Position numbers and translations under genes: made by a program
Assembly: GCF_036370855.1 (NCBI RefSeq)
Contig: NC_088111.1
Span: forward strand, 25,021,501-25,085,500
Length of the DNA: 64,000 nt
Direction of reading: 5' to 3'
From: Dromaius novaehollandiae
Lineage: Eukaryota; Chordata; Aves; Casuariiformes; Dromaiidae
The notes under the pieces: generated by a model
What the model saw: only the letters and a program-made list of their open reading frames with translations
Database searches by the model: none
Told to the model about the DNA's origin: nothing
Shown: positions 1-64,000 of the stretch, piece by piece
Position numbering within the stretch: position 1 is the stretch's first letter
How the letters are laid out: each line of letters begins with the position of its first letter

Positions 1-64
1 ACTGGCTGGGAACAAATAATTTTTTTTAAAATGGTGAAATTATTATTATTTGCTCCCAGCCAGT
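1..64. repeat. Foldback (inverted repeat) at window edge
   Basis: Positions 1-20 and about 42-64 are reverse complements with a single mismatch (ACTGGCTGGGA at the left end, TCCCAGCCAGT at the right). They enclose an AT-rich loop of about 21 bases. Because the left arm begins at base 1, it may continue outside the window. It could be the end of a short non-autonomous DNA element or a simple hairpin. No target-site duplication can be judged. Confidence 0.7.
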
Positions 65-620
65 ATGCTAGAAGAGGAAGGGAGGACAGGACGAAGACAG
101 AGAGGGACAGGACGAAGACAGAGAGGGACAGGACGAAGACAGAGAGGGACACAGAACACAACAAAAGACAAACACAGGACAAAGACAGAACAACAGAGAC
201 GACAAACAGAAAAAAGACAACAGAGAACACAACCAGAGAGAACAAAGACAACCAGAGAGAAGACAGAAAGCACAGAAAACAACAGAGAAAACAGAGAACA
301 GAGCAAAAAGCACACAGGAGAGCTGAGAGAGCTGAGCAGAACAGAGAAAAGAGCAGAACACAGAGAAGAGAACAAAGCAAAGAGCACAGCAAAACAGATA
401 ATACAGAGCAAAGCAGAACACAGAGCGCAAAGCAGAAAACACAAAGCTGAGGGCAGAGCGCAGAATACAGAGAAAAGCACAGAGCAGAGCACCACAGTGC
501 AGGCAGACTGAAAGAGTAAATAGTAAAGACAGAGAAAGGTAGAGAGAAACCTGGACAAAGTGAACACAAACAATCAGGGAAAAGGAGAAGAAAAAGGCAT
601 GAGACAGACAAAGAAAAAAA
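65..620 (+). repeat. AG-rich tandem repeats with a 21-bp core
   Basis: The plus strand is almost pure A and G with scattered C. From about 83 to 152 a 21-bp unit (reading AGAGAGGGACAGGAC then GAAGAC) repeats a little over three times. The rest is a degenerate series of CAGAGAACAGAG-like words. Open frames on both strands here (Lys/Arg/Thr/Glu-rich on plus, Leu/Cys/Phe-rich on minus) follow from the composition and are not credible genes. Confidence 0.75.
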
Positions 621-630
621 GAATAACACT

Positions 631-736
631 AAAAATAAGAAAAAAACCCTTTTCTTATTTTTAAAGGAAACAGAACAGAAGACCAAAACATTAAAATAAG
701 AACAAGACAAAAACTTCAGCCGCCTTCTTATTTTAA
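631..736. repeat. Two small perfect hairpins sharing an AAATAAGAA core
   Basis: A 13-bp perfect inverted repeat (631-643 with 650-662) is followed by a 12-bp perfect inverted repeat (691-702 with 725-736). Both pairs have arms built on AAAATAAGAA and TTCTTATTTT. Sharing the arm sequence suggests the hairpins are related by duplication. I see no coding content. Confidence 0.6.
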
Positions 737-833
737 AAGGTCAAAAGAGCAAGAGCAAAGAGGAAAAGGGCAAGAGCAAATGTGTGGCACGGGCAGTTCA
801 AATAAGACAATGGAAACAAACAGCAAAAGCATC

Positions 834-879
834 TTTATTTGAAAGGAGACACACACACCACCATCTTTATTGTTTTATT
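834..879 (-). terminator. Cluster of minus-strand polyadenylation signals
   Basis: On the minus strand AATAAA occurs three times, at 834-839, 866-871 and 874-879. This lies downstream, in minus-strand terms, of the spliced unit that begins near 2.95 kb. Such a cluster is what a 3' end would look like, but AT-rich sequence also makes AATAAA by chance. The assignment rests on position. Confidence 0.35.
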
Positions 880-1388
880 GCACAAAAAAATTCATCATCA
901 CAACATACAAAACATAACAAGCCCACACTCTACATGAGCTGCACACACTCTTCAGCATTCACCTCTACATTCTCACCGCTACTACTCTCACCAGTTGGCA
1001 AGCGCCTCCAGTCTTTTGGACGGCTCCCAGTAATGACGTTACTGGACGCCTCCAAAAACTGCCCTGCTTACAAAACCCCCGGTCCCCAGCCAAAGCTCCG
1101 CACCGACATTGGCGACGATTGTCGCCTCGCAGAGTGGCCGGGACCGGGGGAAAAAAAACCCAGCCGGGAGAAAAAAAAAAAATCCCCCAGCTGGGGTTTT
1201 TTTTTAAATTATTTTTAGATAAATTCTAACTACAACCTGGAAAAACACATGCATACAAAGTTAGACACACTCACCACCAAGCCCACCCAACTGCCCACAC
1301 ACTCCCACCACAGACAGTCATCACAGCTACTAACAAAACCACATGCTTCAATCCTTATTTAAAGATAACACTATCCTGGCATGAATAG

Positions 1389-1466
1389 AACCCCCCCCCC
1401 CCCCAAAATGGCCATCCCAATAAAAAAGATTAAAGAAAAAAACCTACTTTTATCTCTTACTGACAC

Positions 1467-1488
<22 letters not shown>
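1389..1488. repeat. Two long poly-C runs
   Basis: There are fourteen consecutive C at 1391-1404 and about twenty at 1469-1488, each followed by A-rich sequence. They are homopolymer tracts; exact lengths in the source genome may differ because sequencing is unreliable here. Confidence 0.8.
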
Positions 1489-1497
<9 letters not shown>

Positions 1498-1509
1498 GAA
1501 AAAACAAAA

Positions 1510-2960
1510 TAAGTGTTTCATAGATACATTATTCTGCTCTGGCAACTACCATTACTACACCCACAGGCAAGGCAGCTCCAAACACACACACAGACACGTA
1601 CACACAGACACGTACACACAGACACGTACACACAGACACGTACACACAGACACGTACACACAGACACGTACACACAGACACGTACACACAGACACGTACA
1701 CACAGACACGTACACACAGACACGTACACACAGACACGTACACACAGACACGTACACACACCCTCCATGCAAAAAACAATGCCAGCACAGAAGATGCTGC
1801 CAGCCAGAAAGCCCTACAATGCCACGACCGTGCGGCTCTGGTGCTCTCCACGAGACCAGAAAAGAGTCAGATGCCACCATCTGTGATGGAAAGGGGCCGG
1901 CAAAGCGAGGAACGGCCATGCGGAAGAGGCCAGCAAGAAAGACCCGAGGCTCTGATGACACAGGGAAGAAAACCCTGAAAGGGCACCAGGAGGATGCAAA
2001 ATAAGAGAGGCCTCAGAAAACACACAACCAACAAGACCTGAATGATGGCTGCCAAGATGATTGGCCAGAAACAATGCAGAATCACAGTGACAGACTGCTG
2101 CTTTCAGCTGCCTGCACAGAACAAGATGATCATTGGAGCAACACAGATGAGTCGGTCAAGACCAGACAAAAGACAGCAGATGCCTGTTGCACTAGCACTA
2201 CAAAGCATATGCTGTGCTCCTTGAGCACAAAGAGCAAGGGCAACATCAAGACCTGAGCAAAAGATAGCACAGCTACAACACACACCACATAGACTACACA
2301 ACAACACAGACACAGGCTGGAGCTGCCCTGCCTGACACCCACCCTCACTTTCTGCCATGCACACCCCACTGCCTCTGCCTCACACACACCAACACACACA
2401 CACACACCGCAACACCCTTTGCCCATGCACTTCGCTTTTGCAGTGCTCTGCATCACTGTTGCTCCTCAAGAGGCATCCTCAACAGCAGACACATCCTCTG
2501 CAGCAGCCACACCCTCTGATCTTCTTTTGCTCACCACATTTGCCTTCATCATCTGCCAAACCAGAGCACAAGCAGTCACCCCCTTGCCAGTCAGCTCCAT
2601 CCCCATCTGCAAGGGCACCCTCCACCAAAGCGCCATCGGCGCTCCACTCACCTGCACCGCAACAACTCCAAACGCCAACATCCTGCCCGGGGGGAAGCCC
2701 GTGGCGCCTGGAAAAAAACAAAATAACAAAGTGACCCTTCTGCCAGGCAGCGCTCACCAGCCCTACAACATCCAGCTCCAATCCACTCACCTGAAAGTCT
2801 CAGCCACGCCTGGGAAAGGCCCACAGCAGACCTGAAAAAGCAGAGCAAAAGGCATCACCGAGAGGCAGCCCAGCACCACCCACACCACAATAAAATCAGA
2901 CCCAACAAGCTCCCCCGCTCACCTGCGCAGGCTCTTCTCAGCACTCAGCTGCTTCTCTCC
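1510..2960 (-). pseudogene. Left copy of a duplicated spliced minus-strand unit
   Basis: This block matches about 3.05-4.30 kb along its length, at an offset of 1.41-1.45 kb. On the minus strand I see an exon at 2831-2791 (41 nt, acceptor TTTTTCAG, donor GTGAGTGG) and an exon at 2707-2652 (56 nt, acceptor TTTTTTTCCAG, donor GTGAGTGG). A third acceptor (GGTTTGGCAG) precedes 2552. That exon either ends at a GTGAGC donor after 17 nt or reads on to a stop near 2466. Joined in the frame open through the first two exons, the copies share residues such as CGPFPG and HG.P..QDV, but the right copy then meets a stop. The product is not recognised. A decayed coding gene or a spliced long noncoding RNA are both possible. 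The minisatellite at 1581-1762 lies in its 3' part. Confidence 0.4.
1581..1762. repeat. 14-bp minisatellite (CACGTACACACAGA)
   Basis: About twelve near-identical copies of a 14-bp unit, CACGTACACACAGA, run head to tail. The equivalent place in the second copy of the surrounding duplication (about 3.09-3.13 kb) has only a short stretch of CACACAGACA-like sequence, so the expansion happened in this copy alone. The apparent His/Thr/Val-rich and Cys/Val-rich open frames across it are artefacts of the repeat. Confidence 0.9.
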
Positions 2961-3822
2961 ACCACTTCCTGCAAAACCTGCAAGCACAGAGAGAAATCAC
3001 GCACTCAGGTGATGCCCGCAACACCACCGCTCCAGTCCATCACTGACACACTCCACACACCACCAGGGCTACCACCCACAGGCAAGGCAGCTCCAGCCCC
3101 AAAAACACACAGACAAACAAATATCACACACAAACACGGAGGACAGCCCTACACAAAAAAAACTATTCCCACGCATAAGACACGGCCAGCCAGAAAGAGC
3201 CGCACCGTCGTGGCATCGTAGGGCCGAGGCTCTGGATAAGCCCAGGAAAGAGTCAAACGCCACTGCCGGTGATGGAAAGGGAGCGGCAAAGCTTGGAAGA
3301 GTGATGCAAAAGAGACTGGCGAGAAAGACCCGAGGCTGTGATGACGCAGGGAAGAAAACCCTGAAAGGGCGCCGGCGAGACGCAAAACAAGAGCGGCCCC
3401 GGAAGAGGTGCGGCCAATGAGGCCTCAATGGTGGCCACTACTATGACTGACCGCAAACGGCCACGATGCAGAGTCGGAGTGACAGACCGCCCCTTTCGGC
3501 TGCCTGCGCAGAACAAGACGTAGTCCATTGGAGCAATGCTGATGAGTCAGTCAAGACCAGGCAAAAGACAACGGATGCCTGCCATGCTGCCACTGCGGAG
3601 CATGAGCTGTGCTCCTTGAGCACAAAGAGCAAGGGCAACATCAAGACCTGAGCAAAAGATAGCACAGCTACAACGCACACCACATAGACTACACAACAAC
3701 ACAGACACAGGCTGGAGCTGCCCTGCCTACCGCACCCTCACTTTCTGCCATGCACACCCCACTGCCTCTGCCTCGCACACGCCACTCATCCAGAACAACC
3801 CTCCACTCTACACTGAACATCA

Positions 3823-3825
3823 GCG

Positions 3826-3861
<36 letters not shown>
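3823..3861. repeat. (GC)n(AC)n microsatellite
   Basis: A short GCGCGC run passes into about fourteen AC repeats. It sits inside the 3' part of the right copy of the minus-strand unit. Alternating purine-pyrimidine sequence of this kind can adopt Z-DNA. Confidence 0.9.
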
Positions 3862-3865
<4 letters not shown>

Positions 3866-5034
3866 GAGGATGCCCCAACACCCTTTGCCCCTCAACTTAA
3901 CTTTGGCAGTGCTGTAGGTCACCAGTCCTCAAGAGCCATCCTCAACAGCAGCCACATCCACACTGATCTTTCTTTCCTCACCACATTTGCCTTCATCACC
4001 TGCCAAAACAGAGCGCGAGCAGTCAGCCCCCGTGCCAGGCACCTCCACGCTCATCCGCAAGAGCGCGCCTCTCCAAACCGCCATTGTCGCTCCGCTCACC
4101 CGCACCGCCTCAAAGCGATACTCGCACATCCTGACTGACGGGAATCCCATGGCACCTGGAAAAAAAAAAAACCCAACCAAATTATTCTTCTGCTAGGCAC
4201 TGCGGACTAGCCCTACAACAACTGACACGCCATTACACTCACCCATTCTACCTCACCTCAAATCCTCAGGCATGCCTGGAAAAGGCCCGCACAGTGCCTG
4301 AAAAAGCAAAGCGGACAGCCCCAGAAGCCACGGCAGGAGTCGGAAGCAGAGACGCAAAAGAGCAGATGGCAGTGGGTTCGCAGGCACAGATGTAAGAAAA
4401 GAGCTGCCGGGTGACACTGCAAATTGGTTCCTGCCGGTCCCAAGAAGTGCAGCAGCTTTTTTCCTCTCTCAGCACTGAGGCTTGGGCAAGAAAAGAGGTG
4501 AATTCGTTAGCTTGGGGGAGGTTTCTTTTTGACCCCTTCAGACACATGGACTTACTCACAGTTGCACTAGGTTTCCAAAGACGTGACTTCCTTTCTCATC
4601 ATACTGCACTTCCAGGCAGGAAGAATGCTCGCTTCTCTCTTCACACTCTTCACATAAAGTCTAGACTCTTCTGTAACTCTGCATACTACAAAAAAAACTT
4701 ACTCACTTCCTCTTGGAACAGGGCTGACAATATTTCTGAGGCGCAGTAGAACATCCGGCGAGCAAGCCGGAAACCAGAGTAGCTGATGAGAATGACATCT
4801 CACATGCATCCACATTACTGAACATAAGGCACACAAGCACCACGTAGAGTGGAAACGTAGATGGAAATGTTTTCCCGAGACCCCTGTTCTGTCCTTTTCT
4901 CTACAGTCCAGGTGAGGGACAAACAATTCTTCGAGCGTCATCATCTTCATAGAGCCGAGTGACGAAGCTGGGTCCCTTCCGCAATAAATGCCAGAAAACA
5001 ATACTCACTGTTAACAGAAGACACGATTGCAGAG

Positions 5035-5145
5035 TCAGAAGCCCTCTTCCGCTCCTGAACTCCCCGCGCCGAGATACTGACGCAAAGCTGAAACTGCCCG
5101 CTTTAAGCGATTTTCTGGCAGGCTTACGACTCCATCTTCAGCCAT
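5035..5145 (-). CDS. Short open frame in the putative first exon
   Basis: On the minus strand an ATG at 5145 opens a 36-codon frame starting MAEDGVVSLPENRLKRAVSA and ending with TGA at 5037-5035. It is the first long frame downstream of the promoter near 5.31-5.34 kb and ends before the donor at 5008. Its composition (acidic start, basic LKRAV..LRQYL stretch, Gly/Ser/Glu end) looks more protein-like than the repeat-derived frames nearby. I do not recognise it. It could be a short uORF, a first coding exon cut by a mutation, or chance. I infer no function. Confidence 0.25.
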   Translation of the reverse strand: MAEDGVVSLPENRLKRAVSALRQYLGAGSSGAEEGF

Positions 5146-5287
5146 GCGGTTGCTCTAACCTTAAGGAAGGGCCTTTGCATCTCCAAATGCAGCAATAAGT
5201 CTTCCTGGATAGCTTTGCTTCTGCAAATGCTGCTATTCACTGAGACAAGTTCACAGCACTAACCCCAAAGGACAGCAAACACAGAAT

Positions 5288-5380
5288 GAACTCCCTGCCA
5301 CCAGGCCCTCGGTTTATGTACCCCTAGCCCCGCCCACTGCCCTACCCACAAGCCCCGGGAAGGGGAGGGGCAAAGCACTG
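5288..5380 (-). promoter_or_regulatory. GC-box and TATA-like promoter, minus strand
   Basis: Read on the minus strand, a GC box (GTGGGCGGGG, 5337-5328) lies just upstream of TACATAAA (5320-5313). Another GC-rich CCCCTCCCC stretch is further upstream at about 5355-5370. Spacing predicts a start near 5285-5290, directly ahead of the first exon described above. On the plus strand a CCATAAAGG word near 5385 is a weaker alternative. Confidence 0.45.
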
Positions 5381-5399
5381 CCAGCCATAAAGGCAGAGG

Positions 5400-5880
5400 G
5401 ATGGGTAAGAGCAAGGCTTTTGCTTCCACTCCACAGCTAGGCTGCAGAGCACAAAAAGGATAAACAGACCTCTTGGATAAAATGGACCATCTTCTTTGTT
5501 ACTAAGACTTCGTATACTGTATCCATAATACCAGGAGGTCTGTTATTAAATTCTTTTACCCTAACTAGCACTAGCCTTTACACTGAAAACTAGAAATCAG
5601 TTCTACTTAGGCTTAGAAAGAAAACTACGAGATTCCACGTAACCTATAAAGGGAATGCTACACCACACTGCTCTAATTGGTTCACACCTGCATTTAGTAC
5701 AGCTGTTGTAGGAAGACAGCATTTCCTCTAGGGCAAACCAAGATATCCAAATAACCCCCTGGAACAAGGCTGCTTCTGTAATGTGAGTACTTCCAAAGAG
5801 GGGTATTTCCTGTATAGTACATAGAGCGCTTAGAAAAAGGGGCCAGTGGGCGGAACGGAGAGTTCCCCGGGGGAATACTA
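5400..5880. other. No gene seen
   Basis: The stretch lies between the promoter and the first recognisable repeat units. A minus-strand open frame of 137 codons (6016-5603) overlaps it but has no splice context, no recognised domain, and runs into the degenerate repeats. I leave it unassigned. Confidence 0.5.
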
Positions 5881-7060
5881 CCTCTGTATGCCTAAGTGGA
5901 GGACTCGCACGAGGAGGGAAGAGGGATGCTAAGAGGGCTGGAGAACCCACGCAGGGCTCTGGGGCGCAACAAAGGCTTCCAGAAGCAGTTATGAATGGAT
6001 GACAGGGGTCGTACAAGGACTAAAGGGCCAAAACAGAGCTCAGGCAAAAAAGGAAGGCTGACAGAGTAGTCCAGAATAAAATAAAGGGGTTCCTCAGGGC
6101 TCTACAGAACCAACAGAGGTCTATGCAGCACAACAAAGCTCTAAAGAGGAATCCAGAGCAGATTAGATATCTCTTATGCAGACTAGAGAGCAACTAAAAG
6201 AAGCCAGAAGAGAATAAGTAAAGCCTCCAAAGGGGTTCAGAAGAAAACACGGGTACTCAGGCAGCTGAATGATGAAAAGAGCACTCTAGGGCATAAGAGA
6301 GGGCTCAGGAAGAGTTCTGAGACCACTGAAGAACTCCTAAAGGAGTTAGAGAGCCAAAAGACAGCGCTAGGGAACAAGGAAGGCCAAAAGAGTAGTCCAG
6401 AGGGCACTATAGACATACTAAGGGACCCATATGGCCAAGGAATGACTCTAGAGAACAAGGAAGAAATCTGGAGGGCTTCTGAGGAGACTAGAGAGTTCCA
6501 AAGGGGACTGTGCAGCCACAGGACACCTCTGGTGCACAACAAGCACCCCACCCCAGGAGTGGTTCTGAGCAGACCAGAGGACTCCTAAGGGGACTAAATG
6601 GCAAAAACTGGCTAACATGACTGACCTCAGGAGGTGCTCTGAGGGGACAGGAAGGCTCTTCTGGGATGCATATGACCAAAAGAGGGCTCTGGGGCACAAC
6701 GAAGACCTCCAGAGGGGTTCTGAGTGCACTACAGGGGTCCTAAGGAAACTCGAGATCCAAAACAAAGCTTGGGAGCATGACAAAGGCCTTCACAAGCCAG
6801 CTGAGGGGACTAGAGGGGTGCTGAGGGGTCTGGAGGGCCAACAAAGCTCTGCAGGGGGAAAATAAAAGGTCAAAACATGAGGCCAAAGCAGAATAGAAGG
6901 CTGATAAGTGTGCTAGAAGGCAAAAAGATGGCTCCACAGCATAAAGAAAGGCTCCACGGAAATTCTGAGGGATCTACCAGGGTCCTAAAGCGCTCTAGAA
7001 ATCCAAAACACAACTCTCAGGCAAAAAGAAGGCTGATAGAAGATTCCAGTCTGCACTAAA
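5880..7060 (+). repeat. Left degenerate flank of the satellite array
   Basis: The sequence is made of diverged units carrying the array's key words in plus orientation: GGGGTNCTAAGG, GAGGAGACTAGAG, CTCTGGGG and GGGGACTAGAGGGG. They recur at roughly 40- and 80-bp spacing. The stretch 6540-6650 resembles 21385-21500 on the other side of the array (shared words CAAAAACTGGCTAAC or close variants, and ACCTCAGGAGGTGCTCTGAG). These are probably old members of the family that escaped recent homogenisation. Confidence 0.7.
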
Positions 7061-8040
7061 GGAGTGCTAAGGTGTCTATATGCTCAAGAAATGCCTCTGG
7101 GGAAGAAGGGAGAAATCTGGAGGGGTTGCGAGGAGATAAGAGGGTGTCTAAGGGGTCTGGGGGGCCAGAAGAGAGCTGGGGGGCCCCATTCTGTGCGAAA
7201 AGAGTGGTCTAGAGTGCAGTAGAGGGGTGCTAAGGCGTCTACATGCTCAAGAAATGCCCCTGGGGAAGAAGTGAGAAATCTGGAGGGGTTGCGAGGAGAC
7301 TAGAGGGGGTCTAAGGGGTCTGGGGGGCCAGAAGTGAGCTGGGGGGCCCCATTCTGTGTGAAACAGTGGTCCAGAGCGCACTAGAGGGGTGCTAAGGCAT
7401 CTACATGGTCCAGAAATGCCTCTGGGGAAGAAGGGAGAAATCTGGAGGGGTTGCGAGGAGATGAGAGGGTGTCTGAGGGGTCTGGGGGGCCACAAGAGAG
7501 CTGGGGGCCCCATTCTGTAGAAAAGAGGGGTCCAGAGCGCACTACGGAGATCTTAAGCAGTCTACACTGTCAAGAAATGCCTCTGGGGAAGAAGGCAATA
7601 ATCTGGAGGAGTTAGGAGAAGACTAGAGAGTGTCTAAGGGGTCTGGGGAGCCAGGAGAGAGATGGGGGGCCCCATTCTGTGGAAAAGAGGGGTCCAGATT
7701 GCGCTAGAAGGATGCTAAGTCATCTACGTGGTCCAGAAATGCCTCTGGGGAAGAAGGGAGAAATCTGGAGGGGTTGCAAGTAGACTGGAGGGTGTGTACG
7801 CGGTCTGGGGGGCCAGAAGAGAGCTGGGGGGCCCCATTCTGTGGAAAAGAGTCATCCAGAGCACACTAGAGGAATGCTAAGGCATCTACGTGGTCCAGAA
7901 ATGCCTCTGGGGCAACAGGGAGAAATCTGGAGGGGTTGCAAGGAGACTAGAGGGTGTCTAAAGGGGTCTGGGGGGCCAGCAGAGTGCTGCGGGGGCCCAA
8001 TTCTGTACACAGGAGTGGTCCAGAGTGCACTAGAGGGGTG

Positions 8041-9010
8041 CTAGGGCGTCTACATGCTCAAAAAGTGCCTCTGGGGAAGAAGGGAGAAATCTGGAGGGGT
8101 TGTGAGGAGACTAGAGGGTGTCTACAGGGTCTGGGGGTCCTGAAGAGAGCTGGGGGGCCCCATTCTGTGGAAAAGAGGGGTCCAGAGCACACTAGAGGGG
8201 TGCTAGGGCATCTACACTGTCAAGAAATGCCTCTGGGGAAGAAGGGAGAAATCTGAGGGGTTGCAAAGAGAGCAGAGGGTGTGTATGGGGTCTGGGGGTT
8301 CCAAAGAGAGCTGGGGGGCCCCATTCTGTGGGAAAGAGGGGTCCAGAGGATACTAGAGGGGTTCTAAGGCATCTACATGGTCCAAAAATGCACCTGGAGA
8401 AGAAGGGAGAAATCTGGAGGGGTTGCGAGGAGACTAGAGGGTGTCTAAGGGGTCTAGGGGGCCAGAAGAGAGCTGGGGGGCCCAATTCTGTACAAAGGAG
8501 GGGTCCAGAGTGCACTAGAGGGGTGCTAGGGCGTCTACATGCTCAAAAAGTGCCTCTGGGGAAGCAGGGAGAAATCTGGAGGGGTTGTGAGGAGACTAGA
8601 GGGTGTCTACAGGGTCTGGGGGTCCTGAAGAGAGCTGGGGGGCCCCATTCTGTGGAAAAGAGGGGTCCAGAGCACACTAGAGGGGTGCTAGGGCATCTAC
8701 ACTGTCAAGAAATGCCTCTGGGGAAGAAGGGAGAAATCTGAGGGGTTGCAAAGAGAGCAGAGGGTGTGTATGGGGTCTGGGGGTTCCAAAGAGAGCTGGG
8801 GGGCCCCATTCTGTGGGAAAGAGGGGTCCAGAGGGTACTAGAGGGGTTCTAAGGCATCTACATGGTCCAAAAATGCACCTGGAGAAGAAGGGAAAAATCT
8901 GGTGGGGTTGCGAGGAGACTAGAGGGTGTCTAAGGGGTCTAGGGGGCCAGAAGAGAGCTGGGGGGCCCAATGCTGTACAAAGGAGGGGTCCAGAGTGCAC
9001 TACAGGGGTG
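8041..9010 (+). repeat. Recent 485-bp (three-monomer) duplication in the array
   Basis: The variant words CTAGGGCGTCTACATGCTC and AAAAAGTGCC begin at 8041 and again at 8526, exactly 485 bp apart. The intervening three monomers are nearly identical, including unusual variants such as GTGTGTATGGGGTCTGGG and CACCTGGAGAAGAAG. This is a clear local higher-order repeat, younger than most monomer divergence in the array. Confidence 0.85.
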
Positions 9011-12000
9011 TTAAGACATCTACACTGTCAAGAAATGCCTCTGGGGAAGGAGGAACAAATCTGGAGGGGTTGCGAGGAGACTACAGGGTATCTACGGGGT
9101 CTGGGGGGCCCGAAGAGAGCTGGGGGGCCCCATTCTGTGGAAAAGAGTGTTCCAGATTGCACTAGAGGGGTGCTAAGGCATCTACATGGTCAAGAAATGC
9201 CTCTGGGGAAGAAGGGAGAAATCTGGAGGGGTTGCAAGGAGAGCAGAGGGTGTCTAAGGTGTCTGGGGGGGCACAAGAGAGCTGGGGGGCCCAATCCTGT
9301 GGAAAAGAGTTGTCCAGATTGCGCTAGAAGAGTGCTAAGGTGTCTACATGGTCAAGAAATGCTTATGGGGAAGAAGACAATAATCTGGAGGAGTTAGGAA
9401 AGACTAGAAGATGTCTAAGGGGTCTGGGGGGCCAGCAGAGAACTAGGGAGCCCCATTCTGTACAAAGGAGGAGTCCAGAATGCACTAGAGGGGTGCTAAG
9501 GCGTCTTCACTGTCAAGAAATGCTTCTAGGGAAGAAGGGAGGAATCTGGAGGGGTTGCAAGGAGACTAGAGGGTGTCTACGGGGTCTCGGGGGCCAGGAG
9601 AAAGCTGCGGGGGTGGGGGGGGCGAATTCTGTACAAAGGAGGGCTCCAGAGTGCACTAGAGGGGTGCTAGGGCATCTGCATGGTCAAGAAATGCCTCTGG
9701 GGAAGAAGGGAGAAATCTGGAGGGATTCTGAGGAGACGAGAGGGTGTCTGAGGGGCCTGGGGGCCCAAAAGAGAGCTGGGGAGCCAATTCTGTGGAAAAG
9801 AGGGCTCCAGAGCGCACTAGAAGGGTGCTAAGGCGTCTACATGGTCAAGAAATGCCTCTAGGGAAGAAGGGAGAAATCTGGAGGGGTTGCAAGGAGACTA
9901 GAGGATGTCTGAGGGGTCTGGGGGGGCAGCAGAGAGCTGGGGGGCCCAAATCTGCACAAAGGAGTGGTCCAGAGTGCACTAGAGGAGTGCTAGGGCATCT
10001 GCATGGTCTAGAAATGGCTCTGGGCAAGAAGGGAGAAATCTGGAGGGGTTGCGAGGAGACTAGAGATTGTCTAAGGGGTCTGGGGGGCCAGAAGAGAGCT
10101 GGGGGGCCCAATTCTCTGGAAAAGAGGGGTCCAGAGCATACTAGAGGGGTGCTAAGGCATCTACACTGTCAAGAAATGCCTCTGGGGAAGAAGGGAGCAA
10201 TCTGGAGGGGTTGCGAGGAGACTAGAGGATGTCTGAGGGATCTGGGGGGCCACAAGAGAGCTGCAGGGGCCCCATTCTGTGGAAAAGAGGGGTCCAGAGT
10301 GCCGTGGAGGGGTGCTAAGGCATCTACATGGTCCAGAAATGCCTCTGGGGAAGAAGGGAGAAATCTGGAGGGGTTGTGAGGAGACTAGAGGGTGTCTAAG
10401 GGATCTGGGGGGCGAGCAGAGAGCTGCGCGGGCCCCATTCTGTGGAAAAGAGGGGTCCAGAGTGCCGTAGAGGGGTGCTAAGGCATCTACACTGTCAAGA
10501 AATGCCTCTGGGGAAACAGGGAGCAGTCTGGAGGGGTTGCAAGGAGACTAGAGGGTGTCTGGGGGTCTAGGAGAGAGCTGCGGGAGCCCAATTCTGTACA
10601 CAGGAGCGGTCCAGAGTGCACTAGAGGGGTGCTAAGGCGTCTACATGCTCAAGAAATGTCCCTGGGGAAGAAGTGAGAAATCTGGAGGAGTTGCGAGGAG
10701 ACTAGAGGGGGTCTAAGGGCTCTGGGGGGCCAGAAGTGAGCTGGGGGGCCCCATTCTGTGCGAAACAGTGGTCCAGAGCGCACTAGAGGGGTGCTAAGGC
10801 ATCTACATGGTCCAGAAACGCCTCTGGGGAAGAAGGGAGAAAGCTGGAGGGGTTGCGAGGAGACTAGAGGGTGTCTAAGGGGTCTGGGGGTCCCGAAGAG
10901 AGCTGGGGGGCACAATTCTGTGAAAAAGAGGGCTCCAGAGCGCACTAGAGGGGTGCTAAGGCGTCTACATGGTCCAGAAATGCCTCTGGAGAAGCAGGAA
11001 CAAATCTGGAGGGGTTGCGAGGCGACTAAAGCGTGTCTGAGGGGTCTGGGGGGCCAGGAGAGAGTGGCAGGGGCCCAATTCCGTACACAGGAGGGGTCCA
11101 GCATGCATTAGAGGGGTGCTAGGGCGTCTAAATGCTCAAGAAGTGCCTCTGGGGAAGAAGGGAGAAATCTGAAGGGGTTCCGAGGAGACTAGAGGGCGTC
11201 TAAAGGGTCTGGGGGGCCAGAAGATATCTGGAGGGCCCCATTCCGTGGAAAAGAGGGGTCCAGAGCACACTAGAGGAGTGCTAAGGTGTCTACATGGTCC
11301 AGAAATGCCTCTGGGCAAGAAGGGAAAAATCTGGAGGGGTTGTGAGGAGACTAGAGGGTGTCTAAGGGGTCTGGGGGGCAAGCAGAGAGATCGGGGGCCC
11401 CATTCTGTACAGAGGAGAGGTCCACAGTGCACTAGAGGGGTGCTAAAGCATCTACATGGTCCAGAAATGCCTCTGGGGAAGCAGGAAGAAGTCTGGAGGG
11501 GATCTGAGAAGACGAAAGGGTGTTTAAGAGTCTGGGGGGCCAGAAGAGAGCTGGGGGGCCCCATTCTGTGGAAAAGAGGGGTCCAGAGTGCAGTAGAGGG
11601 ATGCTAAGGCGTCTATACGTTCAAAAAATGCTTGTGGGGAGGAAGGAAGAAATCTGGAGGGGTTACGAGGAGACTAGAAGGTCTCTAAGTCTGGGGGCCT
11701 TAACAGAGCTGGGGGCCCCATTCTGTGGAAAAGAGGGGTCCAGAGCGCACTAGAGGAGTGCTAGGGCGTCTACACTGTCAAGAAATGCCTCTGGGGAAGA
11801 AGAGAGTAATCTGGAGGTGTTGTGAGGAGACTAGGGGGTGTCTGAGGGGTCTGGGGGACAGAAGAGAGCTGGGGGGCCCCACTCTGTGGAAAAGAGGGCT
11901 CCAGAGTGCATAAGAAGGGTGCTAAGGCATCTACATGGCCCAGAAATGCCTCTGGGGAAGAAGGGAGAAATCTGCAGGGGTTGCGAGGAGACTAGAGGAT

Positions 12001-12239
12001 ATCTAAGCAGCCTGGGGGGCCAGAAGAGAGCTGGGGGGCTGCATTCTGTGGAAAAGAGGGGTCCAGAGCGCACTAGAGGGGTGCTAAAGCGTCTACATGG
12101 TCAAGAAATGGCTCTGGGAAAGAAGGGAGAAATCTGGAGGGGTTGCGAGGAGACTAGAGGGTGTATAAAGGGGCCTGGGGTGCTCGAAGAGAGCTGGGGG
12201 GCCCCATTCTGTGGAAAAGAGGGTTCCAGAGCATACTAG

Positions 12240-12315
12240 AGGGGTGCTAAGGCATATACATGTTATAGAATTGGCTAGGGTACTAAGATATCTGCACTGT
12301 CAAGAAATGCCTCTG
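12240..12315 (+). repeat. Variant monomer with an extra A-type subunit
   Basis: Here the usual CTAAGG..TCTACA subunit occurs twice in a row. The first copy is altered to read GTTATAGAATTGGC before a second TAGGGTACTAAGATATCTGC. The same variant recurs at about 12.93-12.98 kb and 15.09-15.13 kb, and in reverse complement at about 19.75-19.79 kb. It marks segments of the array that were copied together. Confidence 0.7.
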
Positions 12316-13127
12316 GGGAAGAAGGGAGGAAATCTGGAGGGGTTGCGAGGAGACTAGAGGGGGTCTAAGGGGTCTGGGGGGCCACAGGAGAGCTGGGGGG
12401 GCGCATTCTGTGGAAAAGAGGGCTCCAGAGTGCATTGGAAGGGTACCAAGGCGTCTACATGGTCCAGAAATGCCTCTGGGGAAGAAGGGAGAAATCTAGA
12501 GGGGTTGTGAGGAGACTAGAGGGTATCTAGAGGGTCTGGGGGACCAGAAGAGAGCTGGGGGGCCCCATTCTGTGGAAAAGAGGGGTCCAGAGTGCACTAG
12601 AGGGGTACTAAGGCGTCTACACTGTCAAGAAATGCCTCTGGGGAAGAAGGGAGAAATCTGGAGGTGTTGCTAGGAGACTAGAGGGTATCTAGAGGGTCTG
12701 GGGGACCACAAGAGAGCTGGGGGGCCCCATTCTGTGGAAAAGAGGGGTCCAGAGTACACTAGAGGAGTGCTAAAGTATCTACATGGTCCAGAAATGCCTC
12801 TGGGGAAGAAGGGAGAAAGCTTGAGAGGTTCTCAGGAAACTAGAAAGTGTCTAAGGGGTCTGGGGGGCCAGAAGAGAGCTGGGGGGCGAATTCTGTGGAA
12901 AAGAGGCGTCCAGAGCGCACTAGAGGGGTGCTAAGGCATCTACATGTTACAGAATTGGCTACGGTGCTAAGATGTCTACACTGTCAAGAAATGTCTCTGG
13001 GGAAGAAGGGAGAAATCTAGAGGGGTTGTGAGGAGACTAGAGGCTGTCTAAGGGGTCTGGGGGCCAAAAGACAGCTGGGGGGCGCATTCTGTGTAAAAGA
13101 GGGGTCCAGAGTGCAGTGGAAGAGTGC

Positions 13128-13289
13128 TCTTTTCCAGAGAATGCGGCCCCCCAGCTCTCTCCTGGCACCCCAGACGCCTTAGACCCCCTCTAGTCTCCTC
13201 GCAACCCCTCCAGATTTCTCCCTTCTTCCCCAGAGGCATTTCTTGACAGTGTAGACGCCTTAGCACCCCTCTAGTTCGCTCTGGACCCC
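13128..13289 (-). repeat. Inverted satellite block 1 (one monomer)
   Basis: Plus-oriented units switch to minus at GTGCTCTTTTCC (about 13128) and back at GGACCCCCAAGGTG (about 13289). The block is about 160 bp, one monomer. Confidence 0.85.
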
Positions 13290-14092
13290 CAAGGTGTCTA
13301 CACTGTCAAGAAATGCCTCTGGGGAGGAAGGGAGAAATCTGGAGGGGTTGCGAGGAGACTAGAAGGTGTCTAAAGGGGCCTCGGTGGCCAGAAGAGAGCT
13401 GGGGGCCCCATTCTGTGAAAAAGAGGGGTCCAGAGCACATTAGAGGGTTGCTAAAACCTCTAAATGGTATAGAATTGGCTCTGGGGAAGAAGGAAAACAT
13501 CTGGAAACATTGCGAGCACACTAGAGGGTGTCTAAGGGGCCTGGGGGAGCAGAAGAGAGCTGGGGGGGGGCCCATTCTGTGGGAAAGAGGGGTGCAGAGC
13601 ACACTAGAGGGGTGCTAAAACCTCTAAATGGTATACAATTCGCTCTGGGGAAGAAGGGAGGAATCTGGAGGGCTTCTGAGGAGAATAGGGGGTGTCTAAG
13701 GGGTCTGGGTGCCAAAAGAGATTTGGGGGGGGCCCATTCTGTTGAACGTAGGGCTTCAGAGTGCAGTAGAGGGGTGCTAAGGTGTCTACATCGTCCAGAA
13801 ATACCTCTGGGGAAGAAGGGAGAAATCTGGAGGGGTTGCCAACAGACTAAAGGGTGTCTACGGGGCTTGGGGGGCCAGAAAAGAGCTGGGGGTTCCACTC
13901 TGTGGAGAAAAGGAGTCCAGAGCGCACTAGAGAGGTGCTAAGGTGTCTACATGGTCAAGAAACGCCTCTGGGAAAGAAGGGAGAAATCTGGAGGGGTTGC
14001 GAGGAGACTAGAGGATGTCTAAGGAGTCTGGGGGGCCAGGAGAGAGCTGGGGGGCCAGGAGAGAGCTGGGGGGCTGCGTTCTGTGGAAAAGA

Positions 14093-14434
14093 GCACCCTT
14101 CTACTGCGCTGTGGACCCCTCTCTTCCACAGAATGTGCCCCCCCAGCTCTCTTCTAGTCCCCCAGACCCCTTAGACACCCTCTAGTCTCCTCGCAACCCC
14201 TCCAGATTTCTCCCTTCTTCCCCAGAGGCATTTCTTGACACTGTAGACACCTTAGCACCCCTCTAGTGCATTCTGGACCACTCTTTTCCACAGAATGCGC
14301 CCCCCCAGCTCTCTTGTGGCCCCTCAGACCCCCTCTAATCTCCTCGTAACCCCTCCAGATTTCTCCCTTCTTCCCCAGAGGCATTTCTTGATCATGTAGA
14401 CACCTTGGCACCCCTCTAGTGCGCTCTGGACCCC
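14093..14434 (-). repeat. Inverted satellite block 2 (two monomers)
   Basis: The switch to minus reads GGAAAAGAGCACCCTTC, the reverse complement of the first block's entry junction. The switch back is GGACCCCTAAGGTG. The block is about 340 bp. Confidence 0.85.
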
Positions 14435-15417
14435 TAAGGTGTCTACATGATCAAGAAATGCCTCTGGGGAAGAATGGAAAAATCTGGAGGGGTTGCAAGG
14501 AGACTAGAGGACGTCTAAGGGGTCTGGGGGGCCAGAAGACAGCTGGGGTGCCGCATTCAGTACAAAAGAGGGGTCCAGAGTGCACTAGAGGGGTGCTAAG
14601 GAATGTACACTGTCAAGAAATGCCTCTGGGGAAGAAGGGAGAAATCTGGAGGGGTTGTGAGGAGACTAGAGGTTTTTTATGGGTCCTGGGTGGCCAGAAG
14701 AGAGCTGGGGGGCCCCATTCTGTGGAAAAGATGGGTCCAGAGTGCACTAGAGGGGTACTAAGGCATCTACACTGTCAAGAAATGTCTCTGGGGAAGAAGG
14801 GAGAAATCTGGAGGCGTTGCGAGGAGACTAGAGGGTGTCTAAGGGGTCTGGGGGGCCAGAAGAGAGCTGGGGGGGCCCATTCTGTGGAAAAGAGGGGTCC
14901 AGAGCGCACCAGAGGGGTGCTAAAGTGTCTACATGGTCCAGAAATGCCTCTGGGGAAGAAGGGAGAAAGCTGGAGAGGTTCTCAGGATACTAGAGAGTGT
15001 CTAAGGGGTCTAGGGGGACAGAAGAGAGCTGGGGGGCGAATTCTGTGGAAAAGAGGGGTCCAGAGCGCACCAGAGGGGTGCTAAGGCATCTACATGTTAT
15101 AGAATTGGCTAGGGTGCTAAGATGTCTTCACTGTCAAGAAATGCCTCTGGGGAAGAAGGGAGAAATCTAGAGGGGTTGCGAGGAGACTAGAGGCTGTCTA
15201 AGGGGTCTGGGGGGCCACAAGAGAGCTGGGGGGGCCACATTTCTGTCGAAAAGAGGGATCAAGAGCGCACTGGAGGGTTGTGAAGGTGTCTACGCTGTCA
15301 AGAAATGCCTCTGGGGAAAAAGGGAGAAATCTGGAGGGGTTGCGAGGAGACTAGAGGGTGTCTAAGGCGTCTGGGGTGCCAGGAGAGAGCTGGGGGGCTG
15401 CATTCTCTGGAAAAGAG

Positions 15418-15738
15418 GACCCTTCTACTGCGCTCTGGACCCCTCTTTTCCACAGAATGGGGGCCCCCAGCTGTCTTTTGGTCCCCAGACCCCTTAGACA
15501 CTCTCTAGTTTCCTGAGAGCCTCTCAAGCTTTCTCCCTTCTTCCCCAGAGACATTTCTTGACAGTGTAGACGCCATGGCACTCCTCTAGTGCGCTCTGGA
15601 CCCCTCTTTTCCACAGCATTGCGCCCCCGGCACTCTTCTGGCCCCCAGACCCCTTGGACACCCTCTGTAGTCTCCTCGCAACCCCTCCAGATTTCTCCCT
15701 TCTTCGCAGGAGGCATTTCTTGACCATGTAGACACCTT
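15418..15738 (-). repeat. Inverted satellite block 3 (two monomers)
   Basis: Entry is through GGAAAAGAGGACCCTTC. Exit is through CACCTTAGGGGTCC, the reverse complement of the exit junction of blocks 1 and 2. The block is about 320 bp. Confidence 0.85.
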
Positions 15739-15927
15739 AGGGGTCCAGAGCGCACTAGAGGGGTGCCAAGGCGTCTACACTGTCAAGAAATGCCTCTGGG
15801 GAAGAAGGGAGAAATCTGGAGGGGTTGCGAGGAGACTAGAGTGTGTGTAAAGGGGCCTGGGGGGCCAAAAGAGAGCTAGGGGGGCGTATTCTGTTGAACA
15901 GAGGGCTTGAGAGGGCACTAAAGGGGT

Positions 15928-16061
15928 GCTCTTTTCCACAAAGTGGGGACCCCACCTCTCTTTTGGTCCCCAGACCCCTAAGACACCCTGTAGTCTCCGC
16001 AGAAGCCCTCCAGATTGCTTCCTTCTTCCCCATAGGCATTTCTTGACCGTGTCAACACCTT
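15928..16061 (-). repeat. Inverted satellite block 4 (shortened monomer)
   Basis: Entry is GTGCTCTTTTCC and exit CACCTTAGGGGTCC. The block is about 133 bp and shares its variants (AAAGTGGGGACCCC, CGTGTCAACACC) with block 5, so the two are copies of one event. Confidence 0.85.
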
Positions 16062-16577
16062 AGGGGTCCAGAGCGCACTAGAGGGGTGCTAAGGTGTCGA
16101 CATGGTCAAGAAATGCCTCTGGGGAAGAAGGGAGAAACCTGGAGTGGTTGCGAGGAGACTAGAGGGTGTCTAAAGGGGACTGGGGGGCCAGGAAAGAGCT
16201 GGGGGAGTCGCATTCTGTGGAAAAGAGGGATCCAGAGTGCACTAGAGGGGTGCCAAGGCGTCTGCACTGTCAAGAAATGCCTCTGGGGAAGAAGGGAGAA
16301 ATCTGGAGGGGTTGTGAGCAGAATAGAGGGTGTCTAAGGGGTCTGGAGGTCCCAAAGATATCTGGGTGGCCCAATTCTGTAGAAAAGAGCGGTCCAGAGT
16401 GCACTAGAGGGGTGCTAAGGTGTCGACACTGTCAAGAAATGCCTCTGGGGAAGAAGGGAGAAATCTGGAGGGGTTGCTTGGAGACTAGAGGGTGTCTAAG
16501 CGGTCTGCGGGGGCAAAAGAGAGCCAGGGGGGCCTATTCCGTTGAACAGAGGGTTCAAGAGGGCACTAGAGGGGTGC

Positions 16578-16709
16578 TCTTTTCCATAAAGTGGGGACCC
16601 CCCCTCTCTTTTGGTCCCCAGACCCCTAAGACACCCTGTAGTCTCCGCAGAAGCCCTCCAGATTGCTTCCTTCTTCCCCACAGGCATTTCTTGACCGTGT
16701 CAACACCTT
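16578..16709 (-). repeat. Inverted satellite block 5 (copy of block 4)
   Basis: It has the same junctions and nearly the same sequence as block 4, about 650 bp further on. That spacing equals about four monomers, consistent with duplication of a segment containing the block. Confidence 0.85.
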
Positions 16710-19332
16710 AGGGGTCCAGAGCGCACTAGAGGGGTGCTAAGGTGTCGACATGGTCAAGAAATGCCTCTGGGGAAGAAGAGAGAAGTCTGGAGGGGTTGCG
16801 AGGAGACTAGAGGGTGTCTAAGGGGTCTGGGGGGCCAGAAGAGAGCTGGGGGGCCATTCTGTGGAGAAGAGGGGTCCAGAGCGCACAAGAGGGGTGCTAA
16901 CGTTTGTACACTGTCAGGAAATGTCTCTGGGGAAGAAGGGAGAAATCTGGAGGGGTTGCGAGGAGACTAGAGGACGTCTAAGGTGCCTGGGCTGCCACAG
17001 GAGGGCTGGGGGGCCAATTCTGTGTAAAAGAGGGGTCCAGAGTGCACTAGTGGGGTGCTAAGGCCTCTACACTGTCAAGAAATGCTTCTGGGGAAGAAGG
17101 GAGAAATCTGGAGGGGTTGCGAGGAGACTAGAGGGTGTCTAAGGGGCCTGGGGGGCCAGAAGAGAGCTGGGGGGCCCATTTCTGGGGAAAAGAGGGGTCC
17201 AGAGCGCACTAGAGGGTTTCTAAGGCGTCTACACTGTCAAGAAATGGCTCTGGGGATGAAGGGAGAAATCTAGAGGGCTTGCCAGGAGACTAGAGGGTGT
17301 CTAACGGGCCTGGGGGGCCAGAAGAGAGCTGGCGGGGACCATTCTGTGGAGAAGAGGGGTCCAGAGCGCACTAGAGGGGTGCTAAAGCATCTACATGGTC
17401 CAGAAATGCCTCTGGGGAAGAAGGGAGCAATCTGGAGGGGTTGCCAGGAGACGAGAGGGTGTCTAAGGGGTCTCAGGGGGCCCACAGAGACCTGATGGGG
17501 CCCATTTGTGGGGAAAAGAGGGCTCCAGAGCGCACTAGAGGGGTGCTAAGGCGTCCACACTGTCCAGAAATGCCTCTGGGGAAGAAGGGAGAAATCTGGA
17601 GGAGTTGCGAGGAGACTAGAGGGTGTCTAAGGGGCCTGGGGGGCCAGAAGACAGCTAGAGGACCCAATGCTGTGGAAAAGAGGAGTCCAGAGTGCACCGG
17701 GGAGTGCTAAGGCGTCTACACTGTCCAGAAATGCCTCTGGGGAAGAAGGGAGAAATCTGGAGGGGTTGCGAGGAGACCAGAGGGTGTCTAAGCGGTCTGG
17801 GGGGCCAGAATAGAGTTGGGGCGCCCAATTCTGTACAAAGTAGGGCTCCAGAGTGCACTAGAGGGGTGCCAAGGCGTCTACATGGTTAAGGAATGCCTTT
17901 GGGGAGGAAGGGAGAAATCTGGAGGGGTTGCTAGGAGATGAGAGGGTATCTAAGGATCCTGGGGTGCTCGAAGAGAGCTGGGGGGCCCCATTCTGTGGAA
18001 AAGAGGGGTCCAGAGTGCACTAGAGGGGTGCTAAAGCATCTACATCATCAAGAAATGCCTCTGGGGAAGAAGGGAGAAATCTGGAGGGGTTGCGAGGAGA
18101 CTAGAGGGTGTCTAAGGGGTCTGGGGGGCCCACAGAGACCTGATGGGGCCCATTTCTGGGGAAAAGAGGGCTCCAGAGCGCACTAGAGGGTTTCTAAGGC
18201 GTCTACACTGTCAAGAAATGCCTCTGGGTAAGAAGGGAGAAATCTGGAAGAGTTGCGAGGAGACTAGAGGGTGTCTAAGGGGCCTGGGGGGCCAGAAGAC
18301 AGCCAGAGGACCAAATGTTGTGGAAAAGAGGGGTCCAGAGTGCACAATAGAGGGGAGCTATGGTGTCTACATGGTCCAGAAATGCCTCTGGGGAAGAAGG
18401 GAGAAATCTGGAGGGGTTGCAAGAAGACTACAGAGGGTGTCTAAACGGGCCTGGGGTGCTCGAAGAGAGCTGGGGGGGCCATTCTGTGGAGAAGAGGGGT
18501 CCAGAGTGCACAAGAGGGGTGCTAAAGTATCTACATGGTCCAGAAATGGTTCTGGGAAAGAAGGGAGAAATCCAGAGGGATTGCGAGGAGACTAGAGGCT
18601 GTCTAGAGGGTCTGGGGGACCAGAAGAGAGCTGGAGGACCCAATGCTGTGGAAAAGAGGGGTCCAGAGCACACTAGAGGGGTGCTAAGGCGTCTACATGG
18701 TCCAGAAATGCCTGTAAGGAAGAAGGGAGAAATCTGGAGAGGTGGCGAGGAGACTAGAGGGTGTCTAGAGGGTCTGCGGGGCCAGAAGAGAACTGGAGGA
18801 CCCATTCTATGGAAAAGAGGGGTCCAGAGCACACTAGAGGGGTGCTAAGGTGCCTACATGGTGAAGAAACACCTCTGGGGAAGAAGGGAGAAATCTGGAG
18901 GGGTGGCGAGCAGACTAGAGGGTGTCTAAAGGGCCTGGGGGGCCACAAGAGAGCTGGAGGGGGGGCCCTTCTGTGGAAAAGAGGGCTCCAGAGTACACTA
19001 GAGGGGTACTAAGGTGTCTACACTCTCAAGAAATGCCTCTGGGGAAGAAGGGAGAAGTATGGAGGCGTTGCTAGGAGACTAGAGGGTGTCTAGAGGGTCT
19101 GGGGGACCAGAAGACAGCTGGGGTGCCCCATTCTGTGGAAAACAGGGGTCCAGAGTGCACTAGAGGGGTGCTAAAGTATCTACATGGTCAAGAAATGCCT
19201 CTGGGGAAGAAGGGAGAAAGCTTGAGAGGTTCTCAGGAAACTAGAGAGTGTCTAAGGGGTCTGGGGGGCCAGAAGAGAGCTGGGGGGCACATTCTGTGGA
19301 AAAGAGGGGTCCAGAGCGCAGTGGAAGGGTGC

Positions 19333-19821
19333 TCTTTTCCAGAGAATGCGGCCCCCCAGCTCTCTCCTGGCATCCCAGACGCCTTAGACCCCCTCTATTG
19401 TCCTCGCAACCCCTCCAGATTTCTCCCTTCTTCCCCAGAGGCGTTTCTTGACCATGTAGGCAACTTAGCACCCCTCTAGTGTGCTCTGGACCCCTCTTTT
19501 CCACAGAATGGGGCCGCCCAGCTCTCTTCTGGCCCCCCAGGCTCCTTAGACACCCTCTCGTCTCCTCGCAACCCCTCCAGATTTCTCCCTTCTTCCCCAG
19601 AGGCATTTCTTGACAGCGTAGACACCTTCACAACCCTCCAGTGCGCTCTTGACCCCTCTTTTCGACAGAAATGTGGCCCCACCAATTCTCTTGTGGCTCC
19701 CCAGGCCCCTTAGACACCCTCTAGTCTCCTCGCAATCCCCCTAGTGTAGACATCTTAGCACCCTCGCCAATTCTATAACATATAGATGCCTTAGCACCCC
19801 TCTAGCGCGCTCTGGACCCCT
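19333..19821 (-). repeat. Inverted satellite block 6 (three monomers)
   Basis: Entry is GTGCTCTTTTCCAGAGAATG, matching block 1 beyond the junction itself. Exit is GGACCCCTAAGGTG. The block is about 488 bp and includes the extra-subunit variant in reverse complement at about 19755-19790. Confidence 0.85.
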
Positions 19822-21199
19822 AAGGTGTCTACGTAGCCAAGAAATGCCTCTGGGGAAGAAGGGAGAAATCTGGAGGGGTTGCGAGGACACTAGAGGCTGT
19901 CTAAGGGGTCTGGGGGGCCACAAGAGAGCTGGGGGGCACAATTCTGTGGAAAAGAGGGGTCCAGAGTGCACTAGAGGGGTGCTAACGCCTCTACACTGTC
20001 AAGAAATGCCTCTGGGGAAGAAGGGAGAAATCCGGAGGGGTTGTGAGGAGAGTACAGGATGTCTAAAGGGGTCTGGGGGCCAGAAGAGAGATGGGGGGCC
20101 CCATTCTGTGGAAAAAAGGGGTCCAGAGTGCACTAGAGGAGTGCCAAGGCGTCTACACGGTCCAGAAATGCCTCTGGGGAAGAAGGGAGAAATCTGGAGG
20201 GGTTGCGAGGAGACTACAAGGTGTCTAAGGGGTCTGGGGGGCCCCCAGAGAGCTGGGGGCCCCATTCTGTGTAAAAGAGGGGTCCAGAGTGCACTAGAGG
20301 GGTGCTAAGGCCTCTACACTGTCAATAATTGCTTCTGGGAAAGAAGGGAGAAATCTGGAGGGGTTGCAAGGAGACTAGAGGGTGTCTAAGGGGTCTGGGG
20401 GGCCAGAAGAGAGCTGGGGGGCACAATTCCGTGGAAAAGAGGGATCCAGAGTGCACTTGAGGGGTGCTAACGTGTATACAGTGTCAAGAAATGCCTCTGG
20501 GGAAGAAGGGAGAAATCTGGAAGTGATGCAAGGAGACTAGAGGGTGTCTAAGGGGGCAGAAGACATCTGGGGGGCCCAATTCCATGGAAAAGAGGGGTCC
20601 AGAGCGCACTAGAGGGGTGCTAAGGAGTCTACATGACCCAGAAATGGCTCTGGGGAAGAAGGGAGCAATCTGGAGGGATTGCCTGGAGACTGGAGGGGGT
20701 CTAAAGGGTCTGGGGGGGCCAGAAAACATCTGGGGGGCCCAATTCCATGGAAAAGAGGGATCCAGAGCACACTAAAGGGGTGCTAAGGCATCTACATGGT
20801 CCAGAAATTGCTCTGGGAAGAAGGGAGAAATCTGGAGGGATTGCAAAGAGACTAGAGGGTGTCTAAGGGGTCTGGGGGCCAGAAAAGAGCTGGTGGACCG
20901 CGTTGTGGAGAAGAGGGGTCCAGAGTGCACTAGAGGGGTGCTAAGGAATGTACACTGTCAAGAAATGCCTCTGGGGAAGAAGGGAGAAATCTGGAGGGGT
21001 TGCGAGGAGACTAGAGGGTGTCTAGAGGGTCTCGGGGGCCAGAAGAGAGTTGGGGGGGGCATTCTGTGGAAAAGAGGGGTCCAGAGCACACTGGAGGGGT
21101 GCTAAGGTGTCTACATGGTCCAGAAATGGCTCTGGGGAAGAAGGGAGAAATCTGGAGGGGTTGCGAGGAGACTAAATGGTGTCTAAGGTGCCTGGGGGG

Positions 21200-22190
21200 C
21201 CCTAAGACAGCTCCAGGTCACAGCAAGCACCCCAGTAGGGGTGTTCTGAGCAGGCGAGGTGTTTTAAGGGGAGTAGGTGGCCAAAAACCCAACTGTGGGG
21301 AACCAGGACGAAATATGAATGGTTTCTGAGGAGACCAGCTGTTCTCTAGGAGGCCTGGGGTCCAGAGAACAGCTCTGGGGCCATACCAGCACCCCAGGAG
21401 GCATGCTCAGCAGAGCAGAGGGGTCCTAAGGGGCCTAAACAGCCAAAATAGGAGAACTGGCTAACAAGGAAGACCTCAGGAGGTGCTCTGAGGGGACAGG
21501 AGGGGATGGATTTTGAGCAGACTAGGGGATGCATAGAGGTATGTGAGGCACAACCAAGGAAGACAGAGGAGTCTTAAGGGGACTGGAAGGAAAGGGGAGC
21601 AGAAGGAAAGGGGATCTGATGGGATAGAGGGCACGTGGAATGGTCATAGGGATAGGGCATAGAGAGGACTCCACAGTGCAGCCAATGGAAAAGAAGGGCC
21701 GTAGGGCATACTGAAAGGGTGCAATGAATGCACAGGGTTCTGGGGTACCCCCAAGGCAAACCAAGGCGTCCTGAGGGGAGTGTGTGGCACTCAGAGGGGT
21801 TCTGATGGGGCTAAAGGGCTAGGAGATGGACCCTAAGGGGCTCAGAGGGCAAAGAGAGGCATCCTGAGAGGACTAGAGGGAAAAGCAAAGGCGCCGAGAC
21901 GCACCAATGGCAAACGGAGAGGTTTTGAGGAGACTAGAGAGAAAAGAGGGGGGACTTAATAGGACAAGAGGACAAACATAGGAGTCTTGATGCTACCAGA
22001 GGGCCTACAGACACCAAATGTCAGAATAACCTTGCAGGAACTAGAAAGCAGCAAAGAATTTTGAAGGGACAAGAGAACAAATGGAATGCCTTGGAGCACA
22101 CCTAAAAGCAAATGGATTGGTCCTGAGGGAACTAGGGAGCAAATGGGGGAGTCCTGGGGGGGACGTGGAGGAAAACTGAAGGTTCTGGGG
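21200..22190 (+). repeat. Right degenerate flank of the satellite array
   Basis: Diverged units with GGGGTCCTAAGGGG, CTGAGGGGACAGGAGG and GAGGAGACTAGAG words continue past the last clean monomer and fade by about 22.19 kb. The start of this flank resembles part of the left flank. No gene is visible. Confidence 0.7.
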
Positions 22191-22201
22191 CATTAGCTCA
22201 C

Positions 22202-22389
22202 CTGCCATAATCTTCCTGTGTGGAGCCTGCTTCTTCCCTCTGAGAAGTTGGCCTTTGCTTTCACTGCACAGGCAGCTGTGAGCTGTTGCGTAGTCTCGGC
22301 AGACAAGTTGGGGATCGCTGCCCAGGCAGTCGTGACCTGCAACACTGCATGCTCAGAACAGTTCTCAGGAAGTCACGCGTACTCATAAC
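22202..22389 (-). other. Internal exon candidate, minus strand (188 nt)
   Basis: On the minus strand the acceptor TTTTTGCTCTTCAG (ending at 22390) is followed by 188 nt and a consensus donor GCAG|GTGAGC (GT at 22201-22200). The polypyrimidine tract, AG and extended donor are all good. One frame reads VMSTRDFLRTVLSMQCC and stops within the exon, so either another frame is used or the transcript is noncoding. Its nearest upstream CpG island on this strand is at about 23.45-24.1 kb. The encoded product is not recognised. Confidence 0.4.
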
Positions 22390-23449
22390 CTGAAGAGCAA
22401 AAAGCAAATCTCTCTTAAGGTCAGTTTTTATTTCATCATAGGAGCAAGTTTTCCCTCTCTTCTGCACTGTACTGCCTCTAACAGCACACCTTCCTCATCA
22501 CCATTTTCCCCTGCTCCTTTCACTCCTCTCAGTTGCCCCTGCATCTTAGACCTCTAAAGCAGCTGTTTCTCATCCACAGGTACTTTCCTGTCCTGTTGCC
22601 GATTCACCCCCCAGTTGTCCTATAGCAAGCAGTTGAGACACCTTGGCCTAATTCTTAGCCGCACACGCCTTTTGATCTGGCAAGCAGCTCAGACAGAGCA
22701 GAGGGCAGCAAGAAAGGTGGATCTGAATGTAGTAGACTTGGGCACCGAGCAAGATGGAAGCAGCAGCAAGGCATCAAAGAGATGGCATCTTTGTAAAGAG
22801 AAGAGATATAGTTCCAGGCAACCAGGGATTCTCTGTACCTGTGGCCAGGGCTCCTGCCTGCAGGCTCTTTCCACACAGTTAAAGGTAGCTGAACGCAGTG
22901 CCCTTGGGAGGCAGTGACATGGTGTCCCCGGTACTGCTGTGGGGTGGCTGTTCCAGGGTCTCTCAGGCTGTTTTGGGGTCCTTGGACAGAGACAGTGCTG
23001 TTCACATTTCCTTGAGGACTTTCCCTTGTGCTGCACAGCAGGACAGCTGCACACCGTGCCCTCCCAGCACTGCCACTCCTCATAGCTGCTGCCTAATTGG
23101 CCCCAATCTTGAGCAAAGCTACAACTACCAGGAGCCCCCAGCGCCCCTCCTACTCTCCCTGCCCTCCCCATTTCCAAGAGGGACAGCCCCAGCCCCTGGG
23201 GACAAGCCTGCCTGGTCACACCAGAGATGGAAAATGCTTCCTGCCTTGTACCAGGGAAAACCAGGGAAATGCCACTGTCCCCAATGACCTATGGGGACTC
23301 CTGCGTGAGCGGCACACGTCCAGTAAGGAACAGACCCGGCAGGCCACTGCTGCAAGGCCGAGAAGGCACCGGCACCTGGAACTGCAGCTCCTGGCCTGCC
23401 ACAGAGCATAACGTGGCCGGCTGGTGAGAACCCCGCTGGCAAAGGACTG

Positions 23450-24130
23450 CCCCTCCGGCCGCCTCGAGAGGCACAGCAGGCTGTCCGAGAAGCCCAATGC
23501 GGGAAGACTACATCTCCCGGCATGCCGTTCAAACAAAAAAGGCCTCCCGGAAGCCTGGTGCCGGAAGACTACCGCTCCCAGCATGCCGCGCAAACCAACA
23601 TGGCCTCCCGGAAGCCCGGTGCCGGAAGACTACCACTCCCGGCATGCCAGCGGCGCCCCCGGCCCCCCCCACTCCCCCCCCCGTAGCGCTAGGTGAAGTT
23701 TAACCCTGTGGAGATTCCGTTCCTTTCCGTCCCGCCCCCGTTCCCTTTTCCTCCCTGTCTCCCCGGAATCCACCGCAGAGCCCCGAGCGCGACCCCGCGG
23801 TCCACAGCACCGGTCCGGGGCTCCCCCGACACCGCCGCGGCCGGCTACGGGTCAACTCCAACACTGCCCCTGCCTCCCCCCACAACCCTCCCTGCGCTTC
23901 CCCTGGGATCCCTCCTCCCCCTCCCCAACGCGGTCCCGAGCGGACATAGGAGACATCCCCCGCCCCCCCCGCGCTCCTCCGACCGCGCAATAAACCGCAC
24001 CACAGCCCCAGCGGACCGCCTGCCTTCCCCCCTCCCCCGTCCTGGCGCACCCCCCTTCTTCCCCCCCAGCACCACTGCAGACCCACCGCACCTCCTTCCT
24101 CCCCACCCGAACCCCAACGCACCCCCTTAC
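23450..24130. other. CpG island in copy 1
   Basis: This is a C-rich, CpG-dense stretch beginning at the motif array, with many CCGCC, CCCCGC and CGCG words. It is continuous with CCCCACC-rich sequence to about 24.4 kb. Proline-rich frames on plus and glycine-rich frames on minus follow from composition. Confidence 0.65.
23461..23655 (+). promoter_or_regulatory. Array of three ZNF143/THAP11-type motifs at 61-bp spacing
   Basis: ACTACNNCTCCCRGCATGCC-like sites start at 23507, 23568 and 23629, exactly 61 bp apart (the first reads ACTACATCTCCCGGCATGCC). The consensus is the well-known ACTACAATTCCCAGCATGC element bound by ZNF143, ZNF76 and THAP11/HCFC1 at vertebrate promoters. Each 61-bp unit also carries CCGGAAG (ETS-type) just before the motif, except the first unit, which has CGGGAAG. 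Units two and three carry another CCCGGAAG upstream, and the third unit has an AACATGGC word like a YY1 site. This is probably a strong CpG-island promoter. The direction of transcription is not determined. Confidence 0.7.
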
Positions 24131-24819
24131 CCCCACATACCACCACAGCCTCGGCACACCCCCTTCCTCCCTCCACCTCCATGGCCCTGGTGCACTGCTC
24201 TTCCCCACCACATCCTCAGCCCCCACTGCCCTGGCACACCGCCCTCCCTAGCCCCAGTGCAGTTTCCCCTGGCCCCAGTGCACCCCAGTTGTGCTGCGCT
24301 GCCCAGGACACTCCCACCCACCAGGACCCCCGGCACGTGAGGGACCTGCAGCCCGGAGCGCGCACCCCCCCAGCCCCGCTCACCTCCTCCGCAGGGCAGC
24401 CACGTGCCAGTCCCAGGCAGCAGTGCTCAGCAGCAGCTCCATCGTCCGGAACCAGCCCCAGCACGAGCTTCTCCCAAATGCAGCCCCAGCCCAGGTGTGT
24501 GCCCACCCTTGCCATCAGCCCCACCTGGGGCTTGTCGCACCTGTCCCAGCCATGGAGCCCCACCTGGGGCCTGTCCTGCCACCCAGCTCCACCTGGCATT
24601 CAGCCCAGCCCCAGGGCCTGCAGCTGCAGCCCATCAGGAACTGGGGAGAGGGAATGGCCATCAGCCCCATCAGGGACAACTGGGGCTGCCAGGGCAGCAG
24701 AGGCACCCCCACTCCTGAGAGCAGCTTCCTGAAAGCTGAAGGGAGAGGCCTGGGGTATAGAGAGGGGAAAGGGGAGTATGCAGAGGACAAGAGAACAAAT
24801 GGAGAGCTCTGGGTGCAAC

Positions 24820-24968
24820 AAAAGTAGAAAAAGGCAATGACAGAGCAAACAGAGTGACTCTGGGGGCACCACCAAGAAGCACCCAGAAAACTCTGGGACA
24901 GGAGAGAAAGCTAAACAGAGAACTTTGCAGTGTGCTGCAAAACAACCACAGGGCCCAACAAAAGGCAC
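24820..24968 (+). repeat. Degenerate AG-rich repeats
   Basis: Words such as ACTCTGGGGGCACCA and GGACAGGAGAGAAAGC recall the worn edges of the satellite family. The similarity is loose. Confidence 0.4.
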
Positions 24969-25815
24969 ACAGAGCCCTTGGGGGCAACCCAAAATGTGAA
25001 TTGAGGGCTCCGGAGGGCATCAGAGGGCAAATGCAGGGCTCTGGGGCAAAGCAAAATACAAATAAAGGGGCTTAGGGCACACCAGAGGGGCCATAAGGCA
25101 TGTCACAGGGCTCAGTGCAGCTGACAGGATGGTGCCTGCGGGCTCCCCCCGCCCCCATGGAACCTCTATCTCCCCACTCCAGGCACACAGGCCCTGGCAC
25201 CAGACCCACAAGGGACACTGGGGAGTGCTGAAAGCAAATCCAGAAGCAGTCTGGGGACCTCACATAGCCCTGCAGGGGCCCTGGCTGCCCCCACAATGAT
25301 GGGAAACACCCCCAAGAGCCCAGGCAACGCAAGGGAAATTCCCCACAGCTCTGTCAACAGCACTGGGTTCCCTGGGAAGCGCAGGCACTCCAAAGTACAA
25401 GGGACTCGGGGACCAGCTCCCAGCCCCAGACACAATGTGTAACCTCCTCCCCTGGGCATCATCTTCAGGCAAACCGACAGCAGGAACCACAGAGATGAGT
25501 GCAAAGAATAAAGCAACTGTTTATTGCTTTACTGCGCAGAAACAATAGCTGGAAGCAAGTCTGCCATGGAGCTCAGTGTCAGCATGCTTCCCCTTACCTG
25601 TGATGCCTGAAGAGTCATCACCACACCAGCGTCCATCCATCCATCAGGGAAGGGTCATCTCCTGCTGCTGCCCTTGATGTGGCAGGTGTCCGAGTAGCTG
25701 ACAGCCTACTCCTCTGCTTTTTCCTTCAGGCATAGGATTCATCTCAGAGATGAGAGGAAAATGCCTGATCTTGCCTGTCTGCACTTCTGCCCTACCCCAG
25801 GCTAGAGCCCTGCAA
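24968..25815. repeat. Segmental duplication source or copy (pairs with 32.75-33.48 kb)
   Basis: The block matches 32751-33475 from ACACAGAG..GGGGGCAACCCA to GCCAGAGCC-like sequence. Shared words include CAGGATGG, AACACCCCCAAGAGCCC and AGGCAACGCAAGGGAAATTC. About 85 bp at 25485-25570 is missing from the other copy. A plus-strand acceptor-like CTTTTTCCTTCAG occurs at about 25717-25729 in both copies. The first part resembles degenerate satellite-type repeats. Confidence 0.9.
25507..25525. terminator. Back-to-back polyadenylation signals
   Basis: AATAAA lies on plus at 25507-25512 and on minus at 25520-25525, within the copy-specific 85-bp segment. This arrangement could serve convergent transcripts. 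There is no other evidence for transcript ends here. Confidence 0.3.
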
Positions 25816-25979
25816 GACACTTCCACAGCTCTCAGCTCACCCGTCACATTGCCAGTCTCCGTGTGATGGGCCTGTGCCATATCAAATCCAGAACTCAGGT
25901 CAGTGTGCAGAGCTGAACGCTGGGTACAGGGGAAGGTTACAAAGCCCAAAGAAGGGTTTGCAGCCTGCTGCTTAGGCTT

Positions 25980-26275
25980 CAGGGCTTACAGTTTATTATC
26001 TAAGGATTTAGCCCCTCTCATTTCTCAGCAAGTCATAAGCCCTGAACGCTAACTGCAAGTCTTGGAACCCTAATAGTTGCCGAGACTTTAAAATTTATGG
26101 CTAAGGTTGGATTTTAAATTCTGCGCCCTGATCACTAAACGAGCAAACTGTAAACCCTGACTGATAAAGACTGAGCCCCACAAAAGAAAGGAATAAACTG
26201 TAACTCCGGAGTGAGAGACCCTCAACAACAAACTAAACAATAAACCTTAAGTGAAAAATTCCAAACCCTCAGCTT
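25980..26275 (+). repeat. Weak ~30-bp periodic CCCT-containing sequence
   Basis: AACCCT/GCCCTG words recur at about 26010, 26040, 26067, 26125, 26155, 26219 and 26266, often after AAACTGTAA or before GATAAA. It may be a worn-out minisatellite. The periodicity is approximate. Confidence 0.3.
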
Positions 26276-26279
26276 TAAG

Positions 26280-27880
26280 CAACAAACACCAAAGCACCCA
26301 TATGCATGAAAACAGTAAAGAGAAGGCAAGGAGTTTTGCCCACAGCTTAAGAAGTTTTCCCTTCTTCTAGAAGCACAGCAGAACAGGAAGACATGCACCA
26401 GAATCACGTTACAGCTGCTGTTTAGAGGCTTGGTTTTAGCCACCATTCAAATGTGAGCATGTGCAAGAATCACTCCACAGGACTGCACTAAGCTGCACTT
26501 GCACTGAACCTACCTGAAGCACTGCAAGCACTAATTCATCTCCGGGTCAGACAATTAACATTTTTGGTCCTCAGCTCCATGGGCAAACAGCCACAGCCAG
26601 TGACACCAGTGACCACCTAGGGAACAATCACCTCGCATCTCCCAGCACTGCTCACATATGATGCAGCCCAGGACTTAGCTGTGTCCACGCTGCAAGTCAG
26701 AGCTCACTCTCCATGGCCAGCCGCGCATCTCCGCAGAGCTCCCAGCTGTGACAAGGCTCCTTCGACTGCCCGACTGGGCTTCGGCACCTGCAAAGAGGCC
26801 AGAGCAGTTAGTTAGAGGCTGGGCAACTGCACGGCCCTCCTAGAACTACTCCCTAGTACAAGGCCCGTAATTGTTCCCACAGTTATGACTGACCCTCCGT
26901 GCTGCTTCAGTCACCCTCTCTGGCTCCATTTCATCACAAAGTTGTCACAGCAGCTCTCATGGACAGGCAGGCTCGCTCAGGCACCCGGCCGCCTCCAGCC
27001 TTTGCTAGATGGTCCTCTGCAGGGAAACTCTGCCTCTGACAGACACTCTCAGAAAGCACCATCCAGCCAAGGCAGGATAAAAACTAAGGCCTCCAAAACC
27101 TCCAAACCCTGGAGAGATGGAGCTGATGGGAAACTGACTTGTGCTACCAGTACTGTAGATTATGGCTTTGCTGTGTACTACGGTGCTGTTGCTCATACAC
27201 ATGTAACCCCATTTCTCTGCTATAGCAAAGTTACTGTTGTAGCTGGCTCCTGAAAGAAACAGTAACTTGCGAAAACAAAAATCCCAGGTAAGACAGTTGC
27301 ATACTTAAGACATGAGTTGTGAAGGACCTTTACTCTCAAAGTACAAACAATACTGGAACCTCTGGACTTCAAAGAAGGAAGGTCTAGAAGGTTTAGGGCC
27401 CAACACTAATAATGCTAGAAACAGAAATTGTTTGGAGGGACCAGAACAGCAAAGAGAAAGGAGTTCCAAGGAAAGAAACAAGCCAGAAGCTATGTAAATG
27501 ATTGCATTCATCAGGAAGCGATGGCAGGGGTGGGGTGGGAGTGGGTGTTGACAGCACAGCATATCCCCTCAGGAAGCACTAAATCAACAACATGGGTTGA
27601 GCTGTAGACATAGGGAAGACACCACTTTGCATTAAAGGCAGACCTGACAGAAAAGTGGGCTCGATGCCAGCATCGCAATCGCAACTCAAGCTGCACCACG
27701 TGACAGCCCTGGCTGCGCGCAGGCAGACAAGAGGCAGTAACTGCAGACCGCGCTGACGAGTAGGACAGACAGCAGCAGCAGCTCCAGACCGCCCTACCGT
27801 GAGCGCCTGTCCTAACGCCCAAGGTCTCGGAGCCTCTGCTGCTCTCTGCCTCTGTGACACCTTCCCCAGGAGCCTCTTCA
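26280..27880. other. No gene seen
   Basis: The composition is mixed. Scattered short frames have no recognisable domain. A CTTACCTGGG-like word and other splice-like words occur, but I could not assemble exons. Confidence 0.5.
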
Positions 27881-28085
27881 CTGCCTGCTGCGTACCCCAC
27901 GGCATCTCTAGCCCGCTAGCGCTCCCCCGCTGCACACCCACAGCCCCGCGCCTCCGCGGGCAGAGTCCCCGCAGAGGCGTCCGATGTGACCCGAGCCAGA
28001 CCGACCGACGGCACCCTCCGGGCGCTGCCGATCACCATCTCTGCCGAGCGCCGACCGCCTCTCGCCACCCGCCGCACCAGACAAA
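27880..28085. promoter_or_regulatory. Small CpG island
   Basis: About 200 bp is dense in CpG (CCCGCTAGCGC, GCGCCTCCGCGGG, GACCGACCGACGG, GAGCGCCGACCGCC). It abruptly precedes the purine-rich repeat. A promoter is possible in either direction. No core promoter element is clear. Confidence 0.35.
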
Positions 28086-28099
28086 ATGCAAAGGAACGA

Positions 28100-28905
28100 C
28101 AGACCTCCACCTGGACGTGGGGACAGGGGGGAGAACAAAAGAAAAGAGGGACAGAGAGCTTGGCAGATGGATGGAGGGAGAAAGAAAGAGAGGGACAGAG
28201 AGCCGGCCCCAGGGTCTGGGCGCTGGACAAAGGAAGAGAAAGAGAGGGACAGAGGGCCACACAGATGGAGGGAGGGCTGCACAGAGGACCGGGGAGCAGA
28301 AGAGAGAAAAATGAGGAAGGCGAGGCGGCCAGAGGAACGGCGAGGGAGCAAAAGAGAAGGGGGGAGAACCGGAGAGAGGAACGGGGACGGGAAGAGAGGG
28401 ACAGGGAGCCAGTCGGAGCAATGGGAAGAGGACGAGGTGGCCAGAAAGGTGGAGAGAGAAAAAGAGGGAGGGCAATTCAGAGAGAGAGATGGGACAAAAC
28501 AGGGGAAAAGAGGGATAGGGAGGCAAATAGATGGATGAGGAGCTGAGCAGAGGGCTGGAAATAGAGAGAGACGGCTGGAGGGGTGGACAGAGGGCTGGGA
28601 AGGCAAAGAGAAGTACAGGCAGAAAGGCAGACGAGAGCGGCAGACGGATGGGGAGCCGCATGGAAGGACAGCGGGCAGGTACTGGGATAGGGAGAGGAAG
28701 AGGACGATGAAGAGCTGGATAGAGCGATAGAGAGCCAGTTAGAGGGACACAGATATTGTCACAGAGATGGAAAGAGTACAAGAGGGATGGGGGAGCTGGG
28801 CAGAGGAATGAGTAGCTAAACAAAGGGATGGGGCACTGGACAGAGCCACGGGGAAAGAAAGAAAAGGATGGAGCGCTGGACAGAGGGGCAGGGAGCGGAA
28901 CCGGA
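28100..28905 (+). repeat. Purine-rich degenerate minisatellite
   Basis: About 800 bp is almost pure purine on plus, built of recurring GAGAGGGACAGAGAG, CTGGACAGAGG and GATGGATGGAGG words at irregular spacing of roughly 40-60 bp. It resembles the AG-rich repeats at the window start. Long Arg/Glu/Lys/Gly frames on plus and Ser/Pro/Leu/Phe frames on minus (up to 357 codons) are products of strand asymmetry. Confidence 0.8.
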
Positions 28906-31570
28906 TGGATCCCGACAGCCCAGAACAGCCCTCGCCACGCTCCGACTCCACCCCACCGGCCAAGCCCACAGCGCTCTCTGCGCACCGCTGCGCCCAAAGT
29001 CCGCTCGTGGGCCTGCTCACCCGTTTCCCTACGGCTCCGGGGTGTCTGTGGGAGCGAGGGTGCACACACGGGCCCAGGCTGGGGAGGAACCTTGCGTTCA
29101 GTCACAGCATTTTACCGTTCCTCGTGCATTAGCCCCTCTCAGATGCTCAACGCCAAATGCCCTCAGCCCGTAACAACTTCAGTACCCGCGGCACCTAGTT
29201 TTTCCATGCTCTCAAATCTTCCTTGCTCTTTCCCGTCTTGTTTGAAAACCCTCCCAGACCCCTTCTGTACTTACATGCTTCCTCAAAACAGCATCACCGA
29301 AGTCAACAAAACGGGCTGAGCTGCATCCCTTCGAGTTGCTGGCCCTCAGAACAGCATCCTGCAAGTGAATCAAGCCACCAAGGTCACTGGGAGATTCTCC
29401 TTTTAGAGCTTTCTTCCCCCAAAGCTTTAACGATGGCTCCCTAACCTGGGCAAATGCAGAGCCTCCCTTAAGCTCTGCGGCAGTTTTTACTCTGGCGTCC
29501 CAAGTTGCTGCCAGGCAGCAAAACAAGGCAAAGACGGGTGCGGTCACAGCTTACCCATCTAGCCACGAAAATTCTTATTTTAGGCCTCACTGGTCATTCC
29601 AGGTAAACAGACCAAAACAGAGCTCCAAACAGACAGGCGAGGCTTCGCACAGACCTCGTGGCCCAGCTAGCAACAGCAAGACTCTGTCTTACCGAAGACT
29701 CTGGGCTACCAGTCGCTATTCCCCCCTCCTTTGCCGGTCCACGCATCGTGGCTTATTACCCGCGAGTCCGGTAAGGACACTGCCGACCTTCCTGTGGCCG
29801 AAGCCTCCTCGTCGGGACCAGGTGGAGAACCTTTCCGCTGGCGTTTGAATTCTCCTGGAAGCTCTCGATGCGTGATAACTTACAAAGGTCCGAGAGCGGT
29901 GGTAGCCTGTAGTTCTTCACGGCAGCACACAGTCGTTCCCCGAGGTCCTGAACGCCTACGATTAACACAGTTTATCAAAACAAAAATACTACTGCTACAG
30001 GGTGTAAAGGCAAGCTAAAATTCCCGCAGCCAAAGAAAACCCCTTCGCGTCTGACACAACGAGCCACACGCGCCAGCGCCTATAGCTCGAGGCTAGTGAC
30101 CCCTCCCGGGCGGCGTTCTTCTGGCAGGCTGCGGATCTGAACTCCTCCGTCTCGCCTAAGAGTCTCCATTGGGACACAGCAACTTTGCCAGCCAGCGCTC
30201 GTTGACGGAGGCATAGTAAAATCCATCAGGGAGGGAGCAAAGCAAAAAAAAAAAAACAAACAAACCGAGAAGAAAAGCAAAAAAAGAAAAAGATCAAAGC
30301 TCTGCAGAAAATCATAAGAATCCAAAGTTGTTTATAAGCACAAAAGCGGATCCAATATACACACTCAAGCAAGGTAAATGAGAATACGCAAGCCACAAGT
30401 ACCGCTTCCCCCAACCCCTGTTCTGGGAGCTATGAAGACAGTCGGGCTTGCCGCGAAAGGGAAGTCAGACTAAGTAGCCGCTAGAGATCAACCTCTCGGA
30501 AACCTCCTGCGTCCATGTTTTTGGCGCAACCGTGCTCTGCCCCTCAGTCAATTCAGACGCGCACAAGAAGAGCCACTGCTTGTAACACTTGCACAGCAAC
30601 CGCCCCCCTGCCCCCGCTCATTAAGATCAGCACCCACTGCGCCACTTGGATAGATGATACTCCGCTGTCTCTTCATTTCCCTGACGTGACTACTTTAGAG
30701 GGAATTGAACAGACTGGATGGCCCCTGCGCGATCAAAGCTAAAAGTCTCAAAGACGGTTACAGCCCAGATCGCTGCTAAACAGTCTTTCTCACAGCCAGA
30801 GACTTTTTGTTCCAGCCCCAAAGGGGACGTAAAGGTGAGGCGACTGGCACCCGCTTTCCTTTACCGCCATTTTCTAGCGGTGCTGCTCCCACGCAGTCAG
30901 CAGATGTGGAAAGCATTACCGAAAAAGGCTTTCCTTGTCCTGGGAATTTGAGGGCAGGAGGTTTTATAGCCACTTCTCCCAGTTCAGTGAAAGCAGCGTC
31001 ACGTTCCTCGTCCCAGCTCCCTTCCCGACTCCCTCCCAGTACTTTCCACCGCGGTCTGCTGACACCGGCAAAGCCACCTTAATGCTGCTGGAGGAAACTA
31101 AATCCTCCTACAATTGCTCTAAGCGGGAACCGGTGAGAAGGAGCCTTAATTCCACGAGGCTTCAACCTATCTACTGTCTTCCCGTCTCCCCAAATACCAT
31201 TGCCAGGTAACTAACCTGGGGCTCGCACTCATCGAGCCGTCCTGAAATCGATCTCTCAGTTTTACACTTCAGACCCTTCTCTCGCTCCCTTCCTCTTCAG
31301 TAGCTCTGGTCACTTGACCACCACACCCCCAAGACAATAATTTGCTGTCTCGCAGCTCATAAAGTATGACGCTTCACAGGCACGTAAAGTCACACGCACG
31401 GAGACAAATGTACGCAGAGCACTTCTTGTAATGCATACAGACCTTCCGTTATACGCTGGCGATCTATTATTCGGATCGCTATTAACGGCGCTCCTTCCTC
31501 GCCAGGAGGAATGGGCTTTCCCTTTTTCTGGCAGAGGGAGACAGCTTTCACTTGGCTCCCTTGGATTCTA
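28906..31570. other. No gene seen; CpG-retaining single-copy-looking sequence
   Basis: After a short CpG-rich start (to about 29.1 kb) the sequence is of moderate GC yet keeps many CpGs, for example around 29.75-29.96 kb and 30.05-30.2 kb. That suggests little methylation or recent origin. Splice-like words exist on both strands but no exon chain is convincing. There is an A-rich tract at about 30242-30262. Confidence 0.45.
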
Positions 31571-31574
31571 TTAC

Positions 31575-34245
31575 TTCAGCTTGCTCACGTTTTTTACTCT
31601 CTTCAACTTCAGCCGTGGCAATTAATCTAAGAGAGCATTCGTTCTGTCTTTCCCTTTCCATGTACGCGCGTGCAGTAACAACGCAAAATAGAAACAACCA
31701 AAGCAAAACTAAGGCAGATACAGTTAGCGATAGCCACGGGGTAGGAACGGTTTACTCAGTCCTCAGTGCTGCTTCTGGGAGGCCAAAATAACTAACGGTC
31801 ATTATCGACGCTTGCCTTAAGTCACCCGTGCCAGAACACCTCCTGCTGCAGCCGCTTCTGGCGACATCGAGGGTCCGCCGCATTTTTGCTTCCTTGCTTC
31901 ATCCCGTCCCTTAGGTATTAACCACAAAAAACTGCTTGTCCAGCTTTTCTCTTGGTCAGCATTTGCTATCGTTGGTCCCATCTCTGTAACAAAGAGAGAA
32001 ACTCCCATTTTACTTTCAAGGAAACACTTAGATGTTCTTTTTCTCTTTACCGTGCTCTTTTCCTCCCCCCGCCCCCCCCTTTTTTTTTTCCTTCTTCTTC
32101 TTTTCCTTAAGGGAAAGGTCTTAATACGGCACTTTGCACCATACGTTGCAGGGTAAACGGTCTGGAAACGTTACACACAGCAATTAGGGCTAGGTTATTA
32201 GGCAGGCGGGCACGTCGCCTAATACCTACCTAACGCCATCTTCCACAAAACCTTATTTTTATTCCGCTTCAGTGTTATTGTTACTGTTCGCAAACCCTCG
32301 TATGCATGCGCTTAACCGACAACTATCTCCGTCTTTAACTACGTGGAGGAACGACAGCCCTCGATTTGCCTGTCTCCCTTTCAAACCTATTACCTTTTTG
32401 AGACTGCTCCTAGCTTCCTCTTACTCTTGGATGCTGGCCTCACAGGCGACGACCAAAACGAACAACTGGATCACTAGGTCTAGCCCCCTCTCTCCAAGAT
32501 GTGCCCCTTCGGGGCTTACGTTTCTCGGTCTCTTCAACTTCAGCCGTAGCAATTAATCTAAAAAAGTAAGTATGACATCTATTCCTTTCCGTAGCTGCGT
32601 GTACGATAACAAAACAAAAGAGAAACAGCCAAAGCAAAGCTAAGGCAGATACAGGGAACAGCAGCCACAGGGTAGGAACGGGTTACTCAGTCCTCAGCGC
32701 TGCCTCGGGGAGGCCGAAATAACTGCTAACAGTCATTAGCGATACTTACCTACCACACAGAGGGCTCGGGGGCAACCCAGAATGTGAACTGAGGGGTCCT
32801 GAGGGCATCAGAGGGCAAGTGCAGGGCTCTGGGGCAGACCAAAATACAGAGGAAGGGCCTTGGCGCACACCAGAGGGGTCACCAGGCACGCCGCAGGGCT
32901 CAACGCGGCTGACAGGATGGCGCCTGCAGGCTGCCCCAGGCACACGAGCGACACTGCAGAATGCCAAAAGCAAATCCGGGAGCGGTTCGGGGACCTCACG
33001 CAGCCCTGGAGGGGCTCTGGCTGCCCTCGCGATGAGGGGAAACACCCCCAAGAGCCCCGAGGGTCCAGGCAACGCAAGGGAAATTCCCCGCAGCTCTGGG
33101 AACAGCACCGGGCTCCCTGGCAAGCGCAGGCACTCCCAAGTACATGGGACTCGGGGACCAGCTCCCAGCCCCGGACACAATGCGTAACCTCCTGCCCCGG
33201 ACATCGTGTTCAGGCAAACCGCCCTGGAGCTCAGCACCAGCGTGCCTCCCCTTACCTGCGATATCCAAAGAGTCACCGCCGCACCAGTGTCTGTCCGTCC
33301 ATCCGTCCGTCGGGGAAGGGTCAGCTCCTGCCCCTGCCCTCGACGTGGCAGGTGTCCAAGTAGCCTCCCCCCAGTGCTTTTTCCTTCAGGGCTAGGATTC
33401 AGCTCGGAGAGCTGAGAGGAAAATGCCTGATCCCGCCTGCCTGCACTTCTGCCCTAACCCAGGCCAGAGCCCCTCGGGTTACTTAGTCCTCAGCGCTGCC
33501 TCGGGGAGGCCGAAATAACTGCTAACAGTCATTAGCGATACTTACCTTAGTTACCCGTGCCAGAACGCCTCCTCCTGTAGCAGTTCCTGGTGATATCGAG
33601 GGGCCGCTGCATTCTGGCTTCCTTGTTTCATCCCGTCCCTTCGGTATTAACCACAAGCAAACGCTTGTCCGTCTCTTCTCTTGGTCAGCATTTGCTGTCC
33701 TTGGTTCCATCTCTGTAAGGAAGCGATAAACTCGTGTTTTACTTCCAGTGAAACGCTTAGGTTTATGCATGATCTTTTTCTCTTTACCCTGTTTTCTTTT
33801 TTCCCCTTTTTTTTCTTTTTTTTCTTCTTCTTTTCCTTAAGGGAAAGGTCTTAATACGGCACTTTGCACCATACGTTGCAGGGTAAACGGTCTGGAAACG
33901 TTACACACAGCAATTAGGGCTAGGTTATTAGGCAGGCGGGCACGTCGCCTAATACCTACCTAACGCCATCTTCCACAAAACCTTATTTTTATTCCGCTTC
34001 AGTGTTATTGTTACTGTTCGCAAACCCTCGTATGCATGCGCTTAACCGACAACTCTCTCCGTCTTTAACTATGTGGAAGAAAGATAGCCCTCGATTTGCC
34101 TGTCTCCGTTTCAAACCTATTACCTTTTTGAGACTGCTCCTAGATTCCTCTTACTCTTGGATGCTGGCCTCACAGGTGACGACCAAAATGAACCACCGGA
34201 TCCCGAGGTCTTGCTGCTTCTCTTTGAGATGTCCCCCTTCGGTGG
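31575..34245. repeat. 931-bp tandem duplication, second copy interrupted
   Basis: CTTCAACTTCAGCCGT occurs at 31601 and 32532, and TTACTCAGTCCTCAG at 31752 and 32683, both 931 bp apart. The second copy runs to 32750, is broken by a 725-bp foreign segment plus a repeated 71-bp stretch, and resumes from about 33547 to about 34245. The stretch from TTAAGGGAAAGGTC (about 32108 and 33838) to GCCTGTCTCC is almost unchanged between copies. No protein is recognised. Both copies contain a pyrimidine-rich TTCTTCTTCTTTTCC tract. Confidence 0.85.
32751..33475. repeat. Inserted copy of the 25-kb segment, flanked by 71-bp direct repeats
   Basis: The segment matches 24968-25815 and lies inside the second 931-bp copy. 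The 71 bp immediately before it (32680-32750) are repeated immediately after it (33476-33546) with one difference seen. It lacks the 85-bp segment found in the other copy. Confidence 0.85.
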
Positions 34246-34249
34246 GCTA

Positions 34250-35200
34250 CCCTGCCAAACAAACCAAAAAGACTGCCGAGGCCACGAGGGTACCAGATTT
34301 TCAGACCGCTTCTCCGAGGCTTTCGGGGTGACTGACGTCACCGCTTCGCTTCACGTTACTCACAGCTACCTTCATCTATTACTTAGGGCTAAACCTGTTT
34401 CTGTTTGCAGAGGGGCTTGTTGCTTGTTTAAACTTGACATATAGTCCATAACCTGCTCTGCATGCTCCCTAGTCCCTTCTGCTTTTGCAACACTTGTGGT
34501 AATTCAAGGCGGTAATTAAGAGTCCCCATTGCCCCATAGGCTGGAGCGAGACATTGCTGCTGCTCTGAGGAGGTGCCTAAAAGCCACGCTGTTTTCACTA
34601 GCATCACTGGGGCTTCCCAGAGCCCATCGGTGTTCTCTTTGGCTTTTCCCGAGCCTTTTAGGTTTTTTAGGCTATTCCTTAGCCCGCCATTTTAGGGCAA
34701 TGTTCTCCTTAAGCACTGCGCACAGCATGATTATCCCAGATCAGCCACATCGTGCACACACAGAGGCTTCTGAGAGGCGGCTCAGAAGAAAAGAGAGAAA
34801 AATCTCTTTGTCATCCACGCATCCACCCGTCAACACTCTTCACCAGGAAGTGCTGTAAGTTCCTGTTTCTCTAAAGCAGGATTGAGTCGAGGCGGAGACG
34901 CAGATCACACCCCATCTTTGTTAGAACGCCTCACTGCTGCGGGGACTGGGTCTGGCAGCAGTTTGAGGAATGTTTGGGGCCTTGGACAGAGTGCAGGGGA
35001 AGGTCTGGAGTCAGTGACAACATTGCGGCAGGGCTCGGAGGCGTTTTGGGGCCTGTGGGGGCGTTGGGGCAGGATTCGTGGGTGGTTTACTGGCTTTGAG
35101 GGGGCTGGTTGCAGGAAGGGTGGGACTCTGCGGGGCCCTCAGGGTGGGGGTGCCATCCCAGATGCGTAGTGAGCACATAGGGGTGCCCTACGTGGCTCTC
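34250..35200. other. No gene seen
   Basis: The first 600 bp is of mixed composition. From about 34.95 kb it becomes G-rich, with TTTGGGGCCTTGG and GTTTTGGGGCCTGTGGG words that loosely recall the satellite edges. No exon is supported. Confidence 0.45.
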
Positions 35201-35219
35201 AGCTCGGCAGCAGGAGCCA

Positions 35220-36480
35220 CCGGTCTCCCACCCCACCAGACAGGGGAGCGGGGCGGGGGGGGGGGGGGGAGAGGAGGTGGAGGGATCTATGAGCTCGCAG
35301 AGAATGCCAGAGGAGGCAGCAGGGAACTCACCAAGGACCCCGCATCCCAGACGAGAGGAGGCATCAGGCTGCCGTGCCGCTGCTAGAGACATCCAGACCC
35401 CCGCGCAGACACCCCCACACACACTCCTCCAGGCTGCGTCCGCAGGGGCGAGCGCACGGCCCGGCCCGCGCTGGGAAGGAATCGGGGCCCTACAGGCGAC
35501 ACACGCAAAAGGGAGAGTCAGAGCCGCGCTCCGGCAGACCCGGCGCCGCACAGACCCGGCGCGGCGCGGCGCGGCGCGGCGCGGCGCCGGGCCCGACCCC
35601 CCCCCCCACCCCGCCCCGCCGCCTCCACGCAGCGACGGCCCCGGCTGGCAGGACACAGCCCGACACCCGCGGCCACCCGAAGGCACACGCTCGCCTCACC
35701 TCGCCTCACCGCGGCCCCCACATGCTCGACTCCAGGCCGCCTCTGCCCTCGCCCGCCGCCGTCCAGCGAAAACACCTGCCCTGCTCGCCGCCATCTTGCC
35801 CGCCACCGCACCGCGCGTGCGCCGGCCGCCCAGGGCTCGCGCCGCCGCACCGCGCGTGCGCCGCCCAGGACAGCGCGGGAGGGGCGGGGGAGCGCAGCGC
35901 GAGGCAGGCAAGACCCGCAATGGCGCCCTCGCATGGTCGCAGCGCCGCACTGCAGCCGGCCGGCTCCCGCGCGCGAACCGCAGCCTGCCGCGCCACCCCG
36001 GCGCTCAGGCCGAGCAGCGAGCGCCCCGAGGCTGCTTCTGCCCGCGCCCGAGAGAGCGGCGGGCATCAGCGAGCAGGCGCTGGGGCTGCCCTGGGGAGAG
36101 AGTGCCGCGGAGCAGCTCCGAGACGGCACTGCCCGTCCCTGCACCCCCAGGAAGCACCGAGAAGGAAAAGCCCTCTCGGGAAAAGCGCTCCCGGTCCGTG
36201 AGCACCGGGCAGGGGGCACGAGCGCGGCCCCTTCGCTTACCCGTCCCCGAGACAGCGCAGAGTAGCGGCGAACACGGCGACCGGCAGCGCGCACGTGTGC
36301 GCCGGCTGCCTGCCACGGTCTTCGTACGCAGCGGTGGCCGCCGGCGGCTGCAGTGCTGCCTTGTCGACACGCGAGGGCAGCCGTGAGCGCGCCGGAACGC
36401 AATGCGCATGCGCGCCCCCCCTCCCGCGTGCAGTGCCGCCTTTCAGACACGCGATGGCAGCAAGGAGCAGGGCGCAGCGC
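35220..36480. promoter_or_regulatory. Strong CpG island with YY1 and NRF1 motifs
   Basis: A G homopolymer (about 35250-35270) leads into roughly 1.2 kb of very CpG-dense sequence. A YY1-type GCCGCCATCTTG is at 35787-35798, NRF1-type GCGCGTGCGCC at 35813-35823 and 35852-35862, and TGCGCATGCGC at 36403-36413. A GCGGC pentamer repeat lies at 35557-35588. Near 36.35 and 36.44 kb GTGCAGTGC(T/C)GCC..GACACGCGA occurs twice, an 86-bp tandem copy. This is the profile of a housekeeping-type promoter, but I cannot identify a linked gene. Arg/Ala/Pro-rich frames on both strands are compositional. Confidence 0.6.
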
Positions 36481-36499
36481 TTTCCTGCCCCCCTTGCAA

Positions 36500-37180
36500 A
36501 ATACTCGCTAGACAAAAGTGGCTTGGGCTCCTCCCGAACGCTTACCTGGCTTCATTACTACAGCTATTAGGAACCGAAGTGCATAGCCTTCTAGAAAAGG
36601 GAACGACCGTCTTTTCAAAACTTCCCGTGACTCCCCAGACTTGTCACTGCTTTGCATCAGCAGCCAGCTTCTTCCAACCCAGCCGCAAGAAACATTTTGC
36701 CTTCCCGGCAGAACTTTCTGCTCCCCGGGGGGTCCAAAGGAAACCCGTCATTCGCTACTGTCTGTCAAAACGTACCGGAAGCCCTCAAATACAGGACAAG
36801 ACGCCTTCTCTAAGGAAGCTGACTACTAGGTCTGCTTCATGGCAGCTTCTCCCCAGTATCAGGGTCCACTCAATAAACAAAATGGTACGAGAATGTCTTA
36901 ATCTGCTCCAAGTGCTTTCGTATAAGAGAACAACATCAAAACGAGGTATTATTGCATTTAGCCTCCACTACACGTGCTACCCCAGCGCCACAGACTTGCT
37001 TTAAAGCATCAGTGACGTACGCGGTCTGGCAGTAATTAATATTCACAGAATGAATACGCACTCGATCGAGTACGGGTGTTCATAAAAAGCTTTGCCAGTG
37101 CGTCATTAGGTAACAAACCTAGACAAGCAGCTATTTGCCCTGATCCTTCGGCTTACATTTCTTCTGCCGGATGTAGTCAA
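36500..37180. other. No gene seen
   Basis: This is a transition from CpG island to ordinary sequence. A 200-codon plus-strand frame (36402-37004) begins inside the island and has no recognised domain. A TTACCTGG splice-like word at 36542 may be the reverse complement of a donor. It is not enough to call an exon. Confidence 0.4.
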
Positions 37181-37495
37181 ACGTACCTGAACGCAGTGGC
37201 CTTGCGAGGCAGCGACATGGTGTCCGTGGGGTGGCTGTTCCAGAGTCTCTCCGGCTGTTCCAGGGTCCTCGGACAGCAATGGTGCTGGTCGACTTTCCCT
37301 TGCGCTGCACAGCAGGACAGCTCCGCACCGTACCCTCCCAGCACCGCCACTCCTCCCAGCAGCTGCCTAACTGGCCCCAATCCTGAGCAAAGCTACGACC
37401 CCCAGGAGCCCGCAGCACCCCTCCTACTCTTCCCGCCCTCCCCATTTCCAAGAGGGACAGCCCCAGCCCCCGGGGACAACCCTGCCTGGTCACGC

Positions 37496-38063
37496 TGCTG
37501 TCCGAAAAGCGGATTCGTTGCCCGCTGTGCACTAAGCCAATAATGACACGCTCAGGAGAGACATTTGCTTATTTATTTCAGAGTTGTGCAAGCCTGGCTG
37601 CTCAGTGTTTTCCCCACAAATCAAGCGCAACTTCCCCGCCCCGGCTTTCCAAGTAGCATTTATACAAGTTGCAAGGTTTGCAACTTTCCCTCTTACACCA
37701 GTTGGTTAGTGATTTACATACAATTCTAATATTGCTTACACACCATTTTAAAACTACGCATGCTCAGGGGAGGGGTCTTCACCCAGGCGCGGGTCTTTCT
37801 GACCTACGGGCATGATTTTCTTGTATTATAATGAGGACAGTTCAGTTCGGGGATACCTCGAATTCCTTTGCTAAATTGGCAACGTCTACATAGAAAACAA
37901 AACATTTTGATTTACTGTTTCTTTAAGGCTTTAGCAGTTCTAGGATGGCCTTGATTAAAGAATTATTTCCTCCCAGGAAATGGGGGGAGGGGGGGTTCTC
38001 CTCATCTGCCTAGTTTAAACAGCAGGAACACTCTTTCTGAGCTTCCAAGGTTGTCTTGCAACA
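37496..38063 (-). mobile_element. Solo LTR of an endogenous retrovirus-like element
   Basis: On the minus strand the sequence starts TGTTGCAAGACAACC and ends in CGGACAGCA, giving the expected TG..CA ends over about 568 bp. A TATA box (TTGTATAAATGC, about 37668-37655) and a polyadenylation signal (AAATAAATAAGC, about 37580-37568) sit in the right order for U3, R and U5. No internal region is attached. Copy 1 of the surrounding duplication has an empty site at about 23214-23222, so the insertion is younger than the duplication or was lost from one copy. Target-site duplication is not resolved. Family is uncertain. Confidence 0.7.
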
Positions 38064-38249
38064 CCATCGGAGATGGAAAACGCTTCCTGCCCTGTACCGG
38101 GGAAAAACAGGGGCATTCCACTGTCCCCCATGACCTGTGGGGACTCAGGCATGAGTGACACATGTCCAGTAAGGAACAGACCCAGCGGGCACTACAGCTC
38201 CTGGCCTGCCACGCGGCCGGCTGGTGGGAACCCCACTGGCAGGGACCTG

Positions 38250-39150
38250 CCGCCACCACCCCCCCGCGGGGCCACCTCGAGAGGCGCAGCATGGTCACCC
38301 AGTAGCCCCGCCTGAGAAGACTACACCTCCCAGCATACCGTGCACGCGAAAAGGGCGGCCCGGAAGCCCAGTGTCGGAAGACTACTGCTCCCGGCATGCC
38401 ATGCCAAACAACATGGCCGCCCGGAAGCCCAGTGCCGGAAGACTACCGCTCCCAGCATGCCGTGCTCAGAACAAACATGGCCGACCGGAAGCCCAGTGCC
38501 GGAAGACTACTGCTCCCGGCATGCCGCGCCGAAAGCTACGGCTCCCCGCATTCCCGCACCCCAACTCCCGCCCCCCACCCGCAGCGCTGGGGCACCTTTG
38601 ACCCTCGGCACATTCCGTTCCTTTCCGTCCCGCCCCCCTTCCCCTTCCCCCCTGTCCCCCCGGAAACCGCCGCAGAGCCCCGAGCGCGGCCCCGCCAGCC
38701 CCACCACCGGCCCGGGGCTCCCCCGACACCCCCGCGACCGGCCCCGCCTCAGCTCCGACACTGCCCCCGCCCCTCCACGACCCTCCCGAGGCCGCCCCCC
38801 GCGATCCCTCCTCCCCCCGCTCCCCGACACGCTCCCGAGCTGACACAGGAGACCCCCCCCCCCCCCCGCGCTCCTCCGACCGCACAGTAAACCGCACCAC
38901 AGCCCCGGCGCACCCCTTCCTCCCCTCGCCTCCGTGGCCCTGGGGCACCCCTCTTCCCCACCACGTCCTCGGCCCGCACCGCCAGCCCTGGCCCCGGTGG
39001 TGCTGCGGCACCTGGCACGCTCCCAGCTGCCGGCACCCCCAGCGCACGCAGGACCCGCAGCACGCCTCCCCTGGCCCCACTCACCTTCTCCGCGGGGCGG
39101 CCGGCGGGTCGTGCTCCGCGGCAGCTCTGCTGCCCAGGTCCTGCCCCAGT
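38250..39150. other. CpG island in copy 2
   Basis: This stretch is dense in CCGCC, CCCGCCCC and CGCG, starting around the motif array. It contains a C run at about 38854-38868. Gly-rich minus and Pro-rich plus frames are compositional. Confidence 0.65.
38300..38555 (+). promoter_or_regulatory. Array of four to five ZNF143/THAP11-type motifs at 61-bp spacing
   Basis: Motifs ACTACNNCTCCCRGCATRCC start at 38320, 38381, 38442 and 38506, with spacings 61, 61 and 64. A decayed copy (GCTACGGCTCCCCGCATTCC) starts at 38535. Three of the units have a CGGAAG core immediately upstream (GTGTCGGAAG, GTGCCGGAAG) and another CCCGGAAG or ACCGGAAG 18-20 bp before that. Units three and four have ACATGGCCG, a YY1-like word. 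This is the counterpart of the array at 23.5 kb, with more units. It probably marks a promoter. Confidence 0.7.
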
Positions 39151-39472
39151 GCCAGCTCCCCCCAACTGCGGCCCCAGCCCCCAGATGTGGGCCTGCCCTT
39201 GCCATCAGCCCCACCTGGGGCCTGTCCTGCCACCCAGCTCCCCCTGGCATTCATCCCAGCCCCAGGGCCTGCAGCTGTGGTCCTGCAGGAACTGGGCAGG
39301 GGGCCTGGCCATCAGCCCCTTCAGGGACAGCTGGGGCTGCCAGGGCAGCAGAGGCACCCCCACTCTCCTGACAGCAGCTTGCTGAAAGCTGAAGGGAGAG
39401 CCCTGGGGTGTAGAGTGTGGAAAGGGGAGTATGCAGAGGACAAGAGAACAAATCGAGAGCTCTGGATGCAGC

Positions 39473-40345
39473 GCTCTCCCCTCGCGGCCCAGGGTAACGA
39501 GCACCCCGCGCCGGCGCCATGCTGCTGCCGCGCAGCGTGCATGCGCCCACCGCCAACCGAGCAGGAGGCGGCTGCCGAGCAGTGCGCATGCACCGCGTAC
39601 GGAACAAGGGGCGGACTCAGGAGGGCTGCGTGGGGGAGCGGGAAGGGCTCAGGACGGGGATCGGCGCCCTCGCGTGTCCGCAGCGCGGTCCTGCAGCCGC
39701 AGCTCTGCTGCCAGCGCCTGCACACAGCGCGGTCCTGCAGCGCGGGGTCCCACGCATGCGCAGTGCAGCGCGGCACTCCCGGCGCTGCGCCCTCGCGCCC
39801 GTTCCCGTCTGGGAGCGGGGCTGCTCCGCTCTGTGCGTCCCCGGCGGGGCTCAGTGAGGAAGCCCCGGTGCTGCCGCAGTGTGTGAGGAGCCCTCCCTGC
39901 CTGCCGCAGTGCTGCACCGCTGCGCCGTGGCTGTCCCAGGGCGGCAGTGAGCGCGGCGTGGCCGCACTACCGGGCCCCTCCGGCTGTGGTGGCGGCGAGC
40001 GGCGCGTCGGCACGGCGCATGCGCGACCTCCACCCGCTCTGCCGCCGCGTCAGCTCGGGCTGTGGGCGCCGCCTCCACGCGTGTGCGCTGCGTCGGGGGC
40101 GGGGGTGCGTCACGGCCCGGCGGCAGCGCCGAGCGCAGCCCGCAGGCTCTGCCCATGCCCTTCCCGCCCCGCATGGCTGCCCGTGGGGGTTGGTGCCTTC
40201 CCGCGCGCCCTCCACCCTTCTCTGCCCCCGGAGCCATGTCGGGGAGGAGGAGGCGGCAGCAGGGGCTCACGGGCACTGCGCGTCCCAGGGGAGGCAGCAG
40301 CCTCGGGGCGCTGGGCATCAGCGTGTCCTCAGCACGTCGGTGCGC
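39473..40345. promoter_or_regulatory. CpG island with NRF1-type palindromes
   Basis: The sequence is very CpG-rich with CGCATGCGCA (about 39752-39761) and GCGCATGCGCG (40016-40025), plus partial sites near 39.53 and 39.58 kb. CAGCGCGGTCCTGCAG occurs twice around 39.68-39.74 kb. A plus-strand ATG at 40236 (MSGRRRRQQG) follows GCC and could open a first exon. It is unsupported beyond context and runs into the TA repeat. The right edge coincides with the change to AT-rich sequence. Confidence 0.55.
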
Positions 40346-40356
40346 ACGGAGCACAT

Positions 40357-40391
40357 CTATATATGTATATATGTCTATATATATATATGTC
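40357..40391. repeat. (TA)n-rich microsatellite
   Basis: ATATATGTATATATGTCTATATATATATAT-type sequence (imperfect TA repeats) lies at the boundary between the CpG island and the AT-rich region. Confidence 0.85.
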
Positions 40392-40649
40392 CTAGGCACG
40401 TCATTGTGCATGCAGTGCGCTGTCGAGGGCACCAGTGGGTGTGGGGCAGCTTTCTGCTGCCGCCCCCATGGCTGTGGCTGCTCGTGTCCATTGCTGCGGC
40501 ACAAGCCCCCGAACCGGGACAGCGAGGGCTGGTGCCGGCCCCCGCCTGGTGCTGGTGCCCTGTGGTGCCCAGCTGTTAGAAGGGTTTGGAGTATTTTGGA
40601 CAGTAACGGAGTCAGAGGAAGCTTGTCGGTTACCTTGAAACACACACAC

Positions 40650-41540
40650 CAAGTCATGCCGTTCTGTCACAGAGCATGAATAGGGTAAGAGGGATGGAAA
40701 CAGCTTCAGTGAGGCAGGCTGAGCATAAAATGGCAATGAATATCTTTTTCAATGGTACTGGAAACTGAAAATGTGGAGATTATAATAGATGTTCTTCCTA
40801 AACTTTAAGAATCTTGTCAAGTAACTGCTTGAAGTGCAGGAAGCAGCAGTATGTTGTTGTTCCCCCAGCTCTGGAGTTATATCCCGAGTTAAGGAGGGTT
40901 AATGGCGTCTTCCGTGAGTCTGGAAATTTAGCAACACTGACACATCTTTGGTGATTTCCATTAATCAAGTCTTGTGTATTGATCAGTATCTGTTATCTAA
41001 TGGATATATTTGTCTATACACTGGACAATGTGAACATGGATCCATGATTGCCTTTCTTCAAGCGTATTTGCAAATGGAGAGTGAACAAATCTGTTGTTAT
41101 CCAAAAGAGTAAATAGACAAATTGAATGTGTATGCAATAAGGCTTAAATGAGGCATTACAAAGAAAAATTGTATACAATATTTGAAGAAAGCGCGCTCAG
41201 ACACAAACACTGTCAGATGCGCACGTACTGGTGTACTTGGTCCTGGATGATTGCCTGGCCAGCCAAAAAGTCCTTGAGGAGCCAGGGTCATTGAAGGATG
41301 TGGCCCACTCACAGCCGTAAGTTCCCATGATGATCCTACAACAACCCTCTCTCTCTACATTTAAGATCTTGTCCTTTTGTAAGATGCTTGTGTTTCTAAG
41401 CTAGTCTTTGCCTTTGGCCTCTGAACCCTGAATTATGTGTACTTTCTGATGCTGGAGAGTGTTACTTTCCCAGGCCACGTCAGTCCTTGTCCTTTTGCTC
41501 AGCTGTTTTTTGGTGTTTTTTTTTGGGGGGGGGGGATTCT
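40650..41540. other. AT-rich, no gene seen
   Basis: Ordinary AT-rich, CpG-poor sequence. No repeat family or exon is recognised. It ends in a T8G12 run at about 41519-41535. Confidence 0.6.
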
Positions 41541-41549
41541 TTTCTTTAC

Positions 41550-42013
41550 TCAGCATCTTCTTTTCTTAGTTATGTTCAAAGCAGCTTTTTTTCCCTGCTC
41601 TTGAGCTTGTGCTTCTTCTGTGACCAGCAATTGACCATTAATGAGCTGTTTATAGTCCTGTGGGCCACTGCCTTCAACTTGCACCCATTTTTTCAAGGGC
41701 TTTGCTTTTATTTCAGGCTTAAAGATCATATCATAACAAGAGACACCTGATACCAAGCTCTGATTCACACAGCAAGTTCTCCTAACAAGTTGGCAACAGG
41801 CCCAGTAGGCCAGGACTGGGGCCTCGCAAGTCAGCACTGAGTCCTGTGCCTCTTGCCAGCAGTGGCAATACTGTTTTTCCTGGGCTGCTGGGTGATGCTG
41901 TTATGACGTGGTTTGTCTTGCTTCTGCGTGGTGGTGAAGGCCATGGAGCTGAGCTGAGCTGGGCTGCCTGTCCCAGACGTGTTTGGCATGGACACTTCAT
42001 CTGAGGTTTTCAT
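41550..42013 (-). pseudogene. Possible retrocopy fragment, unidentified
   Basis: On the minus strand two adjacent frames have protein-like composition. One reads DEVSMPNTSGTGSPAQLSSM with a Ser/Thr/Gln/Lys-rich continuation, at about 42013-41831. The other contains EIKAKPLKKWVQVEGSG and ends EQGKKAALNITKKRR, at about 41730-41550. They are separated by stops and a frame change, with no splice sites between. Downstream lies an A- and C-rich stretch that could be a remnant tail. This is what a decayed processed pseudogene would look like, but I cannot name a parent gene and chance is not excluded. Confidence 0.25.
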
Positions 42014-42019
42014 TGTTAC

Positions 42020-45000
42020 TCAGGAGAGCAGAGTGCTGAAATGTAATTCAGTTGAAGGACATACAGCTTTTTATATCTGAAGCATTTGCAGGAGGAAACA
42101 TTTAGAGATAACGGCAGCCAATTTTATGGTTTACCAGCAGGACCAACGTTGTCCCTGCAGCCAGAGTGCTTGGGAGCCCAGGAGTTTTTGACTTGGTACT
42201 TTACAGGAGGCTTTACACTATTCAATGGCTTTTGCACTATTTAATCAAATTTAATTGTATTTGTGAGTTAAAAGTAATGGAATCTGGTCACTTTTGACAT
42301 TAGTTATCTTTTGAAAAGCAGAACTGGAGGGAATCTTATAACAAGGGGCAACTGTCCCCTAAATTTCAATGTATTTATGAAACATTTTGTCTCCAGCAGT
42401 CTCTCAAATAACTCAGTGAAGCAGGCTTAACACTGCCATAATGATATGCTACTTGTAATACATGTGAAATATGTAATTGCTTTGAAAGAGTGTTAAGCTT
42501 TGAAAATGTGTTAAGTTTTGAAAGAGACTTAGGCTCAGAAGTTGATATGTGACTAGAATTTGCTTTTAAAACTCATTCTTTAATGTAAATTCTACCATTT
42601 AACTTATAGTTCATGTCATGAACATGGTGAACACATGATGAATGGATCACTTAATTATTAAGATGGTTGGTATAGGCTTCAGGCAAAGTATTTAAAGCAT
42701 TTTTATAGCAGGCTGCTCTAAAGATTACAATAAACCTTAGTAAAAATAACATTTTGCATGGTGCATTGTTCAAGGGTACTAATGATAAAATTCCGTTAAG
42801 TAATTTACTTCTGCTGATACGGCTTCAGTGCAGTGTAGAGAACAAATTCTGTTGTTGTTTTACTGTTTGCCACCTCATTAACAGAAGCTAACATAATGAG
42901 TAGGGACTACAAATCTCAAAGTCTGACTAACAATTTCTCATTCTTTTATTTAAGTTTTAATTTACTGGTCAATATAACTATTCTTTTCATCTGGAAAACT
43001 GATTACTATTACTTTATTGGATTCAGCAGTAGACAGTCTCTGTATCTAGAATTCCCGTCTGATACTCAAGAGAATTTGCTTTTTCCGCTGCTTGTTGGCA
43101 TCAGAAATTGTGCTCGTGGGCAGCAGAGCTGTCTCTGGCCGTTGTCAGGAAAGCAGACGTTCTCCTGCTGATGGGGCTGCTGCCTTACTGTTCATGCTTC
43201 CCAAACTTTAACTTTTCTTCTTAAAGCATCTCCTGCTGGGTGTCTCCCAGGGCTTCAGCAGTTTCTTACTTTCCTGTAACGATAGTGCTAGTGCTGGGCA
43301 GCGAGGCCGAGCAGACGAGGCTGCTTTGTTCCAGTATCCAGAATGCCGCTGGTGGGTTGCAGCTGCACTGTGGCTGGGCTGTGTGCAGACAAGTTTGCAA
43401 TCCAGAACCATTTCTTATATCAGAGGGTGCGCAACGGTTTGGTACAACAGTCTCCTTCTTGTGATAGTGGCTGATCGAATTTCTGTATCTTATGAACAGG
43501 AAAGTACAGGAGAAAAATATATTTCTGAAAGCTGTCCCTTGTTTCTATATGGTTGATGTCTCTGCTCCTGGACAGATGCTTAGAGTGTTTGATATCTGCT
43601 CAACAGGTCCAAAAGCTTGCCAGCGTAAAGATAACACCTGTAAATGTAGTGCTCTGCTGTCATTTATGAATATAAAGCATACGTGTTCTGCGTTCTGCCT
43701 TTATAAAGGTCAGTCTCACTCACTTCGGTTAAGTCTTGTTTGCACTGCAAATTACTTACATTGAATAATGCCTGTCAAATGCAACTGCAATATAGAAAGG
43801 GTTCTTGGGTATCTAACACTGGGATTGTGCTGTTTTTCCCCTGCCCCTGGGGGGTTCTTGAGTGTCCATTTGGCTCACCCTTGGTGGAGGCAGTCCTTAG
43901 GTGTGAACAGCTTTTCACTAGGATAGGTGGAAGACGCTTTTGCCAGGGGCGTGGGAGTCCAGGCAAACCACTTAGATTTATGGGAAAGAGAATCACCCAT
44001 CAATTCAGAAATTAACTGTTTCTCAGAATTTACCCTGCGGTACAGTTTTTTTCTGTTGATGACAGATACTCAGTCTGACAAGTGCAGCCCTTCTTTCTGA
44101 AGAAACCCAAATTCCTCTCCACTTGTAACTCTGGAAGCTAATTGGTGGTGCTTCCAAAATATGTCTGTCCTGTTTAGGGATTTGCCTGGAAGCAAATGTA
44201 GTATATGTATTTTACAGCGAATAAGTTACTTGCTTAGTTAAACATTTTTGTCAGTTTTAAAGCGGGTAATAAATGACAAAATATTTATCTACATGTTCTG
44301 CAGACAATTTGTGAGAACAGATTTTAGTGTCTGTGATTACTTTGGTTCTTGCTGTTTAGTATTCTTGTTGATTGTTCGTTTCAGTCATTGTGTTCTTTTT
44401 ACAGTGAGTGGAGGACTGAAAACTGTACATAAATAGAACAACAGAAAGCACTCTTAATTACAGACTGGTACTTATGTTTGCATTTGAATGCCAAGCGATT
44501 AAGAACAATTTTCCTGGAATGTTGGCCAAAAATGCAAATCTTATTCATGGGAATAGTTAGGAATAGCAAAGAAAAGCACATGAGAAGGGTCTGAGAAGTG
44601 CGGTCTAACTAGAAATGTGTCTGCAGGCACTGTGTCTGCTCTGGTGCCAGCTCAGTCTGGCTTTTTGTGGGCTGACGGCTCTCCTGCGGTGGCCCTGGGA
44701 GCAGCTGGGGCAGGGTATTACTCAGGTTCCCCCACCTGCCCTTGTTCCTCTGCTGCTTTGTGTGTGTGTGCATGGGTGAGCTTTTTAATCATATAACCTA
44801 ACATATTCAAGTATAAAAACAGATGTTATTTCTGTCCCGAATAGTCTGCTTTCTGCTTGCTCTCACAAGTAGCATTGGGTGCTATTCCCTTATCTACTGT
44901 ATTATACCAACAGTTTCTGTCATCCCATTTCTGTTCCAATATGCATGCGTATAGACAGAGATCAAGTTTCTCCTTAGTAACTGAAACAGATTCATTTCTT

Positions 45001-48000
45001 TTAACTTTTCACTATAAGATAACTCTTCCATACTTTAAGCGTTCTTACGTCTCACTGCTCAAACATCTCTGATTTTTAGAACTGAAAACGGTATTCCAGT
45101 AGAAACTGTCAGTTTGGTAGTAGTATACCTTTCCTCTTCCTTTTAGACACACTGTTATTCAGGACGTTCATATTCATTTGATTATTTGTAGTATCTTTTG
45201 CAGAATAATTATCATCCTGGATAGCCATCACCTGGAGTTTAGTATAGTCTACATTCTGTTTCTCCTGGATGTATGACTGTATTTGAATAAGCAGAAACCT
45301 ATCTGAGCTTGTCCAGGTCATTAAAATTCATTATGTGTTGGTGATTTGTCATGGAAAGCATGACTTAAATATCTAGGTATAAAATCTTCTTCAACAAAAA
45401 AGAATATTCAAAGTTAAAAATATAAAATGAAAAACAGTGAATAGATCTTTAAGAAAGTAGTGAAAATATATTCCTTTTCATCTAAATAGTTCCAGCTTTT
45501 GTGGATTTAACATAAGATATTTTCAAATGTATGGGCCTAAATTTAAGCCTAGATTATGAAAACGTTGGCTATGAGTCAAACTTTCATACCAGCTTTGAAC
45601 TCATTACCAGAGCACACCCTTTTGCATGCATTTGATCATGCAAGGCAAGTAAACAGCTGATTTTTACATATGAGTATTTTGTGTGTGTGGCTTGAAAATA
45701 TACAGATGACTTGTGTCTGAAAGATTTTCCTTATTTTAATGTCCAATAAGACATGGTTTATTTCTTAAAAAAACAAACCAAACAAAGACCCTTAGCAATA
45801 GAACAGAAAAACTGAGAGAAATCAATGACAACTGTCATCAGCTATATCACATACAATAATATTTTTAGGCTAATCATTTATATGAAAAGAGCTTAGATGA
45901 ATTTAGTTTTGACTGTAAATCACAATCCACTTCTACAGTTTTAAACAGCATTGAACACTGTATGGAAGATGTATTTAAACCACATCTTTTCCAGCATATA
46001 ACAGATCACATGAATCAATCACCTATATGCTGGACAAGTTCAGAAGAGTATGGAGCAGTATTGTAGCTTTTAGGCAAGAAGGGAACATTAATGTTACGAT
46101 CATTGGCCTGCTGCAGAGTATGGGTGACATACTCTGACCCAGTAATAACTACATTAAATACTTCCTGATGAATTTTGGAGTATCGGAGAGAAGGCATCCC
46201 ATGTTAGAATCCTACATACCTCTAACGTCCCCTTGGTCAATGGGATATTAGACCAAGGACAAATGCTCATGTAGGTAATTTTTTTTCAGATATATTTAAG
46301 ATGCTGCTCACTTGAGTAGATTCATATCCATTCACCTGGAAAGCAAAATATAACTCAGTGTGCCTAGATGTACTCAGAAAATATCCTGAGTAAGTTCTGT
46401 CTTTAACATTTAAAATATTTCACTGTCCCTTTCTCAGCAGGGGCTCAGTCATGCAAGGACTAAGCACTTCCAGGTCGCTGCAGACATCAGTGACCATGAG
46501 ATTGCACAGCCCTGCCCAGTGTCAAGCCTCTATTACTCATCCAAATTCTGTACTTGGTTTTGTGCCTTTGTCAAACCAAAAGTGTTTTATGAGTTTTATG
46601 TATTTTATCCTTCTGAAATACATTAGAGTATCACTGGACTTCAAGATACTACTTGTCTATCCACTGTTGGGATTTCTTTCATCTGCACAATATTTTTCCC
46701 TGTCACCTATCATTTCTGTTCTCTGATGTTGTACATTTGGCAAAGTTGCCTGGGAAAGGCAGTATCAGCACGAGTAAGAATCAGTCATAGAGGCATCAGA
46801 TTGCCTGCACCAGACGATACAGCTGGTGTTACATGCCATGAAGAGCTCCTATGTGCATTTCTGCTACTTTGATTTTTTTGTCTTTGATGATCTGAGTTAA
46901 AGAACGCTTGTCCTCTCTGGTGCTCTGCAGCCAGCTGACTTCCTCCCCTAACTCCTTCACCTGGCAACGCAGCTCACCAGCAGCAGCACACCCGCTGCAG
47001 GAAAGATGACCGTCAGCCCCAGGTCATGGAGAGGCCCCGGCCACTCCTTGCAGCCTGAGGCTTGCAGAGCTGCATCCTCCATCAGAAGGTCTGTCTGGGT
47101 GGAAACTCTGACGCGGTAGGGACGGTGACTGCAGCAGCTGCTGGGGAGCGCACCTTGTGTGTCACAGCTGCCCCGAGAACGTGCACGCTGCCCGGCGAGG
47201 ACATGAGGCGCCCTTCTTCGTGCCCCGCTGCACAAGCTGCTGCGTCTGTCGGCTGCATCCGCAGGCTGCTGCTGCTGGTGAGCGCCGCAGCATCTCCTGC
47301 CCCATCTCCACCCCAGATGGACACCCTCTTCTGCAGGGACCACGTCCTTCCCCTTACATTTCCGTAAGCGGTATGGATGGCCACGGTGGGTGTCTTTGCT
47401 GTTAGCACTAGCACTTCGGTCACTGCACAGCCTTCAAAGGTTGTAGTTCAGCTGGTAGAAAAGGAGGTGAAAATATATCTCATGAGTTTTTTCTTGCTGT
47501 AGCATTTTAGAAGATACTTTTGCTGCTGCATGAGTGGTTATTTATGTTTTGCACAGTAAAGGCATTTTATGCACTACTCAAGTAGTTCAGCTCTTTGATT
47601 TTTATGCCATATGGTTATTGCTGTTGCTTTTAAACAAATTCAGTGCAATCCTCTCATATAAATTATAATAAAACTGGAGTATCAACTTAACACGTAGGTT
47701 ATTTTAAACAATAAAATTTCCCCCTTGGGCATCATGTTCTCCTATTGTGAAGTTTTAAAAGGCAATCTTGTGTTACATTAAATGCTTTTGTGGAAATGAT
47801 ATTAGTAATTGGATTCATAATGGATGGCTGTTTAAAAACAATTGTTTACTTTAGATGAGGCAGGCTGAAAAGCAGGTGTTGATTTATCTAGGATAATTAA
47901 ATTTCTCTGTTTAAAAGAACTAAATTCTGGGATGTGACTTGTAAGTATCCCCTTTCACTGGTCATTGCTATTTCCAAATTTTCAACCTCATTATCCTTCC

Positions 48001-51000
48001 TGCCTATATCCCCATGCTGAATATCATCCTCCTGATTCGCTAAAAATTGAGGTTATGCATTTGTTTAGCTTTGGAGCTTTTCCAATATTATTTTTAATAG
48101 CTACCTTCACATGTTTCTTGATATGCAGCTTTGCTGACACAGACTGTAGTGTGCGTAAATAGAGATGACTGAGGTTTAACCTTTAAGCATAGTAACAACT
48201 CTGCTGAGCACTGCTTTTTGCAATTATGCATTGTAGTAAGAGTCTAGGTCATGCTTTCTCAGGAACATCCCAGTCTTTAATTCTTGTTGTAAACACAAAA
48301 ACCAAAAGCACAAGAGTTCTTGAGCTGCTCAGTTTCTCTGACTTTTCCAGCCAGGTCTGTTATCTGTGGAGGTTTTGCTGATGGGTTCTTGGCTTTGAAG
48401 AGCTTCTTCCACTGGTGAGTGCAATCTGGCTGCCATTGGAATAGACTCCTACTTCTTTCCCTTTAATTTCCCTTGAGAAGGTAAATAATCATTCAGCTCA
48501 GAGAGGAATGTCTTCTTCTTATGCAAAAAAAAACCCAGACCAAAACAAACAACCTCCCCCTTCCCAAGAAAACAGAGTCTGAAAGGCAGCCTGTGAGCCA
48601 GCAATCTGAACAGCAGCAAGAAAGGGCTTGAGCTCTGGGTAATTGCTAGCTTGCTCTTGGCACGATTTTGGCTCATACCAGCTTGGACTGCCTCAGGCAA
48701 TGCTTGGACATGGTTATAAAGGGGATGGCACAGAGCAGGAATCACTCCCAACAAGCAATACAGCAGAAGCTGTCCTGCGTTGGAAAGAAGGTGGGATAGT
48801 GTTTATCTGTGTGATTATAAACCCAGCTCTGACACTGCTCCTTGGGGCCAGAGAGTGTACCCCAGCTTAGACCTAGCTCGGGAGTTTGGTCAATGGTTCT
48901 TTAGCAGCATAAACCACAAAGGACTCTTCTGTTGGCCACTTATTCCTTTGGAAAAATGACTTAATTCTGTAGCATCCTTGTGACACAACAACTCTTCCAA
49001 AGTTGTTGACCAAGAGAAAACGTGGGCTGCTCATTTCATACAGCCAGCAAATCAGTGCTCCCAGAAGGGCCCCGTCCGCTTGCCTCTGGTGGGGAGTGGG
49101 GGACAGTCGTGCCTGGGGAGTTGTCCTGGGGAGGTGCTGAGGGACACTGCCAATGGGCGACTGGAGACGCAGCTACAGGAAATAAAAGAATTTGGAATTC
49201 TTCCTGGATTAAGTGTGTAGGTTGCTAACAAATCAATAATAATGGGTCATAAAATCAAAGGCTAAATTACCTACCTCCATTGAGCAAGTAGGAGGGATAC
49301 AGGACCACCAAGGAGACCGTATGTGCTCCAAATCTTACCTCTGAGATCTGTTTTTAAGATGAATGGTGCTTATACTGTGGATTTGCCATTTGTTACACTA
49401 TTGTAGACTGTCTTAAATTGCAGGTTATTTGAAAAGTGGATGTTTCTAAGTTATGAATAGTCTAATTTGATTATTAAAGTTTTTTTTTTAGTTTTGCCCT
49501 AATTAAAAGTATTCTTAAAACCACTTTAAGTAGTATAATCAATTTCATTATAGAGGTCTCATCAGCATGTAATATCTTAAATCAAAAGCTTCCAGTATTG
49601 AATTACAGGGGATTATGGCAAATTAATAAACTATGAAAATTAGAGATGCCCTGGGTGGTTGTTAATCTTACTCACAGAAGTATTTTTAAAGACTTAAGTA
49701 AACTAGTCAGGGTAGGCAATCTGGAAGATTCTGTGCACTTCCAATATAGCAGATGATATAATATCTGCTCTGGACATTAAAGTGGAATGATAGAAGATAC
49801 TTTTCTCTTGCACCTCTCTAGTTAAAAGGCGTATTGGTAAGCTACCAGCTGGGGTTATTAGGTTTTCATTTCAAGAATGATGTTTGGCTTGAGGAGTGTT
49901 CTAAGAAGATTTTGATATACTGCACAAGACAAATGACTTGTTTGCTACTAAAGAATAACATAACTGAATGGCTGGATTGAGAATTTTAGAACATTTAACT
50001 GAGTCTTTGAAGAATACAAGCAAAAAGAGAAATGAAAACTGCACTTTTCCATTATATTCTCTCCAGTGTGAACTAGTCCATGAATAATTGAAACATAAAG
50101 CAATATAGAATAATTATATGTAGATTATTTCAAAATAAAATATAAATAAGCCATACAAAAATACGTATCTGCAGAAAAGGCTCAGTTTTTGTTTGGTATC
50201 CCAAACAGTGCTTACATGCAGAAACTGGTCAGCTTCAATTATCCACTCACATGCCTAATAAATGTGAAACTTTGGATAGTTGATGAGGTAGTTGCTAATA
50301 CACTATACTCAAATGGCTGTTCCAGAATTGCATTATATAAATGTCAGCTGTGAAAGTGCTAAAATAATGAATATGCTCCTAATATATGCCATTAGTAGAA
50401 GTACTTTATAGAAATTTTACAGTGTATCGCAAAATTATAAAGGAGAAATAGCAGACTACAGCTACCTGTAAACATTGAAGATAATCAGACTCATTGCTAT
50501 GATAACCTGTTAGTTACAAAACGCAGTCGCTCTGCACAGATTGCAAATAAGTTCAGTTTGCTCTTGATAACGAAATAGCCACTCTGGTAAGGTTTTAGTG
50601 CGTGACGGTGTGCAGGATGCATTCTTGTGAAAGGCAGGAGGTTCAGCCAGAGAAACGGGGCAAGCGGAGAGGGTTCTCAGCTGCGGACACCGGTGCTCAG
50701 GACGCACTGGTGGTCTGAGGGAGGTGATGACTTTTTCTGGCCTCTGCTGCAAGGCAGCGTAACCGGTGTCGTCGGGGATCTTCACGTAGATTATGGTACC
50801 CAAGCTACAACTATCCCCTGCTTAAAAAAAAATCATCCTTCAGATCTTGCAGATGAGGATTCAAGAGTGCAGGATACCCAGTTAATAGGAAAATACCAAG
50901 GTCTTTCATAGGAAGCAAATTCTTCAAGAAATATTCACATGGGTGTTTAGTAAAATTAAATCTGAGAATACATTACATGCAAAAAGAGTTGAATGAGATA

Positions 51001-53340
51001 TTTTTAAAGCTCTGTAATCATTCACAGAATTGGATTTGGTTTGTGGGATAGAGAGAGGTTTGTTCAAAAAACTGGAATCAAAACTGAGTCCCACGTCAGT
51101 TAGCTGTGGCTGAGGGACCTCAGCTAGTGATACTTCACCACAGTTGGGTGGGGAATACTCTGGCAGTATGCAGAAAAGAAGTTTTTTCCTCTGTAAACTG
51201 TTTTACAGCATCAGGAAGTTAAAGGGAAGACACTCTTCTGTGGTGATCACCGGTTAGTCTGTAGCACAGTCACTAAAAACATGACATTTATTTTAATTGT
51301 TGCTGTAAGAAATTTCATCAACCTGCTAACAATGTAAATGCCGCTCTTTGCATTTTAATGGGGAAAATGATCTTGGCTTGCAGTGAAGCCTAACAGGACA
51401 GCAGTCTAGCAGCTGGCCCGGAGAGGAGCAGACATGAGGAGGAACAAGCTCCTGTTGTCTCACTCTGTGCGAGGGGGTTGCACCTTCCCGGGTGCTGTCG
51501 AGAGTCTCCGCAGCAGCGGTGGGGAGCTCTGACTTTGGGATCAGCCGCGCTATGCCCACATCGGCCTCTTTTCCTCCCAAAGGGAGGATACAGCAAGTGC
51601 CAGCAGACACTGCAAGGGTATGTGTAAAAGCAAATGACACCAAATGTTGGTGTTTGCATTTCTGTATAACACCTGGCATTAGAAAAAGGCTGGCAATGGG
51701 CCCACAGTTCAGCACAGGAGAAAAACAGACTTCCAGCCGCTGCTGGGCTGGTGCCGTACTCCTCCCTGGGCACCTCTCCCGCTCTGCTGGGGCTGCGGCA
51801 CTTCTCCGTCGTGTAGCACAGTTCATAGCGCAGCACCCTGCCACGAGGTTCAGTGCAGAAGCTGGAGCCCCTGTTCCCGTACATGGAGTTTTCTGAGATG
51901 AAAGACAGGATAGGTGAGAGCTCTACATATTCTCTAGGTTTTGCAGAACAAGCCAAGCTGCAACAAGCCGTCGGCTTTTTAATCGCGTGGCTGCCTTGCG
52001 CTGTTCTCCTCCTCCCGTGTCCGCGGTTCGCTAGCAGGGGTGTCAAAATGGAAACTGTCAGTACCTGGGTGCAGCTGTTTGCTTCACACTTGCAGCAAGT
52101 TCCTGCTCCTCCGACTCCAGGTGAAAGGACACACGTACCGCGTTGCCTTCACAGTCCTGCAGCGAGTCTCGCCTGCCGTGCGGGGAAGGAGGACTGGAAT
52201 GAAAACCTCGGAGACAAGGGGGGGGGGGTCGATCTCCAGGGGAAAGGAAAGCTGATGTACTGGAAGGAGTGATGGGAGAAAAACTAGAAACTTGTGAAGG
52301 CTGGGAGCTAAAGGAGAGGAGAAATCAAGGACAGTAGAGTATGGTGAAACAGCAAGGTGAAACAGCGAGGATGATGAATGATAAATGGAGAGCAAATGCA
52401 GGGCAGCAATTATTTTAAAATCTTAATCTCCTAAACTCTTCAGCTGCATGATCCTACCCATTCTGACACCATAGGGCATCCTCATATCGGACTTACTTTC
52501 GGAATGGCACACCTTGGATCCAGGCTCTTTTCGTTCATCTGAAGTTAACTCGGGGGGGATTGTGTATAGGGAGGCCAGCCGGGGATTCAGCTATCCCATT
52601 TATCTTGCATGTTTACTCACTGTTTTTTGGCAGGGCAGAGAGATAGTGAAATAAAGCTGTAGAGTGACTAAGTCATCAGAAGCTAAAATTTTCTGCAAAT
52701 GAACCTCACCATACACGCACCCAGCACCCACCCACCAAGTAGTGTGAAAAGGTGCATGTCAATTTGCTTTCAATTTCCAAAAAGACCTAATAGGCAAATT
52801 CCAGCACATCATATTGCTCCCAAAGGAGGCAGTATTGTGACTTTAAAATTAAATTGCAAATTATGGTTTGCATCTGGGAAAACTAACAATCCAATCAATT
52901 TGTTTTACTGCTGACATTAAGTACAGCACTGATCTCCGAGCTGCATGTGGGGTGCATTGCTGTGGTAAGTGCAACAATTCTTATCCTTCTTCCCACATGG
53001 GAGGTTTTTATACACTGAATGGTTGTGTATCTACCATATGTTGTTTGCTGTGGTTATGGAAACAAATCAACAAAGAATAAGCAGCTTCATGCCAAGACAC
53101 TGTACGACCAGTTACCTCCACACCGCAAGCTCTGCATCCAAATGGGCACATCCGCTCCGTTTGCTAGGTGTGAGGACACTGTGAAGACCAGGAGGCAGAT
53201 GACGCATCAGCATCCTCATCTGCTAGAACCACGGTGGTACCCTGCCAGCTCAGCTGTCCTGCACAGTGACCAACTGTGGAGGACTGGCTTGAGGGCAGAG
53301 GTCATGTGAAGACTGAACAACTAAAGGAAGCAGAACTAAG
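42020..53340. other. 11 kb AT-rich, no supported gene
   Basis: CpG-poor sequence typical of introns or intergenic DNA. I found no tRNA-like fold, satellite, CR1 end or exon chain that I trust. A slightly GC-richer patch at 46.95-47.35 kb and another at 51.4-52.2 kb contain overlapping frames on both strands without recognisable domains. Confidence 0.5.
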
Positions 53341-53360
53341 TGCATATCGCACACAGTTGA

Positions 53361-53659
53361 TGTGAGCCAAGTCCCGTATGAGAGTAAAAACAGTTAGAAC
53401 CAAGGACACATTGTCCTTGGCTCCAAGGTGTTATCAATGATTAGTCCTGGGAACTTGCGGGTGATGTAATGCAGAAGTTGCTGGGTAAACCAAATTGCTG
53501 TTACCAATAAGGAGCTCAGCTTTTGCAATATGTATGAGCCTGATTAGTCTTATACTATATAAAGAAAGACCACACCTAATAAAGTTGAAGTACACTGATC
53601 ACTCATATTGAGCGTCTGGGTCTTCCCTCCGTCGGCTCCTCCCGTGCAAGTTTCCAACA
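53361..53659 (+). mobile_element. LTR-like element (retroviral, solo)
   Basis: A plus-strand stretch of about 300 bp begins TGTGAGCC and ends CCAACA. It has a TATA box (TATACTATATAAAG, 53551-53564) followed by AATAAA (53578-53583) and a GTCTGGGTCTTCCCTCC segment like a retroviral R-U5. No internal region is attached on either side. The exact ends and the family are uncertain, and no target-site duplication is evident. Confidence 0.5.
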
Positions 53660-54850
53660 ACCAACTGCTCTAATTACAGAAGCAACTGGTTCAGTCAGGG
53701 AGACAGCGACATGCTGAAAATCAGTATGAGACTTAGTGGAATGAAGTAGCTGGGAAATGGGAGGAGCAGTCCTTCCTACAAAATTCAATCTAATCATTCC
53801 TAATAAGAAATTATTATTGTTAGATGCTGATAAAACAGCAACCCTTCAAGCACCATGCTGCCCGAAGAAGCCCCTTTTTATGTGACACCTGGAAAGACCC
53901 CAGAGTAGAACTGGTGACCGAGTGAACAAGGCCCAGGGCCCGGGCCTGGGTCCGAGGGCTGTGGAGGTGTTTTTGGGTTGGGACCCAGGGGTTTGCACAC
54001 ATGCGACCTCCTGTGCTGGTGAGTGGGAGAGGAGGAGCAGGGCTGCGGTGGTGGTCACGGCTACACAGGTGCTGGGGGTGTCTGTGTGGGTGCCAGTAAT
54101 GCCGCTGCTCTGTCTGCACGTGTATCTTTGGCATTTGCACTTAGCTTTGCTACTGGCTGGATGTAGGGACAGGGGACTGCAGCAAACCAGCTGAGGGGAA
54201 AAGCCCTTGGGGATTCACAGCAAGGGGATTCGGTTTCCTTTAATGTCCTGGAGGACTGCGGTGGCTGATTGCGTGTGGTCTCTGCGCTCAGTCTACCTGT
54301 GGCTGGCTGTGTCTTCTGTAGGAGGCCAGTGGCTGAGAAACCCTACTTTGATGTGACATCTGTGAAGGCACCTGGAACATGGAAGTCTCTGTCACCCCTT
54401 TTATTACCAGGCACTGATACCAGATTAACAAATATAAGGTACTTCTAAGAGGCCAGTGGAAAGACAAGTTGTGGCATGCAGCTCCCGGGCTATGGAGCAT
54501 CCAGGGCTGACACTAAATACCACTAAATGGGCTTCTGGAGCTCTAGCACTTTATGAAGTGGAGAGTAGAAATGCACCAATGAAAACAAACTATAACGTCT
54601 CTCACCAGGGTTTACATGTTGAAGAGTTGCAGCAGAGACTCACGGAAACAAGACATTTTGGAGTCATCACATTGGCGTGAAGCCTGTGCTTGCAGGTATA
54701 CAGAACAAAAGCAGACCAAGGAGACACTTTGTGCAAGAAGCACTTTTCCAAGGGTCCACACAGTCATTTGAACTCAGGACAAAGGCTGGGGACTGTTGTG
54801 GAGAAAGGCACCAGCAGTCATTAATGGTACATGTGTGCACATGTACCCCG
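53660..54850. other. No gene seen
   Basis: Mixed sequence, GT-rich around 53.93-54.13 kb. It contains no recognisable exon. Confidence 0.5.
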
Positions 54851-54857
54851 ACCCTTA

Positions 54858-55251
54858 CGTTTGTCCTAGTACATGTACTAGGTACTAGGTACGTTTGTCC
54901 TAGCTTGATAATTATCTGAGAGAATTGAGAAAAGATCTTACAAAAAGATCCCTCTCCTTGTGTCCATGTCACTACATACACATACAGCAAAGGCTGCAGT
55001 GTTAAACAGTAAAAGCCTGAAACCGGATTTCCTCACCGGGTGCTCCTTCAGGTTAAAAACAGGGGTGCTGTGAATCCTGTAAGCACTCTGAAAGAAAGGG
55101 AGTGCAACATATGGTACAATAAAAGGTTAAATAGGTCAAAGCCTTTGCTGTATATGTATGTAGTGACATGGACACAAGGAGAGGGATCTTTTTGTAAGAT
55201 CTTTTCTCAGTTCTCTCAGATAATTATTAAACTAGGACAAACGTAAGGGTT
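54858..55251. repeat. Foldback with ~110-bp arms
   Basis: The arm at about 54891-54994 is the reverse complement of 55137-55244 with only a few differences (shared words GAGAGGGATCTTTTTGTAAG and GACATGGACACAAGGAG). The loop is about 140 bp. The left arm's outer end also carries a second copy of ACGTTTGTCCTAG (54858 and 54891) around a perfect 16-bp palindrome CTAGTACATGTACTAG (54866-54881). Confidence 0.9.
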
Positions 55252-55259
55252 GGGGGGGA

Positions 55260-57650
55260 TGCCTGTACTTTCTCATAAAAGGGATAAAGAAAAAAAATAG
55301 ATGTATTTGGAAACAGAGCAAGCTGCAGAGAGCTGCTGGAGTGCAGCATCTGTGGGGAGAGCAGGGCAGGGCAGGGCCATCATCTCCAGCTTGCACTGGA
55401 GGCTTTTGGCTATGGGAGATCAGCTCAGGGACTGGTTAGGAACACAGGTACGTGTGTGCACACGTGCGCACGCACAGACACACAAAACACTGTGGAAGTG
55501 GAAAGCAGTAAGAAGCTTCTGTTGGCATCATGCAGCCAGAGGCACGTGCGCGGGTGCATCCGAGTTGTCACAGACCAGCTGGACCGTAAGCTGTGTGTGC
55601 CCTTCCGATGTCACACGGTTGTAGCGGACAATAACTGATGAAACATGCATCCTCCTTAAAGGCCAGAAAGCTTTCTGCATTGTCGCTGACACTCTCAGTA
55701 TGAGATAAACGAGTCGTGAGTAAGTCTGTTCGCAATTAGGTACATTTCTCTGGTAATTTTATTTCTCCAGGTTATGTGGCAGAATTCAGGCCCTTCCTCT
55801 GACAGGATGTAAGTAGCTGGTGTTTCCAAAGCTGGATTTTGCCTGAATAGCACCTAGAAAAGGTTCTCCTCATGCAGTCTGTTCTCCCTCCCTCCCTCCC
55901 CGCTGTGTCCTTCCAAGGCAAAGCCCTCTTCTTCATTCCTGCCATCGCTCCAGGGTCTCCCGGGGGCTCTGAGGTGCAACACACTGAGCACAGTCCCTCT
56001 GGGACCCTGGGAAAACCTTTCCTGTCCACCCTGGGACCTCGCTGTACTTGTTTCCTGGGTACCATCTCCCTGCAGGAGCATTTTTTTGTGTGTTTCTCCC
56101 TCCTGCAGTGTCTGATCGTGTGCTGAAATGCATGGACGTTCTCCCACAGCACGGTGCTTTTCCGCTCCCCGAGGTCGTGCTACCTCCGCTCATTCGGAAA
56201 GGGCCGTCTGATTCAGCAGATGCTGAATCTGTGCAAAAAGGCATTCGGTCTTCCTGAGCAGCGGCAGACTTTCTGCAGAGTGGAGACGCAGGACATGTTG
56301 AACTGCAACGTGTGGATACAGCATGTGTGTCTGCGGCGTGTCCTCATCCTCCTTCTCTTTGTCAATGAGCAAAAGCCAGCTACTATGGGTCCTCCTCTAT
56401 GAAAATAATCCTGTAATTTTAAATGCTTGCTTTCTCCATAACATAGAATGGGTTGTGATAACTGTTTATTCTCTGCCGCTATGGCTATTGTATTGGTAAT
56501 TGCCTGTTACCTTAGTATGTTCAGGAGTTGTCAGTAATATTTTGTTTCCTTCGTGTACCAGGTCTGCAAGCCGTTTCCCAGAATTATAGCTGTGGGAGAT
56601 AACTGCTCCACCGGGCTCTGTACTCTGGGTGCAATCTGTAATTCCAGCCATGACAACTGGGGTGGTCCTGCTGTCCAGAGCTCTTCCCAGCACTCTGCAA
56701 TAGTGAGGCATGTTATAGAGCCGCAGCTGGTATCTTAACCAGTTTCATCAGACTTAAGGAAAATAACATGTAATGGTATTCCTGGACTTGCTCACAGTAT
56801 ACCTTCTGTAGTGGTCTTCAGATACTAGATAAAAGCTTTTTCTTCAACCATATATTTATACTGCCCAGGGGAATTTCCAGTGCAACACAAACGTAACTGC
56901 ATTAAATAACATGTACTTCAGCTTAAAGTTACAGATTAATGAGCTTTTCTAAGCTAAATAATAACTTGTCTATTCTTTCACTCAAGACAGCTTAAAATTC
57001 TCACATTTGAATGAAAAAATTGGGTGCTGCGATGGTTCATTAACCTAATAAAAAGTCAGTCTCTAGTCTTTAAGCATCATGGTCTTCTGTAAAAGCTTTA
57101 AGAGAAAAATGTCTTTTGTCTTAGACTGGAGCAATGACAGAAAGAAGGAAAGGAAAAAATCAGGGACTGCTGAAGTCAGCGGAAAATTTTCACCTATTTC
57201 AGGGTAGCCAAGATCAGATCAATTTTACTTCTATGAGAATAAATCTAGGCCAGCTCTAATGCCTTTGTTTCGCTTTCACAAAGCTTACCTTGTTGGGTGA
57301 GGGTTATCTGCTGAAAAAGAGCTTGCCAGAGGTTACTGGTACTATTTCCATAAGCAGGAAAACTCCAGAGTGAGGTCCATATGTTACTGCTGCATTTGAT
57401 CGAGTTTACACAAAGCAAAACCTCGACATCACATAAGTAATTCTCATGCGTCTAAAAAAGAACAACCTGACTGAAATCACGGTGTCGGGAAATGCTGGTT
57501 GTCATATTTCTCCTGGGAGTCGAGATTATTTGTGCAGTATTACATGATCCTTAGCAAACTAAGAATTATCTAGTTTGTAAAACACAGTGCCCAGGTGGTT
57601 AGAAGGACATCGTGTGATAACACACAGCTGTGCTGGCTGGCGAAGTGGTT
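55260..57650. other. No gene seen
   Basis: AT-rich to mixed sequence. Open frames on both strands at 55.85-56.25 kb overlap each other and show no known domain. Confidence 0.5.
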
Positions 57651-57659
57651 TTGTTTGGT

Positions 57660-58160
57660 TACTCTCTGCTTGCTGGACAATCCTGGATGCGCTGCTCTCT
57701 CCAGGAGGAGCCAGGAGGACGACGGCTGGTTCGCCTTGTCCTGGCAGTGGGAAAGGGGCAGCTGCAGGGCAGGGGATGCCGATCCCCACGCGTCCCCAGC
57801 CCGGGGGCACGCAAGCCTGTGGGGAGGGGGATGCTGCCCACCGGGGTCTTGGTGGGGCTCCTGAAGAGGTGGGAGCAGACGCGCCACGGCCGCAGGGAGA
57901 GGCCCGGGAGGGCGGCAGGGAGCTTCCCACACCCGGAGATGCTGCAGGGAGGTCTGATAATCTGCAACGGTGCAGAGGAGAGCGGTGGGTCCTGCCGCTG
58001 CGGGTACTGCAGTTCTGGCAGCAATGAATGCCAGGATGTTGCAGCCGCCTGCCTGCGGGGCAGGGCTGGGCAACGGGGTGCGGTTTTTGCAGCATCTGGG
58101 AAAGATGCTCAAATTACCACACAGAGTAGAGGAAAATTTTTCTGGTGCCTTCTGAAGCCT
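57660..58160. other. GC-rich island beside minisatellite
   Basis: About 450 bp is GC-rich with moderate CpG (ACGCGTCCCC, GCGCCACGGCCGC) in otherwise AT-rich surroundings. Open frames exist on both strands; none is recognised. Confidence 0.4.
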
Positions 58161-58169
58161 GGAACATGG

Positions 58170-58440
58170 CCAGCCTGCCCCTGCCCCTGCCCTGCCCCTG
58201 CCCCTGCCCCTGCCCCTGCCCCTGCCCTGCCCCTGCCCCTTCCCCTGCCCTGCTCCTGCCCCTGCCCCTGCCCCGCTCCTGCCCTGCCCCTGCCCCTGCC
58301 TCTGCCCTGCTCCTGCCCTGCCCCTGCTCCTGCCCCTGCCCCTGCCCTGCTCCTGCCCTGCCCCTGCCCCTGCCTCTGCCCTGCTCCTGCCCTGCCCCTG
58401 CCCCTGCCCCTGCTCCTGCCCCTGCCCTGCTCCTGCCGCT
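58170..58440. repeat. CCCTGC minisatellite
   Basis: About 270 bp of CCCCTG/CCCTG/CTCCTG repeats are mixed in 5- and 6-bp steps, C-rich on plus. Frames encoding Pro/Leu/Cys on plus and Gly/Ala/Gln/Arg on minus are by-products. Confidence 0.95.
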
Positions 58441-58449
58441 GAAAGAGTT

Positions 58450-59168
58450 TTTGCCTGCACTTACATCATCTTCCTGATGCCCACTGAAGTCATGTTTTTT
58501 TAATTGTCTCTTAGATGAAATTTTCAGCAAGTTTGTGTTACCTTCTTCAAGGCACCAAAGAAAAAATAGTTCACTTAGTGAAAAATGTGCTTACCAGCTA
58601 TCACCACGTTGTGTTTTCAAGCTATGCTCATACCTTTGAAAAGTGTTACTTTTATCTTTTTTTGTCCAAACCAGCATAGCAGCTAGGATTAGTGGCGGAG
58701 CTAGTTAAAAAATACTTTGAAAACTTGTTATTTAAGATGTATTTCTTAAAAAAGTCAATGAGTAATCTCTTCCATTTTTTCACCCACCTGAGAGAGCTGG
58801 AAAAATAATTTACAAATGCATTTGCTCATTTGTTCTGTGGTTTTATCAATGTTTCAAATGTAATATTTGATAAATAACTTCCTTTTGTCCACCTGCAGCA
58901 TGCTGTCATGTCTGAGAATAATCGTACTGAGAGAGAATAAGGTTTAAGACTTAATTAGAAACACTCGCTGTTAGTTAGGAAAACAGATTAATTAGGAAAG
59001 GGAGCCAAGAGCAAGCGTGAGTGAGAAGCAGTGCGGGGTGTTCAGGGCACCTCCGGAAAGGCCAGGCCCTGCTCTGGGAGCGGTGATGACTCGCGCGCCC
59101 GTCTCGGTCTCGCGCTGGCAGCTAAGACGTGTCGGAAGCTTGTGAGGCTCCTGTCCGTGAAACTGAAG
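58450..59168. other. No gene seen
   Basis: AT-rich sequence turning GC-rich from about 59.0 kb. No repeat or exon is recognised. Confidence 0.5.
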
Positions 59169-59171
59169 GGA

Positions 59172-59188
59172 GATATATATATATATAC

Positions 59189-59227
<39 letters not shown>

Positions 59228-59228
59228 T
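59172..59228. repeat. (TA)n microsatellite
   Basis: Nearly uninterrupted TA dinucleotides with occasional CAT interruptions. Confidence 0.95.
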
Positions 59229-59229
59229 G

Positions 59230-60050
59230 TAACAAATAAATGTTCACGGAAGCCTTCAGATCTTTGAATCTTTGAAAATCTGTTGACTTTTCAAGCTGGG
59301 GCGCGGGGTCCCCGTCCTCGGCCTGGGCAGGCGGCGGGGTCTGGCAGAGCCCTGAGCCGCCGGGCTGGCACCGTCCCGCCCAAGGTGCCCGCGATCAGCA
59401 GCTTGGGGCCGCGTTAGTCCTTTCGGCACCTGCACGTTTAATAGCGCCATGATTTAACAGTAACTGTCAGTCCTGCGTCTTCGCCAGACCCAGCAGAGGC
59501 ACCGCAGCATCAACAACACCTGCAGGATCTCCGGTAGAGTCGACAATATTTTGGGGAGAATTAAGAAAATAAATATTAAATATGACCAGGGTATTTGCTA
59601 AAGAGAGTTTTTGTTTTTTCAATCACGTTCTGTTTTCACTACTGTTTCTGGTCTAAAACAGTAGGTGTACCAAAAGTTATAGGCTTTGTTAGATTTCCTG
59701 TTTTAAAACTCCTGCTTATCTTTATGTCAGAGTCTGAAATAGGGCTAATGTCTCGCATTCGTGCTTGTCTTTGCTCCGCTATGATGGCGGTTGTTTTGAC
59801 AACGAAGGTTTTTCTGTGTACTTTTTTCAGTACAAGTGCATAGATAGGAGGCAACCTTTAGAACTTCAGACGTTCAGGACAGTTATTTAAAGTTATTTAC
59901 TGTACTCATGGTAAATATCCCATTAGATGGAGGAAAGGAGAGAAAAGGTGTTTCCCAAAGTGTTTGTTTAATTGCTTATGTCTTCCTTGTTTTCCAATAC
60001 CTGAATCAGTAATTAAAGGTTTGTGTTAATGGGCAATACATTAAATTAAT
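59230..60050. other. No gene seen
   Basis: A GC-rich patch at 59.3-59.43 kb is followed by AT-rich sequence. No exon is recognised. Confidence 0.5.
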
Positions 60051-60545
60051 CAGAATCACAGAATAGTTGGTGTTGGCAGGGACCTCTGGAGATCATCCGG
60101 TCCAACCCCCCTGCTCAAGCAGGGTCAGCTGGAGCAGGTGGCCCAGGACCATGTCCAGCCAGGTTTTGAATGTTTCCAATGATGGAGATGCCACAGCCTC
60201 TGGGCAACCTGTTCCAATGTTCAACCACTCTCACAGTGAAGTGTTTTCTTAAGTTCAGACAGAATTTCCTGTGTCTCATTTTGTGCCCATTGCCTCTCTT
60301 CCTGTCACTGGGCACCACTGAGAAGAGTCTGGTTGTGTCTGCTTTACACCCTCCCATCGGATATCTATAAACCTTGGTATGATACACACACGCCCCCCTC
60401 AGAGCCTTCTGTTCTCCAGGCTGAGCAGCCCCAGCTGTGTCAGCCCCTTCTCACCTAAGAGATGCTCCAGACCCCTAATTATCTTCGTGGTCCTCCGCTG
60501 GACTCGCTCCTGTAGGTCCACGTGTTTCTTTTACTGGGGTGAAAG
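60051..60545 (-). mobile_element. CR1 LINE, 5'-truncated, minus strand
   Basis: The plus strand begins CAGAATCACAGAAT, the reverse complement of the octamer repeat that ends CR1 elements, then GGTCCAACCCCCCTGCTCAAG and other typical bird CR1 words. Read on minus, a frame covers the C-terminal part of the CR1 reverse-transcriptase ORF: RLFSVVPSDRKRGNGHKMRH then FCLNLRKHF.TVRVVEHWNRLP. The copy is about 495 bp, truncated at its 5' end (near 60545) as is usual for CR1. It has lost coding capacity, so it is a dead copy. It is the best taxonomic marker in the window: CR1 of this type dominates bird genomes. Confidence 0.95.
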
Positions 60546-60846
60546 TCCACGAGTCAAATTTGTTTGCCCATGACAGGCCTCCATGTAAACTAAGGTATTC
60601 AATTTTCCCATTTATCGTAATTATTGTGACCAAGAAGGCCTCTCCCTGTGTTCCTGTATCCTGAGAGAGAATCTCTGACAATGTGCCAGTGACACCTGCA
60701 GTCTTTGTGCTCTTTGCTTTTGTCAGAACTGCATTACAGGAGGAGCCGCTGGATAGAGCCAGGATTTGAGAAGGGATGAGCATTGCAGTCCCATTTCTTG
60801 GAGAATCACTGCAACACATATATTCTCTGCCAATTAATTTCTTCAT
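60475..60846 (-). other. Unassigned 123-codon open frame beside CR1
   Basis: A minus-strand frame from 60846 to 60475 starts MKKLIGREYMCCSDSPRNGT. It reads through a Ser/Thr/Gly-rich middle and a VTIITINGKIEYLSLHGG segment before entering the CR1 copy for its last residues. No splice acceptor or domain is recognised. It may be chance, or the remnant of an exon truncated by the CR1 insertion. Confidence 0.15.
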
Positions 60847-60849
60847 ATC

Positions 60850-63800
60850 TTAATCTTATTTCACCATCTTACTTCACCACCCGACACCTGGCACCATAGT
60901 TATTGCCGATAAGTGTCAATAGTCCTGTCGAGTGAGCTTTGGATGTTTTACTTTCTCATCAGCATCACTGAGCACAGACTGCTGGTACAGAGTTCAACAG
61001 AAGAGAGTTTCCCGGATCAGAAGTGGGAAGACCTGAGGGCAGCCCCAGCACTGATAGCAGCCTGTATGTAACACTGATCACGCTTAAGTTGTTTTTGTGA
61101 TTATGCTTTGTCCCTTGTCTAAAATTTAACACAAATAAAGACAGACTATGTCTCACTGTGGCATAGTCTTGTCTCAGGTATTATCCCAGAAGTACACAGA
61201 GAAAACTACATTTAAAAATCGCTAAGTCAGAAAACCAACTACTCCGAAGGTAAGCCTTGGCCGGAGTGAAGCTTTCACACACTTTGCCATAGCCAGCAGT
61301 TATCCAATATTTTGCCTTCTCTTGCTGCTTGATGTCTTAGGCCTTATTTATTGCACTCTATTCAAGCCAAACTCTTAAGAAAAATAATTTTCTTCATAGG
61401 TCTTCCTGGACTGATCACAATTATCATACTGTAAAGCCCCACAAGCGTTGGTATATTTTTGTGATGTGTCTGAAAGCTGAAGCAGGACTAGGTCGGCCTC
61501 ACCTGGGAAAGACTGAGGAACAGAGAGACAGAGTTTGACATGTCAATTAATTCTAGCTATAAGAAGTTATTACGTGTTTCCTGGCATTATACAGTTTTCC
61601 TTTGTGTTGCTCTGAGCATTTAGCAGTTCTGCAAATCTGATTAAAGCCTTTGAATCTAGCACACAGGAATATTCATAGTACACTTGGAGAGCACCTGAGG
61701 GTTGCTGTGACTTACCTGTAGAAAAGGCTTATGGACTTCATTTCTCCTAGGCAACCTTCAGCTGGGTCACATTAGCTTTTCTCATCTTACCTTGTGTATC
61801 TCTTACCTCTGTTCTGCACCAAAAAGCACATGGGTCCTAGAGGCAGGTGGCTGCCTATGCGCTGGTGAGCTGGGGAAGGGAAGACAAAAGGAAAAGAGCA
61901 GCGGACCACATACATGGATATGCTTCACAGTACGAGAGGGTATAAATTAATATTGAAATTGATCCTGGCATTTTGTCTCTGTGTTAATGCTTGATCTTGA
62001 CATTTCCATAACATTCCTTTAATACTTCTTTTTCTTCCAATTCGGGTAATTTCACTGGTTTAAAGAAAAAAATCAGACAAGATTTTCCAGTGCAGGCACC
62101 CGGCAAGGACAGGTTAGCCAAGCAGTAAGTGTCTTTGGCCCTTGGACTAATCTGTAACCTTTCTGCAGGGATCCATTAAGCTTAGAAGCTTTGGGGCTGA
62201 CCAAGGTGATCATTCACTGCAGAAACACATTCCTGAAGAATAGGGCTTTGGAGACCTGTGTTCGACCACCTTCAAAGCCAACCGAAACAGCCTGCAAGCA
62301 GGTCATATTCTCCCTTTGCTAGACCCGAGGGAAGCAATAGGGAGACCCAAGGCCACTGGAAACACTGAGCTAAACAGTTCTTCCTTTAATAATTCCCTCC
62401 AGGGGGTTGCATGCCGCCTTCTTTCAGATGACCCTGAGCATCTCTGCACACAGCCTCAGGTATTGCTTGGAAGCCAGGCTGCAAGGACACAGCACGCTGC
62501 AACCTTCAGCGTCAATCCCGAGCAGAGGATGCTCTCCTCCAGCCTTCCACCCTCCACCCCGTGTCCCAGTATTCCTCTTCCATTCAAGCCAAGCTTTCAT
62601 CTCATTTGTAAGTTGGGGGCTTAATTCTCTCTGCTACTTGACCCAGTGGCGGGGAGGGAGGCCCTAGGGGAACAGAGCCAAGGCTGCTATCACCTGGCTG
62701 CCACAGAGCATGGAAACAGAGGGAGGCTTCAGCTGGTGTACACTCGGTGTGGACAGGGAGCTGGCTCCCGTGAGCTAGCAAGACTCAAATGTCACGGTAA
62801 TTACCATTATGGGCAGTTTTTTCTTAGACAGCCAGAAAGCCAATCCATGGCACAAAGCCTCCCTGACAAATTCCAAGTTTGTGCTTCAGAAACAGGGAGA
62901 AATTCTTAAAGAGAAAGCACAACAAAGTATAATGAAAAAGAGGTGAAATAATATATTTTTGTTTCCCTTCAGTGTTAGAAATAGCTAAACTGTTCTGCCT
63001 AAAGTTTTCCAAACAGTACAATACAGTAGCAAGCTTGAAGGAGAAAACTAGCATGATAAAATTTGAAGCAAACTATAAATGTTTGGCAACTGAAGGTGGT
63101 GTTTTATGAGAAGTACTAAGGAACCTTAAAATTCACAGCATTATTAGCTTTGCCTATAATTATACTGGTACCTTGACTACAGCCTTTTTTTCCTCATGAT
63201 GAGATGAAGTAATTTGCCCAAATTTTCTTCCACAGAAAACTGGCATAAATTATGTGACAAAATATTAACCTATTCATCAGAATTCAAATGTTTTGCTTCA
63301 TCACCAGCTTTAAGGTACAGTCTGACGAAAGCTCCCCTGCAATCACAGCAGTACAATAGAGCACTGATTCTTCTTTTTCAATAGGCTGCTGATTAAAACA
63401 GGTGATGAAAATCACCTGCTCTAGCTGTGATTCGGCTGAAAAGGAGCCCAGCTTAACCTAACAGATTATTGGGATAAAGATGTTCAGGCAGCAGAGGGTT
63501 TATAGGAATTCATTGGCTATATTAGTTAGTGTAGGAAAGATTTTGTTGCTGTTCTGTAAGTATTCTAAGGGAGAGCGGCACATTGCAGCTACCTATGATG
63601 TGTCCTCGTTTGTGCAAACTTTGTTCAGGGAAGGGCTGTGAGACTGGTGCTTCGTTCAAGTCCTGGGTCACCTATGGGGAAACGGCCTAGGAAAGGGCCC
63701 TAATGAGAATATTGGATAGTGTGGACTGCTCCAGCTGGCAGTGGCCTGGGAAACAGGCAGGCTGGCAGGAGTCTATGAATAGCAGGATTTGATCCCGAGA

Positions 63801-64000
63801 CTCCAACTACTGAGTTTTAGGATGAATGGCATCGCTGAAGCTGGCTGAGAAGATCTAGCTCTCCTTTCAGTGGGATTGGCTTGTACAATAGAGTGAGCAC
63901 CTGAAAATCTAGAGAAAGTCCCTCAAAGGGCAAAGAATTGCATGTGCTATGAGAGAGGACCAGGGCAACTTGGGGAAGCTCACTCTGTGAAGGATGGATG
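60850..64000. other. AT-rich, no gene seen
   Basis: Ordinary intronic or intergenic-looking sequence. Short open frames at 62.3-62.9 kb have no recognised domain. No RNA gene fold is seen. Confidence 0.5.

Follow-up and report, generated by a model that had tools for sequence, protein, structure and literature searches.

Two reciprocal junctions in a 162-bp satellite array probably derive from one founding inversion

Short inverted tracks have been described in PO41, a 41-bp subtelomeric repeat on several chromosomes of chicken and quail, with sense and antisense FISH probes and from sequence databases, and its inverted arrays have been proposed as a cause of breaks and recombination (PMC3091757, PMC4301066). 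The accessible portions of these two papers make inverted tracks a known feature of PO41; no base-level junctions were seen in those portions, nor was a fixed grammar of two breakpoints found described there. A literature search with sequence strings of the present satellite returned no paper. Like PO41 as those portions present it, the satellite analyzed here is apparently subtelomeric, on several chromosomes, and carries short inverted tracks. Unlike PO41, with which it was compared by description, it has a unit of 162 bp with an 81-bp half-period and a G+C content of 54-58%, against a reported 63% (PMC3091757). A 41-bp unit was not resolved: TRF gave periods of 162 and 323 bp for the entire array and of 81 bp for parts of it, and the consensus monomer, shifted against itself by 36-89 bp, exceeded 42% identity at 81 bp only.

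The window, by which we mean the whole 64,000-nucleotide stretch under analysis, contains one array of this satellite (Table 1), mostly in the plus orientation, with ~11% of its bases inverted according to Viterbi segmentation. The array sits 86-100 kb from the end of its contig (C14) in a genome of 1.47 Gb. Arrays with the junctions described below lie near the ends of C1, C2, C3, C5 and C14; C7 carries an array near its start, and C6 is also listed. These contig ends presumably correspond to chromosome ends and, on that understanding, the arrays are subtelomeric on several chromosomes. The satellite appears bird-like on indirect grounds; an avian CR1 tail motif and an 18-base telomere motif are both absent from the window. 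Stop-to-stop frames within the array look like translations of the repeat, and a functional or coding reading was rejected. Five of the 100 listed frames, all outside the array, had no Pfam match, the window contains no tRNA and no Rfam family at the gathering threshold, and a 501-bp segment had no match in a phage collection.

Strand switches were called with a Viterbi segmentation in which a circular profile of 162 bp allowed free jumps between strands. The original prediction held that every switch in orientation is one of two junctions, J1 or J2, each present in both orientations. Both statements are borne out: there are exactly 12 switches in the array, 12/12 at J1 or J2 and at most 2 bp from the positions given earlier, with four J1 copies in one orientation and two in the other, and three J2 copies in each. 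The junction 14-mer is exact in nine cases and differs by one base in three.

In J1, phase 14 of the monomer abuts phase 151; in J2, phase 150 abuts phase 17. The exchange points read GTG-CT-AAG (phases 14-17) and AAG-AG-GGG (phases 149-152; CCC-CT-CTT on the other strand), the junctions GTG-CT-CTT (J1) and CCC-CT-AAG (J2). Since both junctions are ambiguous over a common 2-bp CT, they are reciprocal products of a single exchange. The reciprocal breakpoints thus split each monomer into an X module of 133 bp and a Y module of 25 bp, which alternate along the array and can each be inverted. The consensus monomer could yield 20,524 classes of inverted junction, and in 1,093 of these the microhomology is 2 bp or more, which excludes recurrence of J1 and J2 by chance.

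Table 1. Satellite array, inverted blocks and junctions, in window coordinates. Slashes in the module order stand at the switches.
Feature	Coordinates	Strand	Switch position	Details
Satellite array	7053..21212	+		162-bp unit, ~87 monomer copies (TRF, nhmmer, Viterbi)
Array flank	21213..25248	+		95-98% identical to ~3.98-kb spacer interrupting the C1, C2 and C5 arrays
Block 1	13127..13289	-		163 bp, Y/x y/X, type AA
Block 2	14094..14435	-		342 bp, X/y x y x y/X, type BA
Block 3	15419..15738	-		320 bp, X/y x y x/Y, type BB
Block 4	15929..16061	-		133 bp, Y/x/Y, type AB, in inverted-only 59-copy lineage
Block 5	16577..16709	-		133 bp, type AB; X 97.7% identical to block 4 X, 648 bp apart
Block 6	19332..19821	-		490 bp, Y/x y x y x y/X, type AA
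J1	13122..13135	+	13126	A orientation, 1 mismatch
J1	14085..14098	-	14093	B orientation
J1	15409..15422	-	15418	B orientation, 1 mismatch
J1	15924..15937	+	15928	A orientation
J1	16572..16585	+	16576	A orientation
J1	19327..19340	+	19331	A orientation
J2	13283..13296	+	13289	A orientation, 1 mismatch
J2	14428..14441	+	14435	A orientation
J2	15733..15746	-	15738	B orientation
J2	16056..16069	-	16061	B orientation
J2	16704..16717	-	16709	B orientation
J2	19814..19827	+	19821	A orientation

Exact copies of J1 and J2 number 714 and 757 in the genome, against 5 and 8 for the respective reversed-pattern controls. We surveyed the window array together with 260 kb taken near the ends of four other contigs (C1, C2, C3 and C5). 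Over these five arrays, 191/196 switches are at J1 or J2, and the remaining five are, in our reading, J1 copies next to a deletion. Short segments of C22, C231 and C47 add 16 switches, and all 16 are at J1 or J2. Block lengths are quantised near 133, 189, 351 and 512 bp. In addition to the six blocks in the window, the fetched parts of C1, C2, C3 and C5 contain 92, all of type AB or BA; for five, the type was deduced from length and J2. An AA1 block on C22/C231 (four pattern matches) was rejected, the three matches that were read being spacers of one monomer that separate AB from BA blocks. The 30 matches to a BB1 pattern on C21, C24 and C29 are candidates that may be spacers in the same way, and AA3 pattern matches beyond C14 and C47:24237 are likewise candidates, the one on C5 being a spacer.

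The inverted modules form lineages of their own. Random pairs of X modules are 83-85% alike, and the nearest X is on average 98-99% identical in C1-C3 and 92.7% in the window, the pattern of divergent monomers in near-identical multimer copies that defines a higher-order repeat. Single inverted X modules of type AB make up a lineage of 59 copies on C1, C2, C3, C5 and C14 that are 98.4% alike on average; inverted modules have therefore spread by copying. The AB modules are 76.6% identical to the majority X, with no majority X exceeding 88.5%, and the BA modules form two more inverted-only lineages, of 38 and 34 copies. Only 1/137 multi-copy X lineages, located in the window, is mixed in orientation, and the inverted lineages are orientation-locked. 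The third x of block 6 has a duplication, itself inverted along with the module, that resembles the 36-bp one in plus-strand monomers at 12276, 12960 and 15110.

These identities bear on the idea that the blocks are assembly artefacts. The blocks were identified in the assembly, and C47 (64,623 bases), C231 (210,547 bases) and C249 look small or unplaced. However, inverted X modules in the window reach at most 96.2% identity to any direct X examined, and the AB lineage stays below that, so they are too unlike the direct monomers examined to have arisen from these by misjoining. With J1 and J2 recurring hundreds of times in the genome as well, we regard an artefact as hardly credible.

Four window copies of J1, two per orientation, have common flank variants on the phase-151 side, where their mean identity of 92.2% (84.0% for random sets) was reached by 0/2,000 sets. 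On the Y side the same four give p = 0.07 by identity and 0.0055 by shared rare variants. The signal on the 151 side weakens once block 4 is included (identity p = 0.06), and also when block 5 joins it (p = 0.14). Near the junction, sites in the four copies group by orientation and farther sites do not (three sites each). An 892-bp segment spanning J1 on C47 is 98.2% identical in inverted orientation, a reversal that inverted arms explain as well as site-specific inversion would. Together with the four J1 copies, it supports the re-inversion that had been proposed.

One clade per junction type had been named as support for a single origin, and this pattern is only partly seen. The J1 flanks form a minimum of three lineages (AB, BA and that of the window), which diverge from ~8-12 bp outside the junction, so that sequence alone does not prove one origin. 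X modules adjacent to J2 do not exceed random sets in similarity (p = 0.76 and 0.38 by rare variants; p = 0.50 and 0.09 by identity). Two variants recur beside the junctions. A T at phase 21 is present in 7/7 J2-adjacent lineages from C1, C2, C3 and the window, against 33% of other lineages (p = 0.0004, uncorrected, in an argument made post hoc over 30 phases), and over the five arrays in 97/98 J2-adjacent X modules versus 527/1,353 others. A C at phase 137 is common to AB and BA J1 copies, occurring in 6/9 J1-adjacent lineages and 3% elsewhere; the window J1 lineage does not have it.

The separate flank lineages, distinct to within 8-12 bp of J1, and the lack of a common lineage beside J2 would be expected had independent inversions recurred at two fragile or structurally favored points of the monomer, with every flank lineage (AB, BA and window) stemming from a separate event and amplified afterwards. 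Replacement of flanks so near a junction is hard, although conversion tracts ending at the junction could achieve it. Recurrence would, however, require a second event to fall in exactly the class already used, out of 1,093 inverted classes whose microhomology is 2 bp or more, and other inversion classes account for 0/196 switches if the five exceptions are damaged J1 copies. T21 and C137 are shared, same-strand, non-inverting breakpoint pairs at CT cores (2/13 distinct pairs, ~10% expected) are not clearly enriched, and folding of the consensus monomer does not surpass that of shuffled sequences (z -0.53). A fragile-site origin finds no support in same-strand breakpoints or folding, and we consider recurrence doubtful.

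Exact recurrence, reciprocal products, both orientations and a common 2-bp core could also reflect site-specific, recombinase-like inversion acting continuously on the CT pair, which the original prediction had offered as an option. The data disfavor it. Free flipping should also yield AA and BB blocks, whereas the 92 blocks on C1, C2, C3 and C5 are only AB or BA; mixed orientation is confined to the single X lineage, non-inverting rearrangements show no clear enrichment at the site, and the exchange points have only CT in common, with no matching inverted recognition sites. Continuing site-specific inversion of this kind is therefore very unlikely. Scarcely more plausible is some continuing process that recognizes the two CT points and flips X or Y modules there; if it did operate, heritable binary orientation marks would exist at vertebrate chromosome ends, with effects on hairpins, on double-stranded transcripts and on how these ends recombine with one another.

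We therefore favor, with a probability of roughly three in four, one founding micro-inversion whose copies spread by unequal exchange and by exchange between chromosomes, with occasional re-flipping through recombination between inverted copies. This retains the founding inversion, unequal exchange and re-inversion of the original prediction as the best-supported account. The pattern is not local: J1 and J2 also fill arrays near other contig ends. The founding step would have been a small conservative inversion between two points of the 162-bp unit in a bird-like subtelomeric satellite, with the broken ends probably joined across the common CT to give J1 and J2. The inverted module would then have been copied to hundreds of sites as arrays amplified and exchanged unequally and as chromosome ends exchanged sequence. 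From time to time, inverted and direct X copies may have crossed over or undergone gene conversion, flipping neighboring modules and turning the simple Y/x/Y (AB) into AA, BB and BA blocks one to four monomers long; such homologous events, the likely flipping agent, cannot make a new junction and can only copy or flip those already present. In a simulation starting from one inverted X, only J1 and J2 arose, and all four block types appeared with inverted exchange. A single origin of all J1 flank lineages, which we infer, fits this scheme but is not proven.

One breakpoint class in 196 switches, five of them damaged, suggests that inversions seldom arise de novo inside satellites. If a single event gave rise to all blocks, J1 and J2 can serve as natural tracers of satellite exchange among chromosome ends, and the relative numbers of AB, AA, BB and BA blocks show how frequent inverted homologous exchange is compared with direct exchange. 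The cytological remark that avian subtelomeric repeats contain inverted tracks thereby becomes a countable system at base level.

Three further classes of system offer comparison. Satellite arrays with higher-order repeats evolve by unequal exchange and conversion. The present arrays resemble them in their diverse monomer lineages with near-identical copies within and between contigs; they differ in that the switches are heritable, lineage-locked and confined to a single breakpoint pair. Invertible DNA is switched by site-specific recombinases, and reciprocal junctions, a 2-bp core and both orientations are found here too, but without matching recognition arms and with large arrays lineage-locked in orientation. 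Recombination between inverted repeats causes inversion, and J1-spanning segments here are likewise reversed between homologous inverted arms; what differs is that this takes place inside a satellite, in units of 25-133 bp and their multiples.

We refined a profile of the 162-bp monomer on the window's array (7053-21212) and segmented the array with free strand jumps. This returned exactly 12 strand switches, all of which are J1 or J2, the two junction sequences where the satellite changes strand, as the original prediction had claimed for each orientation switch. The junction 14-mers are exact in nine cases and carry one mismatch in three. Phases 14 and 151 of the monomer meet at J1, phases 150 and 17 at J2. 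Since each junction contains a CT that could belong to either partner, J1 and J2 are the paired products of a single reciprocal exchange, between GTG-CT-AAG and CCC-CT-CTT on the opposite strand.

Cutting at the two breakpoints divides the monomer into two modules: X covers phases 17-149 and Y covers phases 152-14. Between about 12.0 and 20.3 kb of the window the modules alternate, and either may be direct or inverted; the exceptions are a duplication of 36 bp and a small number of other indels. The six inverted blocks are classified by junction orientation (A or B). AB and BA blocks are the leavings of simple inversion; AA and BB blocks require a subsequent exchange or flip.

Features of the window and of contig C47 (lower case, inverted module; slash, junction)
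Feature	Sequence	Coordinates	Modules	Type
Block 1	window	13127-13289	Y/x y/X	AA
Block 2	window	14094-14435	X/y x y x y/X	BA
Block 3	window	15419-15738	X/y x y x/Y	BB
Block 4	window	15929-16061	Y/x/Y	AB
Block 5	window	16577-16709	Y/x/Y	AB
Block 6	window	19332-19821	Y/x y x y x y/X	AA
36-bp duplication, direct monomers	window	12235-12277, 12918-12964, 15068-15111
36-bp duplication, inverted monomer	window	19745-19792
Spacer-like flank	window	21213-25248
G+C-rich tandem repeats	window	23489-23648, 38316-38530
14-bp minisatellite	window	1586-1760
J1-spanning segment, first copy	C47	9984-10874
J1-spanning segment, second copy	C47	23801-24692		AA

Three direct monomers share the internal 36-bp duplication, and one inverted monomer has it in a slightly altered form; on contigs C1, C2, C3 and C5 we counted 22 cases of a similar duplication at phases 45/12. 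The G+C-rich repeats (unit about 61-64 bp) contain GGAAGACTACnnCTCCCGGCATGCC or near variants, which may resemble a ZNF143/THAP11-type promoter motif. The minisatellite, ACACACAGACACGT, is perfect over 12.5 copies. The size and number of the large contigs, and a setting similar to that of avian subtelomeres, suggest that the genome is bird-like; a search of the window for an avian CR1 tail motif found none.

The same junctions occur many times in the genome (1.468 Gb, 271 contigs), with 714 exact matches to J1 and 757 to J2, compared with 5 and 8 for the reversed patterns; two isolated J1 matches within C1 (L001 and L002) lie outside satellite. We sampled C1 (70 kb), C2 (90 kb), C3 (40 kb) and C5 (60 kb), in total 260 kb with about 216 kb of satellite, and these samples contain 52, 66, 22 and 44 strand switches. 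With the window's 12 these make 196, of which 191 are J1 or J2 within 4 phases. The other five (four joining phase 21 to 128, one joining 14 to 70) all keep GGGGTGCTCT and then diverge, and we read them as J1 with a neighbouring deletion. All 16 switches found in short fragments of C22, C231 and C47 are likewise J1 or J2.

The minor strand makes up 9.2% of the satellite on C1, 9.0% on C2, 10.4% on C3, 9.4% and 7.3% in two stretches of C5, and 11% in the window. The four sampled contigs hold 26, 33, 11 and 22 minor blocks. Among these 92 we found no AA or BB block: 57 are AB (133-135 bp) and 35 are BA (about 189, 351 or 512 bp), five of the latter having a damaged J1 and being typed from length and J2. 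On C22, C231, C2 and C5, AB and BA blocks sometimes form a recurring pair, separated by one or two monomers. Searching the whole genome with an exact gapped AB pattern gave 367 matches, against none for the control. Among the 100 matches listed, its strand is uniform within each contig, plus on C3, C5 and C7, near the contig start, and minus on C1, C2 and C6, with the C1 and C2 positions near the contig end. The window corresponds to C14:25021501-25085500, and its array breaks this pattern: it lies at the high end of C14 (25,128,939 bases), 86-100 kb from the contig end, yet its majority strand is plus.

Single linkage at 95.5% grouped 1,423 X modules from the five arrays into 375 lineages, 137 with at least two members. 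Exactly one of the 137 has mixed orientation, comprising x13129 and X15283, both in the window. The 59 AB x modules form one lineage, inverted only (mean identity 98.4%, minimum 92.3%). It is 76.6% identical to majority X, whose pairs share 84.3% among themselves, and no other of the 55 lineages of five or more members on C1, C2, C3 and the window is as diverged. BA modules form two further inverted-only lineages, of 38 and 34 copies. On these grounds the blocks in the large arrays are old cassettes being copied, not newly formed.

Blocks 1, 2, 3 and 6 of the window carry mutually related X modules on J1's 151 side, although two of these modules are direct and two inverted; their mean identity (92.2%, compared with 84.0% in random sets) was reached by none of 2,000 sets. 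The signal drops when block 4 (identity p 0.06) or blocks 4 and 5 (p 0.14) are included, because both belong to the AB lineage. On J1's Y side, the first X gives p 0.07 when scored by identity and 0.0055 when scored by rare variants in common. Sites near J1 (phases 93 and 133, Y phase 6) group the blocks by orientation, uniting 1 and 6 as well as 2 and 3; sites farther away (phases 29, 30 and 40) unite 1 and 3 as well as 2 and 6. Few sites are informative in either set, and these pairings fit one flip plus a crossover within X.

A 23-base pattern of the window's J1 lineage has 13 matches, two in the window, eight on C47 and three on C249. On C47, 892 bp spanning J1 are 98.2% identical when inverted. 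The first copy lies within a 674-bp inverted block with plus-strand array on either side (1,834 and 1,391 bp read). The second is a 496-bp block and, since its plus flank was read over just 440 and 164 bp, possibly lies inside a larger inversion. Window-lineage J1 copies change orientation along C47 (64.6 kb), several about 6.16 kb apart; given these varying orientations, the contig may hold several larger inversions.

We simulated homologous events only, starting from one founding inverted X. X/Y alternation was preserved, and J1 and J2 were the sole junctions. At zero inverted exchange AB alone survived. At 1%, AB was ahead (464 AB, 151 AA, 123 BB and 51 BA, pooled over runs), and at 10-30% the four types were roughly equal in number. 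All pooled counts are rough, since just 12 to 32 of 300 runs retained inverted blocks. The window, with 2 AA, 1 BA, 1 BB and 2 AB blocks, resembles the simulations rich in exchange, and the large arrays resemble copied cassettes.

The sequence directly past the window's array is 95-98% identical to a spacer of about 3.98 kb that interrupts the C1, C2 and C5 arrays in 10 copies (one incomplete in the fetched sequence), 99.0-99.98% alike. The spacer is entered at phase 125, the array base matching the window's, and left at phase 155. Nearest-neighbour X identity is 92.7% in the window versus 98-99% on C1, C2 and C3, and degenerate relatives of the monomer flank the window's array on both sides. 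Together, the spacer-like flank, lower identity and degenerate monomers suggest that C14 keeps an older, less homogenised form, which would make the window resemble a source locus.

The J1 flanks fall into three lineages (AB, BA and window), which bears on whether the junctions arose once. In favour of one origin we count that both breakpoints are exactly identical. We also count the inversion class used, one of 1,093 having at least 2 bp of microhomology, and two bases at fixed phases. T at phase 21 occurs in all seven lineages counted as J2-adjacent versus 33% of other lineages (97 of 98 J2-adjacent X versus 527 of 1,353 other X). C at phase 137 is found at AB J1 and BA J1, is absent from the window lineage, and occurs in six of nine J1-adjacent lineages versus 3% elsewhere. 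Against one origin we count the post hoc nature of these phase tests and that no common lineage was found among the window's X modules beside J2.

No account of inversion junctions at fixed positions turned up in the literature searched, which did not include most subscription papers. The avian repeat PO41 is located on a chicken dot chromosome according to PMC9974502, which also describes higher-order repeats of CNM, another 41-bp repeat. PMC4301066 describes transcripts from both strands and inverted tracks of PO41. PO41 is present in tandem and inverted orientation, and its inverted arrays have been suggested to cause breaks and recombination (PMC3091757).
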